DNA of 64,000 nucleotides from Accumulibacter sp. (lineage in GTDB: Bacteria > Pseudomonadota > Gammaproteobacteria > Burkholderiales > Rhodocyclaceae). Positions 1 through 64,000 of this stretch are shown here, piece after piece. A model generated the notes under the pieces. It worked only from the letters and a program-made list of their open reading frames with translations. It was not told where the DNA came from and did not search any database. The DNA is taken from NCBI GenBank assembly GCA_024235715.1, contig JACKLW010000005.1:372001-436000 (forward strand), read 5' to 3'. The stretch's first letter is position 1; each line of letters begins with the position of its first letter. The translations under genes were made by a program, and so were the position numbers.

Positions 1-128
1 TGACCGGTATCCTGCTGATCGCCACGGTCGACTCGATCATCGACACACCGAGATTCCTGCTGCTGCTTATCCTGCTGAGCTGCGTGGGATGGGGTGGCAG
101 CACACGGCGGCGCGAACACGGGCGGTGA
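1..128 (+). CDS. C-terminal end of a membrane protein (partial)
   Basis: Reading from base 3, an open frame runs off the left edge and stops with TGA at 126-128. It gives about 41 residues: a hydrophobic stretch rich in Leu and Ile, a short linker and a second hydrophobic stretch, ending in a basic tail (TRRREHGR). This looks like the last membrane segment of a multi-pass protein with a cytoplasmic tail. Given the neighbours, an O-antigen ligase or polymerase-type protein is possible, but that is inference from context only. Confidence 0.55.
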   Translation, partial: TGILLIATVDSIIDTPRFLLLLILLSCVGWGGSTRRREHGR

Positions 129-436
129 CGGCGGCAAGCAACTCACGCACTGCCGAAGGTGACTACGAGCGACCTTCTCCCGCTTACCAAGATCCGCATC
201 TCTGTGAGACTATACCCCCCCAGTCGTCACGGCGACCATTGGAGGCGTGTATTCATCCTGCCGGCGGTCATCGCCGGGAACGATTCATTACTCGTGAACC
301 GTCGCCCGCACCGCGCAGGATGATCAGGCCTCTTGCCACCAACAAGGCTCTCTGGAGCACGTTTGTTAGCCGTTCGGGCGCCACTCGGCGTGCGAATGCG
401 CTTTGCTCCGGACGAACCGCAGAGTCGAAACATGCC
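129..436. other. intergenic stretch, no gene seen
   Basis: This is 308 bases between the stop of the membrane-protein fragment and the chosen start of the asparagine-synthetase homologue. The plus frame of the downstream gene stays open back to base 89, but the peptide it would add is rich in Arg, Ser and Pro and matches no glutaminase domain, so I treat it as leader sequence. No clear promoter or terminator is visible. Confidence 0.4.
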
Positions 437-2206
437 ATGCACGAAAAACTTTCCGGCCAGGTCGATCTCACCCGCTTGCTGAACCCGGCCTCGGCACCGG
501 ATCTGATCGCGTCGCTTGACTTGCGCAGCGCCTTGACCGCGCGTGACGCAACGGCGGCCTGCGCGCTGATCGGGTCGCCGCGCTTCCAGGACCAGAACGA
601 CCAAAACCTGGCTTCCGAGTCTGGGCCGGCAGCGGCACTCCTCAAGGCCTGGCAGCGCTCGGGCCCGGAGGTCTGCCCGGGAATCCACGGAGCCTACGCA
701 TTTGCCATCGTCGACGCGCGGCGCGAATGTGCCTTCCTGGCGGTTGACCGCTTCGCGATTCAGACGCTTTGCTACCGCGCCGATGCGCAGACGCTCGCCT
801 TCTCCGACCGTGCCGACTGTGTCGAGGGCGGCGGCAGCGACCTGGACCCGCAGGCGATCTTCGACTACCTGTACTTCCACATGATCCCGGCGCCACGCAC
901 GATCTTCAAGAGCGTGCGCCGGCTGCCGGCAGCGCACGCCCTGCTCGTGGACCGCCAGGGCGTGCACGAGATACGCCATTGGCCGCTGCGTTTCGACGAG
1001 CAGCATCGGCAACCGTTCGCGGCGACTCGCGACAACTTCCGCAAGCTGATTCGCGATGGCGTTGCCGACGAGATCGCCGGCCAGCAGCGCGTCGGCGCCT
1101 TCCTGTCCGGCGGCACCGACAGCTCGACGGTCGCCGGCATGCTCTGCGAAGTCTCCGGCCAGGCAGCGCCAGCGTATTCGATCGGCTTCGCCGCCGAAGG
1201 CTATGACGAGATGGAGTATGCCCGCCTGGCTGCCAGGCATTTCGGTTGCGAGCACCACGAATACTACGTCACCCCGGCGGACCTGCTGGCCAGCATCCCC
1301 GCGGTCGCCCGGCATCACGATCAGCCTTTCGGCAACTCGTCCGCCCTGCCCGCCTACTATTGCGCCAGGATGGCGGGGGCCGACGGCTGCACCAAGATGC
1401 TCGCCGGCGATGGCGGCGACGAGTTGTTCGGCGGCAATTCGCGCTACGCGACGCAGCGCCTGTTCGAGTTCTACCAGTCCGTTCCGGAAAGTCTGCGGCG
1501 CCGCATCGAGCCACTCTGCGGGGATGACAGCATCCTGCGCAGGATCCCGGGCCTCAGGCAGGCGAGCGGTTATGTTCGCCATTCACGCGTACCGATGCCC
1601 GATCGGCTGCAGACTTTCAACCTGGTCATGCAACTCGATCCGGCCAATGTGCTCGGCGCCGACTTTCTCGCGCAGATCGATGTGGGCGAGCCGTCAAGAC
1701 ACATGCGGGCGACCTGGAGCGAATGCCGGGCACGCAGCCTGATCAATCGAATGCTGGCCTACGACTGGCGCTACACGCTGGCCGACAGCGACCTCCCGAA
1801 AGTGCGCGGAGCGACCGAAATGGCAGGCCTGGCGGTCGGCTATCCCCTGCTGTCTGACCGCTTGACCGACTTCTCGATGACCCTGCCCGCGAACTGGAAA
1901 CTGCGCCGCTTCAAGCTGCGCTGGTTCTTCAAGGAGGCTTTGCGCGGTTACCTGCCCGATCAGATCATCACCAAGTCAAAGAAAGGCTTCGGACTGCCAT
2001 TCGGGGTTTGGGCGACGCGCGATCCCGCGCTGCGGCGGTTCGCCGAAGAGTCACTGCATGGGCTGGCGACAAGGGGAATCGTGCGTGCCGACTTCATTCA
2101 ATCCCTGATCACCGAGCGCCTCCCCGCACACCCGGGGTATTACGGCGAGATGGTGTGGATCCTGATGATGCTCGAACAATGGCTGCAGGGCAGGGAAAGC
2201 GCGTGA
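437..2206 (+). CDS. asparagine synthetase-like amidotransferase lacking the N-terminal nucleophile Cys
   Basis: The protein is 589 aa if started at ATG 437. Its C-terminal half is a typical asparagine synthetase ATP-pyrophosphatase domain, with SGGTDSS at about residues 224-230 and AGDGGDELFGG further on. The N-terminal part aligns only with the second half of a class II glutamine amidotransferase domain (GIHGAYAFAIVDARR, then a DRFAIQTLCY-like segment). The usual Met-Cys-Gly-Ile start with its catalytic Cys is missing, so glutamine hydrolysis is unlikely. It may use free ammonia or another amine donor. Two complete homologues lie on the other strand of the same locus (25057-26982 and 28206-30146). 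The substrate is probably a sugar or acyl carboxylate, by inference from the EPS context. Confidence 0.8.
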   Translation: MHEKLSGQVDLTRLLNPASAPDLIASLDLRSALTARDATAACALIGSPRFQDQNDQNLASESGPAAALLKAWQRSGPEVCPGIHGAYAFAIVDARRECAFLAVDRFAIQTLCYRADAQTLAFSDRADCVEGGGSDLDPQAIFDYLYFHMIPAPRTIFKSVRRLPAAHALLVDRQGVHEIRHWPLRFDEQHRQPFAATRDNFRKLIRDGVADEIAGQQRVGAFLSGGTDSSTVAGMLCEVSGQAAPAYSIGFAAEGYDEMEYARLAARHFGCEHHEYYVTPADLLASIPAVARHHDQPFGNSSALPAYYCARMAGADGCTKMLAGDGGDELFGGNSRYATQRLFEFYQSVPESLRRRIEPLCGDDSILRRIPGLRQASGYVRHSRVPMPDRLQTFNLVMQLDPANVLGADFLAQIDVGEPSRHMRATWSECRARSLINRMLAYDWRYTLADSDLPKVRGATEMAGLAVGYPLLSDRLTDFSMTLPANWKLRRFKLRWFFKEALRGYLPDQIITKSKKGFGLPFGVWATRDPALRRFAEESLHGLATRGIVRADFIQSLITERLPAHPGYYGEMVWILMMLEQWLQGRESA

Positions 2207-2699
2207 ATCAAGGCCGGGATCGCTGATACGTTTCGCCCGTTGCGAGCGGAGCTTACGGCTGCCACGTCGGCACCTCGGTGCTGGTCGGCACTACAGCCGT
2301 CAATGGCTTGCACGGCCGCCTATTTCAGAACGGAATGCCCGCCGCGCGGACAAGCTGGCAAGCAGCGCGGCGACCCCGCTTTTCTCGCGTACGGCAAACT
2401 ATTTCACGGTCGGCGCACCGTTTCTTCTTTAGAATTGCCGCTACTCCATCGCCCCCATCGCGCCCAATACATGACCGACACCAGCCAGCTAGCCGAACCG
2501 ATCAGCCACACCCCCAGGTGTAATCCCCAGGCCATCTCGCCCGGCTACGGCAGGCAGTCGATTCCACGGCATCCTGCGGCAATCGATCGCCTGTCGCAGA
2601 GCGCACGGGTGGTCTGACCACCACTAGGCGGGCGACCTGTAGAGGCGACAAGCGCTCTACCGAGGAACATGCATCTAACTTTGGATACGAAACGATAAC
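2207..2699. other. intergenic stretch before the acyl module
   Basis: This is 493 bases without a convincing gene. Short open frames exist but have random-looking composition. The final 30 bases before the TTG start at 2700 are relatively AT-rich and could hold a promoter, but no good -35/-10 pair stands out. No GG-N10-GC sigma-54 motif with a matching -12 element was found. Confidence 0.4.
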
Positions 2700-4703
2700 T
2701 TGGACACGACACTCTGCCCCTTCGATCGCGATCCCACCGGCAAACCGATTGTCGGATCTGATCCCAGGAGTCTGTTTGCGTTCGGACACCTGGTACGTGA
2801 AACCGAGAAGCTCATACTTGACCTGTTTGGCCGCGGCCTGGTCTCCGGTACCACCCATACCTGTCTGGGCCAGGAGATCTGCCAGATGGCCGTTGTCCGC
2901 GCACTGGACGACCCGCGTGATCATGTGCTCTCGAACCACCGCAACCACGGACATTTCCTGACCTACTCGGGAGACTTTACCGGCCTGGTCGCCGAGATCA
3001 TGGGACGCGAGTCCGGCGTGTGCGGCGGCTGGGGCGGCAGTCAGCATATCGCCTACCGCAATTTCCACAGCAATGGCGTCCAGGCGGGGATGACCGCGAT
3101 CGGAGTCGGCATCGCCCGCGCCCTCAAGGCGGAAGGGAGTCGCGGCATCGTCGCCACCATCATCGGCGATGGCACATTGGGCGAAGGACTGCTGTACGAA
3201 AGCATGAACCTGGCTTCGATCTGGCAAGCACCGGTGCTCTTCGTGGTCGAGAACAACGGCATAGCACAGACCACCTATACGCGGCATACGATCGGCGGCG
3301 GGATAGAGGATCGCGGCCGGGCTTTCGGGCTCGCTGTCTGGCGCCTGAATGACCAGCATCCCGAATTTGCAGGGCAATCCGCAGATATCGTCGGGCAGAT
3401 GCGCGCCCATGGCGGGCCGGGCATGCTGGTCATCGACACCGGTCGCCTCGGACCACACAGCAAGGGCGACGACCTTCGGCCAGAGGCTGAGCGGGACGCC
3501 CTGGTCGCCCGCGATCCTCTGCGTAAACTTGCCGAGAGGATCACAGCAGCGGATATCGCGGCGATCGAAACCGCGAACAAAGCCTTCCTTCGCGAAGTGG
3601 AGTCGCGTGCGATGGCGTCGCCCCTGTCGACCTTCCAGGCTGTACCACAGCACTCGTTCAGGGCCGCAATCGATGTCAGCGCTGACGTAGCGGCGATGAA
3701 CCCCACCAAGGAAGTCGTCGCCAACGCCCGCCAGGCGCTCAACGCTGCACTGCACGGCTTGTTTGAGCGCGACGACGCGGTGGTATTGCTGGGAGAGGAT
3801 CTGCATGATCCCTATGGCGGCGCATTCAAGGTGACGGCCGGTCTGTCAGAGGCCTTTCCCGGGCGCGTCATCTCGACTCCCATCAGTGAAGCGGGCATCA
3901 CCGGCGCAGGCATTGGACTGGCGATGGCTGACAGGAAGCCGATCGTTGAGATTATGTTCGCCGACTTTCTCACCCTGTGCATGGACCAGATCTACAACCA
4001 CGCGGTCAAGTTTCCCGGCATCTTCCCGAAGTCGAATGTCCCCCTGGTAATTCGTGCGCCGTGTGGCGGAAGGCGCGGATATGGCCCGACCCACAGCCAG
4101 AGCCCGGAAAACATCTTCGTCGCCGTACCCGGCCTGACAGTCGTGTACGGCAGCCATCGACACCCACTCGGCCAGTTGCTCGCCAACGCCGTGGAACGTT
4201 GGCCAAATCCGACACTTTTTCTCGAGCACAAGCTCCTTTATGGCGAGAAGCTTGACCCGGGTGGCTACGAATCACTTGTCGCCGGTGCGGAAGATATGGG
4301 CGCGGACCTGTTCCCGACGGTGCGCAGCGGTTCTCGGCAACCGGACGTCACACTGATCTCGTTCGGCGGCATGCTGCCTGTGGTCGAAGGTGCGGCGCGC
4401 AAGCTGGAGGAAGAGGAAGAACTGCTGGTGGAAATCGTCGCGCCGTCACTCCTCGCCCCGTTGCCGAGGCAGTCTCTCCTCGCACTCCTGGACAGCCGCC
4501 CGCTGATTCTGGTGGTCGAGGAATCGCACCATCAGTTCGGCGTCAGCGCCGAGATCCTGGCCATGTTGGCCGAGAACGGATTCTCCGGAAAGGTCGCGCG
4601 ACTGGGCACGCCACCAGCGCCGATAGCCTCGGCGCGGAGCCTTGAAAGCGCTCAAATCCCGGACGAGGACGCGATCATTTCGGCCGTGTTGCGCATGTTA
4701 TAG
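2700..4703 (+). CDS. fused E1 alpha/beta subunit of a 2-oxoacid dehydrogenase-type complex
   Basis: This is a 667-aa thiamine-diphosphate enzyme in which the E1 alpha and E1 beta chains are joined. The alpha half carries the ThDP motif (GDG at about 155-157, closing NN at about 184). The beta half begins near residue 340, with GEDLHDPYGGAF and the HSQSPE loop (His about 465). Such enzymes decarboxylate a 2-oxoacid and pass the acyl group to a lipoyl domain. An in-frame TAA at 2676 and the lack of ATG leave TTG 2700 as the start, with only a weak Shine-Dalgarno. A lipoyl E2 and an ACP follow within 150 bases, so this is likely the first gene of an operon. No E3 (lipoamide dehydrogenase) is present. 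The substrate (pyruvate, branched-chain or other) cannot be told. Confidence 0.88.
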   Translation: MDTTLCPFDRDPTGKPIVGSDPRSLFAFGHLVRETEKLILDLFGRGLVSGTTHTCLGQEICQMAVVRALDDPRDHVLSNHRNHGHFLTYSGDFTGLVAEIMGRESGVCGGWGGSQHIAYRNFHSNGVQAGMTAIGVGIARALKAEGSRGIVATIIGDGTLGEGLLYESMNLASIWQAPVLFVVENNGIAQTTYTRHTIGGGIEDRGRAFGLAVWRLNDQHPEFAGQSADIVGQMRAHGGPGMLVIDTGRLGPHSKGDDLRPEAERDALVARDPLRKLAERITAADIAAIETANKAFLREVESRAMASPLSTFQAVPQHSFRAAIDVSADVAAMNPTKEVVANARQALNAALHGLFERDDAVVLLGEDLHDPYGGAFKVTAGLSEAFPGRVISTPISEAGITGAGIGLAMADRKPIVEIMFADFLTLCMDQIYNHAVKFPGIFPKSNVPLVIRAPCGGRRGYGPTHSQSPENIFVAVPGLTVVYGSHRHPLGQLLANAVERWPNPTLFLEHKLLYGEKLDPGGYESLVAGAEDMGADLFPTVRSGSRQPDVTLISFGGMLPVVEGAARKLEEEEELLVEIVAPSLLAPLPRQSLLALLDSRPLILVVEESHHQFGVSAEILAMLAENGFSGKVARLGTPPAPIASARSLESAQIPDEDAIISAVLRML

Positions 4704-4724
4704 TCAGTTTTTGGAACAATTGTT

Positions 4725-5837
4725 ATGGCCACCCCGATACACGCCCCACGCATCAACAACAACGATGATGAAGTCAAGGTTCTGGCATTTGAAGTCGAAA
4801 AAGGAAGCCATGTCCGTAGCGGTCAGATCGTCGGACAGATAGAAACGGACAAGGCGGTCCTGGATATCGAGTCCCCTGTTGATGGCTACGTTCTGTCTCT
4901 GGTCGCACAACCCGACGATCTCGTCAAAGTAGGTAGCGTCATCGCCTGGCTCGGAGAGCAAGCTGACGAGCCGGTCCCCGATGACTCCGAAATGGCACCC
5001 GTCGCCACATCGCGGGACCTTGGTTCGATTACGGCCAAGGCACGGCTGTTGCTCAAAAAACACGGCCTGAGCGCGGACGCCGTAGCCACCATCAACGGGC
5101 GCATTACCGTCGAGGCAGTCGAGAGGCATCTCGCTGCAGACACCAGTCGCCTCGCGGCGAGCAATCGGGATGCACCAGGCGCAGACACGCGTGAAACGCC
5201 GCCCGAGATCCCGGGAGTGATGCTCAGCCCGAGCCGGGAAGAGCGAGGAATGGCGGCAACCGTCGCCTGGCACCGGGACCACCCGGCCACAGGATACATC
5301 GAGATCGAGTACGATCTGGCGCCCTGGGCGAAATATGCCAAGAAGATGCAGGACGACAAGGGCTGGATGATGTCGCCGTTGCTTTCGCTGATGACCTGGC
5401 GACTGGTGGAAGTTGCGACGACAAGCCCGCGGCTCAACTCGACGATGATCAACGACCAGCGTTACCAGTATGCGCCGGTCAATCTGGGCTTCACCATCCA
5501 GGCCGGAGAGACGCTTTTTCTCGCCGTTCTGAGAGACGCGGCCAGCCTCGATGAGGAAGCGTTCGTGTCCGCCCTGGGCGATCTGCAGCGACGCGCAGCC
5601 GGACACAAACTCCGCGAAACGGAAACGTCTGGCGCGACCGTCAGCTTCTCGAGCATGGAGCGCTGGAAAGTAAGCCGGCACATCCCGATCCTTCCCCCGC
5701 AAACCTCCTTCATAGTCGCCCATGCCGCCGGACGTGACGGTAAGGGGGTTCTCGGTGCGACCTACGACCATCGCGTCCTCAACGGCGCGCAGGTCGTCGC
5801 CGCACTCAAGCTCTTGTCCCGACCAGCATCCGACTAA
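4725..5837 (+). CDS. 2-oxoacid dehydrogenase E2-like lipoyl acyltransferase
   Basis: The 370-aa protein has three parts. An N-terminal lipoyl domain has its acceptor lysine in IETDKAVLDIES (Lys43). A peripheral-subunit-binding domain spans about 102-136. A C-terminal acyltransferase domain follows. The catalytic signature usually reads H-x-x-x-D-G, but here it is HRVLNG: His349 is kept and Asp is Asn353. The domain is otherwise well formed. It lies 21 bases after the E1 gene and 15 bases before an acyl carrier protein gene. That arrangement suggests the acyl group is delivered to the ACP phosphopantetheine rather than to CoA. This is inference; a degenerate E2 that only carries the acyl group is the alternative. 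Confidence 0.85.
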   Translation: MATPIHAPRINNNDDEVKVLAFEVEKGSHVRSGQIVGQIETDKAVLDIESPVDGYVLSLVAQPDDLVKVGSVIAWLGEQADEPVPDDSEMAPVATSRDLGSITAKARLLLKKHGLSADAVATINGRITVEAVERHLAADTSRLAASNRDAPGADTRETPPEIPGVMLSPSREERGMAATVAWHRDHPATGYIEIEYDLAPWAKYAKKMQDDKGWMMSPLLSLMTWRLVEVATTSPRLNSTMINDQRYQYAPVNLGFTIQAGETLFLAVLRDAASLDEEAFVSALGDLQRRAAGHKLRETETSGATVSFSSMERWKVSRHIPILPPQTSFIVAHAAGRDGKGVLGATYDHRVLNGAQVVAALKLLSRPASD

Positions 5838-5852
5838 TTGAGAAAGACCGTC

Positions 5853-6122
5853 ATGACCCTTTCACGAGAAAGCATCGAAGCAGCAATCAAGGCAAAGATT
5901 GTGGAGATTGCCGCGCAGACCGGCGACGATGCCAGCGAGCTCGAGCCCGACGAGATCATTCCGGCAACGGGTCTGATCGACTCGACCGGACTGCTCGATT
6001 TGCTCGCCTGGTACGAAAAGACCTACGAAATCTCCCTGGCGCAAGACGAACTCACGATCGACAACCTGGGCAGCCTGACGCGGATGGCAGAGTTCCTCCT
6101 GCGTCGCAAAGGGCTGCTGTGA
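5853..6122 (+). CDS. acyl carrier protein (first copy)
   Basis: An 89-aa acidic, helical carrier protein. The phosphopantetheine attachment site is Ser44 in GLIDSTGLLDLL, close to the family D-S-[LMT] motif. The ORF is also open from TTG 5838, but ATG 5853 has an AG-rich ribosome site (GAGAAAG) about 5 bases ahead and is preferred. It sits between the E2 acyltransferase and hydrolase 2. This fits a dedicated, non-fatty-acid carrier for the acyl group made by the E1/E2 pair. Confidence 0.85.
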   Translation: MTLSRESIEAAIKAKIVEIAAQTGDDASELEPDEIIPATGLIDSTGLLDLLAWYEKTYEISLAQDELTIDNLGSLTRMAEFLLRRKGLL

Positions 6123-6156
6123 TCCTGGCACCCTCGGAATACCTTCTTCCACGCCG

Positions 6157-6999
6157 ATGAGCGCGATACCCACACCATTCTTTCTGGACAGCCCCTCGGG
6201 ACGCCGCTTTGCCGTACATCACGCACCCGACGGGAACGACAAGCCCTGGGGTAACGTCCTGTGTGTTCCGGCGTTCAACGAGGAGATGAACCGCTGCCGA
6301 AGCATGCTGACCCTGCAGGCTCAGGCCTTCGCCAAACAAGGTGTGGGCACGCTGATCATCGACCTGCACGGAACGGGCGAAAGTGATGGTGACCACGGAG
6401 AAGCACGCTGGGCGTCGTGGCTGAAGGATATTGCCATCGGGATGGCGTGGCTCGCCGACAGACCAGGGGCTTGCACCGCTCTCCTGGGCGTCCGCCTGGG
6501 CGTTCCCTTGGCAGTGCAGGCACTCTCCATGAGCGCCCCTGGCGCCAGCCCGGCGCTGATCGCATGGCAGCCCGTGACCGACGGCAAGTCGTACTTCACG
6601 CAGTTCCTGCGCATACGCATGGCCGCCAACATGGACCGGACGGATATCCCGAAGGATACGACAAGCGGCATGCGCAAAGATCTGGCCGCAGGCAGGTCCA
6701 TTGAAGTCGCTGGCTACGAGATTCATCCAGACCTCGCAGCGGCGATCGAAGAAGTCAAGCTGTCGCAAACGCCGCCCGTGGCCGCGCCCATCGCCTGGTT
6801 CGAGCGAACCGCTGGCGCAACCGGCGAAGCGCCACCGGCAAGCCTGTCCGCCATTGAAGCGTGGCGCTCCCACGGCGCACAGATCGATCTGCAGACTTTC
6901 CAGGGCCCCGCATTCTGGGCATTGCATGATCGCGCGACCGCACCGGCGCTGATTGCGCAAACGACCGAATGGGTCAAGACACTTCGGAAGACCATATGA
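6157..6999 (+). CDS. XrtA-associated alpha/beta hydrolase, type 2
   Basis: A 280-aa member of the exosortase A system-associated hydrolase 2 family (TIGR03101-like). It is recognised by PFFLDSPSGRRF at the start, the FNEEMNRCR segment and LIIDLHGTGESDGD. The place of the nucleophile elbow reads LLGVRLGVPLA, so an Arg stands where a Ser, Cys or Asp would be expected. From this sequence alone it is doubtful that it is an ordinary serine hydrolase. Its last four bases (ATGA) contain the start of hydrolase 1. In other genomes both hydrolases travel with ACPs in XrtA loci. The reaction is unknown. Confidence 0.85.
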   Translation: MSAIPTPFFLDSPSGRRFAVHHAPDGNDKPWGNVLCVPAFNEEMNRCRSMLTLQAQAFAKQGVGTLIIDLHGTGESDGDHGEARWASWLKDIAIGMAWLADRPGACTALLGVRLGVPLAVQALSMSAPGASPALIAWQPVTDGKSYFTQFLRIRMAANMDRTDIPKDTTSGMRKDLAAGRSIEVAGYEIHPDLAAAIEEVKLSQTPPVAAPIAWFERTAGATGEAPPASLSAIEAWRSHGAQIDLQTFQGPAFWALHDRATAPALIAQTTEWVKTLRKTI

Positions 7000-7940
7000 A
7001 TGCAATTCCCCTGCGTTTCGCGTGCGCTGGCGCCCCACTCATCGGCATGCTTCACCCTGCCGATGGCAGACCCGAACTCGGCGTACTGATCATGGTCGCC
7101 GGAGGGCCCCAATACAGGATTGGCGGGCATCGCCAGCTGACCCTCTGGTCGCGAAAACTGTCGGCAGAAGGCTATCCGGTGTTCCGCTTCGACTTTCGTG
7201 GCATGGGCGACAGCTACGGTGAATACCGGGACTTCGACGCCGCCGAAGACGATATCCGCGCCGCTCTGGACCGCTTCTTTGCCGAGGTCCCGACCCTGAA
7301 AAACGTGGTCCTCTGGGGTGAATGCAATGCCTGTTCGGCCGCCGCTTTCTTTGCCCACAAAGAGCCTCGCATCAAGGGCATCGTCATGCTCAACCCCTGG
7401 GTCCGTACCGAAGACGGTCATGCCGAGACCGTCATCAAGCATTACTATCTCAAACGGCTGACCGAACGCTCGTTCTGGAAGAAAGTATTTCGCTTCGAGT
7501 TCGACGCCCTCGAATCGGCGCGTTCCGCGGCAAAGCTGTTCAGGCTGGCGCGGCGGTCATCCACTGACGGCAGGTCCGGTCCCGAAAGCACGGCTGCGGG
7601 CGACGACCGCAGTCAGCCATTGCCCGATCGCATGCTGCGCGGCCTCGCCAACTTCAAGGGACAGTTGATGCTTGTCATGAGCGGCAGGGACATCATCGCC
7701 AGGGAATTCGACCAACTGCTCAAGCGTTCACCGGCCTGGCAAACAGAGCTGGCGGCGCACAATACCGTTCGCCATGAGCTGGAATACGCCGATCACACCT
7801 TCTCGAGCCGCGAGTGGCGCGACCAGGTGGCAAGCTGGGGAGTCGACTGGCTCAGAACCGTCAGCGCGTCGTGCATTGTCGCCGCAGCGAGTTCCGCGCG
7901 CCCAGGATTGCACCCGGCCCGCGCTTCGGCCGAGGGTTGA
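6996..7940 (+). CDS. XrtA-associated alpha/beta hydrolase, type 1
   Basis: A 314-aa protein of the exosortase A system-associated hydrolase 1 family (TIGR03100-like). Signs are VAGGPQYRIGGHRQ near residues 34-46, FDFRGMGDSYGE, and NPWVRTEDGHA. The nucleophile elbow is WGECNACSAA, making Cys110 the likely nucleophile. Thioesterase or acyltransferase activity on the ACP-bound acyl group is plausible. ATG 6996 overlaps the previous stop by four bases and is preferred to the in-frame ATG at 6969. The final 30-40 residues (Ala/Ser/Arg-rich) extend past the usual family end. Confidence 0.87.
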   Translation: MNAIPLRFACAGAPLIGMLHPADGRPELGVLIMVAGGPQYRIGGHRQLTLWSRKLSAEGYPVFRFDFRGMGDSYGEYRDFDAAEDDIRAALDRFFAEVPTLKNVVLWGECNACSAAAFFAHKEPRIKGIVMLNPWVRTEDGHAETVIKHYYLKRLTERSFWKKVFRFEFDALESARSAAKLFRLARRSSTDGRSGPESTAAGDDRSQPLPDRMLRGLANFKGQLMLVMSGRDIIAREFDQLLKRSPAWQTELAAHNTVRHELEYADHTFSSREWRDQVASWGVDWLRTVSASCIVAAASSARPGLHPARASAEG

Positions 7941-7947
7941 GGGTCCC

Positions 7948-8796
7948 ATGGCAAAGCCCATCATCGAAGCAATCACAGGGGAAACCCTGCCCGAGTTTGC
8001 CTCCTTTCTGGCTGCCAACATGCGTCACCCGCGCAGCGCCGAAGACTGGGCGTCCGGGCTGCAGACCGGCTGGGCAGGGGTCCGCCCGAACTACGGTTTC
8101 GTTCTGCGCGCCGAAGGCCGGGTGGTCGGCGGAATAGGCGCCATCTACGCCCAGCGCCGCATCCGCGGGCAGACCGAGAACTTCGCCAATATCACGAGCT
8201 GGTGCGTGCTTGACAGCCACCGCAAATGGAGCATGCCACTGGCAATGGCTGTGATCGCCCAGCCGGGATACCACTTCACCGATTTCTCGCCAACCAAGGT
8301 CGTAGCTGAAGTCCTCAGGTTTCTCAACTTCAAGCCGCTCGATGAAGGCGTCGTCGTCATCCCGAACGTCGTCGCGTCTCCGTTGCGCGGAAGAGTCGCA
8401 TCGACACCGGCGCAAATCTCCAGGAGCCTGTCCGGCCCAGCGCTGCAAGTATGGCAAGACCACGCGAGCTTCCCGTGGTTAGGACATGTCCTCATCGGGG
8501 AACCCGGAAACTGGTGCCACGTCATCTACAAACGCGGTCGGCTAAAGGGCGTCCCCAGCGCCAGGATCCTCTACCGCAGCGATGCTGCCATATTGGATTA
8601 CTACTTGCCACGACTGTTCTGGCACTTCCTTGGCTGCGGCTTTCTCACGACCCAGGTCGAACGCCGATTCCTCAACCGTATCCCCCAAGTCTCGCGCGTA
8701 CTGACAGGGTTCAACCCGAAACAGTACCTCAGCCCAACGCTTCAAGCCAGTGACATCGACTACCTGTACTCCGAGTCAGTGGCTCTGGATCTCTGA
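7948..8796 (+). CDS. GNAT-like acyltransferase of the acyl module
   Basis: A 282-aa protein. The N-terminal half resembles the GNAT acetyltransferase fold: an FVLRAEGRVVGGIGAIYAQR strand pair, then a helix and a beta segment around residues 60-100. The C-terminal half is not assigned. ATG 7948 starts 7 bases after the hydrolase 1 stop. The in-frame open extension to 7774 overlaps hydrolase 1 and is not used. Its position between the hydrolase and the second ACP suggests transfer of the carrier-bound acyl group to a sugar or amine. Family level is uncertain and function is inferred from context. Confidence 0.6.
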   Translation: MAKPIIEAITGETLPEFASFLAANMRHPRSAEDWASGLQTGWAGVRPNYGFVLRAEGRVVGGIGAIYAQRRIRGQTENFANITSWCVLDSHRKWSMPLAMAVIAQPGYHFTDFSPTKVVAEVLRFLNFKPLDEGVVVIPNVVASPLRGRVASTPAQISRSLSGPALQVWQDHASFPWLGHVLIGEPGNWCHVIYKRGRLKGVPSARILYRSDAAILDYYLPRLFWHFLGCGFLTTQVERRFLNRIPQVSRVLTGFNPKQYLSPTLQASDIDYLYSESVALDL

Positions 8797-8876
8797 CAAA
8801 CGGCGCCTTGCCCTTTCTGCCATTTCCGCCACATGGAACATTCGTCCCTGGCCCCTGAAAAATCCTGGAGGAATTA

Positions 8877-9134
8877 ATGCCGTTGATTGACACCGTTAAA
8901 CAGATTCTAGATGAGGTACTCTATCTTCATGGCGCGGCGCTGCAATTCACCGAAGAAACGAAACTCGCCGGCAGCATCCCGCAACTGGACTCCATGGCCA
9001 TCGTCTCCCTGATCGCGGCTCTGGAGGAACAACTTGGCGTTTCGTTCCCGGAAGACGAACTGGATGTATCCTTGTTCGAGACGCTCGGGACACTGCTCGC
9101 ATATATCGAGAAACTTTCGAAAAACCCTGCTTAG
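8877..9134 (+). CDS. acyl carrier protein (second copy)
   Basis: An 85-aa carrier protein with the phosphopantetheine serine at Ser39 (QLDSMAIVSLI). A strong ribosome site (GGAGG) lies 6 bases before ATG 8877. Unlike the first ACP (5853-6122), its sequence resembles the XrtA-associated ACP family. The two copies are clearly divergent and may serve separate steps or acyl groups. It ends the acyl module; 247 bases without a clear gene follow. Confidence 0.87.
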   Translation: MPLIDTVKQILDEVLYLHGAALQFTEETKLAGSIPQLDSMAIVSLIAALEEQLGVSFPEDELDVSLFETLGTLLAYIEKLSKNPA

Positions 9135-9381
9135 CCTGCATGTTGCGAACCTGGACCTTCGGCGCGAAGTACCTCCTATTTATCCCTGCCACGCCGCGCG
9201 CAAAGGAACGTGAGCGACGAAGGGGCCGTTTGGCAGAAAGCCCGACTTGCCCATCGGCGCTGGCAGCCGCCTATCCTCACCGGCCGGCCCCCTCCGCCCT
9301 GATGTTTAACTCAAGCCCCGTGTGCAAAACGTGTCGCAATTCATCCACTCTTGTCCAAAGCGAACTCGGAGACATAGAAGA

Positions 9382-10113
9382 ATGTTCATTTATGCGGCAT
9401 TGAAACGATACTTGCCTGAACTCGTCGTGCGACGCCTGGCGCTGACTGCGATACTGCTGGGCACAAGCAACGTCAGCATGGCTAGCGCCCCTCCGAACAT
9501 CACCGACGCGGAGATGGCCATGATCCCGAGCTACTGCCCCTACACTCTGCATTGGGGAGGTGGCGGCGTTCGTGACAATCCGACACCTGCCGGAAAATAC
9601 TGGGTATCCGTAATGGGTAACACGTTCTGGGCGATGCATCACTATTGCTTCGCGGAGATATATATGCTGCGCGCCATGAAGCATACGGCCGAGTACAGAA
9701 AAAATCTCCTCAGCAGCGCCCGCGAGAACTATATCTACATCAGAAGAAACGCTCTGAAGAACGCGCCGCCCACCTTCGTTCTCCTTCCGGAAGTCCATAC
9801 GCGAATCGGCGTTACGGAACTTCGCATGTCTTTACCACGGGACGCAGAAAAATCGTTCGCCAGAGCCAGGGCACTCAAGCCGGACTACTGGCCCGCGTAT
9901 TCGCACTGGGTGGAGTTTCTGATTGACTCTGGAGAAATGGCGGAAGCGAAACGACTGGTGGAAACCGGTCTCAAGTACAGCCCCAACTCCAAGGTGCTTC
10001 GTGCGCAGCAACGCCTGCTTGGTGAGAAGGCATCCAGCGGCGCTCGGCAAACCGACGGACCGGAATCAGCGGATACGGACAAGGAAGCCACGACACCACC
10101 TGCCTCGAAGTAG
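9382..10113 (+). CDS. secreted TPR-repeat protein
   Basis: A 243-aa protein with a signal peptide (basic start, hydrophobic LALTAILLGT core, cleavage near MASA). TPR-like helices follow around residues 120-190 (DAEKSFARARALKPDYWPAY, then EMAEAKRLVETGLKYSPNS). A mature region with several Trp, Tyr and Cys residues lies before them. ATG 9382 is preferred because it follows GGAGACAT and gives a proper signal peptide; the frame is open from 9322. It is probably a periplasmic scaffold for polymer synthesis or export. No specific family is recognised. Confidence 0.7.
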   Translation: MFIYAALKRYLPELVVRRLALTAILLGTSNVSMASAPPNITDAEMAMIPSYCPYTLHWGGGGVRDNPTPAGKYWVSVMGNTFWAMHHYCFAEIYMLRAMKHTAEYRKNLLSSARENYIYIRRNALKNAPPTFVLLPEVHTRIGVTELRMSLPRDAEKSFARARALKPDYWPAYSHWVEFLIDSGEMAEAKRLVETGLKYSPNSKVLRAQQRLLGEKASSGARQTDGPESADTDKEATTPPASK

Positions 10114-10348
10114 ACCAATCCGACAGATATCGCGGCCTCAGGTCAAGTTGCCACCAGCGAAGGCTAGCGAAAATGCTGGACTGGCAGAACCCGAGCCGGT
10201 CTTAGCGATCGATTTTCGCGAGCTTCTTCGATGCCGAACAACTTTTTTCGACGCCGAGCCTGATGAAAAGAGGCAGTTCATCGCCACCCCTGTACTTGCA
10301 TCCAGCCAGCGCACCGTCGCCAGTCAATAACTAACGGTAATTGAACAA

Positions 10349-11608
10349 ATGCCCAACAACAAGAGCTTACTGGTGGTCGCTTACCACTTCCCGCCCGTCC
10401 TGGTCAGCAGTGGAATACAGAGGACCCTGAAGTTTTGCACTTATCTTCGCGATCGTGGCTGGCAACCCGTGGTCCTGACCATTTCGGCCAAGGCCTACGA
10501 GTCCACAAGCGCCGATCAGCTCAAGGAGGTGCCCGCCGATGTCGTGGTTGAACGCGCGTTCGGGCTGGATACCTCTCGTCACCTGGCCATAGCCGGCAGG
10601 TATTTTCGCTGGATGGCGCAGCCGGACCGCTGGATAAGTTGGTGGCCGGCAGGCGTATGGACCGGCATGAAGATGATCCGCCGTTACGAACCGGCTGCGA
10701 TTCTTTCGACCTCACCGATTGCCACCGCTCACCTGATCGGGCTAAGTCTCTGCAAACGAAGCGGCCTCCCCTGGATCGCCGACTTTCGCGATTCGATGAC
10801 CGAACCGGGCTACCCCCGTGATCCGATGACGTGGAAGGTTCATCGCAAGCTCGAACGCGAGACTGTCCATCGCTGCAGCAAGGCCGTGTTTACCACGGAA
10901 CCGACACGCGAGATGTACGCCGAACGATACCCCGATATCCCGGCATCGCGCTGGGCAGTCATCGAGAACGGCTACGACGAAGAAAATTTCCGCACGGCCG
11001 AAGCGAATCTCGCAGACACGCCCCGGCGACGCCCTGGCCAGATCACGCTGGTGCACAGCGGAACACTCTACCCAAAAGAAAGAGATCCACTCCCGTTCTT
11101 CACTGCCCTGGGAATGCTGAAACGCTCAGGCGATATCGACAGCACAAGGCTTCAGGTCATCCTTCGAGCAACCGGCAGTGACCACCTCTACAGACCGATC
11201 ATCGCCGAACTCGGTATCGACGACATCGTGAAGCTGGAACCCGTAATCAGCTATCGCCAGGCGCTCCAGGAGATGCTGCAGGCCGATGGTCTGTTGTTGT
11301 TTCAGGCGAGTTGCTGCAACCATCAGATCCCGGCAAAAATCTATGAATACTACCGCTCAGGGAGACCGATTCTGGCGCTTGTCGACCCTGACGGGATTTC
11401 CGCCAGCATGCTCGGCGCCGCGAAGGTCGATGACCTCGCGAATATCGCCGACCCAGGAAATATTGCTCAGACGACTCGGTCGTTCCTTGCGAAACTTGCT
11501 GACGGACGCAGTCATGGTGTATCGAGGCAGTTTGCGATGATGCAGTCGAGGGAGTCACGTACCGACGAATTGGCACGACTTCTCGATGACGTCGTCGGCA
11601 GGCAGTGA
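10349..11608 (+). CDS. glycosyltransferase, GT4-like (GT-B fold)
   Basis: A 419-aa cytoplasmic or membrane-associated glycosyltransferase with two Rossmann halves. The acceptor half starts VVAYHFPPVLVSSGIQRT and contains WIADFRDSM. The donor half contains LVHSGTLYPKERDP, and near residues 320-345 KIYEYYRSGRPILALV, the nucleotide-sugar-binding E-x7-E-like region. It would add one sugar to the growing repeat unit. It is followed 237 bases later by a heparinase-like gene. Donor and linkage are unknown. Confidence 0.85.
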   Translation: MPNNKSLLVVAYHFPPVLVSSGIQRTLKFCTYLRDRGWQPVVLTISAKAYESTSADQLKEVPADVVVERAFGLDTSRHLAIAGRYFRWMAQPDRWISWWPAGVWTGMKMIRRYEPAAILSTSPIATAHLIGLSLCKRSGLPWIADFRDSMTEPGYPRDPMTWKVHRKLERETVHRCSKAVFTTEPTREMYAERYPDIPASRWAVIENGYDEENFRTAEANLADTPRRRPGQITLVHSGTLYPKERDPLPFFTALGMLKRSGDIDSTRLQVILRATGSDHLYRPIIAELGIDDIVKLEPVISYRQALQEMLQADGLLLFQASCCNHQIPAKIYEYYRSGRPILALVDPDGISASMLGAAKVDDLANIADPGNIAQTTRSFLAKLADGRSHGVSRQFAMMQSRESRTDELARLLDDVVGRQ

Positions 11609-11845
11609 TTCCTTCACACAGGGCCGCACGACTCGGCATGCCGGGAAACTCCGCCGAGCCGGCCGCGCAGGACTCGGTGAGGACTGACTGGCAGCAGTGG
11701 TGACAGCCAGGGAAACGCCTCGACACGCCCGAAAAGGCGCCACGCGCCGCGCGGTCATGAAACGCCATGCCTTGAACGCGGTGTGTCCATGCTTTTCCGT
11801 TGGAGCCACGACCATGCCCAGCAGCCGAAACAGAACCTGCCCATC

Positions 11846-13729
11846 ATGACGCTAATCGGTCGCATCGACCTGAACGTACGCCACTACGCGCGAAGAGCCC
11901 GCGAAGCTGTCGATACGCTGTCGATTGCTGTTCTGTCCGGGCGCCAATATGAGCGAATGCACGTTCCGGCGTGGAATGACGAGAAAGCGGACGCTGTACG
12001 CAATGCCTGCAGCCCGTTCTCGCGGATGCTGGATTTGAACAACACTTCGCCCGGCGATGGGCAACGTGTCATCGACGGCGGCTTCCGTCTTTTCGATCGA
12101 GAGATCCGGGGGGAAGGCGCTTTCCCGGATTGGCACAAGGACTATTTGTCTGGTCAGCGCTACCCGGTTCGTCCTTACACGCGCTACCGCATTACCCCGG
12201 ACACCGGCTCCGACATCATCGCGCCCTGGGAGCTGTCTCGCCTGCAGTTCATCCCGTCTTTGATCCGCGCATACCGCTTGACCAATGATGATAGATATGC
12301 AAAACACTTTTTCGACGTCATCGCGCACTGGAAAACCGCCAATCCTTTCCTCTTCGGTGTCAACTGGATGTGCGGTCTTGACGTTGCCATTCGCGCTTTC
12401 AATCTTGCACTTGGCATTATATATTTCAACCAGGCAGAGCAATGCGATCGGAGCAGCGCACTTCGACTGCTGTGGGCCCACATGATCTACCTGCAGAAGC
12501 GCGACCTGTATCTGAGGAAAGAGACGGTCAACAATCACCAGTTGGTGGCGGCACTTCTGCACTATGCGCTGCTACACCTCTTTCCAGTCGCCGAAACAAA
12601 CAGGTGGCGCACTGCAGCGTTTGAAATCGTTCGCGCCGAGATTGAGCGCCAGTTCCGTTCCGATGGCGGGAATTTCGAATCGGCGCTGCTTTATCACCAG
12701 TTTGTTCTGGAGGCAATGTTCGCGACGCTCGGACTGCTTGCCGACCCCGACGTTTCGTCGACCATCTCGGACAACGCCGTATTACCGGAGGTTTTTGGCC
12801 AACGTCTCAGGACTGCCACACGATTCGTGGCCGACTATTATCATGCATGGTCGGAAGTGCCACAGCTTGGCGACAGTTCGGATGGCCGAATCGTCTTTTT
12901 TGGCGACTATTTCTCGTGGAAACCAAACAACGCTGCCTATCTGGCCGACTGGAGTGCGCTTGTTTTCCCGGAACAAGACTGTTTTCGTGACACCGCAACG
13001 ACTGGCGCCCGGACCGTCATTCGTACCGAATCGGGCCTGGGAATGTTCAGCTGCAATCGCTATGCAGCAATGTTTTCTGCAATGCCCGTCACCCCTCGTG
13101 CTGCCGGCCACAATCATCTGGACAAGGCGAGCCTTCTCCTGCGAGTCCCGGAGTCGCCAATTCTGGTAGATTCGGGCACCTTCTGCTATACGTCTGACCT
13201 CGCAACGCGAGCTTGTCATCGAGCGGGGCGTGCCCATAACGTGCTGCTGGTCGACGATGAGGAGCAGGCCTTGCTTGGCGGCGCAGGCGCCTTCGAGACG
13301 CCGCAGTTCGCCGATGTTGGCATCGAGCTGCTTTCGGAAGGCCCGGACCAGCCGGCCTTCCGCATGTGGCACGATGGCTATTGCCGACTACCCGGCTTAG
13401 GCAGGGTCACAAGGCAGGTGCACTGCCTTCCCGAAGGGCTTCGCCTTCACGATGCACTCGCTGGTGATGGCCGAGTACGCGTGCAGCTGATCTTCAATCT
13501 TCATCCGCAGTTGTCGACCAAGGAGACCGAGAATGGCATTTGCATTAAACTTGACGGTAAGCTGCTGTGCACGATCAAACCCGAGCCTGGCTGGATGACC
13601 GCCTTCGAACCGGCCTGGTATTCACCCAGTTACGGCAGGCGCCAGGCGAGCGTTCGCCTGGTTCTTTCGGCGACAGTGGCCTTGCCTCTCGAGACCGTAA
13701 CCGTGATATCGCTTCCGCTCCGCACATGA
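11846..13729 (+). CDS. heparinase II/III family protein
   Basis: About 627 aa from ATG 11846; the frame opens at GTG 11783 and no start has a good ribosome site. An N-terminal alpha/alpha-toroid domain is followed by the heparinase II/III beta-sandwich. Its hallmark segment is AAGHNHLDKASLLLRV, then PILVDSGTFCYTSD and RAHNVLLVDD, giving the His-x-His and Tyr region used by polysaccharide lyases. In EPS loci such proteins process uronic-acid-containing polymer. This fits the GDP-mannose dehydrogenase on the other strand. No signal peptide is visible, which is unusual for an extracellular lyase. Lyase or epimerase activity is inferred. Confidence 0.8.
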   Translation: MTLIGRIDLNVRHYARRAREAVDTLSIAVLSGRQYERMHVPAWNDEKADAVRNACSPFSRMLDLNNTSPGDGQRVIDGGFRLFDREIRGEGAFPDWHKDYLSGQRYPVRPYTRYRITPDTGSDIIAPWELSRLQFIPSLIRAYRLTNDDRYAKHFFDVIAHWKTANPFLFGVNWMCGLDVAIRAFNLALGIIYFNQAEQCDRSSALRLLWAHMIYLQKRDLYLRKETVNNHQLVAALLHYALLHLFPVAETNRWRTAAFEIVRAEIERQFRSDGGNFESALLYHQFVLEAMFATLGLLADPDVSSTISDNAVLPEVFGQRLRTATRFVADYYHAWSEVPQLGDSSDGRIVFFGDYFSWKPNNAAYLADWSALVFPEQDCFRDTATTGARTVIRTESGLGMFSCNRYAAMFSAMPVTPRAAGHNHLDKASLLLRVPESPILVDSGTFCYTSDLATRACHRAGRAHNVLLVDDEEQALLGGAGAFETPQFADVGIELLSEGPDQPAFRMWHDGYCRLPGLGRVTRQVHCLPEGLRLHDALAGDGRVRVQLIFNLHPQLSTKETENGICIKLDGKLLCTIKPEPGWMTAFEPAWYSPSYGRRQASVRLVLSATVALPLETVTVISLPLRT

Positions 13730-13977
13730 TGAATACACGCATGGCTCTCACTTTGCTCGCCGGCTGTTCGAACGTCGCCGAAAACCGCAAACGCCTTCGC
13801 TGCCTGTCGACCGCCATCTTGACGGGCCGGCCTGGATGGAAACTTCTCTGCTCTGTTCCCGGTTTCCCGGCCAGAGTTCGGGATGGCCTTGAAGTCGATG
13901 AATTCTCTCGCATCAATCATTCCCACCTCCCCGTCGGCGGCGGCATTTCTGCCCGACGCGCCTGGTCGAATTAAGCC

Positions 13978-15435
13978 ATGGGACTCATGCAAAGTAGCTT
14001 GATCCTCGGCTTTGCCCGCCTGACGAACTACGCGGTGATGTTTGTCACCCCGCTAATCCTGGTGCGCATGCTTGACGTCGAAACCTACGGAGAATACCGC
14101 GAGTTTCTGCTCTATTCGACCATTCTGGCCAGCCTGTTCGCTCTGGACATCCGGAGCAATCTGAACTTCATCGTCTCCAAGCGGCCACTGGATGCTCCAC
14201 TGGCGACATCCCAGACTCTGTGCATGCTCTTGCTGACGACTTCTGTGGGACTTGGTATTTTCGTTCTCGGGCAACACTGGTTTCTGATGAAAGCCAGTTT
14301 CGACTTTGTCGTCCCGCTGGTCGTTTACGTCTTCTTCGTCATCAACTTCGACGTCCTCGAAAACTATTGGTTGGGTAAACAGCAACCCAGAAACGTCCTT
14401 TTATTCAGTACCACACGCGTCCTGGCCCGCGTTTCCGTGGTGATCGGAGCGACACTCGTGACCCGCGACCTGCTCACGATTATCTGGTCAATCGTCGCCC
14501 TTGAAGTGCTCAAAGGCTTTATCTGCCTGCTTATCCTGTGGCGGCTCAAACTCCTGGTCGTCGGCCTCGATCGTGAACTGCTCAAGGAACAGTTGCGCTA
14601 CATCGTGCCGTTGAGCATGGCCGGCCTGCTGTTCTTTGCCAACGAGAAGATCGGTCATTTGTACATTTCGGCGACCCTCGGCGCATCGGCACTGGCCGTC
14701 TACACCGTCGGCACGTACCAGCTGCCGATCATCGCGATCGTGCGCTCGGCCGTGGCCGATACCCTTTTCCCTGTAATGGTCAAGCATTCCGCGATGAACT
14801 CGCACGAAGGCATGGATTTGTGGAAGATCGCCAACCTCTATTATTGTTTTCTGGTATTTCCTGCTTTCGCCATCCTGTTCTTTTATGCAGAGGAATTCAT
14901 CACCCTGCTGTTTACAGATGCGTATATCGCGGCCGTGGACGTCTTCCGCGTCGCGCTTCTCGTCATGCTTCGCCAGAGCTTCGAAATGGGCACGCCGCTG
15001 CGCGCGGCAAACGCCAATCGGTACATGCTGTTGGGAAATATTATGGCCATGTCCTGCAACCTGCCTCTGCTCTACTTCTTGTCGAAGACCGTCGGCATCG
15101 CCGGTGCGGCTGTCGCCTGGATGGTCGGCGACCTGGTCCTTTCCGGTTATCTTGCGAACCGTATCCTGGCTCGCTACAACATCACCATCGCGCAACTGGC
15201 GCTATGGTCGCAGACGTTCAAGGTGATCGCAGCCGCAGCCCTGGCAGCGCCCATTCTCTTCGTTGGCCGGGCGATATCGGAGAGTCTGGTGATGGTCATT
15301 CTGTCATCGCTGATCTACGCACTCGCGTATATGCTCATCGCGAAACAAATGCATATCCGGGAAATCGACTTGCTTATGGGCCGCGTGGCCGATGCCGCCA
15401 GACCACTTGTCCTGCGAATGCGCGGGCGCGCCTAG
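13978..15435 (+). CDS. polysaccharide flippase (Wzx/MOP superfamily)
   Basis: A 485-aa integral membrane protein with about 12-14 hydrophobic segments, typical of MATE/MOP lipid-linked oligosaccharide flippases. It starts GLMQSSLILGFARLTNYAVMFV and has a central FANEKIGHLYISATLGASAL segment. It would move the lipid-linked repeat unit across the inner membrane. It ends 50 bases from the convergent deacetylase gene at 15486, so the two transcription units meet here. No ribosome site stands out before ATG 13978. Confidence 0.85.
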   Translation: MGLMQSSLILGFARLTNYAVMFVTPLILVRMLDVETYGEYREFLLYSTILASLFALDIRSNLNFIVSKRPLDAPLATSQTLCMLLLTTSVGLGIFVLGQHWFLMKASFDFVVPLVVYVFFVINFDVLENYWLGKQQPRNVLLFSTTRVLARVSVVIGATLVTRDLLTIIWSIVALEVLKGFICLLILWRLKLLVVGLDRELLKEQLRYIVPLSMAGLLFFANEKIGHLYISATLGASALAVYTVGTYQLPIIAIVRSAVADTLFPVMVKHSAMNSHEGMDLWKIANLYYCFLVFPAFAILFFYAEEFITLLFTDAYIAAVDVFRVALLVMLRQSFEMGTPLRAANANRYMLLGNIMAMSCNLPLLYFLSKTVGIAGAAVAWMVGDLVLSGYLANRILARYNITIAQLALWSQTFKVIAAAALAAPILFVGRAISESLVMVILSSLIYALAYMLIAKQMHIREIDLLMGRVADAARPLVLRMRGRA

Positions 15436-15485
15436 CGGGGCTCGGTGCAAGACTCCTCCAACCTCGTTGCGCGACCTGGCGTCAG

Positions 15486-16457
15486 TCAGTCTGCAAGCTG
15501 TCCCGCACGCAGACCCGGGTTCTGCAAGATGTTCCTGAAGAGACGAACTCCGAAGCGCAGTCGTGTTCGCTCCCAGGGAGTGAAACGAGGCAACTGCATC
15601 AGATCGCTGTCCGCATCCGCAACCCCACTAGCCGTGGTAACGGCGGCATCGAAGCCCAGGCTGCGAATGGCCTCGGCGTCTTCGCGACGGTAATCGAGCG
15701 TCGGCTGTCCATTGGGATAAGCGAAAAGCCCGACACGCTCCTGTAGCAACGACTCGAGAAATTCCTTGCTGCCAACAATCTCGGCGCGCACCTCGTCCGG
15801 ACCAAGCCGTCCAATAATCGGGTGGGTGACCGTGTGCGCGCCGATCGACATGCCCGCACGACGCATCATCTTCACCTGTTCGGATGTCAGCATCAGGTCG
15901 GATGGCAGCACGCCGCCAGCCACGGAGGCAACGTAGTCGACTGTCTTCAGGCGTTCGCGCGGATCTTGATACTTTACCTGATTCAGGATGCTCATGATGG
16001 CTTCCCGAATCGCTTCCGGCGACCCCAATTCATACCGACCCAGGCCCTCCGCAGAAAGATCGAGGCTTGCAGTCCTGCAACGCCGCACAGCCTCGACGAC
16101 GGTGTCGTTCCACATCCGCCCACCATCGAGATAACCGGTGGCGATGAAGAAGGTCGCAGTCAGCCCATGCGACTGGAGAATCGGCATCGCCACCGTGCAA
16201 TTATCGGCATAGCCATCGTCAAAGGTGATGGCTGCTGCGCACGCGGGCAGCGAACGATCCCGCAATCGCACGATGGCCTCGTCAAGGGGCAGGACGTTGA
16301 ACCACGCCTTCAGCCAGGCGATCGCCCGCTCGAATTCAAGCGCATCGCGGTCCCAGTTCATGATCGCATCGCGGCGCGCGAGAACACGATGAAAGATCAG
16401 GATCGACAGTCGACCTTTCCGTCCGCCGGGCGAAAGCATCCGTGCAACCGCCTTCAT
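15486..16457 (-). CDS. polysaccharide deacetylase (NodB domain)
   Basis: A 323-aa protein with the NodB homology motifs: TFDDGYADN (metal and base Asp residues, near 78-86) and SIGAHTVTHP (metal His pair, near 200-210). It acts as a carbohydrate esterase 4 enzyme removing acetyl groups from N-acetyl sugars. The ATG at 16457 is preferred; GTG 16460 just before it overlaps the stop of the O-ligase gene. It is the last gene of the minus-strand EPS run. A second, XrtA-type deacetylase lies at 34075-34938. No signal peptide is clear. Confidence 0.87.
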   Translation of the reverse strand: MKAVARMLSPGGRKGRLSILIFHRVLARRDAIMNWDRDALEFERAIAWLKAWFNVLPLDEAIVRLRDRSLPACAAAITFDDGYADNCTVAMPILQSHGLTATFFIATGYLDGGRMWNDTVVEAVRRCRTASLDLSAEGLGRYELGSPEAIREAIMSILNQVKYQDPRERLKTVDYVASVAGGVLPSDLMLTSEQVKMMRRAGMSIGAHTVTHPIIGRLGPDEVRAEIVGSKEFLESLLQERVGLFAYPNGQPTLDYRREDAEAIRSLGFDAAVTTASGVADADSDLMQLPRFTPWERTRLRFGVRLFRNILQNPGLRAGQLAD

Positions 16458-16459
16458 CA

Positions 16460-17782
16460 CTATTCTGCTCCTGGCAGCGCCGTGCTTGTCCGCCCGGGCA
16501 AACCGCTTGGATTGCCCGATCCGAAAGCACCGACATGCTCGTGTTTCCAGGCGCCGTCCCTCAGCCAGCGCTGTGTGACGACAAGAATGGCCATGATGTG
16601 GAAGGCCAGGTCAAAATAGGCAAGACTCAGGAATGCGCCGCCGACGAGGAAGCCAACCAGTGACACCTGACACATCCCCGCAAGGAAATACACCCACGCC
16701 GCAGCGGGCTGTGCCTTGCTTTCCTTGCGAAGTTTGGCGGCGAGATGGAAAGTGAGGTACCACAACAAGAGATACAGGAACAAACCGCCATAACCATGTT
16801 CGGCCAGCACGGAAAAATAGATACTGTGAGCGGCCTGTGGGAGGGTTGCTTCCGGTGGCGCATACGTCGCGTAGTTAATCGACGTATAGGCGTCAAACCC
16901 GGCGCCAAGCGGCAGGTGGTTGGCCATGTTGATACAGAATCGCCAAGCGATAAGCCGTGACATCGCTGACCCGTCCTGCTCGTAGGTCTGGATCGTCCCC
17001 ATGCGCTCCTCCCATGAAGAAGGCATGAAGGCAATCAGCGCGCTTGCGACCACGGCAATGGCGATGCCGACCACGGCTTTGCGACTGGAACGATACCAGA
17101 AAACCAAGCCCATCGCGGATATCGCCAACAGCGCGCCTCGTGACTGCGATCCCAGGGCCGACACGGCGCACAGCAGCATCAGCACCAGCAGGCCGGAACG
17201 CATCCACGCACGGGTCGAAACCACGCGCAGGTAGTTGATCAATGGAATGACCATCACCAGAGCTACTGCCAGTTCATTGTTACCCTCGATGAATCCGCCG
17301 GGAGGTCCCCAGACCCTGCCTCCGCCGCCGTGCAATATGGTCCATATGCCGCCCTTGAAGCCGTAGAAGGCGACCGAGAAGGCATTGACCCAGATGAACA
17401 ACTCGATATGCTTTCGCTCGTGCAGTGCCATCAGCGCAATGGCCACCATCAGCTGGATCTTCAGCACCTTGTTCAGCTGTGGCCAGGACCCCTCAGGGTC
17501 AATCGCGAAAGCCGTCGTCAAACACATCCAGGCGACAAACAATGCCAGAGTGACAACCGGTGGGGCCCAGGGCATGCGCAATTTGTCGCGTGTGATTACC
17601 AGGGAAATCAGCGACGCGCCTGCCGCCATGGCCGCCAGCGGCGCATTGTAGGCAAAACCAAAAGCCAGCTTGTGGGGATTCATGATACTCAGCCAGGTCC
17701 ACAGCAGAACGCCGACCCAGGTGTGGCGCAAGGCAAAAGGCAGAATGGAAAGGACGATGGTGACGATCAGGAGATCACGCAT
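16460..17782 (-). CDS. XrtA-associated O-ligase / O-antigen polymerase-like protein
   Basis: A 440-aa protein with about 10-12 membrane segments. It matches the putative O-glycosylation ligase family of exosortase A systems (TIGR03097-like): MNPHKLAFGFAY near the start, GPPGGFIEGNNELA, ALGSQSRGALLA, and the large periplasmic loop ending in PQAAHSIYFSVLAEHG. It would polymerise repeat units or transfer glycan to a lipid or protein acceptor. ATG 17782 overlaps the end of the PaaK-like gene by 8 bases. The longer frame to 17902 adds only coding overlap. Confidence 0.87.
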   Translation of the reverse strand: MRDLLIVTIVLSILPFALRHTWVGVLLWTWLSIMNPHKLAFGFAYNAPLAAMAAGASLISLVITRDKLRMPWAPPVVTLALFVAWMCLTTAFAIDPEGSWPQLNKVLKIQLMVAIALMALHERKHIELFIWVNAFSVAFYGFKGGIWTILHGGGGRVWGPPGGFIEGNNELAVALVMVIPLINYLRVVSTRAWMRSGLLVLMLLCAVSALGSQSRGALLAISAMGLVFWYRSSRKAVVGIAIAVVASALIAFMPSSWEERMGTIQTYEQDGSAMSRLIAWRFCINMANHLPLGAGFDAYTSINYATYAPPEATLPQAAHSIYFSVLAEHGYGGLFLYLLLWYLTFHLAAKLRKESKAQPAAAWVYFLAGMCQVSLVGFLVGGAFLSLAYFDLAFHIMAILVVTQRWLRDGAWKHEHVGAFGSGNPSGLPGRTSTALPGAE

Positions 17783-19154
17783 TTCTGCAGTCCAGCACGC
17801 GCGCAGGCGTCTTGATGTGACTGACAACGTAACGATACTTGCCGGATGCCTCGCAAGGAATGGCGCTGACCTTCTCCACGCGAATATCCACGGCGTCGCC
17901 AAGCCTGGCCTTGAAATCGCTGACGATTCTCTCCTCCGCCGCCCGGTCGAAGGCCGGTCCCGCTACGACTCTTACGGCCGTTTCGTCGATCGACATCTGC
18001 TCGATCTTGAAGCTTTCCACGCCGGGGAGATCCCGGACCGTGTAGATCAGGGCGAGTCCGTGCATCACCGTGCCATCATGCGCCACCACGAAGTCGGTCG
18101 TACGACCCTCGACCGCTTCGAGCACCGGAAGACCGCGCCCACAGGCGCAAGGCCTGTCGCTCAAAATGCCGACATCACCGGTCCGGTAGCGCAGAAACGG
18201 GAAATCTCCGGTCGCCATGTGTGTGACGATGATCTCCCCCGATTCCCCACGGGCGGTCGAAGCGCCATCCGCGCGCACCGTTTCGACGATGATATCCTCG
18301 GCACTGATGTGCAGGCTACCGGCCGGACACTCGTGAGCGATGAAACCAGCATCGCGAGCACCGTAGCCGTTGGCCACCGGACAAGCGAAGACCTCGCTGA
18401 TCACGGCACGCTGCTCGTCATAAAGCCTTTCCGACGTCACGAAAGCAACCCGGATGCCCAGTTCGCTCATGTCCAGCCCGCTCTGTCGCGCGTGATGAGC
18501 TATCAGCGAAAGGCTCGACGGGTAGCCGAAAAGCATTGCCGGACGCGTACGGCGGATGGTGTCCACAAAGCGGTCAAGATTCGCCGCTGACATCTCGAAG
18601 GCTGGCAGGAGATGGCTTCTCATCAGGCCGTCCCGCAAGCGCCTCAAACGATCCTGAGCACCGAGTTCGATCGGACTGCCCCAGACAACCAACTCGCGGT
18701 CACCGATATCGACACCCCACCATCTTGTAGCTCGCCACTTGGCAGCCACGTCGTGTGTCTTTCGCCCTTTCCCCATGTAAAAGATGAGCGGCTCACCCGA
18801 GGAACCGCCGGTATTGTAGCGGGTCAGCGGCCCGTGGCCATCGGCCTTGATTCGCTCGACATTGGCGCGGATATCCTGCTTGGCCAATAGGGGAAGTGCG
18901 GACAAGGCCTCGAGGGTGTCCACCGATGTCGGCTCGAAAGCGAGATGCTTGAACAGGTCGCGGTAGAGGGGAACGCGCTGACCGATGTCGACGAGGAACT
19001 CGCGGAGGCGCTCAACGCGATAGGCTGCCAGTCGATCTGCAGGCCACCACTGACTTTCCTCCAGCCGCTTGCGCACGACGACTGAATCATGCCCCTTGAG
19101 ACGTTCATGTAGCGGAAACAGCAGATGTGAACAAAAACCGGTATACAAACTCAC
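17775..19154 (-). CDS. phenylacetate-CoA ligase-like (PaaK/CapK) adenylating enzyme
   Basis: About 459 aa. An ANL-superfamily enzyme with the ATP loop YNTGGSSGEPLIF near residue 115, NGYGARDAGFIAHEC in the middle, and the PaaK/CapK CACGRGLPVLEAVEGRTTD segment. It should adenylate a carboxylic acid and may load it on CoA or an acyl carrier. GAGGAG abuts the ATG at 19160 but is spaced 6 bases from GTG 19154, so the GTG may be the real start. In polysaccharide loci such CapK-type proteins are linked with polymer modification. The ACP-containing module on the plus strand is a possible partner. Confidence 0.83.
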   Translation of the reverse strand: MSLYTGFCSHLLFPLHERLKGHDSVVVRKRLEESQWWPADRLAAYRVERLREFLVDIGQRVPLYRDLFKHLAFEPTSVDTLEALSALPLLAKQDIRANVERIKADGHGPLTRYNTGGSSGEPLIFYMGKGRKTHDVAAKWRATRWWGVDIGDRELVVWGSPIELGAQDRLRRLRDGLMRSHLLPAFEMSAANLDRFVDTIRRTRPAMLFGYPSSLSLIAHHARQSGLDMSELGIRVAFVTSERLYDEQRAVISEVFACPVANGYGARDAGFIAHECPAGSLHISAEDIIVETVRADGASTARGESGEIIVTHMATGDFPFLRYRTGDVGILSDRPCACGRGLPVLEAVEGRTTDFVVAHDGTVMHGLALIYTVRDLPGVESFKIEQMSIDETAVRVVAGPAFDRAAEERIVSDFKARLGDAVDIRVEKVSAIPCEASGKYRYVVSHIKTPARVLDCRNA

Positions 19155-19476
19155 GAGCATCTCCTCGCGGCAAACCGACGGCGAGACAGCATGGCCACTG
19201 CATTGCGTGCGCAGCAGCGAACATGCACATTCCTGCGCTTGGCGGGGCCAGCGCCCGCTCGAACTCGCGCGGCCCCCGGCGACGCCAGGAGCAAGTTCAG
19301 CGCCCTCTCACCCGACGGCACCGGCCCGATTGGGACCCGCGGCGCCACAATGGTCGATATCCTCCTGCTCATGTGCAAGCCTCGATTGGCATGCCGCGAC
19401 AGCCAAGCCTGAAGGCAAGGCAAGCGGCACGACTCGCCGCTCGGGTCATCGGGATGGTCGGGTGCATGCTGGGTGC
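19155..19476. other. gap between methyltransferase and PaaK-like genes
   Basis: About 320 bases in a run where most genes touch. On the minus strand a 109-codon frame spans it exactly (19480-19151), beginning at a GTG inside the methyltransferase stop and overlapping the next start. Its peptide is Arg/Ala/Pro-rich and resembles nothing known. I cannot decide whether it is a small gene or open by chance in GC-rich DNA. No promoter or terminator is evident. Confidence 0.3.
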
Positions 19477-20217
19477 TCACATCTTTTCTGGCGCAGCAGA
19501 GCCGCCCACACCCGGCTTGCGCAGCGTCACCATGATCCAGCCGCGCAGGAAGCGCAGGCTCTCGAATCGACTGATCAGCTTCTCGTAGCAGGTGCCCAGG
19601 AAGAACAGAGCGCCATTGAACATGAAGTAATTGGGATACTGACTAAGATAATCGAAGGACTCGACCGTCAACTCTTCCGATGCTGCGAGACGCTCCACAT
19701 CGGCGCGTGTATTTGTTCTGAAGGCCGTTGGAAAAGTGTCCTCCTCCGCCCTTCCCTCCACATGCCTCACGATCCGCCCATGCAGTCGGTTGGGCACCAG
19801 GCGTGCGATCTGCGTGCCGTAGTCCCACATGTTGGCGGTCAGAAAGACAACAGCACCCCCCGGTCGCAGAACGCGCGCGAACTCCCTGTAAACCGCGGCG
19901 GGGTCAGTCAAGTGCTCGAATACACTACGTGACATGATCAGGTCCACGCTGGCGTCAGGCAGCGGAATGTCCGACAAGTCGGCGTTATAGGTTTCGATCC
20001 CGTTCGGAACGTCGCTGAAGCTGACCAGTTCGATGCCGATCAGTCGGCGTGCCTGGCCAAGATACTTCCTCAGTACCGGAACGGTGCGCCCACAGCCTGC
20101 GTCGAGAAGAACCGCATCGGGAGTCAACAGGCGCTCGACGTGCTGCTCGTACACGCGATAAGGGTGCGGGCTGTCCGTGTAATACTTGCGCAGCAATCGC
20201 TCGGAAAGGGCAGTCAT
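19477..20217 (-). CDS. class I SAM-dependent methyltransferase
   Basis: A 246-aa protein with the Rossmann-fold SAM site: LLDAGCGRTVPVL (motif I, about 37-49), IGIELVSFSDV, then LPDASVDLIMSRSVFEHL and ARVLRPGGAVVFLT. This is the pattern of Methyltransf_11/UbiE-like enzymes. In an EPS locus it most likely O-methylates a sugar or modifies the lipid carrier end. The hydrophobic segment near residues 205-215 may let it sit at the membrane. The substrate is unknown. Confidence 0.85.
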   Translation of the reverse strand: MTALSERLLRKYYTDSPHPYRVYEQHVERLLTPDAVLLDAGCGRTVPVLRKYLGQARRLIGIELVSFSDVPNGIETYNADLSDIPLPDASVDLIMSRSVFEHLTDPAAVYREFARVLRPGGAVVFLTANMWDYGTQIARLVPNRLHGRIVRHVEGRAEEDTFPTAFRTNTRADVERLAASEELTVESFDYLSQYPNYFMFNGALFFLGTCYEKLISRFESLRFLRGWIMVTLRKPGVGGSAAPEKM

Positions 20218-20359
20218 GGCAGTTTTCCATGGTCAAGGACAATTGGATTCTGGCACTTGCCGGTGGGGCACGTGGAAAAAGTGCTGCGTTGATCGACAAG
20301 CGACGCCGAGGAAAGTGGCATCGACAGAAGCACGCGAACGATGGCGACATTTGCGTGCT

Positions 20360-21484
20360 TCAAAGTGCCTCCCCTGCGGCAGCAACCCGACAATAGGCGT
20401 CAAGCCATCGCCTGCGCACTGCCGGCCAGGCGTACTCGCGAACCTGCGCCAGACCGGCTTGCCTGAGAGCTGCGGCCAGCCCTGCATCCTGCAGGACGCG
20501 AAGCGCTTCACGGGCCATCGCCTGATGGTCCCCTATCGGTACCAGCAGCCCGGAGACACCCTGCTCGACCATGTCCGGAATCCCGCCCGCACAGGTACTG
20601 ACCACCGGCACGCCGCTGGCGAAGGCCTCGAGAATCGAAATCGGCATGTTGTCAACCGTGCTTGGATTGAGCAGGCAATCGGCTGCCGCATAGAGTGCAG
20701 GGATTTCCGCGTTCTCGATACGGCCGGAAAACAGGACGCTATCGCCCAAGTCCAGATCGGAGACGAGCGTCTGCAAGCTCTGCAGTTCCGGACCGCTACC
20801 TGCGACGGTCAGACGCGCTCCGGCGAACGACTGTCGTATGGCTGCGAAAGCGTGAATGGCGGTGCCGATATCGTAGATCGGCTCGAGATTCCGGGTAATC
20901 ACCAATTGCGGCGCATTGCCGAAGGATCGCGGCGGCGCCGGCGAGAAGCGCGACAGATCGATGATGTTGGGAATCACTTCCGCAGTCAGTCCGTGCGTGG
21001 CAAAGACCCTGCGCAGGAATCCGGACGGCGTGACCCGCAGCGAAGCGTTGCCGAGCATGCGCAGAACGTGGCCGGGAGCGCGCGCAAAAAATGCGCCGGC
21101 GTTGCCACCCCGGTAGTTGACGATGACGGGTGTACCACGCAGACGTGCGATCATGATCGCCGGTGCCGCCAGCAGGTGCCAGGCCCAGCCGGAGTTGGCA
21201 AGGATGTGCACCACCTTCGCCCTTCCTGCCGCCTGCCAGAGGGCCCACAGGTAGGGTAGCAGGCGGAAACCCGCACGCAGCACCGGCAGATGCCCGACCC
21301 ATGCCGGTCGGTAGGGGGCGTTGGTGCGAACCAGTTCGACGGAAAGGCCCTCGGCGCGCAACAGGCGTACCAACTGTTCGCACTGATTGGCCATGCCCCC
21401 GGACGGCGGCGGCAGGGGTCCAACCACGCAGACTGTCGGCCACGCCTCAGCGGAGCCGGCTGCTCCACCCGGTTCACCGCTCAT
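20360..21484 (-). CDS. glycosyltransferase, GT4 family
   Basis: A 374-aa GT-B enzyme. The N-terminal half has VVGPLPPPSGGMANQ (glycine-rich acceptor loop). The C-terminal half has LVITRNLEPIYDIGTAI and the donor-binding stretch NPSTVDNMPISILEAFASGVPVV with the E-x7-E pattern. It probably adds one sugar of the repeat unit at the cytoplasmic face. The ATG at 21484 overlaps the preceding transglutaminase-like gene by 11 bases. Donor sugar is not predictable here. Confidence 0.88.
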   Translation of the reverse strand: MSGEPGGAAGSAEAWPTVCVVGPLPPPSGGMANQCEQLVRLLRAEGLSVELVRTNAPYRPAWVGHLPVLRAGFRLLPYLWALWQAAGRAKVVHILANSGWAWHLLAAPAIMIARLRGTPVIVNYRGGNAGAFFARAPGHVLRMLGNASLRVTPSGFLRRVFATHGLTAEVIPNIIDLSRFSPAPPRSFGNAPQLVITRNLEPIYDIGTAIHAFAAIRQSFAGARLTVAGSGPELQSLQTLVSDLDLGDSVLFSGRIENAEIPALYAAADCLLNPSTVDNMPISILEAFASGVPVVSTCAGGIPDMVEQGVSGLLVPIGDHQAMAREALRVLQDAGLAAALRQAGLAQVREYAWPAVRRRWLDAYCRVAAAGEAL

Positions 21485-22520
21485 GGCACATCTCCGCCGA
21501 GCGCGGCGGCGAGAGCATCCTCCGCGCCTTCCACCAGCCCGCGAGCGAAATAGGCAGGGCCAGCAGCGCAGCGACCACCAGGCCGCCGACCAGCCGAACG
21601 TGGAAACGGAGGCGCTGCATGGCCTCTACTGCCGCCTCATCAGCTTCGTCAACGAGCAGCCGGATACCTGGATACACGCCCTGGACTATCCCTCCGAGTG
21701 TTGCAAGTGAACGGGAGACCTTTCCGAAAGCACGCACCAGCAGCGCCCGATCGTAGGAGAACACGTTGTTGCCCCAGGGCATGTACCACTGGCCAAGACC
21801 CCGCCGGTAGTAGTCCCACCCTTTCTCCTCCACCACGAAGCCGGGTCGCGCGGCGGGCTGCAGGGTCATCACGCGCAAGGAGGCTGAGTCTTCGAGCATC
21901 GCTCGGCGAAATTCGAGTGCCGACAGCGGCACGTTCTCGGCACCGACAAAATAGTGATTGTTGAAAACGCCCACAAGCTGCCAGCGGCCGAGTTGCCGGT
22001 TCCAGATCTCGGGCCAGATATGGCCATGGCCACCAAAACCGTCAAACGAAAAAGCCCAGGCACGGACGGGAATGCCTGCGGCGATGGCCAGCCCGGTGAA
22101 CACCCGGACGAAGTCACCGCAGTAGCCCTCACCCTTGTCGACGATGCGTCGGTAGGTGTCGCGAAGGTCGGACTGGATCGCACCTCCCGCCATCACCGGG
22201 CGTGACCCGAGCAGATGCCCGCTGATGGCCAGCGCCCGCTCCCAGTCCGAAGACATCGCCGCCAGCCCGAGACGATCGACGACGGCGCTGAACTCGGGAT
22301 ACGGCGCAGCGCCTTCGAGCAGGTAGTCGGGCGGAACGCTGGCTGGCGTCCACGCGAAGCCGGCATCCCCCTTGACACCGCCATCAGCCAGCACGAGCGC
22401 ATGCCGCATGCGCACCAGTTCGGTCGAACTGGTTAAGTAGGGCGCCAGGGAGAGCATTGCCAGGAGCAATACGACCAGGCTGAGCCAGAACCCGCGCCGC
22501 CAGAAACGGACAGCATTCAC
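21474..22520 (-). CDS. membrane-anchored transglutaminase-like protein
   Basis: A 348-aa protein with an N-terminal membrane segment (about 9-28) and a second near residues 308-328, leaving a roughly 270-aa domain outside the cytoplasm. That domain has a transglutaminase/protease core: GEGYCGDFVRVFTGLAIAAGIPVRAW (Cys about 135), then GHGHIWPEIWN (His about 172, with Asp/Glu/Asn following). Such domains can crosslink, cleave or modify proteins. Start is GTG 22520, 12 bases after algD. In an XrtA locus it could act on sorted PEP-CTERM proteins or the polymer, by inference. Confidence 0.75.
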   Translation of the reverse strand: MNAVRFWRRGFWLSLVVLLLAMLSLAPYLTSSTELVRMRHALVLADGGVKGDAGFAWTPASVPPDYLLEGAAPYPEFSAVVDRLGLAAMSSDWERALAISGHLLGSRPVMAGGAIQSDLRDTYRRIVDKGEGYCGDFVRVFTGLAIAAGIPVRAWAFSFDGFGGHGHIWPEIWNRQLGRWQLVGVFNNHYFVGAENVPLSALEFRRAMLEDSASLRVMTLQPAARPGFVVEEKGWDYYRRGLGQWYMPWGNNVFSYDRALLVRAFGKVSRSLATLGGIVQGVYPGIRLLVDEADEAAVEAMQRLRFHVRLVGGLVVAALLALPISLAGWWKARRMLSPPRSAEMCHER

Positions 22521-22532
22521 CGACCAGCTGCC

Positions 22533-23849
22533 CTACCAGCACAGGCCGTCGACGCGGGCCGGAATCTCCAACCGGTTGGGCAGTCTGACCAGATCGAGCA
22601 GCACCTGCTCGGGACGGCAGAGTCTGGCCAGAGTGTCGGCGACTTCACTTCCCGAGAGTCCAATCACCAGCACCTCGGATTCGGCGATGACCCCTTCGAG
22701 ATCGGCGCGCATCATCTCGCCGATGTGCGGCAGATGGCGTTCGATGAAGCTGCGGTTGGCGCCCAGCAGGCTGGCCAGATGGACCTCGGGATCGTAGATC
22801 GCGAGCTGCATTCCCTTGCCGATCAACTGCTCGGCCAGCGTCACCAGCGGGCTCTCGCGGAGGTCGTCGGTACCGGTCTTGAACGACAGCCCGACGAAGC
22901 CGATCTTGCGCTTGCCGATGGCCAGCAGCTTGCGCAGCGCGAGTTCGAGATGATTGCGATTGGACTGCATGATGCCGGCCAGCATCGGCAACTCGACGTC
23001 GTGCATCCTGGCCAGGTAGGTCGTCGCCCTAAGATCCTTCGGCAGGCACGAACCGCCAAAGGCGAATCCGGGCTTGAGATAGGCCGGCGAAATATTCAGC
23101 TGGCTGTCCTGGCAGATCAGGTCCATGACCTCGAAGGGCTCGACGCCGAGCGCCTCGCAGAGACGGGCGGTTTCGTTGGCGAAAGTGATCTTGAGCGCGT
23201 GAAAGTTGTTGCAGCAGTATTTCATCATTTCGGCAGAACGCACCGACGTCTCGATGAAGCGGCACGGCAGCTTGCCGAACAGTTCTCGCAGACGCTCGAC
23301 CGGATGGGCGTGATTGGCGCCGACGACGGTAAAGGGTGGCTTGTCATAGTCACGGATCGACGAACCTTCGCGCAGGAACTCCGGTTGAAAGCAGAGGAAG
23401 AAACCCTCGCCGTCCTTCTTTCCCGACTGCTCTTCGATGATCGGACGCAGCACGTCTTCGACCGTGCCCGGCACCAGGGTCGAACGCAGAACAACGATGT
23501 GCGGCGCGCTCTTGCCGGCGATCGCGCGGCCCATCTCTTCCGCCAGACGCAGGATCGCGCCCTGATCCTGACTGCCGTTGGCCGCCGAAGGCGTGCCAAC
23601 GCAGACCAGCGATATTTCGCTGTCGAGCACCGCGCGCTGCGCGTCGGTGGTGACCGAGACGCGGCCGCTGGCGGCAGCGCCAGCCATCAACTCGACCATC
23701 CCTTCTTCAACCACCGGCGTCTTGCCGGCCATGATCAAGTCGAGTTTGGTACTGTCGATATCGACACCGATTACCTCGTGACCGTCTCGCGTCAGACACG
23801 CCAGCGACACTGCCCCGACGTAGCCCAAACCGAAAATGCTGATCTTCAT
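22533..23849 (-). CDS. algD: GDP-mannose 6-dehydrogenase-like nucleotide-sugar dehydrogenase
   Basis: A 438-aa protein, the length of AlgD. The N-terminal NAD site is IFGLGYVGAVSLACLTRDGH. CVGTPSAANG and VLRSTLVPGT follow. The catalytic cysteine lies in GGSCLPKDLRA near residue 268. The C-terminal domain binds the nucleotide sugar. It makes a uronic acid, most like GDP-mannuronate, by two-step oxidation. A UDP-sugar dehydrogenase is possible, but the N-terminus and length fit AlgD better. The ATG overlaps the previous gene (ATGA). The product would give the polymer acidic residues. No alg8/alg44 alginate genes are seen. Confidence 0.82.
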   Translation of the reverse strand: MKISIFGLGYVGAVSLACLTRDGHEVIGVDIDSTKLDLIMAGKTPVVEEGMVELMAGAAASGRVSVTTDAQRAVLDSEISLVCVGTPSAANGSQDQGAILRLAEEMGRAIAGKSAPHIVVLRSTLVPGTVEDVLRPIIEEQSGKKDGEGFFLCFQPEFLREGSSIRDYDKPPFTVVGANHAHPVERLRELFGKLPCRFIETSVRSAEMMKYCCNNFHALKITFANETARLCEALGVEPFEVMDLICQDSQLNISPAYLKPGFAFGGSCLPKDLRATTYLARMHDVELPMLAGIMQSNRNHLELALRKLLAIGKRKIGFVGLSFKTGTDDLRESPLVTLAEQLIGKGMQLAIYDPEVHLASLLGANRSFIERHLPHIGEMMRADLEGVIAESEVLVIGLSGSEVADTLARLCRPEQVLLDLVRLPNRLEIPARVDGLCW

Positions 23850-25060
23850 GCGAGTCTTCCTTTGCTTTCCCAAAAATTCGTGATGCAGCGATCGATGATC
23901 TGATCCAGTCGTTCCATCGAATGCGGCCAGGCATGATTGCTGAGCATGCGCTGCCGCCCGGCAATTGCCAGTCGCTGCCGTTCCGCCGGATCGTCCAGAA
24001 CCCTCAAGATGGCTCCAGAATATTCTTCTGGTGTATCGGCAACAAGGAAGTGTGTCACGGATTCGGCGTCCACGCCGCCTGCAGCGACCCGGCTGGTGAC
24101 CACGGGAACGCCCATGGCCATGGCCTCGAGAATCTTGTTCTGTGTTCCGCGGGCGATGTTGAGCGGGGCGACCATCAAGGCCGATTTGCGCACGAAGGGA
24201 CGCACGTCCGGTACCGACCCGGTGACCGTGACCCCGGGCAGTTCGCCGAGCCTGCGCATCTCCGGCGATGGGTCGGCGCCAACGATCAGCAACTTGAGCT
24301 GCGGTCGGCGCGATTTCAGCAAGGGCCAGATCTGTGCACAGAAGCGCGCCATGCATTCCTGGTTCGGATAGTAGTCCATGCGACCGATGAAGCTCAGCGT
24401 ATCCGGATCGTACCCATCGTCCGTCGGCGAGAAGAACTCGGCGTCAACACCGTTCGGGAACCAGTCGGTCGGCACCCCCGTGCGGTAGCCTTCGAGCGTC
24501 TCCCACTCGGCGCGTGTGGTTGCCGTGCAGAGATCGAAAAGCCTTGCCAGGCGCTTCTCGGCGGCGAGCATCTTGGTGCCTTCGAGGCGGTAGCCCAGCG
24601 ACAGCGGGAAAGGCTTGTGGTTGGCGTACTCGAGCCACTTCTGTGAATCCATGTCGCCGAAATCGAGAATCTTCGGCACGTCGCGGACATGCTCGACGTA
24701 CTGTGCGACCGACGAGCAATGGACGAAAATCAGATCCCATTGCTGGGTACTCAGGAGCTGGCGCACGCGCTGGCGCAAGGACGGCGAGTAGAAGAAGCCC
24801 ATCGACGAGGGCGTCGACAAGGGCAGGCGGGCGATCATCCGCAGAGCCTGGACCGGATTGCTGACCTGCGCCACCTCGAAGCGCGCGCAATAGGGCGCGA
24901 TCCCCTTCCCTTCGGCAGCCTCCCCCGGCGAGCGGGCGAGCGAACAAACGGTCACCTGGTGGCCATTCGCCGACAGGTGCCGGATCATGTTGAAGGGTCG
25001 GATCTTGCCGCCACGTTTGGGCGGAAACGGAAAACGGTGGCACACGTAGAGGATATTCAT
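23846..25060 (-). CDS. XrtA/PEP-CTERM-associated sugar transferase (stp1 type)
   Basis: A 404-aa glycosyltransferase of the TIGR03087-like family. The N-terminus is ILYVCHRFPFPPKRGGKIR. KILDFGDMDSQKW follows near residue 125, then LSFIGRMDYYPNQE and a donor-site region GTQNKILEAMAMGVPVV. This family is found only in exosortase A polysaccharide loci. It overlaps the amidotransferase before it and algD after it by four bases each (ATGA), so the three are probably translationally coupled. Sugar specificity is unknown. Confidence 0.9.
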   Translation of the reverse strand: MNILYVCHRFPFPPKRGGKIRPFNMIRHLSANGHQVTVCSLARSPGEAAEGKGIAPYCARFEVAQVSNPVQALRMIARLPLSTPSSMGFFYSPSLRQRVRQLLSTQQWDLIFVHCSSVAQYVEHVRDVPKILDFGDMDSQKWLEYANHKPFPLSLGYRLEGTKMLAAEKRLARLFDLCTATTRAEWETLEGYRTGVPTDWFPNGVDAEFFSPTDDGYDPDTLSFIGRMDYYPNQECMARFCAQIWPLLKSRRPQLKLLIVGADPSPEMRRLGELPGVTVTGSVPDVRPFVRKSALMVAPLNIARGTQNKILEAMAMGVPVVTSRVAAGGVDAESVTHFLVADTPEEYSGAILRVLDDPAERQRLAIAGRQRMLSNHAWPHSMERLDQIIDRCITNFWESKGRLA

Positions 25061-26982
25061 GCGACGTAGCTCTTCAGTTCTGCGGCCACATCGGCCGGGT
25101 CGCGACGATCGAGAAAGATCCGGCTCCAGATCTCCAGGTTCATCATTGCCAGCAGGATGTCGGTGCCATCGATACGGTTGGCTTCGTGGTCGGCCACCAG
25201 CCGGTCGACGACCGCGTGTCGGAAAAGGCCCCGGGACTGCACGACATCGGCGGCCAGCAATCGCTTCAGCAAGGGCGCCAGTTCGCGCTTCAGCCAGGCG
25301 CCCATCGGCGTGCCGAAACCACGCTTCTTTCGGTTGAGGATGTCGTCTGGCAAGAGATCGGCCAGTGACGCCTTCATCAGGTGCTTGAGCCGACCGTCAC
25401 GGACCTTTATCGAAGCCGGCATCGCCGCCGCCAGTTCGACCAGTTGATGGTCGAGCAACGGCACCCGGCATTCGAGCGAGACCGCCATACTCATCTTGTC
25501 GGTCAACAGGAGCAGGTCATCGGGCAACTGCGTTTCGGCATCGACGGCAAACATCCGGTTCAGCTCGTCGTCATTGCCGGCAGCAGCAAAAGCCCGCGAC
25601 AGCGAATCGGACGCGCCCGCCGGCGGATCGAGCAGCAGGTCGGCAACACCCTGGCGATCAAGCACCTGCAGGTAGCTGCGGTAACGCTCGTCGGCGCTCA
25701 TTTCGGCACTGGCAAGGAAACCCTTCGCCAGGCGCAGGGTATTGAGCAGGCCGGAATGGCGGTCGGCTGGCAAGCGCTGGGCGGCGAAGCTCGCCGAGCG
25801 CCTGAACCATTCCGGCCAGCGACGATAGCGTCTGGCGTAATGCCCGCCCAAGTAGCGGCGGTAGCCGCCGAACAGTTCATCGCCGCCAACGCCCGACAGG
25901 ATGACCTTGACGTCCTCCCTGGCGAACTCCGAAACCAGGAAAGTGGTGATGAAGGCGGTGTCCGACAAAGGCTCGTCCATGTGCCAGAGGAGCTTCGGCA
26001 ACAGCGCCACCACGTCGGGACGAACCACGATCTCGCGATGCCGGGTGGAGAACATCTCGGCAACCCGGCGCGCATAGGGCAGCTCGTTGTACAGCGCCTC
26101 CGCTTCGCCGCCGGTAAAGCCGATGGCGTAGGTGCGGATCGGCTGTTCCGAATGACGGGCCATCAGACCGACGACGGCGCTGGAATCGACGCCGCCCGAC
26201 AGAAAGGCGCCGATGGGCACGTCACTGACCATCTGCATGCACACCGACTCGTCGAGCTGTCGGCGAACGCGTTCGATCCATTCGCTTTCCGAAACGTCGG
26301 TGATGACTCGCTCGGGCAGGCGCCAGTAGCGCCACTCGCGCACCTGACCGTCCTCGACCGCCAGCAGGGTGGCCGGCGGGAGTTTGCGAATTCCCTTGAA
26401 GATACAGCCCGGTGCTGCCACGTAACCGAGGTGCAGGTAATCCGCTACGACCTGACGGTCAAGCTCGGCGCTGACCCCGGGCAAAGCCAGCAGGGCCTTG
26501 GCTTCACTGGCAAACGCCAGACGCTGCGTGTCCTGCAGGACGTACAGCGGCTTCACGCCGAGCCGGTCGCGACCGATCAACAGGCGCCGCCGACGTGCAT
26601 CCCACAAGGCAAAGTCGAACATCCCGTTGAGCCGGAGCACGAAGTCGTCGCCTTCGGCATCGTAAAGGTGCAGCAGCACCTCGGAATCGGAACCGGTCTT
26701 GAAATGATAGCCCCTGCCCTGCAATTCGCTGCGCAACTCGCGAAAGTTGTAGATCTCGCCGTTGCAGACCAGCCACAGCGTCTGGTCGGCATTCGACAGC
26801 GGCTGGTGGCCACCGGCGAGGTCGATGATCGACAGTCGACGCATGGCGATCCCGCATTGACCATCGACATGGCTGCCTTCGTCATCGGGACCACGGTGTC
26901 TGGTGCGATCGCCCATGGCCGACAGCACGCCGGGCTCGACACTCAGGCCGTCGAAACGATAGATACCGTGAATACCACACAC
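25057..26982 (-). CDS. asparagine synthase-type amidotransferase (XrtA-associated)
   Basis: A 641-aa complete amidotransferase. The catalytic Cys2 is in MCGIHGIY and glutaminase motifs RHRGPDDEG and NGEIYNFREL follow. The synthetase domain has SGGVDSS at about 259-265 and SGVGGDELFGGYRRYLGGHYARRYRRW-type binding sequence. It transfers glutamine ammonia to an activated carboxylate. In EPS loci it is thought to amidate a uronic acid or similar group, which fits the neighbouring GDP-mannose dehydrogenase. Start is GTG 26982; the stop overlaps the stp1 ATG by four bases. Confidence 0.9.
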   Translation of the reverse strand: MCGIHGIYRFDGLSVEPGVLSAMGDRTRHRGPDDEGSHVDGQCGIAMRRLSIIDLAGGHQPLSNADQTLWLVCNGEIYNFRELRSELQGRGYHFKTGSDSEVLLHLYDAEGDDFVLRLNGMFDFALWDARRRRLLIGRDRLGVKPLYVLQDTQRLAFASEAKALLALPGVSAELDRQVVADYLHLGYVAAPGCIFKGIRKLPPATLLAVEDGQVREWRYWRLPERVITDVSESEWIERVRRQLDESVCMQMVSDVPIGAFLSGGVDSSAVVGLMARHSEQPIRTYAIGFTGGEAEALYNELPYARRVAEMFSTRHREIVVRPDVVALLPKLLWHMDEPLSDTAFITTFLVSEFAREDVKVILSGVGGDELFGGYRRYLGGHYARRYRRWPEWFRRSASFAAQRLPADRHSGLLNTLRLAKGFLASAEMSADERYRSYLQVLDRQGVADLLLDPPAGASDSLSRAFAAAGNDDELNRMFAVDAETQLPDDLLLLTDKMSMAVSLECRVPLLDHQLVELAAAMPASIKVRDGRLKHLMKASLADLLPDDILNRKKRGFGTPMGAWLKRELAPLLKRLLAADVVQSRGLFRHAVVDRLVADHEANRIDGTDILLAMMNLEIWSRIFLDRRDPADVAAELKSYVA

Positions 26983-26997
26983 AATGGCGCCTCCAGG

Positions 26998-28209
26998 TCA
27001 GATTGATGGACGACGCCCGGCACCGGCCAGCGCTTGGCGGTAGACGTCCTGGTAGCGCGCAGCACTGCCGGCCCAGGTTCGCTCGACCTCGACGAAGCGG
27101 CGCGCCTGCGCAGCGATCTGTGGCCAGAGGGAGCGCTTGCCGAGGACATCGTCGAGCGCCGTCGCCAGCGCCGCCGGATCGCCGGCGGGAAACAGGAAGC
27201 CGGTCTCGCCGTGACGAACCAGCTCGCGGTGACCGCCAACGTCGGAAGCGACGAACATCCGCCCCTGAGCCATTGCTTCCAGCGGTTTGAGCGGGGTGAC
27301 CAGTTCGGTCAGCCGGATCGGCAGGCGCGGATAGGCAAGCACATCGATCAGCTCGTAGTAGCGTTGCACCTCGGCGTGCGGGACGCGGCCGGTAAAGATG
27401 ACTTGATCCTGCAGGCCGGCGGCCGCCACCTGCGCCTTCAGCTTGCCCTCCTGCGGTCCGCCGCCGACCAGCAGCAACCGCAGGCGGGGCTGCCGAGGCA
27501 ACATCCGGCGGACGGCTTCGATCAACAGATCCAGGCCTTCATAGCCATAAAAGGAACCGGCAAAGCCGAGGACGGTCATGCCGTCGAGCCCGAGAGAGCG
27601 ACGCAACGCGGCGTCCGGCTCGACGCGGAATCTGAACAGGGCGACGTCGACGGCGTTGGGAATCACCGTGATCCGCTCCGCCGGAATGCCACGGCTGGCG
27701 ATATCGTTGCGCAAGCCTTCGCAGATGGTCGTCACCTGATCGGCACGGCGCAGTGCCAGGCTCTCCAGGAAGCGCGACGCACGATAGCGCAAACTGCCCT
27801 CTGTCGTCGTGCCATGATCGACGGCCGCGTCTTCCCAGGAGGCACGCATTTCATAGACCACCGGCAAACGCCGGCGGCGCCCGACCCAGAGACTCGGCAA
27901 GGCGTTGAGTACCGGTGAATGGGCATGAATGACGTCTGGCCTTGTTTCCCCGACGATCTGGTCCAGGCGCGCAGCAGTCAGGCGCATCTGGGCCAGGAGG
28001 CCGGCGCCAGGCGGGCTCGCAGTACGCTTGAACAGCCAGCCATCGACCTCTTCCTGCAACGCCGACCCGGCCCCCTGTTTGGGCGTGGTCAGATGAAAGG
28101 TCTGCCAGCCGAGCGCGCGCTGCTCGCGCAGGAGGGCCAGCGAGCGAAAGCTGTAGCCACTGTGCAGCGGCAGTGAATGGTCGAACACGTGCAGAATGCG
28201 CAGGCTCAT
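26998..28209 (-). CDS. XrtA-associated glycosyltransferase, Daro_2409-like family
   Basis: A 403-aa GT4 enzyme. The N-terminus ILHVFDHSLPLHSGYSFRS is typical of the PEP-CTERM/exosortase A glycosyltransferase family first named from Dechloromonas. VYEMRASWEDAAVDHGTTTEGSLRYR and VIPNAVDVALFRF mark the acceptor and linker regions, and LTPLKPLEAMAQGRMFVASD the donor region. ATG 28209 overlaps the previous amidotransferase stop by four bases. It probably extends the lipid-linked repeat. Confidence 0.9.
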   Translation of the reverse strand: MSLRILHVFDHSLPLHSGYSFRSLALLREQRALGWQTFHLTTPKQGAGSALQEEVDGWLFKRTASPPGAGLLAQMRLTAARLDQIVGETRPDVIHAHSPVLNALPSLWVGRRRRLPVVYEMRASWEDAAVDHGTTTEGSLRYRASRFLESLALRRADQVTTICEGLRNDIASRGIPAERITVIPNAVDVALFRFRVEPDAALRRSLGLDGMTVLGFAGSFYGYEGLDLLIEAVRRMLPRQPRLRLLLVGGGPQEGKLKAQVAAAGLQDQVIFTGRVPHAEVQRYYELIDVLAYPRLPIRLTELVTPLKPLEAMAQGRMFVASDVGGHRELVRHGETGFLFPAGDPAALATALDDVLGKRSLWPQIAAQARRFVEVERTWAGSAARYQDVYRQALAGAGRRPSI

Positions 28210-30146
28210 CTTCGGCCCTGCACCTGACCGGCGATCGCCGCCGGATCTGTCGGCGCGTCAAGCACGTTGCGCAGGAAGGCCTCGAACATCAGTACCGTCC
28301 ACAGCGGCGAACTGTAGTCGCTCGCGCCCGACTGATGGGCATCCACCAGATGTCGGAGGTAATCCTGATTGAACCAGCCGGTTGCCGCCAGGCGCGGACC
28401 GAGCACAGCCTCCCGGACGCGCTCGCGCAAAGGGCCGCGGAACCAGCGGGCCAGCGGCACGGCAAAGCCCATTTTTGGACGATAGAGGATGTCCTGCGGC
28501 AGGCAGTTCTCCATCGCCTTCTTGAGCAGAAACTTGCCCTCCTGCCCGCGTACCTTCAGCGAGCCCGGCAGCGTCGCCATCCATTCCACCAGTTCGTGAT
28601 CCATCAGCGGCTCGCGCACTTCCAGAGAGTGCGCCATGCTCGCGCGGTCCACCTTGGTGTTGATGTCGCCAACCAGGTAGGTCTTGAGATCGAGGTACTG
28701 GATCAGTGCCAGGGGATCGTCCGTGTCGGCCCGCCCGGCATGGGCGCGGAAGACCTCCTCTGCGCTGTAGCCGCTCAGTTCTCTGCGGAAACGATCGCTG
28801 AACAACTGCGCGCGCATCGGGCCGCGCAGGATCGACACCGAATGGAAATAGGCCTCGACCGAGGTCCGGGCCATGCCCTCGAATGTGGTCTTGGCACGAA
28901 ACACGCGCGGCGCCCAGTCGGCTTTCGGGTAGATGCGTCCGAGCAGACCAAACAGCCGTCGCCGCACATTCTGGGGCAGTGCCGAACGCAGGCGCTCTTC
29001 CATCAGATGCATGCGGTAGCGACGGTAGCCGCCGAAAGTCTCGTCGCCGCCATCTCCCGAGAGGGCCACCGTCACATGTTTGCGCGCCAGCTGGCACACC
29101 CGGTAGGTGGGGATGGCCGAACTGTCGGCATAGGGTTCGTCGTAGAGCCGGGCCAGGGTATCGATCAGATCAAAGTCGTCGCTGGCGACCAGTTCGCAGT
29201 GATGGTTGGTCCGGTAGCGGTCGGCCACCTGCTGTGCGAAGGTGGCTTCATTGAAGGCCGGGTCGTCGAAGGCGATCGAACAGGTATTGACCGGCTCGCC
29301 CGACAGCCCGGCCATCAGCGCGACGACGGCGCTCGAATCGACGCCACCGGAAAGGAAAGCGCCAAGTGGCACCTCCGAAATCATGCGCAGACGAATCGAC
29401 TCGCGCAGTCTGTCGTTGAGCTGCGCACAGGCATCTTCAAGCGGCAGCGCCTGGTCGAGGCTGAAACGCACGTCCCAGTAGGCCTTTGGCTCACCCACCG
29501 GCCGGCCGCGGCGGACGCTCAGCAGGTGCGCCGGCGGCAGCTTCCTGGCCTGGCGAAAGATCGTCCGCGGCTCGGCAACGTAGCCGAGCGCGAAATACTC
29601 CTCAACAGCCAGGGGATCTATATCGCGCGCCAGGCCGCCGTGCGCCAGCAGCGACTTGAGCTCGGAGCCAAAGAGGAAGAGGCCATCGGGCAACATCGCG
29701 TAGTAGAGCGGCTTGACGGCCAGGCGGTCGCGGGCGAGGAACAGTGTCTCGCGGTTGCGATCCCAGAGGGCAAAGGCGAACATGCCGCGAAAGCGCTGAA
29801 CACAATCCTCTCCCCAGGCCTCCCAGGCATGCACGATGACCTCGGTATCGCTACGCGTATGGAATACATGGCCAAGCGCCTGCAACCCGGGGATCAGTTC
29901 CTGGTAGTTGTAGATTTCACCGTTGAACACCACGCAAACGCTCTGGTCCTCGTTGTAGAGCGGCTGCTGACCGGTAGACAGGTCGATGATGGAGAGGCGC
30001 CGATGGCCCAGACCGACGCCGGGTTCGACGTGCAGGCCACCTTCGTCGGGGCCGCGATGATGTTGCGACTCGTTCATCCGCGTGAGCACGGCGCGATCAA
30101 TCTCGCGGCGGCCACGGGTATCAAAAATTCCGGTAATTCCACACAT
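28206..30146 (-). CDS. XrtA-associated amidotransferase 1 (asparagine synthase type)
   Basis: A 646-aa protein, complete in both domains. MCGITGIFD holds the nucleophile Cys2, and HHRGPDEGG and NGEIYNYQEL bind glutamine. SGGVDSS lies near residues 263-269 and LSGDGGDETFGGYRRYR follows. It matches the exosortase A-system amidotransferase family (TIGR03108-like). It is the second full copy in the run, and the two are only moderately similar, so they may amidate different positions. A GA-rich ribosome site precedes ATG 30146. Confidence 0.92.
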   Translation of the reverse strand: MCGITGIFDTRGRREIDRAVLTRMNESQHHRGPDEGGLHVEPGVGLGHRRLSIIDLSTGQQPLYNEDQSVCVVFNGEIYNYQELIPGLQALGHVFHTRSDTEVIVHAWEAWGEDCVQRFRGMFAFALWDRNRETLFLARDRLAVKPLYYAMLPDGLFLFGSELKSLLAHGGLARDIDPLAVEEYFALGYVAEPRTIFRQARKLPPAHLLSVRRGRPVGEPKAYWDVRFSLDQALPLEDACAQLNDRLRESIRLRMISEVPLGAFLSGGVDSSAVVALMAGLSGEPVNTCSIAFDDPAFNEATFAQQVADRYRTNHHCELVASDDFDLIDTLARLYDEPYADSSAIPTYRVCQLARKHVTVALSGDGGDETFGGYRRYRMHLMEERLRSALPQNVRRRLFGLLGRIYPKADWAPRVFRAKTTFEGMARTSVEAYFHSVSILRGPMRAQLFSDRFRRELSGYSAEEVFRAHAGRADTDDPLALIQYLDLKTYLVGDINTKVDRASMAHSLEVREPLMDHELVEWMATLPGSLKVRGQEGKFLLKKAMENCLPQDILYRPKMGFAVPLARWFRGPLRERVREAVLGPRLAATGWFNQDYLRHLVDAHQSGASDYSSPLWTVLMFEAFLRNVLDAPTDPAAIAGQVQGRR

Positions 30147-30209
30147 CGCTCTTCTTCAGTTCCCTTCCTGGAGTGCTCCGTTCACTACGGATGGATCAAG
30201 CCATGTCGC

Positions 30210-31358
30210 TCACGAAGTCAGCAACCGGTCGTAGAGCCCCTGGTAACCCTGGCTCATCGCTTGCAGGCTGAACTGCTGCTCGACCCTTGCCCGCCCGGCC
30301 AGCCCCGCCAGACGGGCTCGCTGCGGGTCCGTCGCCAGAGCCACGATCTGCCGCGCCATCGCTTCAGGGTCGGCCACCGTCACCAATTCGCCGGTAACGC
30401 CGGCCTCGATCAACTCGCCGTTGCCGCCGACATTCGTCGCAATGACCGGCAGGCCGCTGGCCATCGCTTCCAGGATGGTGTTCGATACCCCTTCCGCCAG
30501 CGACGGAAGAACGAAACAGTCCAGCCCACGCAGTATCTCCGGCACGTCGTCGCGCTCTCCGGGCAACCACGCCAGCGCAGCGAGCCCTGCCTCTTCGAGC
30601 ATCGCCTGCGCCCGTGCCCGCAGCGGCCCTTCGCCGATCATCACCAGTCGCAGTCGGGCCCCTAGGTCGGGAAACACGGCCAGCGCACGGATGAAAGCGG
30701 CGGCCAGGGTCGTCTGGTCCTTGACAATCTGCATCCGGCCGACCGTTCCCACCAGCCAGCACGCCGCATCCGAAAATGGGCAGCCCTCGATCGCTTGACG
30801 CTGTTTGGCCGGATGAAAGCGCTGCACATCCACCCCGTTATAGATCTGTGCTACGCGGCTCGGAGACATGCCGACCCGGCAGGTCAGATAATCGCCGAGA
30901 TCACGTGACAACGCGATGTAATGCGTCACGAACGGACGATAAAGACGACGTAGCCACTGCCCCTTCTTGCTCGAGCCGTCAAAGTCGCCGACATCCCGGC
31001 CATGTTCACCGTGGATGCGCACCGGCACACCGGCCGCCCATGCAGGCACGACGACTTCCAGGGCCGCCAGGTTGCGGCTGTGCACGATAGCCGGTCGCAG
31101 ACGCCGGAACAGCCGCCACAGCCGCGGGTAGATCCACAGCGTGTGACCGGCCTTCTTCTCCAGCGCAATGAACGTGACATCATCACGCACTATGCGCCTC
31201 TTGAAATCGGTGATCTGGGTGAGCGAAATCACGACGTGACGATATCTGTCGCGCGGCAGGTGATTGATCAGGTTGACGACGCCGTTTTCGAGGCCGCCGA
31301 CGGCGAAGCAGAACAACACGTGTGCGATCAGCGGGCGCGATTCAAGCGTGTGTCTCAC
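30210..31358 (-). CDS. XrtA-associated sugar transferase (stp2 type)
   Basis: A 382-aa glycosyltransferase of the TIGR03088-like family. The characteristic N-terminus PLIAHVLFCFAVGGLENGVV is followed by VVPAWAAGVPVRIHGEHGRD and a donor region FVLPSLAEGVSNTILEAMAS. The proper start is GTG 31358, which overlaps the exosortase stop (GTGA); the longer open frame to 31574 lies inside the exosortase gene. It probably acts early in repeat-unit assembly. Confidence 0.9.
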   Translation of the reverse strand: MRHTLESRPLIAHVLFCFAVGGLENGVVNLINHLPRDRYRHVVISLTQITDFKRRIVRDDVTFIALEKKAGHTLWIYPRLWRLFRRLRPAIVHSRNLAALEVVVPAWAAGVPVRIHGEHGRDVGDFDGSSKKGQWLRRLYRPFVTHYIALSRDLGDYLTCRVGMSPSRVAQIYNGVDVQRFHPAKQRQAIEGCPFSDAACWLVGTVGRMQIVKDQTTLAAAFIRALAVFPDLGARLRLVMIGEGPLRARAQAMLEEAGLAALAWLPGERDDVPEILRGLDCFVLPSLAEGVSNTILEAMASGLPVIATNVGGNGELIEAGVTGELVTVADPEAMARQIVALATDPQRARLAGLAGRARVEQQFSLQAMSQGYQGLYDRLLTS

Positions 31359-32908
31359 CCACCACCCTTCGTCTGCTGCAGCGCATTGTCGATCACCGGT
31401 CCCGCAGCACGAGCGAAGTCCGCGAGCACTGTGTCGCCCTCGCCAGCATTTTCCTCGGGCGTATAGAGAACGATGACGGCCGAATCGTCGACCTGTCTGG
31501 TCAGCATCGACAGCGCCGTATAGGCCTTGGCCAGGGCGTCGCTGGCGGTCCAGCGCCCATCGATCCAGTACCATGTCCAGACCGCCAGGCGCATTGCCGC
31601 AGGCCCATTCAACAACGCCGTGCGGATTTTCAGTTGCTGCTGGCCGAAGGAGATGTCACGCGTTCCGCTGGCGACTCTTGCCCACATCGGATCGTCGCTC
31701 CTCACCAGGGCGTTTGTCGAGCTGATCAGCTTTTGCTCCTGATTCTGGTTGCGGTAGTACGCCAGAAAAATGCCCACCGTGCGTCCGTCCTTCTCGAAGC
31801 TGGCCTGCGTACTCGCCGCGTAGTTCCGGAAGTTCGGCTGCCACTGCTCGCCGACCGGGGCGCTGGGAGTCCAGCCGGAAATCTGCCCGAGGCGCGCAAG
31901 CTGCGTCGCTGCCGGTGCCAGACCCTGCTCGATCTTTGCCAGCGCGAGCGTGCAGCCACCACCCACCAGCACGGTCAATACTGCGGCGGCCAGCGAAGGC
32001 GCAGTCGCCGTAAGCGTTGTCGCGGCCATCCGTGGCGCCTGCGCTACGACCGGCTCGACCTCGTCCTCACGCCAGCGCGCACCAATCCAGAACATCGCCA
32101 GGATGACGATGCCGAAAAAGACCCAGCCATAGATCAGATGGTCTACACCAACGGCGAGCTTGTTGCCCGACAGGTGACCAATCATCACGATCATGTAGGC
32201 CCGTACCCAGTTGGCAAGAATCGGGACCAGGAAGGAAACCAGGATGAAAGCCAGCCGCCGCTTCAGTGAGCGATAGGTCAGATAGGCAAAGAGCGTTCCC
32301 ACGGTGACCGAAGCGATGAGGTAGCGAACACCGCTGCAGGCCTCGACCACCGACCAGCTGCCCGTCGGAATAACGAAGCGCAGACCTTCGCTATGCACCG
32401 GAATCCCTGTAAAACGCAGACCGATGACCGTAAAACGCGCCGTCCAGTCCATCAGCGTGGGTAGCGCGAAGTCGCCGAAGGGGACGGCGAAGAACAGAAA
32501 CAACAGTGGGAAGGTAATACGTCGGGCGAAGTGCCAGCCAAGTACGGCCGGCACCGAAGCGACCACCATCGCTACCAAAGCAAACTGCGAGACCACGTTG
32601 ACCGTCGCCAGTTGACCGAGAAGCCAGGCGAATCCAGCGACCGCAACCAGCACGACAGCCGCATAGCTGTGTCGAGGCGCCAAGGCGGCGAGACTCGCGC
32701 GCATCCGCCAGATCAACCACAGGCTGATCGGCGGCACGATGAATCCGTGTGCATAGGTATCGGAGCGCTCCCAGATGCTCAGCATACCGAGTGCCGTGTC
32801 ACGGAAAAGCACCAGAATCACTGCCAGGGTCAGAACAACCGTTGGGAGAGCGACTCGCCAGCCCGGGTGGACGGCAAGGGATGTTGGACGCGGCTCTGCT
32901 TCGTTCAT
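31355..32908 (-). CDS. xrtA: exosortase A (EpsH) with C-terminal EpsI domain
   Basis: A 517-aa membrane protein. The first roughly 290 residues hold eight hydrophobic segments and the exosortase catalytic triad: Cys about 191 in VVEACSGVRYL, Arg about 236 in NWVRAYM, His about 257 in DHLIYGW. The last 200 residues are an EpsI-type periplasmic domain, fused as in the XrtA subgroup. It cleaves PEP-CTERM sorting signals and is thought to attach the proteins to the surface polymer. It sits between the FemAB-like gene (81 bases upstream) and stp2 (overlapping). No PEP-CTERM substrate is encoded in this window. Confidence 0.95.
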   Translation of the reverse strand: MNEAEPRPTSLAVHPGWRVALPTVVLTLAVILVLFRDTALGMLSIWERSDTYAHGFIVPPISLWLIWRMRASLAALAPRHSYAAVVLVAVAGFAWLLGQLATVNVVSQFALVAMVVASVPAVLGWHFARRITFPLLFLFFAVPFGDFALPTLMDWTARFTVIGLRFTGIPVHSEGLRFVIPTGSWSVVEACSGVRYLIASVTVGTLFAYLTYRSLKRRLAFILVSFLVPILANWVRAYMIVMIGHLSGNKLAVGVDHLIYGWVFFGIVILAMFWIGARWREDEVEPVVAQAPRMAATTLTATAPSLAAAVLTVLVGGGCTLALAKIEQGLAPAATQLARLGQISGWTPSAPVGEQWQPNFRNYAASTQASFEKDGRTVGIFLAYYRNQNQEQKLISSTNALVRSDDPMWARVASGTRDISFGQQQLKIRTALLNGPAAMRLAVWTWYWIDGRWTASDALAKAYTALSMLTRQVDDSAVIVLYTPEENAGEGDTVLADFARAAGPVIDNALQQTKGGG

Positions 32909-32989
32909 GGGGAGGCTTTCAACAGGCAGTACACTGAAGAGTCGTCAAGCACGCGGCAGCGCCGCAGGAACCGAACCGTCGGAGACGCG

Positions 32990-34075
32990 CTAACCGAGGT
33001 TGCGAACGATAAATGGCCCGAGCCAGTTGGCGAGACCGATCGGCATCCGCCGCCAGGTCTCTATCAGCAAGCGATACTTGGCGTTGGCCGGGTTGTTTTG
33101 TGGGATCGAGTCACGACGGTAAAGGCAGTGTTCGTAGAACAGGGGCTGTGGCTCGAAGCCCCAGTTCTTCTTGAAGGAATACGAGCCGGTACCCTGTTTG
33201 CTGCGGCCGTAGTCGAAGCTCTTGATGCCACGCTCGCATGCGCGCCGCATCAACTCCCAGTACTTGAAGTCGTTTGCCGCCAGGTGGCGCGCCGACACCT
33301 CGTCACCGGCGTAATAAGGCAGGACCTCGTCCCGGAAATAGAAACTCAACACGGCGCTCAGGGGCCGGCCGCCACTGTCCACCACCGTCAACGCTTCGCA
33401 GTCGCCACCAAAAACCCGTTGCAAGGCCTCGAAATAGCGTCTCGGCAGCGCTGGCGTCCCGTGTCGATGGACGTTGTCGGCATAGAGTGCGAAGAAACGT
33501 CCCGCGTCGACGTCGATCTCGCTGCGCAAACCGTTCTTTATTCCCTTGCGCACCATCGCACGCTGCTTGCGCGGAATTGCCTTCATGTTGTCGTCGATTT
33601 CTGGCGCCAGGTCCTTGCGGAAGCGAACGTAGAGATCCTGCAGCGGCCATTCCGGATGACGTTGGCGCAGATTGCGCAGTTCCAGGTGATCGACGCCGAG
33701 CCGCCTGGCGATCGCCTGCGCTTCGCCTTCCAGCGCCTCGACCGCCGCCGCGCCGCTTGCCGCCACCCCGCCATAGACGGCAAATGGCAGCGAGACAAGC
33801 GTATTGCCAAACAGCACGCTCTTGACGTGCGCGAGCGGAAGGACACCCTCGATGACGCCCGAACGCTCCGCGTAAAGGTAATGCGTCCGATGCGCAAAGA
33901 CCTCGCCAATGACCTGCTGCCAGCCGGCGCGGTGAAAGAAAGTCGCCTCGGGGCACGCCTCCACGAAAGCATCCCATCGGCGCACTGCTGGCCGGTCGGC
34001 AGAATCCAGGTGCTTGACGCGGAGCGGCGCGCTCGCGGCGACTTGCCTGGCCACTTCCTCGATTGTCGTGTTCAT
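32990..34075 (-). CDS. FemAB-like XrtA/PEP-CTERM-associated protein
   Basis: A 361-aa member of the GNAT-fold FemAB family found with exosortase A (TIGR03019-like). ATFFHRAGWQQVIGEVF near residue 50, the KQRAMVRKGIKNGL segment and the C-terminal FDYGRSKQGTGSYSFKKNWGFEP are characteristic. The related FemABX enzymes add amino acids to peptidoglycan from aminoacyl-tRNA. Here the acceptor is probably the polymer or its lipid carrier, but this is unproven. ATG 34075 overlaps the deacetylase stop by one base (TGATG); the TTG just before it is not needed. Confidence 0.9.
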   Translation of the reverse strand: MNTTIEEVARQVAASAPLRVKHLDSADRPAVRRWDAFVEACPEATFFHRAGWQQVIGEVFAHRTHYLYAERSGVIEGVLPLAHVKSVLFGNTLVSLPFAVYGGVAASGAAAVEALEGEAQAIARRLGVDHLELRNLRQRHPEWPLQDLYVRFRKDLAPEIDDNMKAIPRKQRAMVRKGIKNGLRSEIDVDAGRFFALYADNVHRHGTPALPRRYFEALQRVFGGDCEALTVVDSGGRPLSAVLSFYFRDEVLPYYAGDEVSARHLAANDFKYWELMRRACERGIKSFDYGRSKQGTGSYSFKKNWGFEPQPLFYEHCLYRRDSIPQNNPANAKYRLLIETWRRMPIGLANWLGPFIVRNLG

Positions 34076-34938
34076 CAATTCACCGCCCGCGGATGAGCGT
34101 CCGCACCGAGAAATACCTCATCCATCCGCCCCCAGCTGAAGTCGCCGAGCAAGCGCCGGACGCGAGCTTCGGTGCGCTGCAGATTGACATAATGGCGGAA
34201 GCGCGTCTTGGCGCTGATACCCGCCACGCGTGGCTGCCCGGCGTCGATCTCCCAGGGATGGAAATAAAAGACCGCTGGCTGATGATCAAGCTCGTTCACC
34301 TTTTGCAGCAGCCAGCGCGACAGCGCGTACGGCAGCAGGCGGAAATAGCCGCCACCGCTCGCCGGCCAGTTGCGGTCGAGATAGCGGACGGTGGTCACCG
34401 GCACTTCGAGAAGGCCGGCGCGCACCTGGTGTGCGAAGCGTGGCGCACCGGGCATGCCGTAGTGATCATGGCGAATGGGGTAGATGCTTGAACTGTAGCG
34501 GTAGCCCGCACGTTCGAGACAGTCGAACGCCCACAGATTTCCTTCGCCGATCGAAAAGCTCGGCGCCCGGTAGCCGTTGACTTCCTGACCGGAGATATCT
34601 TCCAGCAGTTTCTTGGCGGACCCGATATCTGCCGAAAACTCGGCTTCGCTGAGCTCGCTGGCGCGCTGGTGACCGTAGCCATGACTGGCCAGTTCGTGCC
34701 CACCGGCGACGATACGACGGACAAGCTGCGGGTAGCGTTCGGCAACCCAGCCAAGCGTGAAGAAGGTCGCCCGGGTGCGTCCTTCGTCGAGCATCTGGAG
34801 GATACGTTCGACGTTCCGTTCGACACGGCACTCGCGCGAATCCCACATTTCCCGGGGGATGTACGGTGCAAACGCGGAAACCTGAAAGTAGTCCTCGACG
34901 TCGATGGTCAGGGCATTGGTTATCGGCCGGCCTGGCAT
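34075..34938 (-). CDS. XrtA-associated polysaccharide deacetylase
   Basis: A 287-aa NodB-domain protein of the TIGR03006-like family. It has LTIDVEDYFQVSAFAPYIPR at the start (metal Asp), ELASHGYGHQRASEL (metal His pair), RAPSFSIGEGNLWA, and FYFHPWEIDAGQPR near the end. It is predicted to deacetylate N-acetyl sugars of the polymer. ATG 34938 is chosen as it follows the wecB stop by about 20 bases. The upstream in-frame ATG at 34995 lies inside wecB. No signal peptide is seen. Confidence 0.92.
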   Translation of the reverse strand: MPGRPITNALTIDVEDYFQVSAFAPYIPREMWDSRECRVERNVERILQMLDEGRTRATFFTLGWVAERYPQLVRRIVAGGHELASHGYGHQRASELSEAEFSADIGSAKKLLEDISGQEVNGYRAPSFSIGEGNLWAFDCLERAGYRYSSSIYPIRHDHYGMPGAPRFAHQVRAGLLEVPVTTVRYLDRNWPASGGGYFRLLPYALSRWLLQKVNELDHQPAVFYFHPWEIDAGQPRVAGISAKTRFRHYVNLQRTEARVRRLLGDFSWGRMDEVFLGADAHPRAVN

Positions 34939-34958
34939 CTCTTGGGGATCATCCTTGT

Positions 34959-36128
34959 CTATGCTGCACGCCGTGCGCGGCGGGCGAGCAGCCATGCCGA
35001 GAGATCAGCGGCAATTCTCGGTGCTGCCTGGCCATCCCAGAACTCGGGAATGCGACCGCTCTTGCCGACGCCTGAAAGAACTTCGCCGACACCTCTCCGG
35101 ATCGCCTGCGGATCACAGCCAACCAGGGTATTCGTTCCTTGCTCGATGGTGATCGGACGTTCGGTATTTTCACGAATCGTCAGGCAGGGAACACCGAGCG
35201 CGGTGCTTTCCTCCTGCAGCCCCCCGGAATCGGACAGTACGAGCTTCGCGCCGGCCAGCAGTCCGAGCATTTCCAGGTAGCCCTGCGGCGGCAACACGGC
35301 GATGCGCGGGGTACGCAGCAGTTCGCCCAGGCCAAGGCGTTCAACGTTGGCACGCGTGCGCGGATGCATGGCGAAAACCAGCGGCACCTGCTCGGAAACT
35401 TCGCGGAGTACCGACAGCAAAGGCTGCAGCGTCTCGACCTGATCGACGTTGGAAGGACGGTGCAGCGTCACCACCCCGTAGCCGCGCGGGTCGTCGAGAA
35501 GCGCCGGGTCGATGCCGGCCAATTGCAGGGTCTTCGCTGGCGAGTGCGCCAGTTCGCGATTCGAGAGCAGGGAGTCGATCATGACATTGCCGACAAAGCA
35601 TACCCGCTCCTCGGCAACACCCTCACGCATCAGGTTGGCCAGCGCGCTGCGCTCGGTGGTGTACAGTCGATCCGCGATCTGGTCGGTGAGGACCCGGTTG
35701 ATCTCCTCGGGCATCGCCCGGTCGTGGCTGCGCAGGCCCGCTTCGACATGCACCACCGGCACGTCCTTCTTGACCGAAACGAGTGCACAGGCCAGCGTCG
35801 AGTTCACGTCGCCGACGACCAGCACGCACGACGGCCGCCGGCCGTCGAGCACGGGCTCGAAGCGCTTCATGACTTCCGCAGTCTGCACCGCGTGCGTCGC
35901 CGAACCGACTTCGAGGTTGATGTCCGGATGCGGCAGGCGCAGATCGACGAACAGCCGGTCATTCATGTCATTATCGTAGTGCTGGCCGGTGTGTACCAAC
36001 AGGGTCGGCATGGCCGGCCGATGGGCGCTGAAAGCGCGCAGAATTGGCGCCATCTTCATGAAATTCGGTCGCGCACCGACGACACAGGCGATCGGACCCA
36101 GATCCGCAGGCCACTGTTGATCAGTCAA
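34959..36128 (-). CDS. wecB: UDP-N-acetylglucosamine 2-epimerase (non-hydrolysing)
   Basis: A 389-aa protein with the classic GT-B epimerase signature: CVVGARPNFMKMAPILRAF, TGQHYDNDM, VVGDVNSTLACALVS, HVEAGLRS, then SDSGGLQEES and a TERPITIEQGTN-like end of the active site. It converts UDP-GlcNAc to UDP-ManNAc, supplying an amino sugar for the EPS. Start appears to be TTG 36128, supported by an AGGAG ribosome site 7 bases ahead. It follows the ATPase gene by 12 bases. Confidence 0.94.
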   Translation of the reverse strand: MTDQQWPADLGPIACVVGARPNFMKMAPILRAFSAHRPAMPTLLVHTGQHYDNDMNDRLFVDLRLPHPDINLEVGSATHAVQTAEVMKRFEPVLDGRRPSCVLVVGDVNSTLACALVSVKKDVPVVHVEAGLRSHDRAMPEEINRVLTDQIADRLYTTERSALANLMREGVAEERVCFVGNVMIDSLLSNRELAHSPAKTLQLAGIDPALLDDPRGYGVVTLHRPSNVDQVETLQPLLSVLREVSEQVPLVFAMHPRTRANVERLGLGELLRTPRIAVLPPQGYLEMLGLLAGAKLVLSDSGGLQEESTALGVPCLTIRENTERPITIEQGTNTLVGCDPQAIRRGVGEVLSGVGKSGRIPEFWDGQAAPRIAADLSAWLLARRARRAA

Positions 36129-36140
36129 GACAAATCTCCT

Positions 36141-37235
36141 TCATGGCTTGGCCCGGACCGCGTCAACCAGTTGCTGAATCAGGGCGAGAACGGCGGCGTT
36201 GCTGCGTTCGAGGCGGACGATGCTGCGCTCGATGCGTATCATGCGCTGCTCTGCCTGGCCGCTCTTGAGATCGGCAATGGCGCGCGACGCCCGTTCTGCC
36301 GTGCTGGCATCCAGTTCCAGCCGCGACAGATCGATATCCAGAACGCCGCTATCGGTCAGTTGCGGATTCGCCGCACTCTCGGTCCCGTCGCTGTTCCCAC
36401 TCGACGAGATTACGGAAGTGGACTGCGTTTCTTCCCGCAGTTCCTTGGCAACCTCTTCGACGTCCGCACGTGTGAACTCGCTCTTGCCGGCCAGGAATCC
36501 GGACAGCAGCAGGCGATCACAATGCGCGTTGATGCGTCGGGGAATCCCCTTGCTGGCCTCGAAAATCGCCTCGAACGCGCCCGCGTCGAAGTGTGGCGAA
36601 CCCTGCGACCCGGCGCATTTCAGCCGGTGCTCGATGTAAGCCTGCGTTTCATCCTGGTCCATCGGGCCGATATGACACGCAGCAATCACGCGCTGGCGCA
36701 GCTGCTTCATCTGCGGGCTCTGCATGATCTTGCGAAACTCCGGCTGCCCGATCAGAAAACTCTGCAGCAATGCCTGCGTGCCGAACTGGAAGTTGGAGAG
36801 CATGCGCAGTTCCTCGACTGCGCGCGGCGTCAGGTTCTGCGCCTCGTCAACGATCAGCAGGCAACGCTTCCCCTGGCCCGTGACCTCGACCAGGAAAGCT
36901 TCGAGCGCAAGCAGCATCTCCGACTTGCCGGTGCTCCGGGTGCCAACGCCAAAAGCCGCGGCAACCATGCGCAGGGTGTCCTCTGCGTCGAGCTGGGTAC
37001 TGACCAGCTGCGCGGCAACCACCTTCTCGGGATCGAGGTCGTTGAGCAATCCGCGCACGATGGTTGTCTTGCCGGCGCCGATTTCGCCGGTAACGACGAT
37101 GAAGCCCTCGTTCTGATTCAGGCCATACTCGAGGTAGGCCATGGCACGCCGGTGCTGCTTGGAAGCGAAATAGAAGGTGGGATCCGGATTCAGCTGAAAG
37201 GGCTTGCTGGTCAAACCATAGAAGGATTCGTACAT
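36141..37235 (-). CDS. XrtA-associated ATPase (ExeA-like)
   Basis: A 364-aa AAA-type ATPase. It has the Walker A GEIGAGKTT (Lys56), Walker B LLIVDEAQNL near residue 130, and RLKCAGS-type sensor regions. The first line, MYESFYGLTSKPFQLNPDP, is typical of ExeA/TIGR03015-like proteins. Unlike ExeA, it has no membrane segment or peptidoglycan-binding domain in the C-terminus, which is instead a charged tail with a likely coiled coil. It probably powers or regulates assembly at the cytoplasmic face. The neighbours are an outer-membrane protein and wecB. Confidence 0.9.
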   Translation of the reverse strand: MYESFYGLTSKPFQLNPDPTFYFASKQHRRAMAYLEYGLNQNEGFIVVTGEIGAGKTTIVRGLLNDLDPEKVVAAQLVSTQLDAEDTLRMVAAAFGVGTRSTGKSEMLLALEAFLVEVTGQGKRCLLIVDEAQNLTPRAVEELRMLSNFQFGTQALLQSFLIGQPEFRKIMQSPQMKQLRQRVIAACHIGPMDQDETQAYIEHRLKCAGSQGSPHFDAGAFEAIFEASKGIPRRINAHCDRLLLSGFLAGKSEFTRADVEEVAKELREETQSTSVISSSGNSDGTESAANPQLTDSGVLDIDLSRLELDASTAERASRAIADLKSGQAEQRMIRIERSIVRLERSNAAVLALIQQLVDAVRAKP

Positions 37236-37244
37236 GACAACCGA

Positions 37245-38867
37245 TCAGAAGCGGTGGAAGATGGCGCCGGTCAGCGCGCTCTCCGTGTAGCTGGTTACCC
37301 CGCTGGAAATCACGCGGCGCGCACCAACATTGATGTTGGTTTTTGGCGACAAGCGCGTCGAAAACAGCAGATACGCGCCCGACGTCGTGGTCTCCGGAGA
37401 GGTGGCAATGTAAGTGCTGCTCCGCTGTTGATTAAGCGAAAGCGACAGCGACGAAAGCCCCGTCAACCGGTGTGCCCAGACGATTCCGTAGCCGCGTTGA
37501 AGGATACGACCCGGCAGCGCATAGTTGTTGGTCAGGCCATTGAGCAGGCTCAGACCCTGCTGCTCACTGCGCGTGGCGATGAAGGTGACCGTGTTGCGGG
37601 CGCCCATCAGGGCAGCGGTCAACTGCTGCAGCTCCTGTACCTGGGGTCGATCGGTAAGGTAACCATTGACCACGGTACCGTCCGCGGGAATGCCTCGCTC
37701 GAGCAGCAGTTGGGTGACCTGCGCGTTGATTGCATCCGGCGTGAGCGTCGGGTCGCTGGCAGCGATGATCGAATAGAAGGCGTTGTAGTTGTTTCCCTGC
37801 GAAGTGTTCCCCACGCCTGGCGGCTGCAAGGAAACGTCCTTGCTGGCCCGAAAGGTGACCAGCGAACGAGGCCGGCGATGATGGAAATCGACGTCGTATC
37901 CGGTTCCGAAGAAACGGTTTCTGACGGTTGCCTTCAGTTGCGTACGCAGACTCGGTGTCCAGTCGAAGCCGACACCACGCGTGTAGGTCGTCTGCTGGTC
38001 CAGACTGACGTAGTCGTTCGACTCACGGCCGCCGATCAGGGAGACCTGAAACTGCGGATCGAAGCGATACGACAGGTAAATGCTGTAGTTCGATGCCTCG
38101 GAATCTCGGCCAACCGAATAGTCGTTCGTCAGCTGACTCGCATCCAGCGCCCAGGTGATATGGCTCCAGCGAGTCGTGCCACCGAGTCTTCCGGACCACT
38201 CCCTGGAGTCCAGGTTGGACGCCAGGCTGGACTTCGAACTGGTAGTGATCGCCCGGTAGCGCAAGAGGTAATCCGCCCATCCGAGCAGCCTGCCCTTCAG
38301 ATATGGCGAAAGCGAATAGCTCGAGGTCTCGGTACGGTTGCGATCGACGTTGGCAGTGCTCGGGGATACGGCGCCGAAGGCAGAAAGATACTGCTGCGAG
38401 ATGGTGCCGGTGGCGTCGATGAACAGGTGGTCCTCGAATGCTTCGAGCGTACCGATGGCGTTCAGCGAATTCTGGCCATTCCTCTGGCTGGTCTCCCGGA
38501 GATAGAGATTTTCGGTATAGCTGTAGCCGAGCCGCAGCTTGGCGCGACTGCCCTGGCCATCAATCGTGATGCCTGGCGTGATGCCGGTGACCAGATCGCC
38601 GGTCTTGTTCGCCGAAGACGACAGAAACACGTTGTCGGTCAAGGTCTCCTGAACCGCAATCGACGGCGTTATCTTCCAGTTCGCTGCCTGCGCCGGAATG
38701 AGGGTAGCGCCCAGAAACACGGCCAGAAGCGCGCCCAGGCCTGCTCGCCGACGACCATTACTGCCCCGGCCGAGCGAGCCTCGGTCGTTCGGCGAAGCTG
38801 GCACCCGCCAGTGATCGACTTCCGCAGCCCCTCCCCTTCGATCCCGCTCAAGCACCGTCTGAACCAT
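37245..38867 (-). CDS. XrtA/PEP-CTERM-associated outer-membrane protein
   Basis: About 540 aa; it matches TIGR03016-like proteins of exosortase A loci. A signal peptide (RRRAGLGALLAVFLGATLIPAQA) is followed by a long series of alternating-residue strands ending in a terminal Phe (GAIFHRF), as in outer-membrane beta-barrels. It may be an outer-membrane pore for the polymer. The start is uncertain. ATG 38867 overlaps the kinase gene by 20 bases, and the open frame further upstream is an out-of-phase reading of the kinase repeat. GTG 38855 would also serve. Confidence 0.83.
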   Translation of the reverse strand: MVQTVLERDRRGGAAEVDHWRVPASPNDRGSLGRGSNGRRRAGLGALLAVFLGATLIPAQAANWKITPSIAVQETLTDNVFLSSSANKTGDLVTGITPGITIDGQGSRAKLRLGYSYTENLYLRETSQRNGQNSLNAIGTLEAFEDHLFIDATGTISQQYLSAFGAVSPSTANVDRNRTETSSYSLSPYLKGRLLGWADYLLRYRAITTSSKSSLASNLDSREWSGRLGGTTRWSHITWALDASQLTNDYSVGRDSEASNYSIYLSYRFDPQFQVSLIGGRESNDYVSLDQQTTYTRGVGFDWTPSLRTQLKATVRNRFFGTGYDVDFHHRRPRSLVTFRASKDVSLQPPGVGNTSQGNNYNAFYSIIAASDPTLTPDAINAQVTQLLLERGIPADGTVVNGYLTDRPQVQELQQLTAALMGARNTVTFIATRSEQQGLSLLNGLTNNYALPGRILQRGYGIVWAHRLTGLSSLSLSLNQQRSSTYIATSPETTTSGAYLLFSTRLSPKTNINVGARRVISSGVTSYTESALTGAIFHRF

Positions 38868-39816
38868 ATGAAGAACCATAGCCGTAACCATACCCGTAAC
38901 CGTAGCCATACCCGTATCCATAACCATCCTGGGTGCTTCCACGCGCCTGGTTGAGCAGCATCAGCTTTACGGGACACGATTCGATGGCTGCCAGGGCGTG
39001 CTTGACGTCGTTGCGAACAGTGCTTTCGGCCTTCACCACCACGACGACCTGCCCCATGTGGGTAGCCAGCACTCTCGACTCCGTGGTCATCAACAACGGC
39101 GGCGAGTCGAAGATGATGATCCGGTCCGGGTAGCGGCTGGCCATTTCATCGAGCAACCGGACCATGCCATCGCTGGCCAGAAGTTCCGTCGCCCGCGCAT
39201 GCTGGGTGCCACTCGGCAGGATGGTCAGCGTTTCGACATTGGTTTTCAATAACACTTGCGAAAGATCGACGGAGTCGTCGGTCAGCACGTCGAGCAGGCC
39301 ACGCGACGGCGGCAAGCCAAGCATCTTCAGCACCGAGGGTTTCGGCACGTCAGCATCGACCAGCATGACGGTGTTGTCGAGTTCCATGGCGATGCTCATC
39401 GCAAGATTGATCGCCGAGAAACTCTTTCCCTCGCCGGAAATTGCACTGGTGACCATGATCAGGTTGCCGCGCTTGACCGGTGCAGCCCCCTTGCCCATGG
39501 CGTTGGCGATCAGGGGGCGCTTGATCACCCGATACTGATCGGCAAGCTGGGAGCGCGGCGCATCGGGGCTGATCAGTCCACTGGCTGCCAAGGCATTCAG
39601 ATCGAGTTCGATGCGGCGAGAAACCGTGGCCGTCGTCGGCGCTGCGGTGGCCGACATTTCGGCCCGCTGGCGCTTCAGCGTCGATGCTGCCTCGGTCGCA
39701 GCGCTGACCTGAGGTTGCGAAGGCAATTCCTCGCTGTCGGCGAATGAACCATCAACCTCGACCCCCGCCTTGCGCAGCTGGGCCATGCGCTTCGCCGCTT
39801 GTTCAATGAGGCTCAT
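38848..39816 (-). CDS. XrtA-associated tyrosine autokinase
   Basis: A 322-aa bacterial tyrosine kinase of the TIGR03018-like family. It has Walker A SAISGEGKS (Lys about 131), the Walker A' MLVDADVPKPS, and Walker B IIIFDSPPLL. The C-terminus ends in eight Tyr-Gly pairs, the tyrosine cluster that is autophosphorylated to control polymer length with the Wzz-type protein next door. An in-frame GTG (39819) just precedes the ATG at 39816, which has a GAGG ribosome site upstream. It lies 9 bases after the chain-length gene. Confidence 0.93.
   Translation of the reverse strand: MSLIEQAAKRMAQLRKAGVEVDGSFADSEELPSQPQVSAATEAASTLKRQRAEMSATAAPTTATVSRRIELDLNALAASGLISPDAPRSQLADQYRVIKRPLIANAMGKGAAPVKRGNLIMVTSAISGEGKSFSAINLAMSIAMELDNTVMLVDADVPKPSVLKMLGLPPSRGLLDVLTDDSVDLSQVLLKTNVETLTILPSGTQHARATELLASDGMVRLLDEMASRYPDRIIIFDSPPLLMTTESRVLATHMGQVVVVVKAESTVRNDVKHALAAIESCPVKLMLLNQARGSTQDGYGYGYGYGYGYGYGYGSSYGSDGA
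38875..38922 (-). repeat. eight 6-bp units encoding Tyr-Gly in the kinase tail
   Basis: Eight consecutive hexamers (plus-strand patterns accata, gccgta, cccgta, accgta and variants) encode eight Tyr-Gly pairs. Codons are varied (TAT/TAC and GGC/GGG/GGT/GGA), so the repeat is kept at the protein level as well as by copy. It gives the kinase up to nine C-terminal tyrosines including the later SSYGS. Confidence 0.85.
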
Positions 39817-39825
39817 CACATTTCC

Positions 39826-41385
39826 TCAGGCAGTACGGACGGAAAAAAGGAACAAGGCGAGAAGCCCCGCACCGTAGGCACCAACCAGCGACACACAGGC
39901 CGCGGCGAAACGAATCAGATCACGCCTCACCCGACGTTTCGATGCCTCGTCGGTGAGCAGGGAAACGGTTCCCAGCAGGGGCAGAGCACAGGCTTCCCGC
40001 AATGAACGCGAATCGAAGAATACCGGGCGTATCTGGCTGGCTGCAAAGGTGACACCGATCCCCGCTGCCAGGGCAAGAAGCAGGGTCAGCGGCAGGAAAA
40101 GCGTGCGATTTGGCGCGACCGGCTTCGGTGAAACGCGCGGCGGGTCGATCAGACGGAAGTCGACCCCGACGGTACTGTTGATCTCGCTCCCCATATTTGC
40201 CGACTCACGCCGCTGAACCAGTTGCTCATAGTTCTTCTTGTTGATCTCGTAGTCACGGTTGAGTTGTGCAAACTCCGCTTCGATCTGAGGCATCAGCTTC
40301 ACCGCTTCCTGCATCGCGTCGTAGCGCTGCTGGTATTCGGCGACACGGGTTTGCAGGGCGGCAACGGTCGCCTCGGCCTCGGAGACGGAAACCGCAAGTT
40401 GCTGCTGCACGGGATTGATCGACATCGTCCTGCTGGGACTGTTGACCGCCGCCTGGCGCCGGGCGATGATCGCCTCCCGCTTCTGCTCTTCCAGATCCTT
40501 GATCAGGCGACGCGTACTGATGACGTCGGGATGTTTTTCGGTAAACCGCTGCAGCATGGCGTCCAGGTTCCGCTGCATGGTGTCCAGCCGACCGTCGATC
40601 TCCGGAATCGACACGCCGGCGATGGGTTCCTGCGCCGGGACGGGCAAGAGCGACGGTTCGTCGCCCAGCATCTGACGTTTGAGCGCGTCACGCGACTGCT
40701 CCGCCTCGCGCAAGGCGAGCTTGCTCTGCTCAAGCACTGCACCGGTCTCGGTCATGCGAGAGAAATGATCCTTGCCTTCCGAACTCTGCATGGCCAGATT
40801 GCGCAGCTTGAATTCCTTCAGCCGCGCCTCGGCTTCCTCGAGCCTTTTCTCATAGGCGCTGATCTGCTCGTCGAGGAATTTACGGGCCGACTCGGAGTCC
40901 TTGCGCGCGTCGCCGAGGTTTGATTCGACGAAAATCGAAACCAGCGACTGCACGACTCGCTTCGCATGCTCGGGCTGCGTATCGCGATAGTTGATGGTGT
41001 AGATATTGTCGCGCGTGGTATTGGCGATCTTGAGAGACGACATCAGGTGTTCGATCAGCGCGTCGCGCTCGGCTTTTCCCTCGATCTTGAGGTCAAGATC
41101 CGCCATCCTGATCAGCTTTTCGACGTTTGGCCTGGTGATCAGGGTACGGCTCAACATCATCACCTGCTGGTCGATATTGGGCTGCGTCACGAGGCCGGAC
41201 ATCAAGGGCCTGAGAATCGACTGCGTGTCGACAAAGATACGCGCCGATGCCTCGTATTTATCGGGGATCGCCAGAACGGCCGCAACACTGGCCACCGCGA
41301 CGACCCATGCGACAACGATGCCCAGCCAACGACGCTTCCACATGCCGAGTAGTATCGTTGTCGCTTGTCGGAGCAGTTCATCCAT
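39826..41385 (-). CDS. XrtA-associated chain-length determinant (Wzz/PCP type)
   Basis: A 519-aa polysaccharide co-polymerase of the TIGR03007-like family. It has an N-terminal membrane segment (about 20-40), a long periplasmic coiled coil (residues about 150-400, with repeated Lys/Glu/Ala heptads such as EKRLEEAEARLKEFKLR), and a second membrane segment near residue 430. After that comes a short cytoplasmic tail with another hydrophobic segment. It sets polymer length together with the tyrosine kinase that follows it. ATG 41385 is clear. Confidence 0.92.
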   Translation of the reverse strand: MDELLRQATTILLGMWKRRWLGIVVAWVVAVASVAAVLAIPDKYEASARIFVDTQSILRPLMSGLVTQPNIDQQVMMLSRTLITRPNVEKLIRMADLDLKIEGKAERDALIEHLMSSLKIANTTRDNIYTINYRDTQPEHAKRVVQSLVSIFVESNLGDARKDSESARKFLDEQISAYEKRLEEAEARLKEFKLRNLAMQSSEGKDHFSRMTETGAVLEQSKLALREAEQSRDALKRQMLGDEPSLLPVPAQEPIAGVSIPEIDGRLDTMQRNLDAMLQRFTEKHPDVISTRRLIKDLEEQKREAIIARRQAAVNSPSRTMSINPVQQQLAVSVSEAEATVAALQTRVAEYQQRYDAMQEAVKLMPQIEAEFAQLNRDYEINKKNYEQLVQRRESANMGSEINSTVGVDFRLIDPPRVSPKPVAPNRTLFLPLTLLLALAAGIGVTFAASQIRPVFFDSRSLREACALPLLGTVSLLTDEASKRRVRRDLIRFAAACVSLVGAYGAGLLALFLFSVRTA

Positions 41386-41489
41386 CGGATTCAGACTCTA
41401 TCGGTATCGGTTACAGGAGTGTCCGTCACGTTCCCGAACGTCACGGACAACAGGGGAATCACGTCGCAGCAACAAGCATCAGACGGCAA

Positions 41490-42122
41490 TCAGAACCAGC
41501 TCTGTGGGATGATCAGCACGTCGCCGGGCTTGACGTCCACGTTGGCCGAAATATCGCCACGCCGAATCAGGTCGTACAAGCGAACGCTGTACTGTTTGTT
41601 GTCGTCGGAAGCACGCAGCAGGGTTGCGCCGTTGCCGTCGGCGAAGTCGGTCAGGCCGCCGACCGCGATCATCACGTCGAGCAGGGTCATCTTCTGACGG
41701 TAAGGCAGGGCCTGTGGCTTCGATGCCTCGCCGATCACGCGAATCTGTTCGCTCTGGCTGCCAACGAAATTGGTCACCACCACCGTCACGACCGGATCGC
41801 GGATGAAGACGCCAAGCGCTTTCTCCATATCGCGCGCCAGCATCGTCGGCGTCCGCCCCATGGCCGGCATGTCCTCGATCAGCGGCCCGGCGATCATTCC
41901 ATCAGGCCGCACGGGGACCGACAGCGAAAGCTCGGGGTTGCGCCAGACGATGATGTTCACGGTGTCGCCGGGGCCGATGACATAGCGGTAGTCAGGCGAA
42001 GCTGCCACCTCCGGCGCCGGCGGATAGTCAGTCGACGCGCAGCCCAACACCAGCGGGCCCAGAGCAGTCAGCAGCAGCCAACGAAAAACGACGCCGATTA
42101 CATGATGCAGGCGTGTAAACAT
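41490..42122 (-). CDS. XrtA-associated polysaccharide export lipoprotein (Wza-like)
   Basis: A 210-aa outer-membrane lipoprotein. The signal peptide ends in a lipobox LGCAS near Cys28. A polysaccharide export domain follows (YVIGPGDTVNIIVWRNPELS), then an SLBB-like repeat (IRVIGEASKPQALPYR). It forms the secretin-like channel for the polymer. An AGGAGAGG ribosome site stands 4 bases before ATG 42122; the open frame to 42344 is not needed. It is the first gene of the minus-strand EPS run. Confidence 0.92.
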   Translation of the reverse strand: MFTRLHHVIGVVFRWLLLTALGPLVLGCASTDYPPAPEVAASPDYRYVIGPGDTVNIIVWRNPELSLSVPVRPDGMIAGPLIEDMPAMGRTPTMLARDMEKALGVFIRDPVVTVVVTNFVGSQSEQIRVIGEASKPQALPYRQKMTLLDVMIAVGGLTDFADGNGATLLRASDDNKQYSVRLYDLIRRGDISANVDVKPGDVLIIPQSWF

Positions 42123-42810
42123 GATCCTCTCCTTTTTAGTCGCCGGCCTGAAATGGTTTGCGGCAAATCCCGAAGACATTGCGCTGACGGGTATCGTGAA
42201 GCGCGCCACAGTATAGTTGAATTGTCCCGACGCACAAAAGTGTCTCTCCCCGGCAGCTCGTTCCGCCGCTTCCGGTTGCCCGCAAACGCCCGTCACGCCA
42301 ACGTGAGCTGCGCCGCCGCCTCCGGCAATGTCACGGGCCGGCATCGAATCGACGGCTTCTCACATCCCGGCTCCTGGCCATGACGCGGGCAGTCGCCAAG
42401 CCGCTTCGAACGAATGCAGAATACTTGCTTCAATGCGCCCATCAAGAGGAATAACGCACACTTCGCCGCGTTTCTTTAGCCCGATCTCGCGCGAAATGAC
42501 GGAGAATTCTATAACATATTGATATATCGAGATAAATAAATCACCACCTGGCCCTGCAGGCGTCGCGCCTTCGACGCCGGCCGAGATCTCCGCCCCGCTG
42601 CGGCAATACCTTCGTCCTGTCGCCTGCCAGCCGTCCCCGGGAAACAGTCTGCCGCAGCGACACCGGGCTTGCGGCAAGCTCCCGCATGGCGCAGCATTGG
42701 CGGCAGTGAGCGATCACCGGCAGCGGCAGCTGCCTTGCCAACAAAACGAAGCCGTGCAGCCCTGGCCGTCCCCGCCCGGCTGCCTGCGCGACGCTTGAAG
42801 ACTACTGACA
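42123..42810. other. divergent intergenic region between the EPS export gene and cheR
   Basis: This is 688 bases without a supported gene. It contains a possible sigma-70-like promoter for the EPS run (42210-42237) and an AT-rich island (about 42498-42545, with the palindrome GATATATC) in otherwise GC-rich DNA. It is the most likely control region for the whole minus-strand EPS operon. The part nearest cheR (42700-42810) is GC-rich with nothing recognisable. Confidence 0.5.
42210..42237 (-). promoter_or_regulatory. candidate sigma-70-type promoter for the XrtA EPS operon
   Basis: Reading the minus strand, TTGTGC (42237-42232) and TATACT (42215-42210) are separated by 16 bases. The -10 box matches 5 of 6 consensus bases; the -35 is weaker. 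Transcription would begin near 42203, about 80 bases before the export-gene ATG. Confidence 0.4.
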
Positions 42811-43623
42811 ATGAACCAGGCATTGATCACCGACCAGGAATTCGCTCTCTTCCAGCGACTGATCTACAAGATCGCCGGCATTAACCTGGCAGACAGCAAG
42901 AAGGCGCTCCTGGTCGGCCGCCTGCAACGCCGCCTCAGGGAACTGAGAGTCGACAGTTTCAGTGACTACTACCGACTGCTGGGCAGCGGCCGCCACCCCG
43001 ACGAGCAGCAGACGATGGTCGATCTGCTGACCACCAACGAGACCTATTTCTTCCGTGAGTCCAGGCACTTCGACTTCCTGCGCGACGAGGTCCTGGCGAA
43101 CCGCAACCCGCCGCGCAGCTTCCGCGTCTGGAGTGCCGCGAGTTCGAGCGGGGAAGAAGCCTACAGCCTGGCCATGGTGCTCGCCGAAGCACTGCCCGCC
43201 ACGCCGTGGGAGGTCTACGGTTCGGACATCAGCACGCAGGTACTGGCCAGGGCACGGGCCGGGCGCTACCCGCTCAACCGTAATGAAGGCATCCCCGAAA
43301 GCTGCAGGCGCAAGTATTGCCTGCCAGGCGAGCGCGGCAGCGAGGGCACTTTCCTGATCGCGCCGAAGCTCCGCCAGCAGGTTCGCTTCGGACAGGTCAA
43401 CCTGACACAAGCGATCAATCCGGCGATCGGCAGCTTCGACGTCATCTTCGTGCGCAACGTCATGATCTACTTCGACAACGAAACCAAGCGCAAGGTCGTC
43501 GCCAATCTCCTGCCACGCCTGCTCCCCGGCGGCCACTTCATCGTCGGCCATTCCGAATCGCTGAACGGCATCACCGACCGGCTTTCCATGGTACGGCCGA
43601 CGATCTACCGCAAACCGGAGTGA
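42811..43623 (+). CDS. cheR: CheR-type chemoreceptor methyltransferase
   Basis: A 270-aa CheR protein. An N-terminal helical domain (about 1-80) is followed by the SAM-dependent domain: TTNETYFFRESRHFDFL, WSAASSSGEEAYSLAM, VYGSDISTQVLARAR, and FVRNVMIYF. It methylates glutamates of a chemoreceptor-like partner, and the C-terminus carries no TPR extension. No other che gene is in the window. Next to an EPS locus it could serve a polymer- or surface-control signalling array rather than flagellar taxis. No ribosome site is clear. Confidence 0.92.
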   Translation: MNQALITDQEFALFQRLIYKIAGINLADSKKALLVGRLQRRLRELRVDSFSDYYRLLGSGRHPDEQQTMVDLLTTNETYFFRESRHFDFLRDEVLANRNPPRSFRVWSAASSSGEEAYSLAMVLAEALPATPWEVYGSDISTQVLARARAGRYPLNRNEGIPESCRRKYCLPGERGSEGTFLIAPKLRQQVRFGQVNLTQAINPAIGSFDVIFVRNVMIYFDNETKRKVVANLLPRLLPGGHFIVGHSESLNGITDRLSMVRPTIYRKPE

Positions 43624-43680
43624 ACCGGCGCAGCACAGCCACGCGCGGCACGGCCCACCGAGACGCCGGGAAACCCGGGA

Positions 43681-44685
43681 TCAGTGACCGGGCGGCTTGT
43701 TGAGCGCCTTGCTATAGGCATCATAGATCTGCTGACCATCGGCCCCGGCCTGCTGCAGCCACTCTTTCATCATCCGGTCGCCGATGCCGGCCAGGTCCTT
43801 ATGCAGTTCCGCCGAAGCCGGCAGTACCTTCATGTTGTTCTTCTTCAGCTGCTCGACGTACCACAGGGTCATTTCCTCGGACGTCTTCCAGCCGCGCACT
43901 TCGGCGGCAGCGGCAGCGGCAAGCAGCGCCTCGCGGGCCGGCTTGTCGAGGCTGTCGAACTGCTCCTGATTGACGATCACGACGTTCTTCGGCAACCACG
44001 CCTGGACATCGAAGAAGTAGCCCAGCTGTTCCCAACTCTTGGAGTCGTAGCCCGTCGAAGCCGAGGTGATGTTGGCGGCAACGACGCCAGTCGCCAGTGC
44101 CTGGCTGAGTTCGGCCGCCTGCACGGTCACCGGCTGCGCGCCCATCAACTCGATCATGCGTGCGACGGTCGGGCTGTAGGAACGAATCTTGACGCCTTTC
44201 AGGGCAGCGGACGAATTCAGCACCACTTTGGAGTAGATTCCCTGCGGCGGCCAGGGCACCGAGAAGAGCACCTTCAGGCCCTGCCTGGCGAACTTCTCCT
44301 CGATCCTGGCGCGCGACGCCTGCCACAGCGCGCGCGCCTCCGGATAGCTGCTGGCCAGGAAGGGGATGGTGTCGAGCGCGAAGAGCGGGTCTTCGTTGGC
44401 CGCACCGGAAAGGATGATCTCGCCGAGTTGCGCCTGCCCACCCAGCACCGCCCGTTTGATCTCGTTGGCCTTGAACAGCGCGCCGTTGGCATGCACCGTG
44501 ATCTTCAGCCGGCCGCCGGTCGCGACATCGACGTCGGTGGCGAATTTCTGGATGTTCTCGGTGTGGAAGTTGCTTGCCGGATACGGCGTGGGCATGTCCC
44601 ACTTGGTCTCGGCCGAGACGGACAGCGCCGGACCGGCGGCAATCAGTACGGCAAGGGCCTGGCACAGCAGCGCAGGCAGCTTCAT
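43681..44685 (-). CDS. TRAP-type transporter periplasmic substrate-binding protein (DctP-like)
   Basis: A 334-aa protein. The signal peptide spans about 1-25 (hydrophobic LLCQALAVLIAAGPALSVSA). The DctP domain that follows has FATDVDVATGGRLKITVHANG and LKGVKIRSYSPTVARMIELMGAQPV, the usual ligand-binding pattern around the conserved Arg. A strong ribosome site (GAGGAGAAGAA) precedes ATG 44685. The membrane subunits DctQ and DctM are not next to it, so it acts with components elsewhere. A carboxylic acid ligand is likely from the family. Confidence 0.87.
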   Translation of the reverse strand: MKLPALLCQALAVLIAAGPALSVSAETKWDMPTPYPASNFHTENIQKFATDVDVATGGRLKITVHANGALFKANEIKRAVLGGQAQLGEIILSGAANEDPLFALDTIPFLASSYPEARALWQASRARIEEKFARQGLKVLFSVPWPPQGIYSKVVLNSSAALKGVKIRSYSPTVARMIELMGAQPVTVQAAELSQALATGVVAANITSASTGYDSKSWEQLGYFFDVQAWLPKNVVIVNQEQFDSLDKPAREALLAAAAAAEVRGWKTSEEMTLWYVEQLKKNNMKVLPASAELHKDLAGIGDRMMKEWLQQAGADGQQIYDAYSKALNKPPGH

Positions 44686-44869
44686 TTCTTCTCCTCCTCC
44701 TCCTCGCACGCGGTTTCGAGCCTCTTCGCTGCGACCACCCCAGCGCCGCCGCTTGTCACCTGGCCCAGGGAGGCAACGGTCGCCAGCCGCGCTGGCAAGA
44801 ATGGAAGTGCGGCCGCTGCTTGTCAAGTCACCCTCGGCGCTCGCCTGCGCGCGGGTGATCCGGGGACAC

Positions 44870-45382
44870 TCAGGGGACCAGCTTCGCGAGGCCCGGCTTG
44901 CCGCCCTTCGGCCGCGCCGGCCGAAAGGCGGTGGCGTTGCGGGCGACGATCTCCCGAAACCGGTCGTCGCTCAGATCGCCTTCCAGCCGCGTGCGCAGTC
45001 TTTCGAAGTTGGCCATCTGGTAGCCGCGCTGGTTGAGGTAGGCAAGGATGGCCCTGACATGAGGGCCATCTGGTTCGTCGGCGGGCAAGGCGGCGTCCAC
45101 CGCGTGCGCCGGCTCGCCGGAATCATCACCGATCTCGACCCCGCGCATGCGCGCAACCAGCGACTCCCACGGCAAGGCGCCGGGAACCGAGAAATCGAGG
45201 TGCTGGATGGCCTGCAGCCGCGGATGCATCACGCACTCGGTGAGCTTCATCGGGATGACGGTCTTGCCATTGCCGAGCGCATACGCCCACTCGTAGGTCA
45301 CGTACGAGGACTCGGCCGAGTTGGCACCGAGGGCGACCAGGACGGCAGAGCAGTCGGCGACAGGCGTGCCAGGCCGCGCCAT
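44870..45382 (-). pseudogene. truncated TIR-domain protein remnant behind ureG
   Basis: A 170-codon frame. Residues 10-60 match the second half of a TIR domain: ADCSAVLVALGANSAESSY, then YEWAYALGNGKTVIPMKL with the Glu (about 31) at the position of the catalytic glutamate of TIR NADases. The first half of the domain (strands A-B and the usual SYAR/DxxWA parts) is missing. Upstream sequence belongs to ureG, whose stop is only 30 bases away. The C-terminal 90 residues are not assigned. It looks like a gene fragment left at the operon end; a functional short protein is less likely. Confidence 0.6.
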
Positions 45383-45412
45383 GCGGCTGAAAAGCGTCCC
45401 TTTTCCTTGCCT

Positions 45413-46054
45413 CTACGCAGCCTCGCCCAGCAGGCCCCGCGACTCGACAAAGGCAATGATCGCCGCCAGCCCCTCGCCGGTCTTCATGTTGCTGAAGACG
45501 AACGGCCGCTCGCCGCGCATGCGCCGGCTGTCGCTGTCCATCACTTCCAGCGACGCGCCGACCAGCGGCGCCAGATCGGTCTTGTTGATCACCAGCAGGT
45601 CGGACTTGGTGATCCCCGGGCCGCCCTTGCGCGGAATCTTCTCGCCGGCGGCGACGTCGATCACGTAGATCGTCAGGTCGGAAAGTTCGGGGCTGAAGGT
45701 CGCCGCCAGATTGTCGCCGCCGGACTCGACGAGGACGATCTCGATATCCGGGAACGCCGTCGTCAGACGGGCGACGGCTTCGAGATTGATCGACGCGTCC
45801 TCGCGAATCGCGGTATGCGGACAGCCGCCGGTTTCGACGCCGAGGATGCGCGCCTGCGGCAGCGCCGCATGCTGGACCAGGAACTTTGCGTCTTCGGCAG
45901 TGTAGATATCGTTGGTCACCACGCCGAGGCTGTATTTGTCGCGCAGCGCCAGGCACAGTGCCAGGGTGAGCGCGGTCTTGCCGGAGCCGACCGGGCCACC
46001 GATGCCGATGCGCAGGGCGGGACGTTTGCGCATCCTGGATTGATCTTCGTTCAT
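45413..46054 (-). CDS. ureG: urease accessory GTPase UreG
   Basis: A 213-aa GTPase. It has the P-loop [12 protein letters not shown] near residues 20-31, [32 protein letters not shown] (the Cys-Pro-His nickel site), and NKTDL for guanine. It delivers nickel to the urease active site together with UreF, UreD and UreE. ATG 46054 overlaps the ureF stop by four bases; the longer frame to 46270 lies in ureF. It ends the urease operon. Confidence 0.97.
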
Positions 46055-46722
46055 GATCGGAACAGTCTCGAATATTGGGTTTCGTGGTTGCTGGAGGCCA
46101 GCGCCAGCCCGGGGGCGAAGTTGCTCCAGTGTTCTTCCGGCAAGGCCAGCGCCTGCTGCACGACGCCCGGCACCCGGCCGCCCAGAAACAAGAGCATGCG
46201 TTGGCCGGCGGCCTGCCCGAGCGGCACTGCCTTCAATGCGGCCATCACCTGGTTTTCGCACCATGCCCACAGGTACGCGGTCAGCGAATCCACCACCGGG
46301 ATCTTCCAGACGTCGGCGGCCAGCGCCCAGCCGACCGGAAAGCCTACTTCCGGCAGCGCGTCGAAAGCGGGCGGCACCGCGAAGTCATCCAGCTCGTGCA
46401 GCAGGCGGCGCAGCGAATAGCCCATCTGCAACGTCTCGGCGCGCAGTTCGGACGACTCGCGGCTGGCCAGGAACTCGCTGTTGAGGCGCCCGACTTCAGC
46501 ATGCTCGGCAGCCGTCCAGGCCACTTGAAGGTGAGCGACAAGCGGTGCTTCGAAACGGCCGAGTCCTTCCTCGAGCAGACCGGCGATCCAGACTTGCGCG
46601 CTCGCCGCGTCGTGCACCAGACCGCTTTCGACCGCCCACTCGAGACCCTGCGAATAGGTATAGGCGCCGACGGGCAGCGCCGGGCTGGCCAGCTGCAGCA
46701 GGCGAGGCAGCGCGAAGTTCAC
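46051..46722 (-). CDS. ureF: urease accessory protein UreF
   Basis: A 223-aa all-helical protein with [27 protein letters not shown] at the start, the recognised UreF opening, and a [12 protein letters not shown]-type centre. It bridges UreG and UreD on apo-urease and gates GTP hydrolysis. Start is GTG 46722, overlapping the ureE stop by four bases (GTGA). Confidence 0.95.
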
Positions 46723-47282
46723 TCGTCTACCGACTTGAACTCGTGAATCCTGGCTGGTGAACGGTGCGGGCCGTGTCCGGGATGGTGAGGTTCGCCCGCT
46801 TCGGCGCCTTGCGCGTGTCGGTAGCCATGCGCGCGCGCATGCTCATCGCCGTGCGCGTGTGCATCGTAGGCACCGCCCTCGGGATCGAAGGGCGCCTCGA
46901 CGTCGCTCACCGGGCAACCGAGGCCTTCCAGCATTTCGGCCAGCACATGGTCGGGCTGGAAGCGCAGGAAGCGCTTGCCGAGCTGCACCGGCACGTGCCG
47001 GTTGCCGAGGTGGTAAGCCGCACGGCCGAGCAGCAGGGTGTCGCCGCTGCGTACTTCGAGCAGCACTTCCGGGGCCGCCTCGACCTCGATCACCAGACCG
47101 TTGCCGGTCAGCAGACGGTCGCCATCGCGCAGCACCGTGCCCGACGGCAGCACATAGCCCAGTTCCTCGCCGCTGGCCAGGGTGACCCGCTGCCGGCTCT
47201 TGCGGCGGGCGTCGTAAGGCAGTACCAGGCGATCGCTGGGCGGCGTCCGGTCATCGTCGGCAAAAGATTCGGCAAATAGCAT
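46719..47282 (-). CDS. ureE: urease accessory nickel chaperone UreE
   Basis: A 187-aa protein. The N-terminal half has RLVLPYDARRKSRQR and GEELGYVLPSGTVLRDGD. The metal-binding half has NRHVPVQLGKRFLRF. The C-terminal tail (about 150-180) is rich in His (AHAHGDEHARAHG and HHPGHGPH), storing several nickel ions. ATG 47282 is preferred; the frame beyond it lies in ureC. It lies 8 bases from the ureC stop and passes nickel to UreG. Confidence 0.95.
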   Translation of the reverse strand: MLFAESFADDDRTPPSDRLVLPYDARRKSRQRVTLASGEELGYVLPSGTVLRDGDRLLTGNGLVIEVEAAPEVLLEVRSGDTLLLGRAAYHLGNRHVPVQLGKRFLRFQPDHVLAEMLEGLGCPVSDVEAPFDPEGGAYDAHAHGDEHARAHGYRHAQGAEAGEPHHPGHGPHRSPARIHEFKSVDE

Positions 47283-47289
47283 GCTTGGC

Positions 47290-49023
47290 TCAGAAGAGAA
47301 AGTAACGTTGCGCCATCGGCAGGACTTCCGCCGGCTCGCAGACCAGCAGTTCGCCATCGGCGCGCACGGCATAGGTTTCCGGGTCGACGTCGATCTTCGG
47401 CGTCGCGTCGTTGTGCACCATGTCCGACTTCTTCACCTGGCGCGTGTCGCGAACGGCAAACAGCGGCTTGCTCAGGTGCAGCGCAGCGAGTTCCGGATCC
47501 TGCAGCGCCGCCTGCGAAACGAAGGTCACGGAAGTCCGCAGCGCACCTCCGAAGGCGCCGAACATCGGCCGATAATGCACCGGTTGCGGGGTCGGAATCG
47601 AGGCGTTGGCGTCACCCATCGCCGCTGCGGCGATCATGCCGCCCTTGACGATTAGCGACGGCTTGACGCCGAAGAAGGCCGGTTTCCAGAGCACCAGGTC
47701 GGCGAGCTTGCCGACCTCGATCGAACCGACCAGGTGGCTGATGCCGTGCGTGATCGCCGGGTTGATGGTGTACTTGGCGAGATAGCGCTTGACGCGGAAA
47801 TTGTCGCTGTCGCTTGCTACCGCCTGCGCGTCGTCGGCAGCCGTCGCCGGTGCCGGCAGATGTCCGCGCTGCACCTTCATCTTGTGCGCGGTCTGCCAGG
47901 TACGGATGATCACTTCGCCGACCCGGCCCATCGCCTGCGAGTCCGAGGACATCATCGACAGCGCGCCGAGGTCGTGCAGGATGTCCTCGGCGGCGATCGT
48001 CTCACGGCGGATACGGCTCTCGGCGAAAGCGACGTCTTCGGCGATCGCCGGGTCCAGGTGGTGGCAAACCATCAGCATGTCGAGATGCTCGTCGACGGTA
48101 TTCACCGTGTACGGCCGCGTCGGGTTGGTAGACGACGGCAGGACGTTGGCCTCGGAAATCGCGCGCAGGATGTCCGGCGCGTGCCCGCCGCCGGCGCCTT
48201 CGGTATGAAAGGTATGAATCGTGCGCCCCTTGAAAGCGGCCAGCGTCGTTTCGACGAAACCGGCTTCGTTGAGCGTATCGGTGTGGATCGCCACCTGCAC
48301 GTCCATCTCGTCGGCCACCGCGAGGCAGTTGTCGATCGCCGCCGGCGTCGTTCCCCAGTCCTCGTGCAGCTTGAGCCCGATGGCGCCGGCGCGCACCTGC
48401 TCGCGCAGCGGTTCGGGCAGCGAGACATTGCCCTTGGCGTAGAAGCCGAGGTTCATCGGGAAGGCGTCGGCGGCCTCGAGCATGCGCCGGATATGCCATG
48501 GCCCCGGCGTACAGGTCGTCGCGTAGGTGCCGGTGGCCGGGCCGGTGCCGCCGCCGAGCATGGTCGTGATCCCCGACATCAGCGCTTCGTCGATCTGCTG
48601 CGGACAGATAAAATGGATATGGGCGTCGATGCCGCCGGCGGTGACGATCATCCCTTCGCCGGCGATGATCTCGGTGCCGCCGCCGATGGCGATACTCACG
48701 CCCGGCTGGATGTCGGCATTGCCGGCCTTGCCGATGGCGTTGATCCGTCCGTCCTTGATGCCGATATCGGCCTTGACGATTCCCCAGTGGTCGACGATCA
48801 GGGCGTTGGTGATCACCGTATCGGCGACCGCGGCCGCCACGTTCTGGCCCTGTCCCATGCCGTCGCGGATGACCTTGCCGCCGCCGAACTTGACCTCGTC
48901 GCCATAGACCGTGAAATCGTGCTCGACTTCTATCCACAGCTCGGTATCGGCCAGGCGCACGCGGTCGCCGACGGTCGGCCCGAACATCTCGGCGTAGGCC
49001 TGCCGGGAAATCCTGACGCTCAT
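47290..49023 (-). CDS. ureC: urease alpha subunit UreC
   Basis: A 577-aa catalytic subunit. It has the nickel-binding [14 protein letters not shown], the carbamylated lysine in GLKLHEDWG, the HTDTLNE and [15 protein letters not shown] loops, and the MVCHHLD flap with its general-acid His. It hydrolyses urea to ammonia and carbamate. The length is a little above the usual 567-572. A short Ala/Asp-rich insertion ([16 protein letters not shown]) stands before [12 protein letters not shown] at about residue 400. ATG 49023 overlaps ureB by four bases. Confidence 0.97.
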
Positions 49024-49328
49024 TCCAGCCCTCCCATCACCAGGCCGTTGAAACCGTAGATGCGACGCTCGCCGGCCATCGCCACCAGTTGCACGCTGCG
49101 CGTCTGCCCCGGTTCGAAGCGCACCGCCGTACCCGCGGCGATATCGAGCCGGAAGCCACGCGCAGCCACACGATCGAAAGCCAGCGCGGTGTTGCTTTCG
49201 GCGAAGTGGAAATGCGAACCGACCTGAATCGGGCGGTCGCCGGTATTGGCGACGGTCAGCTGCACCGTCTGACGGCCGGCGTTGAGTTCGATCTCGCCGG
49301 GTTCGACCTGCATTTCTCCTGGAATCAT
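49020..49328 (-). CDS. ureB: urease beta subunit UreB
   Basis: A 102-aa structural subunit: [16 protein letters not shown] at the start, [15 protein letters not shown] and [25 protein letters not shown]. It packs against UreA and UreC in the trimer of heterotrimers. Separate UreA and UreB genes are the usual bacterial arrangement. ATG 49328 is 9 bases from the ureA stop. Confidence 0.97.
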
Positions 49329-49337
49329 GGCCCCTCC

Positions 49338-49640
49338 TCAGATGATCGGGTGGTGAACGGTGACCAGCTTGGTGCCGTCCGGGAAGGTCGCTTCGACCTG
49401 GATGTCGTGGATCATTTCCGGCACGCCATCCATCACCTCGTCACGCGTCAGGATCGTCGTGCCAAAACTCATCAGCTCGGCGACCGTGCGTCCGTCGCGC
49501 GCGCCTTCGATGATCGCCGCGCTGATCAGCGCCACCGCCTCCGGGTAATTGAGCTTGACCCCGCGCGCCTTGCGCCTTTCGGCGAGCAGCGCGGCGGCAA
49601 ACAGGAGCAGCTTGTCTTTTTCTCTCGGCGTCAGTTCCAT
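49338..49640 (-). CDS. ureA: urease gamma subunit UreA
   Basis: A 100-aa subunit of standard length: [26 protein letters not shown]-type start, [21 protein letters not shown], and VTVHHPI at the end. It closes the enzyme heterotrimer. It lies between ureD (56 bases) and ureB. A Shine-Dalgarno (GGAAG) precedes the ATG. Confidence 0.97.
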
Positions 49641-49696
49641 AAGGCTTCCTCAGGCTTCCTGAACCAGGCGGGCTCAGTCACTCTTCACTCGGGCGT

Positions 49697-50593
49697 TCAG
49701 GTACTCCAAATGCGTGGCGGCACGGCCGGCCTGGCGAGCGCCGCCGGGCGCAACAGTTTCCAGACCGAGGCCAGCCAGGCGCGCGCCGCCTCGCCATCCG
49801 GCGCCAGGCAACGCGCGACCAGCAGTTCCGGCAGCGCGGTCACGCCGGTCAGCACGCCAGCGGCGGCCGGCGCGGCACGGCAGGCGTCGAGCCAGTCGCG
49901 TTCGACAGCCCTGCCGGCAAGCAGCAGGGTCGCAGTGACCGGCCGCCCGGCGAGCCCCGCGGCAGCGTCGAGCCACGACGAACCACCGCGCAAGCAGCCA
50001 CGTTCCAGCCACAGCGGTCGTCCCAGCCGCTCGATGCGCGTCGCCAGCTCCAGCCGGCCACGGCTGAAACGTTCGCCGCCGGCCGTTCGTCCGAGGCAGA
50101 GAATCTCCCAGCCGCAGAACGCGGCGCCGGCGGCCAGTTCGATGCGCGTCTGCATCTGCGCTTCGGCGCCATCGAAGACGATGCTCTCCTGCGGCAGCCA
50201 CTCGACCACTGCATCCTCGCCGACACGCACGTGCAGCGACTGCCGCGCCTGTCGACCGCCCGAACGATACCACTTGCCGGCACCCGGCGTGGTCAATAGC
50301 GCGTGAGTGCCCGACCCGGCGCCGACCCAAATATCGAGGCTGTCACCACCGGCGATGCCGCCCGGCGGGTGCAACAGCAGCACCTGACAGACCTGCGGCC
50401 CTTCCGGGTAGAGCGCCCTCTGCACCCGCAACGGCCCGAAATGCTCGCGCTGCACCAGCGCGCTGGTTTCGCCGCGGCGCTCGAAACCGAGCACCAGCCG
50501 CGCCTGCCAGCCCGGCCGTGCCGCTTCCTCGAGTGCCTGCCGGCTTTGCCGCGTTGCTTCAGGCAGCCGCTGCCCCTCGTTACCAGCGATCAA
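49697..50593 (-). CDS. ureD: urease accessory protein UreD
   Basis: A 298-aa protein. It has LLHPPGGIAGGDSL (the signature), LLTTPGAGKWYRS, WLPQESIVFDGA and FCGWEILCLGR. It binds apo-urease and guides nickel through a tunnel from UreG. Start appears to be TTG 50593, overlapping the urtE stop (TTGA) so that transport and urease genes are coupled. An internal GTG is possible. Confidence 0.94.
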   Translation of the reverse strand: MIAGNEGQRLPEATRQSRQALEEAARPGWQARLVLGFERRGETSALVQREHFGPLRVQRALYPEGPQVCQVLLLHPPGGIAGGDSLDIWVGAGSGTHALLTTPGAGKWYRSGGRQARQSLHVRVGEDAVVEWLPQESIVFDGAEAQMQTRIELAAGAAFCGWEILCLGRTAGGERFSRGRLELATRIERLGRPLWLERGCLRGGSSWLDAAAGLAGRPVTATLLLAGRAVERDWLDACRAAPAAAGVLTGVTALPELLVARCLAPDGEAARAWLASVWKLLRPAALARPAVPPRIWST

Positions 50594-51282
50594 ACGGCAA
50601 GGGCTGCGAGAACCCCGTCTTTTTCCATGTCTTCGCCTCGTCCGCGCATGATTATCTCGCCACGTTCCATCACCAGATACTGATCGGCAAGCGAACGCGC
50701 GAAATCATAGTACTGTTCGACGAGCAGGATGGCCATTTCGCCGCTTTGCGCCAGCGCCCGGATGGCACGCTCGATGTCCTTGATGATCGACGGCTGGATG
50801 CCTTCGGTCGGCTCGTCGAGGATCAGCAGCTTCGGGCCCATGGCCAGCGCCCGGCCGATCGCCAGCTGCTGCTGCTGGCCACCGGAAAGGTCGCCGCCGC
50901 GCCGGCGCAACATCTGCCGCAGCACCGGGAACATCTCGAAGATGCGTTCGGGAATCGGCGTGCTGCCCGGACAACTGGCAAGACCCATCAGCAGGTTCTC
51001 GTGCACCGTCAGGCGCGGGAAGATCTCGCGCCCCTGCGGCACATAGCCGATGCCGGCCCTGACGCGCTGGTGCGACGCGCTGCGGCTCAGGTCGCGGCCG
51101 GCGAATTCGATGCTGCCGCCCCGGGTCGGCACCATGCCCATCAGCGACTTGAGCAGCGTCGACTTGCCGACGCCGTTGCGACCGAGCACCGCCGTCACCT
51201 TGCCGGCCTCGGCGGTGAAGCTGAGGTCGCGCAGGATGTGGCTACCGCCGTAGAACTGGTTGAGGTTTGTTACGTTCAGCAT
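50590..51282 (-). CDS. urtE: urea ABC transporter ATPase UrtE
   Basis: A 230-aa ABC ATPase of the LivF type. It has Walker A GRNGVGKST, Q-loop VPQGREIFPRLTV, signature LSGGQQQQLAIGRAL and Walker B LLILDEPTEGIQPS. ATG 51282 (MLNVTNLNQFYGG) is the family start. An upstream ATG at 51318 adds only a short Met/Lys/Ala stretch. It pairs with UrtD to drive urea uptake. Confidence 0.95.
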   Translation of the reverse strand: MLNVTNLNQFYGGSHILRDLSFTAEAGKVTAVLGRNGVGKSTLLKSLMGMVPTRGGSIEFAGRDLSRSASHQRVRAGIGYVPQGREIFPRLTVHENLLMGLASCPGSTPIPERIFEMFPVLRQMLRRRGGDLSGGQQQQLAIGRALAMGPKLLILDEPTEGIQPSIIKDIERAIRALAQSGEMAILLVEQYYDFARSLADQYLVMERGEIIMRGRGEDMEKDGVLAALAV

Positions 51283-51324
51283 TGAATTCATCGCCTTCAT
51301 CGCCTTCGTCGTACTCATCGAATC

Positions 51325-52161
51325 TCAGCGCCCCAGGTAGACTTCAATGACCCGCGCATCGGCCTGCACTTCCTCGAGCGCGCCTTCGGCGAGGACGCTG
51401 CCTTCGTGCAGCACGGTGACCTTGCCGCCGAGCTGCTTGACGAAAGCCATGTCGTGCTCGACGACGACCAGGGAATGCTTGCCGGCCAGTGACAGGAAAA
51501 GCTCGCCGGTGCGCTCGGTTTCTTCGTCGGTCATGCCGGCGACCGGTTCGTCGAGCAGCAGCAGCCTCGGTTCCTGCATCAGCAGCATGCCGATCTCCAG
51601 CCACTGTTTCTGGCCGTGCGAAAGCAGGCCGGCGAGGCGGTCGGCGTGCGTGGCGAGGCGGATCGTCTGCAGCGTCTCGGCGATGCGGTCGCCGGCCGCC
51701 GAATCGAGCTGCGCGAACAGGCTGCGCCAGACGCCCTTGTCGGTCTTCATCGCCAGCTCGAGATTCTCGAAGACCGTGTGGTTCTCGAAGATCGTCGGCT
51801 TCTGGAACTTGCGGCCGATCCCGAGGTGCGCGATCTCGGGTTCGGAGAGGCGCGTCAGGTCGAGCGTCTGGCCGAAGAAGGCGCTGCCCTCGTCAGGTCG
51901 GGTCTTGCCGGTGATGACGTCCATCATCGTCGTCTTGCCGGCACCGTTGGGCCCGATGATGCAGCGCAGCTCGCCGGCGTCGATCGCCAGCGACAGCTTG
52001 TTGAGCGCGCGAAAACCGTCGAAGCTGACCGTGATCTCGTCAAGATAGAGGACGACCTTGTGCGACAGGTCGAGCTGACCGGGCTTGAACATATGCCCAA
52101 GCTCGGCGGTGCCGGTGTCCCAGTCGGGATTGTCGGTGACCAGCAGGTCGGCGGTATTCAT
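51325..52161 (-). CDS. urtD: urea ABC transporter ATPase UrtD
   Basis: A 278-aa ABC ATPase of the LivG type. It has Walker A GPNGAGKTT, HLGIGRKFQKPTIFENHTV (Q-loop), signature LLSHGQKQWLEIGMLL and Walker B LLLLDEPVAGMT. The UrtD-specific N-terminal extension (about 35 residues before the ATPase core) is present. ATG 52161 overlaps the urtC stop by four bases. A much longer open frame to 54021 is not real. Confidence 0.95.
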   Translation of the reverse strand: MNTADLLVTDNPDWDTGTAELGHMFKPGQLDLSHKVVLYLDEITVSFDGFRALNKLSLAIDAGELRCIIGPNGAGKTTMMDVITGKTRPDEGSAFFGQTLDLTRLSEPEIAHLGIGRKFQKPTIFENHTVFENLELAMKTDKGVWRSLFAQLDSAAGDRIAETLQTIRLATHADRLAGLLSHGQKQWLEIGMLLMQEPRLLLLDEPVAGMTDEETERTGELFLSLAGKHSLVVVEHDMAFVKQLGGKVTVLHEGSVLAEGALEEVQADARVIEVYLGR

Positions 52162-53360
52162 GCGCGTGCTCCTTTCGCCACCGGGGCCACCGGGGCCACC
52201 GGGGCCACCGCGGCCACCGCCGCGGTTGGCTCGGCCGCGGCTTCGCCACGGCTGCCCGTCCCGGCGCGCAGCCGCCGGTAGAGGCCGACGACGCCCTGTG
52301 GCAGCCACAGCGTCGAGACGATGAACAGCGTACCGAGGAAGAACAGCCAGTACTCGGGAAAACTGACCGTGAACCAGCTCTTGGCGAGGTTGACGATGAA
52401 GGCGCCGATGACCGCGCCGATCAGCGTGCCGCGCCCGCCGACTGCGACCCAGATGGCGATTTCTATGGAGTTGGCGACGGCCATTTCGGAGGGATTGATG
52501 ATGCCCACCTGCGGCACGTAGAGCGCGCCGGCGATGGCGCACAGCATCGCCGACAAGGTCCACACGAAGAGCTTGTACCACAGCGGGTTGTAACCGATGA
52601 ACATGACGCGCGATTCGGCATCGCGAATCGCCGTCAGGATTCGGCCGAACTTGCTGGTCACCAGGTAGCGTGCCAGCAGCAGCGTGCCGATCAGCGCCAG
52701 CGCCGACAGGCCGAAGAGCACCACCCGCGTTTCCGGGGCGGTGATCGAATAGCCGAGGATGCGCTTGAAGTCGGTGAAGCCGTTGTTGCCGCCGAAACCG
52801 GTCTCGTTGCGAAAGAACAGCAGCATCGCCGCGTAGGTCAGCGCCTGGGTGATGATCGAGAAATAGACGCCCTTGATGCGTGAGCGGAAAGCGAAGAAGC
52901 CGAAGACGAAGGCGATCAGCGCCGGCACGATCAGCACCAGCAATACCGCCCACAGGAAGTGCTCGCTGCCGGTCCAGAACCACGGCAGTTCCTTCCAGTC
53001 GAGAAAGACCATGAAGTCCGGCAGGTCGCTCTGATAGCTGCCGTCGCGACCGATCTCGCGCATCAGGTACATCCCGAAGGTATAGCCGCCAAGGGCGAAG
53101 AAAAGGCCGTGGCCGAGCGAGAGAATGCCGCCGTAACCCCAGATCAGGTCCATCGCCACGGCGATGATCGCGTAGCAGAGGATCTTGCCGGTCAGGGTGA
53201 TGAAGTAGGTCGACAGGTGCAGCGGATTCGCGGGCGGCAGCAGCAGGTGCATGACCGGCACGGCGACCAGCGCGAAGGCGGCGAACAGCCCGACCAGCAG
53301 CCAGCTGCGCGCGTCGAGGCTGCGCCCGAGGCGAACGATGAAGGGTGTGCGCGCAGGCAA
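52158..53360 (-). CDS. urtC: urea ABC transporter permease UrtC
   Basis: A 400-aa LivM-type permease with about 9-10 membrane segments. It has IWGYGGILSLGHGLFFALGGY near residue 75 and RDAESRVMFIGYNP in the coupling loop. Start is TTG 53360 with a GAGG ribosome site. The C-terminal tail carries an Ala-Pro-Val repeat encoded by tandem 9-bp units and a short Ala-rich stretch, longer than usual. It forms the channel with UrtB. Confidence 0.94.
   Translation of the reverse strand: MPARTPFIVRLGRSLDARSWLLVGLFAAFALVAVPVMHLLLPPANPLHLSTYFITLTGKILCYAIIAVAMDLIWGYGGILSLGHGLFFALGGYTFGMYLMREIGRDGSYQSDLPDFMVFLDWKELPWFWTGSEHFLWAVLLVLIVPALIAFVFGFFAFRSRIKGVYFSIITQALTYAAMLLFFRNETGFGGNNGFTDFKRILGYSITAPETRVVLFGLSALALIGTLLLARYLVTSKFGRILTAIRDAESRVMFIGYNPLWYKLFVWTLSAMLCAIAGALYVPQVGIINPSEMAVANSIEIAIWVAVGGRGTLIGAVIGAFIVNLAKSWFTVSFPEYWLFFLGTLFIVSTLWLPQGVVGLYRRLRAGTGSRGEAAAEPTAAVAAVAPVAPVAPVAKGARA
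52177..52221 (-). repeat. 9-bp tandem repeat in the 3-prime end of urtC
   Basis: Five gccaccggg-type units in the plus-strand reading (the last two varied to gccaccgcg and gccaccgcc). They encode the Ala-Pro-Val repeat of the UrtC tail. This is a slippage-prone site likely to vary in copy number. Confidence 0.7.
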
Positions 53361-53402
53361 GGAACCTCATGGACGCTCCGGTCACAAGGTCACGAGTCGC
53401 CG

Positions 53403-55000
53403 TCACGACTCGACGAAGCGGCCCTTGAGGGCAAACAGCCCCTGCGGACGCTTCTGAATGAAGATGATGATGATCACCAGGACGGCGATCTTGGCCACCA
53501 CCGCGCCGGTCCAGCCTTCGAGGAACTTGGTCAGCACGCCGAGGCCGAGGGCCGCCCAGACCGCGCCGGCAAGCTGTCCGACGCCGCCGAGAACGACGAC
53601 CATGAACGAATCGACGATATAGCCCTGCCCCATGTCCGGGCCGACGTTGGCGATCTGCGACAGCGCCACGCCACCGAGCCCGGCGATGCCGGCGCCGAGA
53701 CCGAAAGCCATGGTGTCGATGCGCCCGGTGGGCACGCCGACGCAGCCGGCCATCGGTCGATTCTGGGTCACCGCGCGGACGAACATGCCCATCCGCGAAA
53801 GATTGAGGATCGACCACATGGCGGCCAGCACGGCGACCGAAAAGCCGATGATGATGATCCGGTTCCACGGCAGCAGCAGATTCGGCATCACCTCGATCGC
53901 GCCGGCCATCCACACCGGATTGGCAACCTCGACGTTCTGGGCGCCGAAGACGGTACGTGCAACCTGGATCAGGAACAGCGATATCCCCAGGTGGCGAGCA
54001 GGGTTTCCAGTGGCCGGCCATAGAGGTGACGGATGACGATGCGCTCCATCAGCACGCCGACCAGCGCCGCGCTGAGAAAGCCGACCGGAATCGCCGCCAG
54101 CAGATACCAGTCGAGGTAATTCGGGAGATAGGCTTCGAAGACGCCCTGCATCGCCCAGGCCGAGTAGGCACCGACCATCAGCAGCTCGCCGTGCGCCATG
54201 TTGATCACCCCATCACCCCGTAGGTGATGGCCAGGCCCAGCGCCGCCAGCAGCAGGATCGATGCCAGCGAAACGCCTGTAAATGCGCGCCCGACGTTCTC
54301 GGCCAAGGCCAGGCGCTTCTCGATCGCCCGGATCGACGTGCCGGCGGCAGCGCGCACCGCGCTGTCGGGCTCGGCCCACGCATCGCCGCGTTTCTCGGTC
54401 AGCGGCTGCAGGAGCTGACGAATGTTGGGATCGCTGCTGTCGCCAAGCACGCGGACGGCATTGAGACGGATGGCAGCGTCGTCCGAACCGAGACTGCCCT
54501 GTGCGTGCGCCAGCTGCAGGCGCGCCCCTGATCTCCGGATCCGTCTCGGACGCCAGCGCCTTTTCAAGCAGGGGCAGCAGTTCCGCGTCGGTTCCCGACG
54601 CCAGTTCCTGCGCGGCCACCCAGCGCACCTCGCGGTCGGTAGAAAAGAGGCGCAGCGAAGCCAGTGTCGAAGCCAGTTCGCGACGCAAGCGGTTGTTGAT
54701 CCCTATCGACCCGGTCAACTCGGGTGCCGGCGTGATCTCGGTATTGGTCGCGGCGTCGATGATGCGCTCGCCGTCGACGATCACCACGCGTTCGCCAGCC
54801 AGCGCCAGCGAGCCGTTGGCCATCGCCTTGAGCACCGGCAGCGCCTCGCGCTGCGCGCCGTCGGCCAGGGCCGTGATGGCCGCGATCTTGGCGTCGTTGC
54901 CGTCGGACGCCAGCGGCCCGAGCAGCGCCGGGTCGATCGCCGCGCGCGCGCACGAAATGCTCAACAGCCAGCCGAAAACGATCAATCCAATGGTACGCAT
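53403..55000 (-). pseudogene. urtB: urea ABC transporter permease UrtB, frame broken at three C4 tracts
   Basis: The gene reads as three displaced pieces: a signal peptide and helical N-terminal domain (55000 to about 54525), its second half (about 54525-54208), and the LivH permease region (VINMAHGELLMVGAYSAWAMQGV onward), itself broken once more near 53985. Each break is at a run of four C on the plus strand (54525-54528, 54208-54211, 53985-53988). Removing one base from the first and adding one to each of the others restores a frame of 532 aa, the usual UrtB length. ATG 55000 has a GGAG site. The cause is sequence error or decay; all other urt genes are intact. Confidence 0.85.
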
Positions 55001-55078
55001 GCTTTCTCCACGATCGGCAACGGGCGGCTTCAACACGCGCGCCGCCCGTTCCTCAACTACGCATACAGCGAACGGCGC

Positions 55079-56347
55079 TTACTTGCCTTCCGGCTCGCCC
55101 TTCTTCTTGTCGTTACCCGGGATGTACGGGCTCCACGGCGCCGCCTTGACGGGACCGGGCGTCTTCCAGACGACGTCGAACTGCCCGTCGGCGCGAATCT
55201 CGCCGATGAACACCGGCTTGTGCAGGTGGTGGTTCTTCTCGTCCATCTTGATGTCGAAGCCGGACGGCGCCTTGAAGGTCTGGCCGGCCATCGCCGCGAT
55301 GACCTTGTCGACGTCGGTCGACTTGGCCTTCTCGACCGCCTGCTTCCACATATAGACGCCGATGTAGGTGGCTTCCATCAGGTCGTTGGTCACCGCCTTG
55401 TCGGCGTTCGGCAGACCCTGCTTGACCGCCCAGGCGCGGTAGGCCTTGGTGAAGCCGTCGTTCACCGGGTTCTTCAGGGTCATGAAGTAGTTCCACGCCG
55501 CCAGGTGGCCGACCAGCGGCTTGGTATCGACGCCGCGCAGCTCTTCTTCACCGACCGAGAAAGCGACCACCGGCACCTCGGTGGCCTTGATGCCGGCGTT
55601 GCCGAGTTCCTTGTAGAACGGCACGTTCGAGTCGCCGTTGATGGTCGAGATCACCGCCGTGCGCTTGCCTTCACTGGAGAACTTCTTGATCTTGGCGATG
55701 ATCGTCTGGTAGTCGCTGTGACCGAATGGGGTGTACTCCTCCATGATGTCGGCGTCGGCGACGCCCTTGGACTTGAGGAAGGCGCGCAGGATCTTGTTGG
55801 TCGTGCGCGGGTAGACGTAGTCGGTGCCGAGCAGCACGAAGCGCTTGGCCGAACCGCCGTCCTTGCTCATCAGGTATTCGACGGCCGGGATCGCCTGCTG
55901 GTTTGGTGCGGCGCCGGTGTAGAAAACGTTGTACTCGAGTTCCTCGCCTTCGTACTGCACCGGGTAGAAGAGCAGGCCGTTGAGCTCCTTGAACACCGGC
56001 AGCACCGACTTGCGCGACACCGACGTCCAGCAGCCGAAAGTGACCGCGACCTTGTCCTGGCTGAGCAGCTGCCGCGCCTTCTCGGCGAACAGCGGCCAGT
56101 TCGACGCCGGATCGACGACCACCGGTTCAAGCTGCTTGCCGAGCACGCCACCCTTGCTGTTGATCTCGGAGATGGCCATCAGCACGGTCTCCTTGAGCGC
56201 CGTCTCGGAGATCGCCATCGTGCCGGAAAGAGAATGCAGGATACCGACCTTGATCGTCTCCGCGGCCAGCGCATTGAACGAGCTCAGCCCCAGAGCCGCC
56301 GTGACGGCAACGGCGGAAACGGTTTTCACGAAATTGCGACGTAGCAT
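55079..56347 (-). CDS. urtA: urea ABC transporter substrate-binding protein UrtA
   Basis: A 422-aa periplasmic protein with an N-terminal signal (MLRRNFVKTVSAVAVTAALG, with Ala-rich cleavage near NALA-AE). The ligand-binding body starts IKVGILHSLSGTMAISE and has FGCWTSVSRKSVLPVFKE and TYIGVYMWKQAVEKAK. It captures urea at high affinity. An AGGAG site lies 8 bases before ATG 56347. It leads an operon of at least 12 genes running through ureG. Confidence 0.96.
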   Translation of the reverse strand: MLRRNFVKTVSAVAVTAALGLSSFNALAAETIKVGILHSLSGTMAISETALKETVLMAISEINSKGGVLGKQLEPVVVDPASNWPLFAEKARQLLSQDKVAVTFGCWTSVSRKSVLPVFKELNGLLFYPVQYEGEELEYNVFYTGAAPNQQAIPAVEYLMSKDGGSAKRFVLLGTDYVYPRTTNKILRAFLKSKGVADADIMEEYTPFGHSDYQTIIAKIKKFSSEGKRTAVISTINGDSNVPFYKELGNAGIKATEVPVVAFSVGEEELRGVDTKPLVGHLAAWNYFMTLKNPVNDGFTKAYRAWAVKQGLPNADKAVTNDLMEATYIGVYMWKQAVEKAKSTDVDKVIAAMAGQTFKAPSGFDIKMDEKNHHLHKPVFIGEIRADGQFDVVWKTPGPVKAAPWSPYIPGNDKKKGEPEGK

Positions 56348-56403
56348 CTGTTTGCTCCTAGAAAGTTGATGACCGGGAAAAATTTTTTCCAGCGAACGGT
56401 ATT

Positions 56404-56420
56404 AAGCAATCGCCATGCCA
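56404..56420 (-). promoter_or_regulatory. sigma-54 (RpoN) promoter of the urt-ure operon
   Basis: On the minus strand the sequence reads TGGCATGGCGATTGCTT, matching the RpoN consensus (TGGCAYGR-N3-TTGCW) with GG and GC ten bases apart. Transcription should start near 56394, 47 bases before the urtA ATG. This fits control of urea uptake by nitrogen limitation through NtrC. Confidence 0.75.
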
Positions 56421-56473
56421 GCGTTGCAAAGCCCCTTGAAGAGGGCGCCGCCGAGGTCGCCGAACGTCATTAC

Positions 56474-56521
56474 GCACGCTCGCGGGGCGTGACTCCCGAA
56501 GCGGGCGCACCAGAACGGGGC
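56474..56521 (-). promoter_or_regulatory. two NtrC-like enhancer half-sites pairs (imperfect)
   Basis: Two segments with a GCAC-N5-GGGGC-like pattern lie at 56474-56488 and 56507-56521, spaced 33 bases, or about three helical turns. They fall about 80-95 and 114-128 bases upstream of the predicted urtA start point. NtrC sites usually read GCAC-N5-GTGC, so each second half departs by one base. They may be chance in GC-rich DNA. Confidence 0.25.
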
Positions 56522-56810
56522 GCGCGACCGACTCGGGCACCGCGATGGCGAGCCATGCTGGCCGACCCCAACCCGACGCAACACCCGAAGTGGTCGTTCG
56601 AGCGATGTTCCGACCCGCCTCATGCCCTCCGGGCAGCACTTGCAACCCGGTCCGCCGGAAGACGTCGGCAGCGGTCTCGCCAATTGACGGCGACAGCCAA
56701 CGCCGCATACACTCCGCCGCAAATCGCGGCGCAGCAGCAGGCGGCCGCAGCCTCGGGCCCCACGGCTTTGCCAGGTGCGATTGACTTGCCCGCAAACCAC
56801 CTCGGCGAAA

Positions 56811-57803
56811 ATGCCCCATTCGATACCTCCCGGCGGATCGCCGGGAACGATCCCGATCGATATCCACTGCGAGCCCCGCTCGGCGACCACGCGTTCCCTG
56901 GCCTGGGCCGTCGCCGTATCGCTGATCGTGCACGCCGTGGTGCTGTTCTTTCCCCGGAAGGAGCCGCCCCGCCTGCGCGCGCTGTCGTCACGCTTCGAAG
57001 CCACCCTGTCCCTGGCCCCGCGGATGGAGGCAAAACCGCTCCCCCCTGCGCCGCCGGTTCCCCCTGCACGGGTTACGCCACCTCCTCGGCCCAGGCCAGT
57101 CAAGCCACCGGAGCCGCCTCGTCCGCCCACACCGCCGAAACGCGTCCAGGCCAAACCCAGCGCGCCAGCCAAACCAGCCGTCAGGAAGCCGGCAACCCAG
57201 CCCGACAAGCCACAACCGCGGCGGCCGGTCATCGCCGTTCCGGAACTGCGTGCCCCCGCGGTCAACGACTCGTCGCAGTGGTTCAAGGACGACATGAAGG
57301 ATTTTCTCGACGATCTGGAAGCACAGGCCAGGCCCGCAGCCAGACCCAGCCTGGCGAAGCGCTCGCTGGCCATGGCCAGCCGCGAGGGCCGGCAGCAGGC
57401 GCGGCAGGACGAAGAGGGCACGGCCATGCTCGAACGCGTGCCCGACACCCCGCCGCCACCGCCCTTCAGCCTCGACTTCTACCTCGACGGCGTCGTCAAT
57501 CGACTCAACCGCAGCGCCGCCTTCGTGCGCAACGACCCGAGAAGCAAGGGCGTGCACATGGCCGCCGTCCACTTCCGCATCAATCCCGACGGCAGCCTGA
57601 ACACTTTCAGGGTGCTCAACGCTGGCGACCAGCAGGAGGAAATCGCTTTCATCAGGTCGGTCGTCGAACGCGCCATCCCCTTCGCCGCCTTCCCGCCGGA
57701 CATCGCCCGCTCCGCCCGCTCGCTGGGCATGACCATCTGCATCCAGCCGGGCATTGGCGGCGGCTTCGGATTTGCGCGCCTGCCCGAGGGCAGCGGCTGC
57801 TGA
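56811..57803 (+). CDS. TonB-like energy-transduction protein
   Basis: About 330 aa from ATG 56811. A short cytoplasmic start, one membrane segment (SLAWAVAVSLIVHAVVLFF, about 30-48) and a long Pro/Ala/Lys-rich stretch (about 75-155) come first. A C-terminal TonB/TolA-like domain follows (GVHMAAVHFRINPDGSLNTF, then FPPDIARSARSLGMTICIQ). It would reach through the periplasm to an outer-membrane receptor or a TolA-type partner. No exbB or exbD is next to it. It is an orphan between urea uptake and the restriction genes. Confidence 0.75.
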   Translation: MPHSIPPGGSPGTIPIDIHCEPRSATTRSLAWAVAVSLIVHAVVLFFPRKEPPRLRALSSRFEATLSLAPRMEAKPLPPAPPVPPARVTPPPRPRPVKPPEPPRPPTPPKRVQAKPSAPAKPAVRKPATQPDKPQPRRPVIAVPELRAPAVNDSSQWFKDDMKDFLDDLEAQARPAARPSLAKRSLAMASREGRQQARQDEEGTAMLERVPDTPPPPPFSLDFYLDGVVNRLNRSAAFVRNDPRSKGVHMAAVHFRINPDGSLNTFRVLNAGDQQEEIAFIRSVVERAIPFAAFPPDIARSARSLGMTICIQPGIGGGFGFARLPEGSGC

Positions 57804-57950
57804 CAGACACGGCGCCAGCCGACCTCGCGGGCCAGCCATGCCCGGTGCGTACCGCTGTGGCAAGATGTCGGCTTCATCGGCGTGCGCATGCCCAAAGCTG
57901 CATCACGCGATCGTTTCGACACCATCTTCCGGACGCCTGCGCAAGCACCC

Positions 57951-60761
57951 ATGCCCACCGCCGAGCAACTCGCCCGCGAGCACATCGACCACCTCCTGAC
58001 CGCCGCCGGATGGGCCGTGCAGAACGTCGTCGCGGCCGACATCCATGCCACGCGCGGCGTCGCGCTGCGCGAGTTCCCCCTCGAAGCCGGCCACGGCTGT
58101 GCCGACTATCTGCTCTATGTCGACGGCAAGGCTGCAGGGGTCATCGAAGCCAAGAAGCAGGGCGCGACGCTGACCGGCGTCGAGATCCAGTCGGCACGTT
58201 ACGCGCAGGGCCTGCCGCGCCGCCTGCCCGCGTGGCGCAGGCCGCTCCCCTTCATCTACGAGTCGACCGGCGCCGAAACGCACTTCAGCAACGGCCTCGA
58301 CCCGGAGCCGCGGGCGCGCAACGTCTTCGCCTTTCACCAGCCGGCGACGCTCGGCGAATGGCTGCAGACGCTGCCGCAAACACCCGTCTTCAGCACCGGC
58401 AGCGGAACCGCCGCGCCGCACGCGGATTTCGCGCCGCTCACCCTCCTGGCCCGGGTGCGCAACATGCCCGATTTGCTCACCGAGTGGGGCGACGGCGTCA
58501 GCAGGCAGCAACTGTGGCCGGCGCAGATCACCGCCATCCACAACCTGGAACGTTCGCTGGCCGCCAACAAGCCACGGGCGCTGATCCAGATGGCCACCGG
58601 CAGCGGCAAGACCTTCACCGCGATCAGCTTCATCTACCGGCTGATCAAGTTCGCCGGCGCGCGCCGCGTGCTGTTCCTGGTCGACCGCGGCAACCTCGGC
58701 CGCCAGGCCAAGAAGGAGTTCGACCAGTACGTCTCGCCGGTCAACAACTTCAAGTTTGGTGAGGAATACATCGTCCAGCACCTCGCCAGCAACCACCTCG
58801 ACACCACCGCCCGCGTCTGCATCGCCACCATCCAGCGCCTGTACTCGATGCTCAAGGGCCACGAACTCGCGCACGAAGACGAAGAGCGGAGCACCGCCGG
58901 CAGCGACGCCCTGTTCCGCCAGCCCGAGCCGATCGACTACAACCCGGCGATCCCGATCGAGACCTTCGACATCATCGTCACCGACGAAGCGCATCGCTCG
59001 ATCTACAACCTGTGGCGGCAGGTGCTCGAATACTTCGACGCCTATCTCATCGGCCTCACCGCGACGCCCAACAAGCAGACCTTCGGCTTCTTCAACCAGA
59101 ATCTGGTGATGGAATACGGCCATGAGCAGGCGGTCGCCGACGGCGTCAACGTCAACTACGACGTCTACCGCATCCGCACCGAGGTCAGCGAAGCCGGCGC
59201 CAGGGTCGAAGCCGGCTACTGGCTCGAAGTGCGCGACAAGGCCACCCGCGCGCGCCGCGACTGGCAGCTTGACGACGACTTCGAGTACGAACCGGCCGAA
59301 CTCGACCGCAGCGTGCAGACGCCCGACCAGATCCGCACCATCGCCCGCACGCTGCGCGACAACTGGCAGCGCGACCTCTTTCCGCAGCGCAGCGAGCTGC
59401 CCAAGACGCTGGTCTTCGCCAGGGACGACAACCACGCCGAGGCGATCGTCGAGATCCTTCGCCAGGAGTTCGGCCGCGGCAACGACTTCGCGCAGAAGAT
59501 CACCTACCGCAGCACCGGCGATTCACCGGAAAACCTGATCCGCGCTTTCCGCAGCAGCTACTACCCGCGCATCGCCGTGACCGTCGACATGATCGCCACC
59601 GGCACCGACATCAAGCCGGTCGAGATCGTCGTCTTCATGCGCAGCGTCAAGAGCCGCAGCTTCTTCGAGCAGATGAAGGGCCGCGGCGTACGCATCGTCA
59701 GCGACGACGACCTGCGCGGCGTCACCCCCGGCGAGCACGCGCACAAGGACCGCTTCGTGATCGTCGACTGCGTCGGCGTCTGCGAGCGTGACAAGACCGA
59801 CTCGCGGCCGATGGACCAGAAAAAGTCGGTGCCGTTTCACGCGCTGCTGCAGGCCGTCAGCCTCGGCAACGTCGAACCCGAAGTGCTGTCCAGCGTCGCG
59901 CTGCGCCTGTCGCGCCTCGAAGCGCAGCTCAGCGACACCGAGCGCGCCAGAGTGCGCAGCACCGCCGATGGCATCGATCTGAAGGAACTGTCGCGCGCCA
60001 TCGTGCACGCACTCAACCCGGCCACCGACCGCTCGCCACAGGAAGCCGAAAACGCGCTGCGCCAGGCCGTCAGGCCGCTCGCCAAGCCGCAGCTGCGCGA
60101 GCTGCTGCTCAGCCTCAAAGCGCAGAAGGAACTGGTGATCGACATCGTCACCCAGGATCGCCTGCTCGGCGCCGAGTATTCCGCAGCCGCACGCGAGCGC
60201 GCGCAGGGCCTCGTGCAAAGCTTCGAGGCCTTCATCGCCGAACACCGCGACGAGATCACCGCGCTGCAAATCCTCTACAACCGCCCGACCCGGGCACCGC
60301 TGAGCTTTGCCGACCTGCAGGCGCTCGCCGACACCCTGCAGGCGCCGCCGCAACTATGGACCGAAAGCCAGCTCTGGCAGGCCTACGCCGCGCTCGACAA
60401 GAGCCGCGGAGAAAAGAAGGTGCGTGGCGCCAGCCAGCGGCGCATCCTCACCGACCTCGTCTCGCTGGTGCGCTACGCCATGCACCAGGAGAACGAACTG
60501 GTGCCCTACCCCGAGCGCGTCATGGCGAACTTCAAGGCGTGGATGTCGCAGCAAGAGGCCACGGGAAGAGGGTTTACGAACGAGCAGCGCTGGTGGCTGG
60601 AGAAGATGGCCGAGCACATCGCATCCAACTTGGGTATCGAGGCGGATGATTTCAGCTACGCGCCGTTCGACCAGCGGGGAGGGCTGGGGAGGGTGCATCA
60701 GGTCTTCGGCGCGGAGTTGACAAAGGTGATTGAGGCGTTGAATAGGGAGTTGGCGGCGTGA
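57951..60761 (+). CDS. hsdR: type I restriction enzyme R subunit (HsdR-like)
   Basis: A 936-aa protein. The N-terminal PD-(D/E)xK nuclease domain has ADYLLYVDG then VIEAKKQG (Asp52, Glu66, Lys68). The SF2 translocase core has ATGSGKT (about 216), TDEAHRSIYN (about 344), LIGLTATPNKQ and MKGRGVRIV (motif VI). The C-terminal helical domain is of the EcoEI type. It would cut unmodified DNA when bound by HsdS and HsdM. ATG 57951 is chosen over GTG 57882. Its stop overlaps the hsdS start. Confidence 0.92.
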   Translation: MPTAEQLAREHIDHLLTAAGWAVQNVVAADIHATRGVALREFPLEAGHGCADYLLYVDGKAAGVIEAKKQGATLTGVEIQSARYAQGLPRRLPAWRRPLPFIYESTGAETHFSNGLDPEPRARNVFAFHQPATLGEWLQTLPQTPVFSTGSGTAAPHADFAPLTLLARVRNMPDLLTEWGDGVSRQQLWPAQITAIHNLERSLAANKPRALIQMATGSGKTFTAISFIYRLIKFAGARRVLFLVDRGNLGRQAKKEFDQYVSPVNNFKFGEEYIVQHLASNHLDTTARVCIATIQRLYSMLKGHELAHEDEERSTAGSDALFRQPEPIDYNPAIPIETFDIIVTDEAHRSIYNLWRQVLEYFDAYLIGLTATPNKQTFGFFNQNLVMEYGHEQAVADGVNVNYDVYRIRTEVSEAGARVEAGYWLEVRDKATRARRDWQLDDDFEYEPAELDRSVQTPDQIRTIARTLRDNWQRDLFPQRSELPKTLVFARDDNHAEAIVEILRQEFGRGNDFAQKITYRSTGDSPENLIRAFRSSYYPRIAVTVDMIATGTDIKPVEIVVFMRSVKSRSFFEQMKGRGVRIVSDDDLRGVTPGEHAHKDRFVIVDCVGVCERDKTDSRPMDQKKSVPFHALLQAVSLGNVEPEVLSSVALRLSRLEAQLSDTERARVRSTADGIDLKELSRAIVHALNPATDRSPQEAENALRQAVRPLAKPQLRELLLSLKAQKELVIDIVTQDRLLGAEYSAAARERAQGLVQSFEAFIAEHRDEITALQILYNRPTRAPLSFADLQALADTLQAPPQLWTESQLWQAYAALDKSRGEKKVRGASQRRILTDLVSLVRYAMHQENELVPYPERVMANFKAWMSQQEATGRGFTNEQRWWLEKMAEHIASNLGIEADDFSYAPFDQRGGLGRVHQVFGAELTKVIEALNRELAA

Positions 60762-62149
60762 GCGCGGTGGCCGAAGCAATCCAGTCAACAGCACGCGTTG
60801 TTCCACTCACTGAAGCCGTAGAGCTGAATCCGCGGCCCGCGCGTGGCTCCGTGCCAGACGATCTGGCGGTTTCGTTCGTGCCTATGGCGGCGGTCGAGGC
60901 AGGTACCGGGCGAATGGACGCGTCTGCTGGTCGCACATACGCCGAGGTCAAGAAAGGCTATACCTTCTTCCGCGAAGGTGACGTCTTGTTCGCCAAAATT
61001 ACCCCCTGCATGGAGAACGGCAAAATGGCCGTCGCACGCGGCTTGCGCAACGGCGTAGCTTGCGGTTCAACCGAGTTCCATGTCCTTCGTCCACGGTCTG
61101 GCGTCAATCCGTGCTACGTCTATTACTTCGTCTCCGGCTCACGCTTTCGCGCCGATGCAGCGCATCACATGACCGGCGCCGTTGGGCAAAAGCGCGTGCC
61201 TGCTTCATTTCTTGCGAGTTGCCAGATCCCGCTGCCGACCCTGGACGAGCAGCACCGCATCGTCGCCGAAATCGAAAAGCAGTTCTCCCGCCTCGACGAA
61301 GCCGTCGCCAACCTCAATCGCGTCAAGGTCAACCTCAAACGCTACAAGGCCGCCGTCCTCAAAGCCGCCGTCGAAGGCCGCCTCGTCCCCACCGAAGCCG
61401 AACTCGCCCGCTGCGAGGAGCGAGATTACGAAAGCGGCGGCCGGCTACTGCGACGCCTTCTTGACACGCGCAAGCACGCTTGGACCGCGAGAGGCAGGTA
61501 TACCGAGGCTGACGGCCCAGAAATGCACGAATTGCTTCCAGACGGCTGGACATGGGCGACAGTCGACCAGCTACTTGTCTCGCTGCGCAATGGCCTCTCG
61601 AGAAAGCCAGAGAACTCTGCGCCTGGGTTACCGATCCTTAGGATCTCGGCGGTTCGGCCACTGGAACTCGATGTGGGGGAGCACCGCTACTATCCGCCTC
61701 AAATTGGCGAGGCTGTTGGGGAATATGTGCTGCGCGCGAAAGATCTCCTTTTCGTACGGTACAACGGAACCAAGGAACTCGTCGGCGCCTGTGCACTCGT
61801 TGGCGCAGTACAAGACCAATTGCTTTACCCGGACAAGCTGATCCGTGGCCGAGTTGTAGCGGAGTCGCTTATATCACCCGGCTTCCTTGCCATAGCGGCA
61901 AACGTCGGCCAATCTCGCAAGCACATCGATGATCTCATCAAGACGACTGCTGGACAGCAAGGAATAGCTGGGGGCGAAATCAAACGCATGCCAATCCCGC
62001 TGCCGCCCGTCGCCGAGCAACAGCGAATCGTCGCCGAAGTCGACCGCCGTCTGTCGATCATTCGCGAAGTCGAAGCCGCGGTCGATGCCAACCTCAAGCG
62101 CGCGCAGGCACTGCGGCAGGCCACGCTGGCCAGGGCCTTCGCGACATGA
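60758..62149 (+). CDS. hsdS: type I restriction specificity subunit HsdS
   Basis: A 463-aa protein with the usual two target-recognition domains (about 10-160 and 260-410), each followed by a conserved helix with the motif LPTLDEQHRIVAEIEKQFSRLD or PLPPVAEQQRIVAEVDRRLS. The two halves determine the two parts of the bipartite DNA site. Start is GTG 60758 with a GTGA overlap with hsdR. The following gene starts in its stop (ATGA), so three genes are coupled. Confidence 0.92.
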   Translation: MSAVAEAIQSTARVVPLTEAVELNPRPARGSVPDDLAVSFVPMAAVEAGTGRMDASAGRTYAEVKKGYTFFREGDVLFAKITPCMENGKMAVARGLRNGVACGSTEFHVLRPRSGVNPCYVYYFVSGSRFRADAAHHMTGAVGQKRVPASFLASCQIPLPTLDEQHRIVAEIEKQFSRLDEAVANLNRVKVNLKRYKAAVLKAAVEGRLVPTEAELARCEERDYESGGRLLRRLLDTRKHAWTARGRYTEADGPEMHELLPDGWTWATVDQLLVSLRNGLSRKPENSAPGLPILRISAVRPLELDVGEHRYYPPQIGEAVGEYVLRAKDLLFVRYNGTKELVGACALVGAVQDQLLYPDKLIRGRVVAESLISPGFLAIAANVGQSRKHIDDLIKTTAGQQGIAGGEIKRMPIPLPPVAEQQRIVAEVDRRLSIIREVEAAVDANLKRAQALRQATLARAFAT

Positions 62150-63855
62150 ACACCGCTGAACTCACCTCCCTGCTGGACCGGCTGCGCGCGGAGCCACGCG
62201 AGACCGAGTGGCTGGAGTTCAAGGCCAATCGCCTTGAGCCCCAAGTGCTTGGCGAATACGTCTCGGCGCTGGCCAACTCCGCCTGCTTGCTTGGCAAGCC
62301 GCGCGCCTACCTGGTGTTCGGCATTCAGGACGGCAGCCATGCGGTGATGGGCACCACTTTCGACCCGCAGGCCGAGAAAGGCAAAGGCACGCAGTTGCTT
62401 TCGCTGTGGTTGTCGCTTGGCCTGCACCCAAACGTCGGCTTTGAAACCCACACCTTCATCTACCAGGGCAAGCGGGTGCTGCTGTTTGAAGTGCATCCGG
62501 CGTTCGACCGGCCGGTCCTTTTCTACGGTACTGCTTACATCCGGGACGGCACGAGCAAGACCGAGTTGGCGAAGTACCCGGAGAAGGAACGTGCGATCTG
62601 GAATCGCCGCGTGGACTGGAGCGCGGTGGTCTGCGAGCAAGCCACGCTGGAAGACCTGGACCCGCTGGCCGTAGAGAAGGCTCGTGCGCAGTTCGCCACC
62701 AAGTTCGCCACCCAGGCTGCGATGGTGGCCGGCTGGGACGACGCGACGTTTCTGAGCAAGGCGAAGCTGACGATTCGCCGCTCGGTGACGAACGCCGCGT
62801 TGCTTCTGCTGGGCCGCCCGGAATCGTCGACACTGCTGGTACCGAGAGTGGCGCGCATCACCTGGCTGCTGAAGAACGAACGTAACGAGGAACTCGATTA
62901 CCAGCACTTCGGTCCGCCGTTCCTGTTGAACGTGGACAAGGTGCTGGCCCGCATTCGCAACCTCACGGTGCGCGAGTTGCCGGAAGGCACGCTGTTCCCG
63001 GTCGAGCTGACTCAATACGATCCGTGGGTCATCCGCGAGGCGCTGCACAACTGCATCGCCCATCAGGACTACGGGCTGCGCGGGCGGGTGCAGGTCGTGG
63101 AAACCCCCGACACCCTGCTGCTCACCAACGTCGGTGGCTTCCTGCCGGGAAGAGTGGAAACGGTTATCGAGCAGGACGCGCCACTGGAAATCTACCGTAA
63201 CCCCTTCCTCGCCGAGGCGATGGTCCACTTGAACATGATCGACACGCAGGGTGGTGGTATCAAGCGCATGTTCCAGAAGCAGCGACAGCGCTTCTTCCCG
63301 ATGCCCGACTACGACTTGTCGGAACCCGAGCGGGTCAAGGTAACGCTGCGCGGACGGGTTCTGGACGAGCGCTACACGCGAATGTTGATGGCGCGCACTG
63401 ACCTGGATCTCGGACTGATCATGCTGCTCGACAAGGTGCAGAAGCGACAGCACATCTCGGCCGACGACAGCAAACGGCTCAAGGCGGCCGGCCTCGTAGA
63501 GGGGCGCTACCCGAACCTTCTCGTCGCCAGCCGGGTCGCTTCGGCAGTCGGTGAGAAAGCGCAGCACATACGCGACCGCGGATTCGACAGCCAGTACTAC
63601 CAGGACATGATCATCGCGCTGGTACGCGAGCATCAGCCCGTGGCGAGGGCGGACATCGATCGCCTGCTACTGGACAAGCTGCCCGAAGTCCTGACCTCCG
63701 CGCAGAAGCTCAACCGTATCCACAACCTGTTGCGGAGGCTGGCAGAGAGCGGGCTGATCGTCAATGAGGGCAGCCGGCGTTGGCCGAAGTGGGTTCCTGC
63801 GGGTGCGGGACACCCTGCCGGAAGATCAAAAGAAACCAATGACAAGCAGCGATGA
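62146..63855 (+). CDS. AlbA_2-domain ATP-binding protein (Schlafen-like)
   Basis: A 569-aa protein. The N-terminal AlbA_2 nucleic-acid-binding domain (about 12-130) has ETEWLEFKAN and LGEYVSALANSACLLG with GIQDG. The central part has the GHKL-like ATPase of the HATPase_c_4 type (REALHNCIAHQDYG near 304-317, then LLTNVGGFLPG). A C-terminal winged-helix-like region (about 490-545) follows. Such genes are common in type I RM and other defence clusters; they may regulate or add an effector. Function is unproven. ATG 62146 overlaps hsdS by four bases. Confidence 0.85.
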   Translation: MNTAELTSLLDRLRAEPRETEWLEFKANRLEPQVLGEYVSALANSACLLGKPRAYLVFGIQDGSHAVMGTTFDPQAEKGKGTQLLSLWLSLGLHPNVGFETHTFIYQGKRVLLFEVHPAFDRPVLFYGTAYIRDGTSKTELAKYPEKERAIWNRRVDWSAVVCEQATLEDLDPLAVEKARAQFATKFATQAAMVAGWDDATFLSKAKLTIRRSVTNAALLLLGRPESSTLLVPRVARITWLLKNERNEELDYQHFGPPFLLNVDKVLARIRNLTVRELPEGTLFPVELTQYDPWVIREALHNCIAHQDYGLRGRVQVVETPDTLLLTNVGGFLPGRVETVIEQDAPLEIYRNPFLAEAMVHLNMIDTQGGGIKRMFQKQRQRFFPMPDYDLSEPERVKVTLRGRVLDERYTRMLMARTDLDLGLIMLLDKVQKRQHISADDSKRLKAAGLVEGRYPNLLVASRVASAVGEKAQHIRDRGFDSQYYQDMIIALVREHQPVARADIDRLLLDKLPEVLTSAQKLNRIHNLLRRLAESGLIVNEGSRRWPKWVPAGAGHPAGRSKETNDKQR

Positions 63856-64000
63856 CTCCGCCATGAACGCAGGCAAGCGGCTGATTTTCCGGCACATTTC
63901 TATTGATACCCAAGCAGATGACCTCATCCGATCAATAGGCGCGGCTATCAATTGGGATAAAGGACGTCCAAACCCAGGTCTGCGAACGCCCCGAACTCAA
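63839..64000 (+). CDS. hypothetical protein, truncated by the window edge
   Basis: An open frame from ATG 63839 (or 63863) runs to the right edge, 54 codons. It overlaps the end of the AlbA_2 gene by 17 bases. The visible part (RLIFRHISIDTQADDLIRSIGAAINWDKG) has no recognisable domain. Its overlap suggests it is the fourth gene of the RM-linked operon. Confidence 0.5.
   Translation, partial: MTSSDDSAMNAGKRLIFRHISIDTQADDLIRSIGAAINWDKGRPNPGLRTPRTQ

Follow-up and report, generated by a model that had tools for sequence, protein, structure and literature searches.

Seven plus-strand genes at 2700-9134 of the window, a 64,000-nucleotide stretch of an Accumulibacter genome, encode a fused E1, a lipoyl E2, ACP1, hydrolase 2, hydrolase 1, a tandem-GNAT-fold protein (GNATx) and ACP2 (Table 1). 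With a probability of about 0.5, E1, E2, ACP1 and GNATx are read here as a module that modifies exopolysaccharide by charging a carrier with an acyl group and transferring it: a glycolyl group would pass via E1-E2 to ACP1 and GNATx would transfer it to an amino sugar.

Gene Content of the Locus

All seven genes had been listed in the initial annotation and were found in the same place, all on the plus strand. It had also assigned them to an exosortase A locus, in agreement with the presence in the window of exosortase A and of genes matching the XrtA marker models TIGR03097, 03087, 03088, 04063, 03108, 03019, 03006 and 03015. No E3 was found in the window, again as annotated; the genome has three lipoamide-dehydrogenase-like genes (E up to 1e-30), one of them over cut-off, and these lie on contigs C6, C15 and C17 and not on C5, which carries the window. 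The polysaccharide deacetylase encoded at 15486-16460 (Table 1) might provide a free amino group.

Table 1. Features of the module and its context, with window coordinates and the evidence for each.
Feature	Position	Strand	Evidence
Fused E1 alpha/beta, ThDP-dependent, 667 aa	2700..4703	+	PF00676 (E1_dh), PF02779 (Transket_pyr), PF02780 (Transketolase_C)
E2, 370 aa: lipoyl domain, short PSBD-like linker, CAT-type acyltransferase domain	4725..5837	+	PF00364 (Biotin_lipoyl), PF00198 (2-oxoacid_dh)
E2 Lys43 codon, in ETDK; presumed lipoyl lysine	4851..4853	+	Invariant in 16 aligned E2s
E2 His349 codon, in HxxxNG; presumed catalytic His	5769..5771	+	Invariant in 16 aligned E2s
ACP1, directly 3' of E2	5838..6122	+	Pfam PP-binding E 0.0021; phosphopantetheine Ser 5982-5984
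Hydrolase 2, XrtA-associated	6157..6999	+	TIGR03101, 256.7 bits (cut-off 202.75)
Hydrolase 1, XrtA-associated	6996..7940 (listed ORF from 6969)	+	TIGR03100, 293.2 bits (cut-off 168.45)
GNATx, tandem-GNAT-fold protein, 282 aa; candidate acyl-ACP-dependent acyltransferase	7948..8796	+	Fold of predicted model
ACP2	8877..9134	+	PF00550 (PP-binding) E 1.8e-6; phosphopantetheine Ser 8991-8993
Polysaccharide deacetylase (context)	15486..16460	-	PF01522 E 2.5e-23
Exosortase A with EpsI domain	31355..32908	-	TIGR03109, 356.6 bits (cut-off 208)
XrtA-system polysaccharide deacetylase (context)	34075..34995	-	TIGR03006, 462.3 bits (cut-off 276.2)

Conservation and Co-occurrence

One scan returned 17 further genomes with E1-E2. 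E1 lies directly 5' of E2 in all 17 loci, at E2 identities of 41-70%, and ACP1 directly follows E2 in 15; in the remaining two it lies upstream, about 9.4 kb away. The gene order is therefore not due to chance, and the placement of E1-E2 beside an ACP extends well beyond a single genome. GNATx was present in 15/17 of these genomes (absent from L016 and L018), and XrtA was over cut-off in 20 of 21 module genomes, the exception being L018.

In a sample of 399 genomes of the order, GNATx was found in six, including all four with a strong E1 (>800 bits), a count that is not independent since three of these four belong to one genus; G305 and G387 carried GNATx without a strong E1. Three genomes of the sample (L110-L112) have the E1-E2-ACP1-GNATx set, with ACP1 again adjoining E2, and no hydrolase 1. 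The steadiest partner of the module is GNATx, not the hydrolases. Class-wide searches with E2 (E up to 1e-20; 274 genomes) and E1 (>800 bits; 340 genomes) each found the module only in the Accumulibacter genome itself.

E1 Phylogeny and the Acyl Group

In two trees, of 39 and 59 rows, E1 fell with 100/100 support in a clade with RenH (renieramycin plasmid) and E1s of natural-product/NRPS cassettes from Streptomyces, Streptantibioticus, Nonomuraea and Paenibacillus loci, a clade built on look-alike cassettes, QncN, QncL, NapB and the pepteridine E1 not being among the rows. Both trees placed the module E1 outside the group holding CoA-type gene sets. One cassette of the clade is ordered ACP-E1alpha-E1beta-E2 within an NRPS cluster, the same gene set as the available text of PMC6335953 gives for SclQ1-4/QncL-N. 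The E1s of an NRPS cluster of Streptomyces xanthii (L083) and a glycan cluster of Solidesulfovibrio (L080) stood outside the clade on long branches in the first tree and were omitted from the second, so that an NRPS or glycan neighbourhood is by itself no clade marker.

Since quinocarcin-type cassettes are reported, in the same available text, to convert a ketose phosphate to glycolyl-ACP (PMC6335953), and E1 shares a clade with look-alikes of such cassettes, a sugar-derived glycolyl group appears likelier than the decarboxylated 2-oxoacid of the initial annotation. This kinship with look-alike cassettes favours the ketose phosphate, while no residue decides between the two substrates. The same charging logic fed by decarboxylation of a 2-oxoacid, pyruvate or branched-chain, is rather unlikely but was retained: the domain set of 2-oxoacid dehydrogenases is complete in E1, and the available part of PMC5384830 proposes 2-oxoacid-derived carrier loading and cites a metagenomic enzyme converting branched-chain 2-oxoacids to branched-chain acyl-ACP. 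Against it stands the grouping of E1 with natural-product cassettes, whose quinocarcin type is the one reported on ketose phosphate.

E2 and Probable Delivery to the Carrier Protein

The predicted E2 model (pLDDT 82.4) gave E2 cores as Foldseek matches. ACP1 was slightly below the Pfam cut-off (18.7 vs 20.8 bits), its DS[TA] motif was present in 18/18 aligned rows, and orthologues suggested a start at the ATG at 5853 (89 aa). E2 retains the fold of CoA-linked E2s along with their Ser and His, as would be expected if this were an ordinary CoA-linked E1/E2 pair adjoining ACP genes by chance. This explanation is nevertheless highly improbable given the E2-ACP1 adjacency in 15/17 related loci and in L110-L112, and the position of E1 outside the group with CoA-type gene sets. 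Delivery to a carrier protein, as the initial annotation had suggested, thus gains support from the position of ACP1 and from the company of E1 in the trees. Its premise of CoA as the acyl acceptor of known E1/E2 enzymes was mistaken, since carrier-protein loading is in print: the available text of PMC6335953 describes it for QncN/L/M and, by homology, for SclQ1-4, and that of PMC5384830 gives it as a proposal for pepteridine and for earlier cases cited there.

At the Asp position of HxxxDG, the 18 module E2s have Asn (12), Ser (3), Asp (1), Gly (1) or His (1). Asp was found in none of five natural-product-locus E2s (Asn in three, Thr in two) and in 3/3 conventional E2s shown. The Asp-to-Asn change was rejected as a sign that an E2 serves an ACP, because an Azotobacter E2 in the PDB (1dpb) has Asn614 named in its title.

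GNATx and the Acceptor

The first scans gave no family match for GNATx, and Pfam GNAT was reached only at E 0.028. Of 12 GNATx members, 11 matched PF00583 when E values up to 10 were allowed, the strongest at 0.00047. The AlphaFold2 model (pLDDT 85.9) has a GNAT fold, with Foldseek matches to 2ozg (E 3.3e-11), Eis and NMT. The CoA-binding loop motif of GNATs is Q/RxxGxG/A. At this position, RxxS was read by eye in 16 GNATx rows, and RxxS also occurs in the L127 and L128 relatives, while L140 and L141 have RxxG.

Relatives of GNATx adjoin an FkbH-ACP pair (L127), an NRPS (L128), a polysaccharide deacetylase (L142) and, on S. meliloti pSymB and an Aureimonas plasmid, XrtA-type ligase/decarboxylase/ACP genes. 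Of four plasmid contexts examined, three have polysaccharide deacetylases or glycosyltransferases next to the GNATx relative. The 339-355-aa neighbour of GNATx in L110-L112 is not claimed as a deacetylase, having no Pfam, NCBIfam or PDB support.

In locus L113, a protein that joins a lipoyl domain to a NeuD/PglD-type sugar acyltransferase is preceded by an E1 from the clade of the module E1, weakly placed beside the module E1s (81/56). This fusion is independent evidence for sugar acylation. For a second such fusion, no plasmid record covered 80%, the listed matches being to the acyltransferase half, and viral contigs gave no match.

Charged ACP1 might instead serve lipid, N-acyl amino acid or protein acylation without any glycan, in which case GNATx would be related to N-acyl amino acid synthases. 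The fold of FeeM is GNAT-like, such a fold also serves N-myristoyl transfer (NMT being among the Foldseek matches), and N-acyl amino acid synthases were reportedly linked to PEP-CTERM/exosortase loci by Craig in 2011. However, the deacetylases or glycosyltransferases beside GNATx relatives and the sugar acyltransferase ending the L113 fusion speak for a glycan. Moreover, no FeeM-type or exosortase-acyltransferase model matched GNATx in Pfam (E up to 10, weak matches mostly filtered) or in NCBIfam at 0.01. We regard this alternative as unlikely. Onward transfer to a surface sugar is probable, a sugar being one of the destinations named in the initial annotation.

XrtA Hydrolases and the Ligase/Decarboxylase Branch

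The hydrolases had been annotated as partners of E1-E2. As core partners they were rejected because they are missing beside the module of L110-L112 and because, of 63 hydrolase-1 genomes in the 399-genome sample, 62 have no strong E1 (>800 bits), among them G634 with an E1 at 42-43% identity. Hydrolase 1 has Cys (7323-7325) at the nucleophile elbow and hydrolase 2 has Arg at the expected nucleophile Ser position. Both proteins have an alpha/beta-hydrolase fold and are probably, like ACP2, part of a second charging branch, that of the XrtA ligase type, with an accessory place in the module.

TIGR03098 was over cut-off in 16/18 module genomes. In the five loci checked, the ligase/decarboxylase set was near E1 in L003, from Rhodocyclus tenuis 2761, and in L004, L010 and L011, and the ligase alone in L012, at a contig end. 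E1-E2 as an alternative to the ligase was therefore rejected. Queries with the L004 ligase and decarboxylase found no TIGR03098/TIGR03099 genes in the window (E up to 1e-4); the pair of the Accumulibacter genome lies on contig C5, about 208 kb from the module. The TIGR03098/TIGR03099 charging genes are no required feature of this type of XrtA locus.

Proposed Mechanism and Significance

The substrate and acceptor of the preferred glycolyl scheme are those that we infer from the above. The ThDP-dependent E1 would take up a two-carbon unit and reductively acylate the E2 lipoyl arm with it to a glycolyl-type acyl-dihydrolipoyl intermediate; the donor is most likely a ketose phosphate, the substrate reported for cassettes of the quinocarcin type. 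The E2 acyltransferase domain would then hand the acyl group over to ACP1, on its phosphopantetheine arm, rather than to CoA, with the lipoamide re-oxidised by an E3 encoded elsewhere in the genome. Finally, GNATx would move the acyl group from ACP1 to the polysaccharide or a precursor, the acceptor most likely being an amino sugar made available through a polysaccharide deacetylase.

More tentatively, and with the odds somewhat against it, the module may be one form of a general, interchangeable system of exopolysaccharide acyl decoration. E1-E2 (from sugar phosphates), FkbH (from bisphosphoglycerate) and the XrtA ligase plus decarboxylase would charge ACPs with small hydroxy- or aminoacyl groups, which a single tandem-GNAT family would put in place of the acetyls removed by deacetylases; in the L113 branch, the lipoyl arm would skip the carrier and feed the fused sugar acyltransferase directly.

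The XrtA-associated "hydrolases", ligase, decarboxylase and ACPs mark many environmental bacteria. The module offers testable chemistry, from ketose phosphate through glycolyl-ACP to N- or O-glycolyl polysaccharide, with a candidate for the final transferase. If correct, an antibiotic-type acyl-charging device has been carried into polysaccharide biology, and a tool is added for hydroxyacylated glycan synthesis. Carrier loading by pyruvate-dehydrogenase-like pairs is so far known mainly from antibiotic pathways. PEP-CTERM proteins and exopolysaccharide are tied to activated-sludge floc formation in the available text of PMC9012009.

Comparison with Known Systems

In the literature searched, this variant of the module was not found as a characterised pathway, as the initial annotation had also held. 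Carrier-protein delivery by E1/E2 is shown or proposed, in the available parts of the published sources, for quinocarcin, naphthyridinomycin, scleric acid and pepteridine. The module resembles QncN/QncL/QncM, SclQ1-4 and NapB/NapD, the last of which we take to be genes of a glycolyl-ACP cassette, in having E1 alpha and beta, a lipoyl/acyltransferase E2 and a discrete ACP, and the E1s of look-alike cassettes of the QncN/L/M type share one clade with the module E1. It differs from all three in that E1 is a single fused gene, and in its location in exopolysaccharide loci, paired with a tandem-GNAT protein, rather than in NRPS clusters. The pepteridine system (plu2792-2799), likened by its description in the available text, also has an E1 and E2 proposed to prime a carrier, with E3 from elsewhere in the genome, but its carrier and condensation domains are fused to E2 (E2-T-C), its substrate is a 2-oxoacid and its product is a small molecule.

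The XrtA set of TIGR03098, TIGR03099, ACP and TIGR03100-03101 likewise stands for carrier-protein charging in XrtA loci, and GNATx relatives pair with it too. The TIGR03098 ligase set charges by adenylation, unlike the E1-E2 module. In FkbH systems, according to the available text of PMC7489565, a discrete ACP is loaded with a small hydroxyacyl group, glyceryl, that stems from a sugar-phosphate metabolite, comparable to the glycolyl loading proposed here, and one such system adjoins a GNATx relative; however, they employ a HAD-type enzyme and 1,3-bisphosphoglycerate, whereas the module would use ThDP/lipoyl chemistry. Conventional 2-oxoacid dehydrogenase complexes have the same E1 and E2 domain make-up, but the module is distinguished from them by another E1 clade, a window without E3 and an ACP adjoining E2.

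Gene Set and Locus

The seven genes that the initial annotation had claimed at 2700–9134 were all found there, tightly packed on the forward strand. Besides a fused E1 alpha/beta, a lipoyl/acyltransferase E2 and ACP1, they encode hydrolases 2 and 1, a 282-aa tandem-GNAT-fold protein (GNATx) and ACP2. The window contains a full exosortase A (XrtA) exopolysaccharide locus, with exosortase A and eight more XrtA-associated families above cut-offs. No E3 was found in the window; one lipoamide dehydrogenase above cut-off is encoded elsewhere in the genome. Three XrtA amidotransferase paralogues are present, and TIGR03108 was above cut-off in one of three window copies. In the first paralogue the model match begins only after about 100 positions, which suggests that the N-terminal glutaminase part is missing. 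A PaaK/DVU_1553-like AMP-dependent ligase, below the models' cut-offs, could charge ACP2, since an XrtA-type ligase is absent from the window.

Table. Positions of the module, of neighbouring genes and of related loci (coordinates without a locus handle are those of the window).
Feature	Position	Strand	Remark
E1	2700–4703	+	
E2	4725–5837	+	
ACP1	5838 (or ATG 5853)–6122	+	
Hydrolase 2	6157–6999	+	
Hydrolase 1	6996–7940	+	4-base overlap with hydrolase 2 if ATG 6996 is the start
GNATx	7948–8796	+	
ACP2	8877–9134	+	
Exosortase A	31355–32908	-	
Amidotransferase paralogues	431–2206, 25057–26982, 28206–30146		
PaaK/DVU_1553-like ligase	17775–19160	-	
E1 alpha, E1 beta, lipoyl-NeuD/PglD-type fusion	L113:8495–11510		CDP-sugar cluster
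ACP, FkbH, MaoC/SDR, GNATx relative	L127:8085–12603		genome G305
FkbH-like gene	L010:17639–19435		module locus
GNATx relative and neighbours	L140:5950–11634		S. meliloti pSymB
E1-E2-ACP1 surroundings	L018:3759–11388		Hoeflea
Conserved 339–355-aa protein	L110:5685–6752, L111:11067–12116, L112:6743–7762		adjoins GNATx
Fused E1 alpha/beta	L083:3336–5348		Streptomyces xanthii plasmid

Conservation and Spread

A single E2 scan of genome contigs gave 17 loci with E2 at 41–70% identity, in Rhodocyclus, Azonexus/Dechloromonas relatives, Nitrosomonas, Comamonadaceae, Paucibacter, a Chromatiaceae MAG, Hoeflea and others. E1 directly precedes E2 in all 17. The ACP1 match begins 3–79 bases past the E2 match in 15 loci, and the two genes are about 9.4 kb apart in L011 and L015, with ACP1 upstream. 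The fetched stretch includes GNATx in 15 of the 17 loci (opposite strand in L012) and hydrolases 2 and 1 in 14, L009 stopping at a contig edge. Class-wide samples showed the module in the Accumulibacter genome of the window only (E2, 1/274; E1 above 800 bits, 1/340), and an order sample of 399 genomes yielded four E1s above 800 bits. The module is rare, yet widely spread.

XrtA was above cut-off in 20 of 21 module genomes (18 plus three), Hoeflea being the exception. As read from coordinates, it lies on the contig of E1, within 40 kb, in 13 of the 21; it is on other contigs in L110–L112, the loci of one genus from the order sample, and in four further genomes it is on a different contig or its contig could not be assigned. 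XrtA loci are therefore the usual, not the sole, home of the module.

GNATx and Its Relatives

GNATx is the steadiest partner of E1-E2. It was found in 15 of the 17 genomes of the E2 scan and, by profile search (E up to 1e-10), in 6 of the 399 sample genomes, including all four with a strong E1, three of which are one genus. Hydrolase 1 was above cut-off in 63 of the 399 and, among the four E1 genomes, only in that of the window. GNATx in L110–L112 is divergently oriented and adjoins E1-E2-ACP1 without the hydrolases; a conserved protein of no assigned family is its neighbour there. The AlphaFold2 model (12 sequences, pLDDT 85.9) matched GNATs in Foldseek (2ozg, Eis, N-myristoyltransferases). 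Hoeflea, which has no GNATx, has another GNAT-like protein of 350 aa, encoded roughly 1 kb away from E1 on the opposite strand (Pfam E 7.9e-5, slightly below cut-off). Its E1-E2-ACP1 genes also have an SDR and a class III aminotransferase close by, and the genome lacks exosortase A.

Relatives of GNATx were found beside other charging systems. On S. meliloti pSymB and an Aureimonas plasmid (35–36% identity) they adjoin an XrtA-type ligase, a decarboxylase and an ACP, with glycosyltransferases nearby; the S. meliloti stretch has a polysaccharide deacetylase as well. The S. meliloti relative is annotated 'hypothetical protein', and the ligase match beside it consists of two overlapping pieces at a place where no gene is listed. 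The Sulfitobacter relative is encoded immediately after a polysaccharide deacetylase, and the 12.8 kb examined there include no carrier gene; the one in Rhizobium sp. T136 has an adenylate-forming enzyme and a halogenase close by, and the stretch examined shows no glycan gene. These four plasmid contexts were hand-picked from 52 matching records and are examples, not a count. In genome G387 the relative follows an NRPS, and in G305 it comes after an ACP, an FkbH protein (TIGR01686, E 4e-94) and a MaoC/SDR protein. Glyceryl-ACP is the product of FkbH proteins (PMC7489565), and the G305 row may represent a glyceryl variant of the module. The module locus L010 also has an FkbH-like gene, 29% identical to the one in G305, about 3.6 kb past GNATx. 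What the relatives have in common is an activation step of carrier or adenylate type, a glycan locus, or both.

E1 Kinship and Probable Charging of ACP1

The best plasmid-record match of E1 was RenH of the renieramycin plasmid (404 bits), followed by Paenibacillus and actinomycete alpha/beta pairs (348–378 bits); the best remaining match among the 30 listed was from Shinella (321 bits). Streptomyces sp. NBC_01136 carries ACP, E1 alpha, E1 beta and E2 in order behind NRPS and MbtH genes, a gene set identical to the SclQ1-4 (scleric acid) and QncL/M/N (quinocarcin) cassettes. According to PMC6335953, attachment of a glycolyl unit has been shown for QncL/M/N; for SclQ1-4, synthesis of this unit from a ketose phosphate is a proposal.

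Trees of 39 and 59 E1 proteins placed the module E1s, RenH and the natural-product cassettes in one clade (100/100), with 16 and 40 other E1s outside, mostly from CoA-type gene sets or unexamined loci. Against a simple reading of this clade, an NRPS-cluster E1 (L083) and a glycan-cluster E1 (L080, Solidesulfovibrio), both on long branches, fell outside it in the 39-protein tree; both were left out of the larger one. The L083 gene, on a very long branch, directly precedes an NRPS gene. By kinship the module E1 ranks as a natural-product, carrier-loading enzyme. Its substrate is suggested by the look-alike cassettes, in trees without QncN/L; glycolyl would presumably be the product of all of them, and for the module a glycolyl group made from a ketose phosphate is fairly likely.

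The module E2s carry an N-terminal signature in the lipoyl domain (P-[RKQ]-x-x-x-N-[DE]-like), and so do four of the natural-product E2s; a fifth is truncated at its start. The three conventional E2s compared lack the signature. The catalytic His was kept in 18 of 18 module rows and the Asp of HxxxDG in one; Asp loss was rejected as a diagnostic mark (cf. the title of PDB 1dpb). The initial annotation had started from the premise that known E1/E2 enzymes hand acyl groups to CoA. This premise falls, and the delivery from E2 to an ACP that the annotation guessed becomes better supported, because carrier priming has already been proposed in print. In PMC5384830 a carrier domain, instead of CoA, is the proposed acceptor of the pepteridine E2, with an E3 encoded at another place in the genome; three earlier papers are cited there for comparable priming. 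Such delivery is not new in kind, and charging of ACP1 is likely (probability about 0.8).

Hydrolases and Possible Sugar Acylation

PhaC synthases have a Cys nucleophile. The nucleophile elbow of hydrolase 1 has Cys (GxC) in all 32 readable rows (31 genes, L027 being the same as L118), and hydrolase 2 has Arg in the nucleophile motif in all 33 rows read, with the alignment shifted in a few. Acyl transfer with a non-catalytic partner would fit these residues better than plain hydrolysis, and the pair is probably not made up of plain hydrolases. Both families show this pattern in general, and it has no bearing on E1-E2.

In genome G634 (L113), a same-clade E1, placed beside the module E1s with weak support (81/56), is followed by a protein joining an N-terminal lipoyl domain (PF00364) to a C-terminal NeuD/PglB/VioB-type sugar acyltransferase, within a CDP-sugar cluster. 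The fusion is 371 aa as scanned and scores 143.6 bits with TIGR03570 (cut-off 160.8); its best PDB matches were perosamine N-acetyltransferase and VioB. Its lipoyl arm could feed a sugar directly, without CoA or ACP. It is a single case, no second example having been found in plasmid and viral searches, and an independent hint of sugar acylation. For the module it is plausible, at roughly even odds, that the acyl group ends up on an amino sugar in the polysaccharide.

No description of the E1-E2-ACP-GNAT module was found among the papers listed by the literature searches, mainly from non-subscription journals, and one may exist elsewhere. By sequence kinship it is a relative of the glycolyl-ACP cassettes found in antibiotic biosynthesis; it is a conserved module, new in setting and partner.
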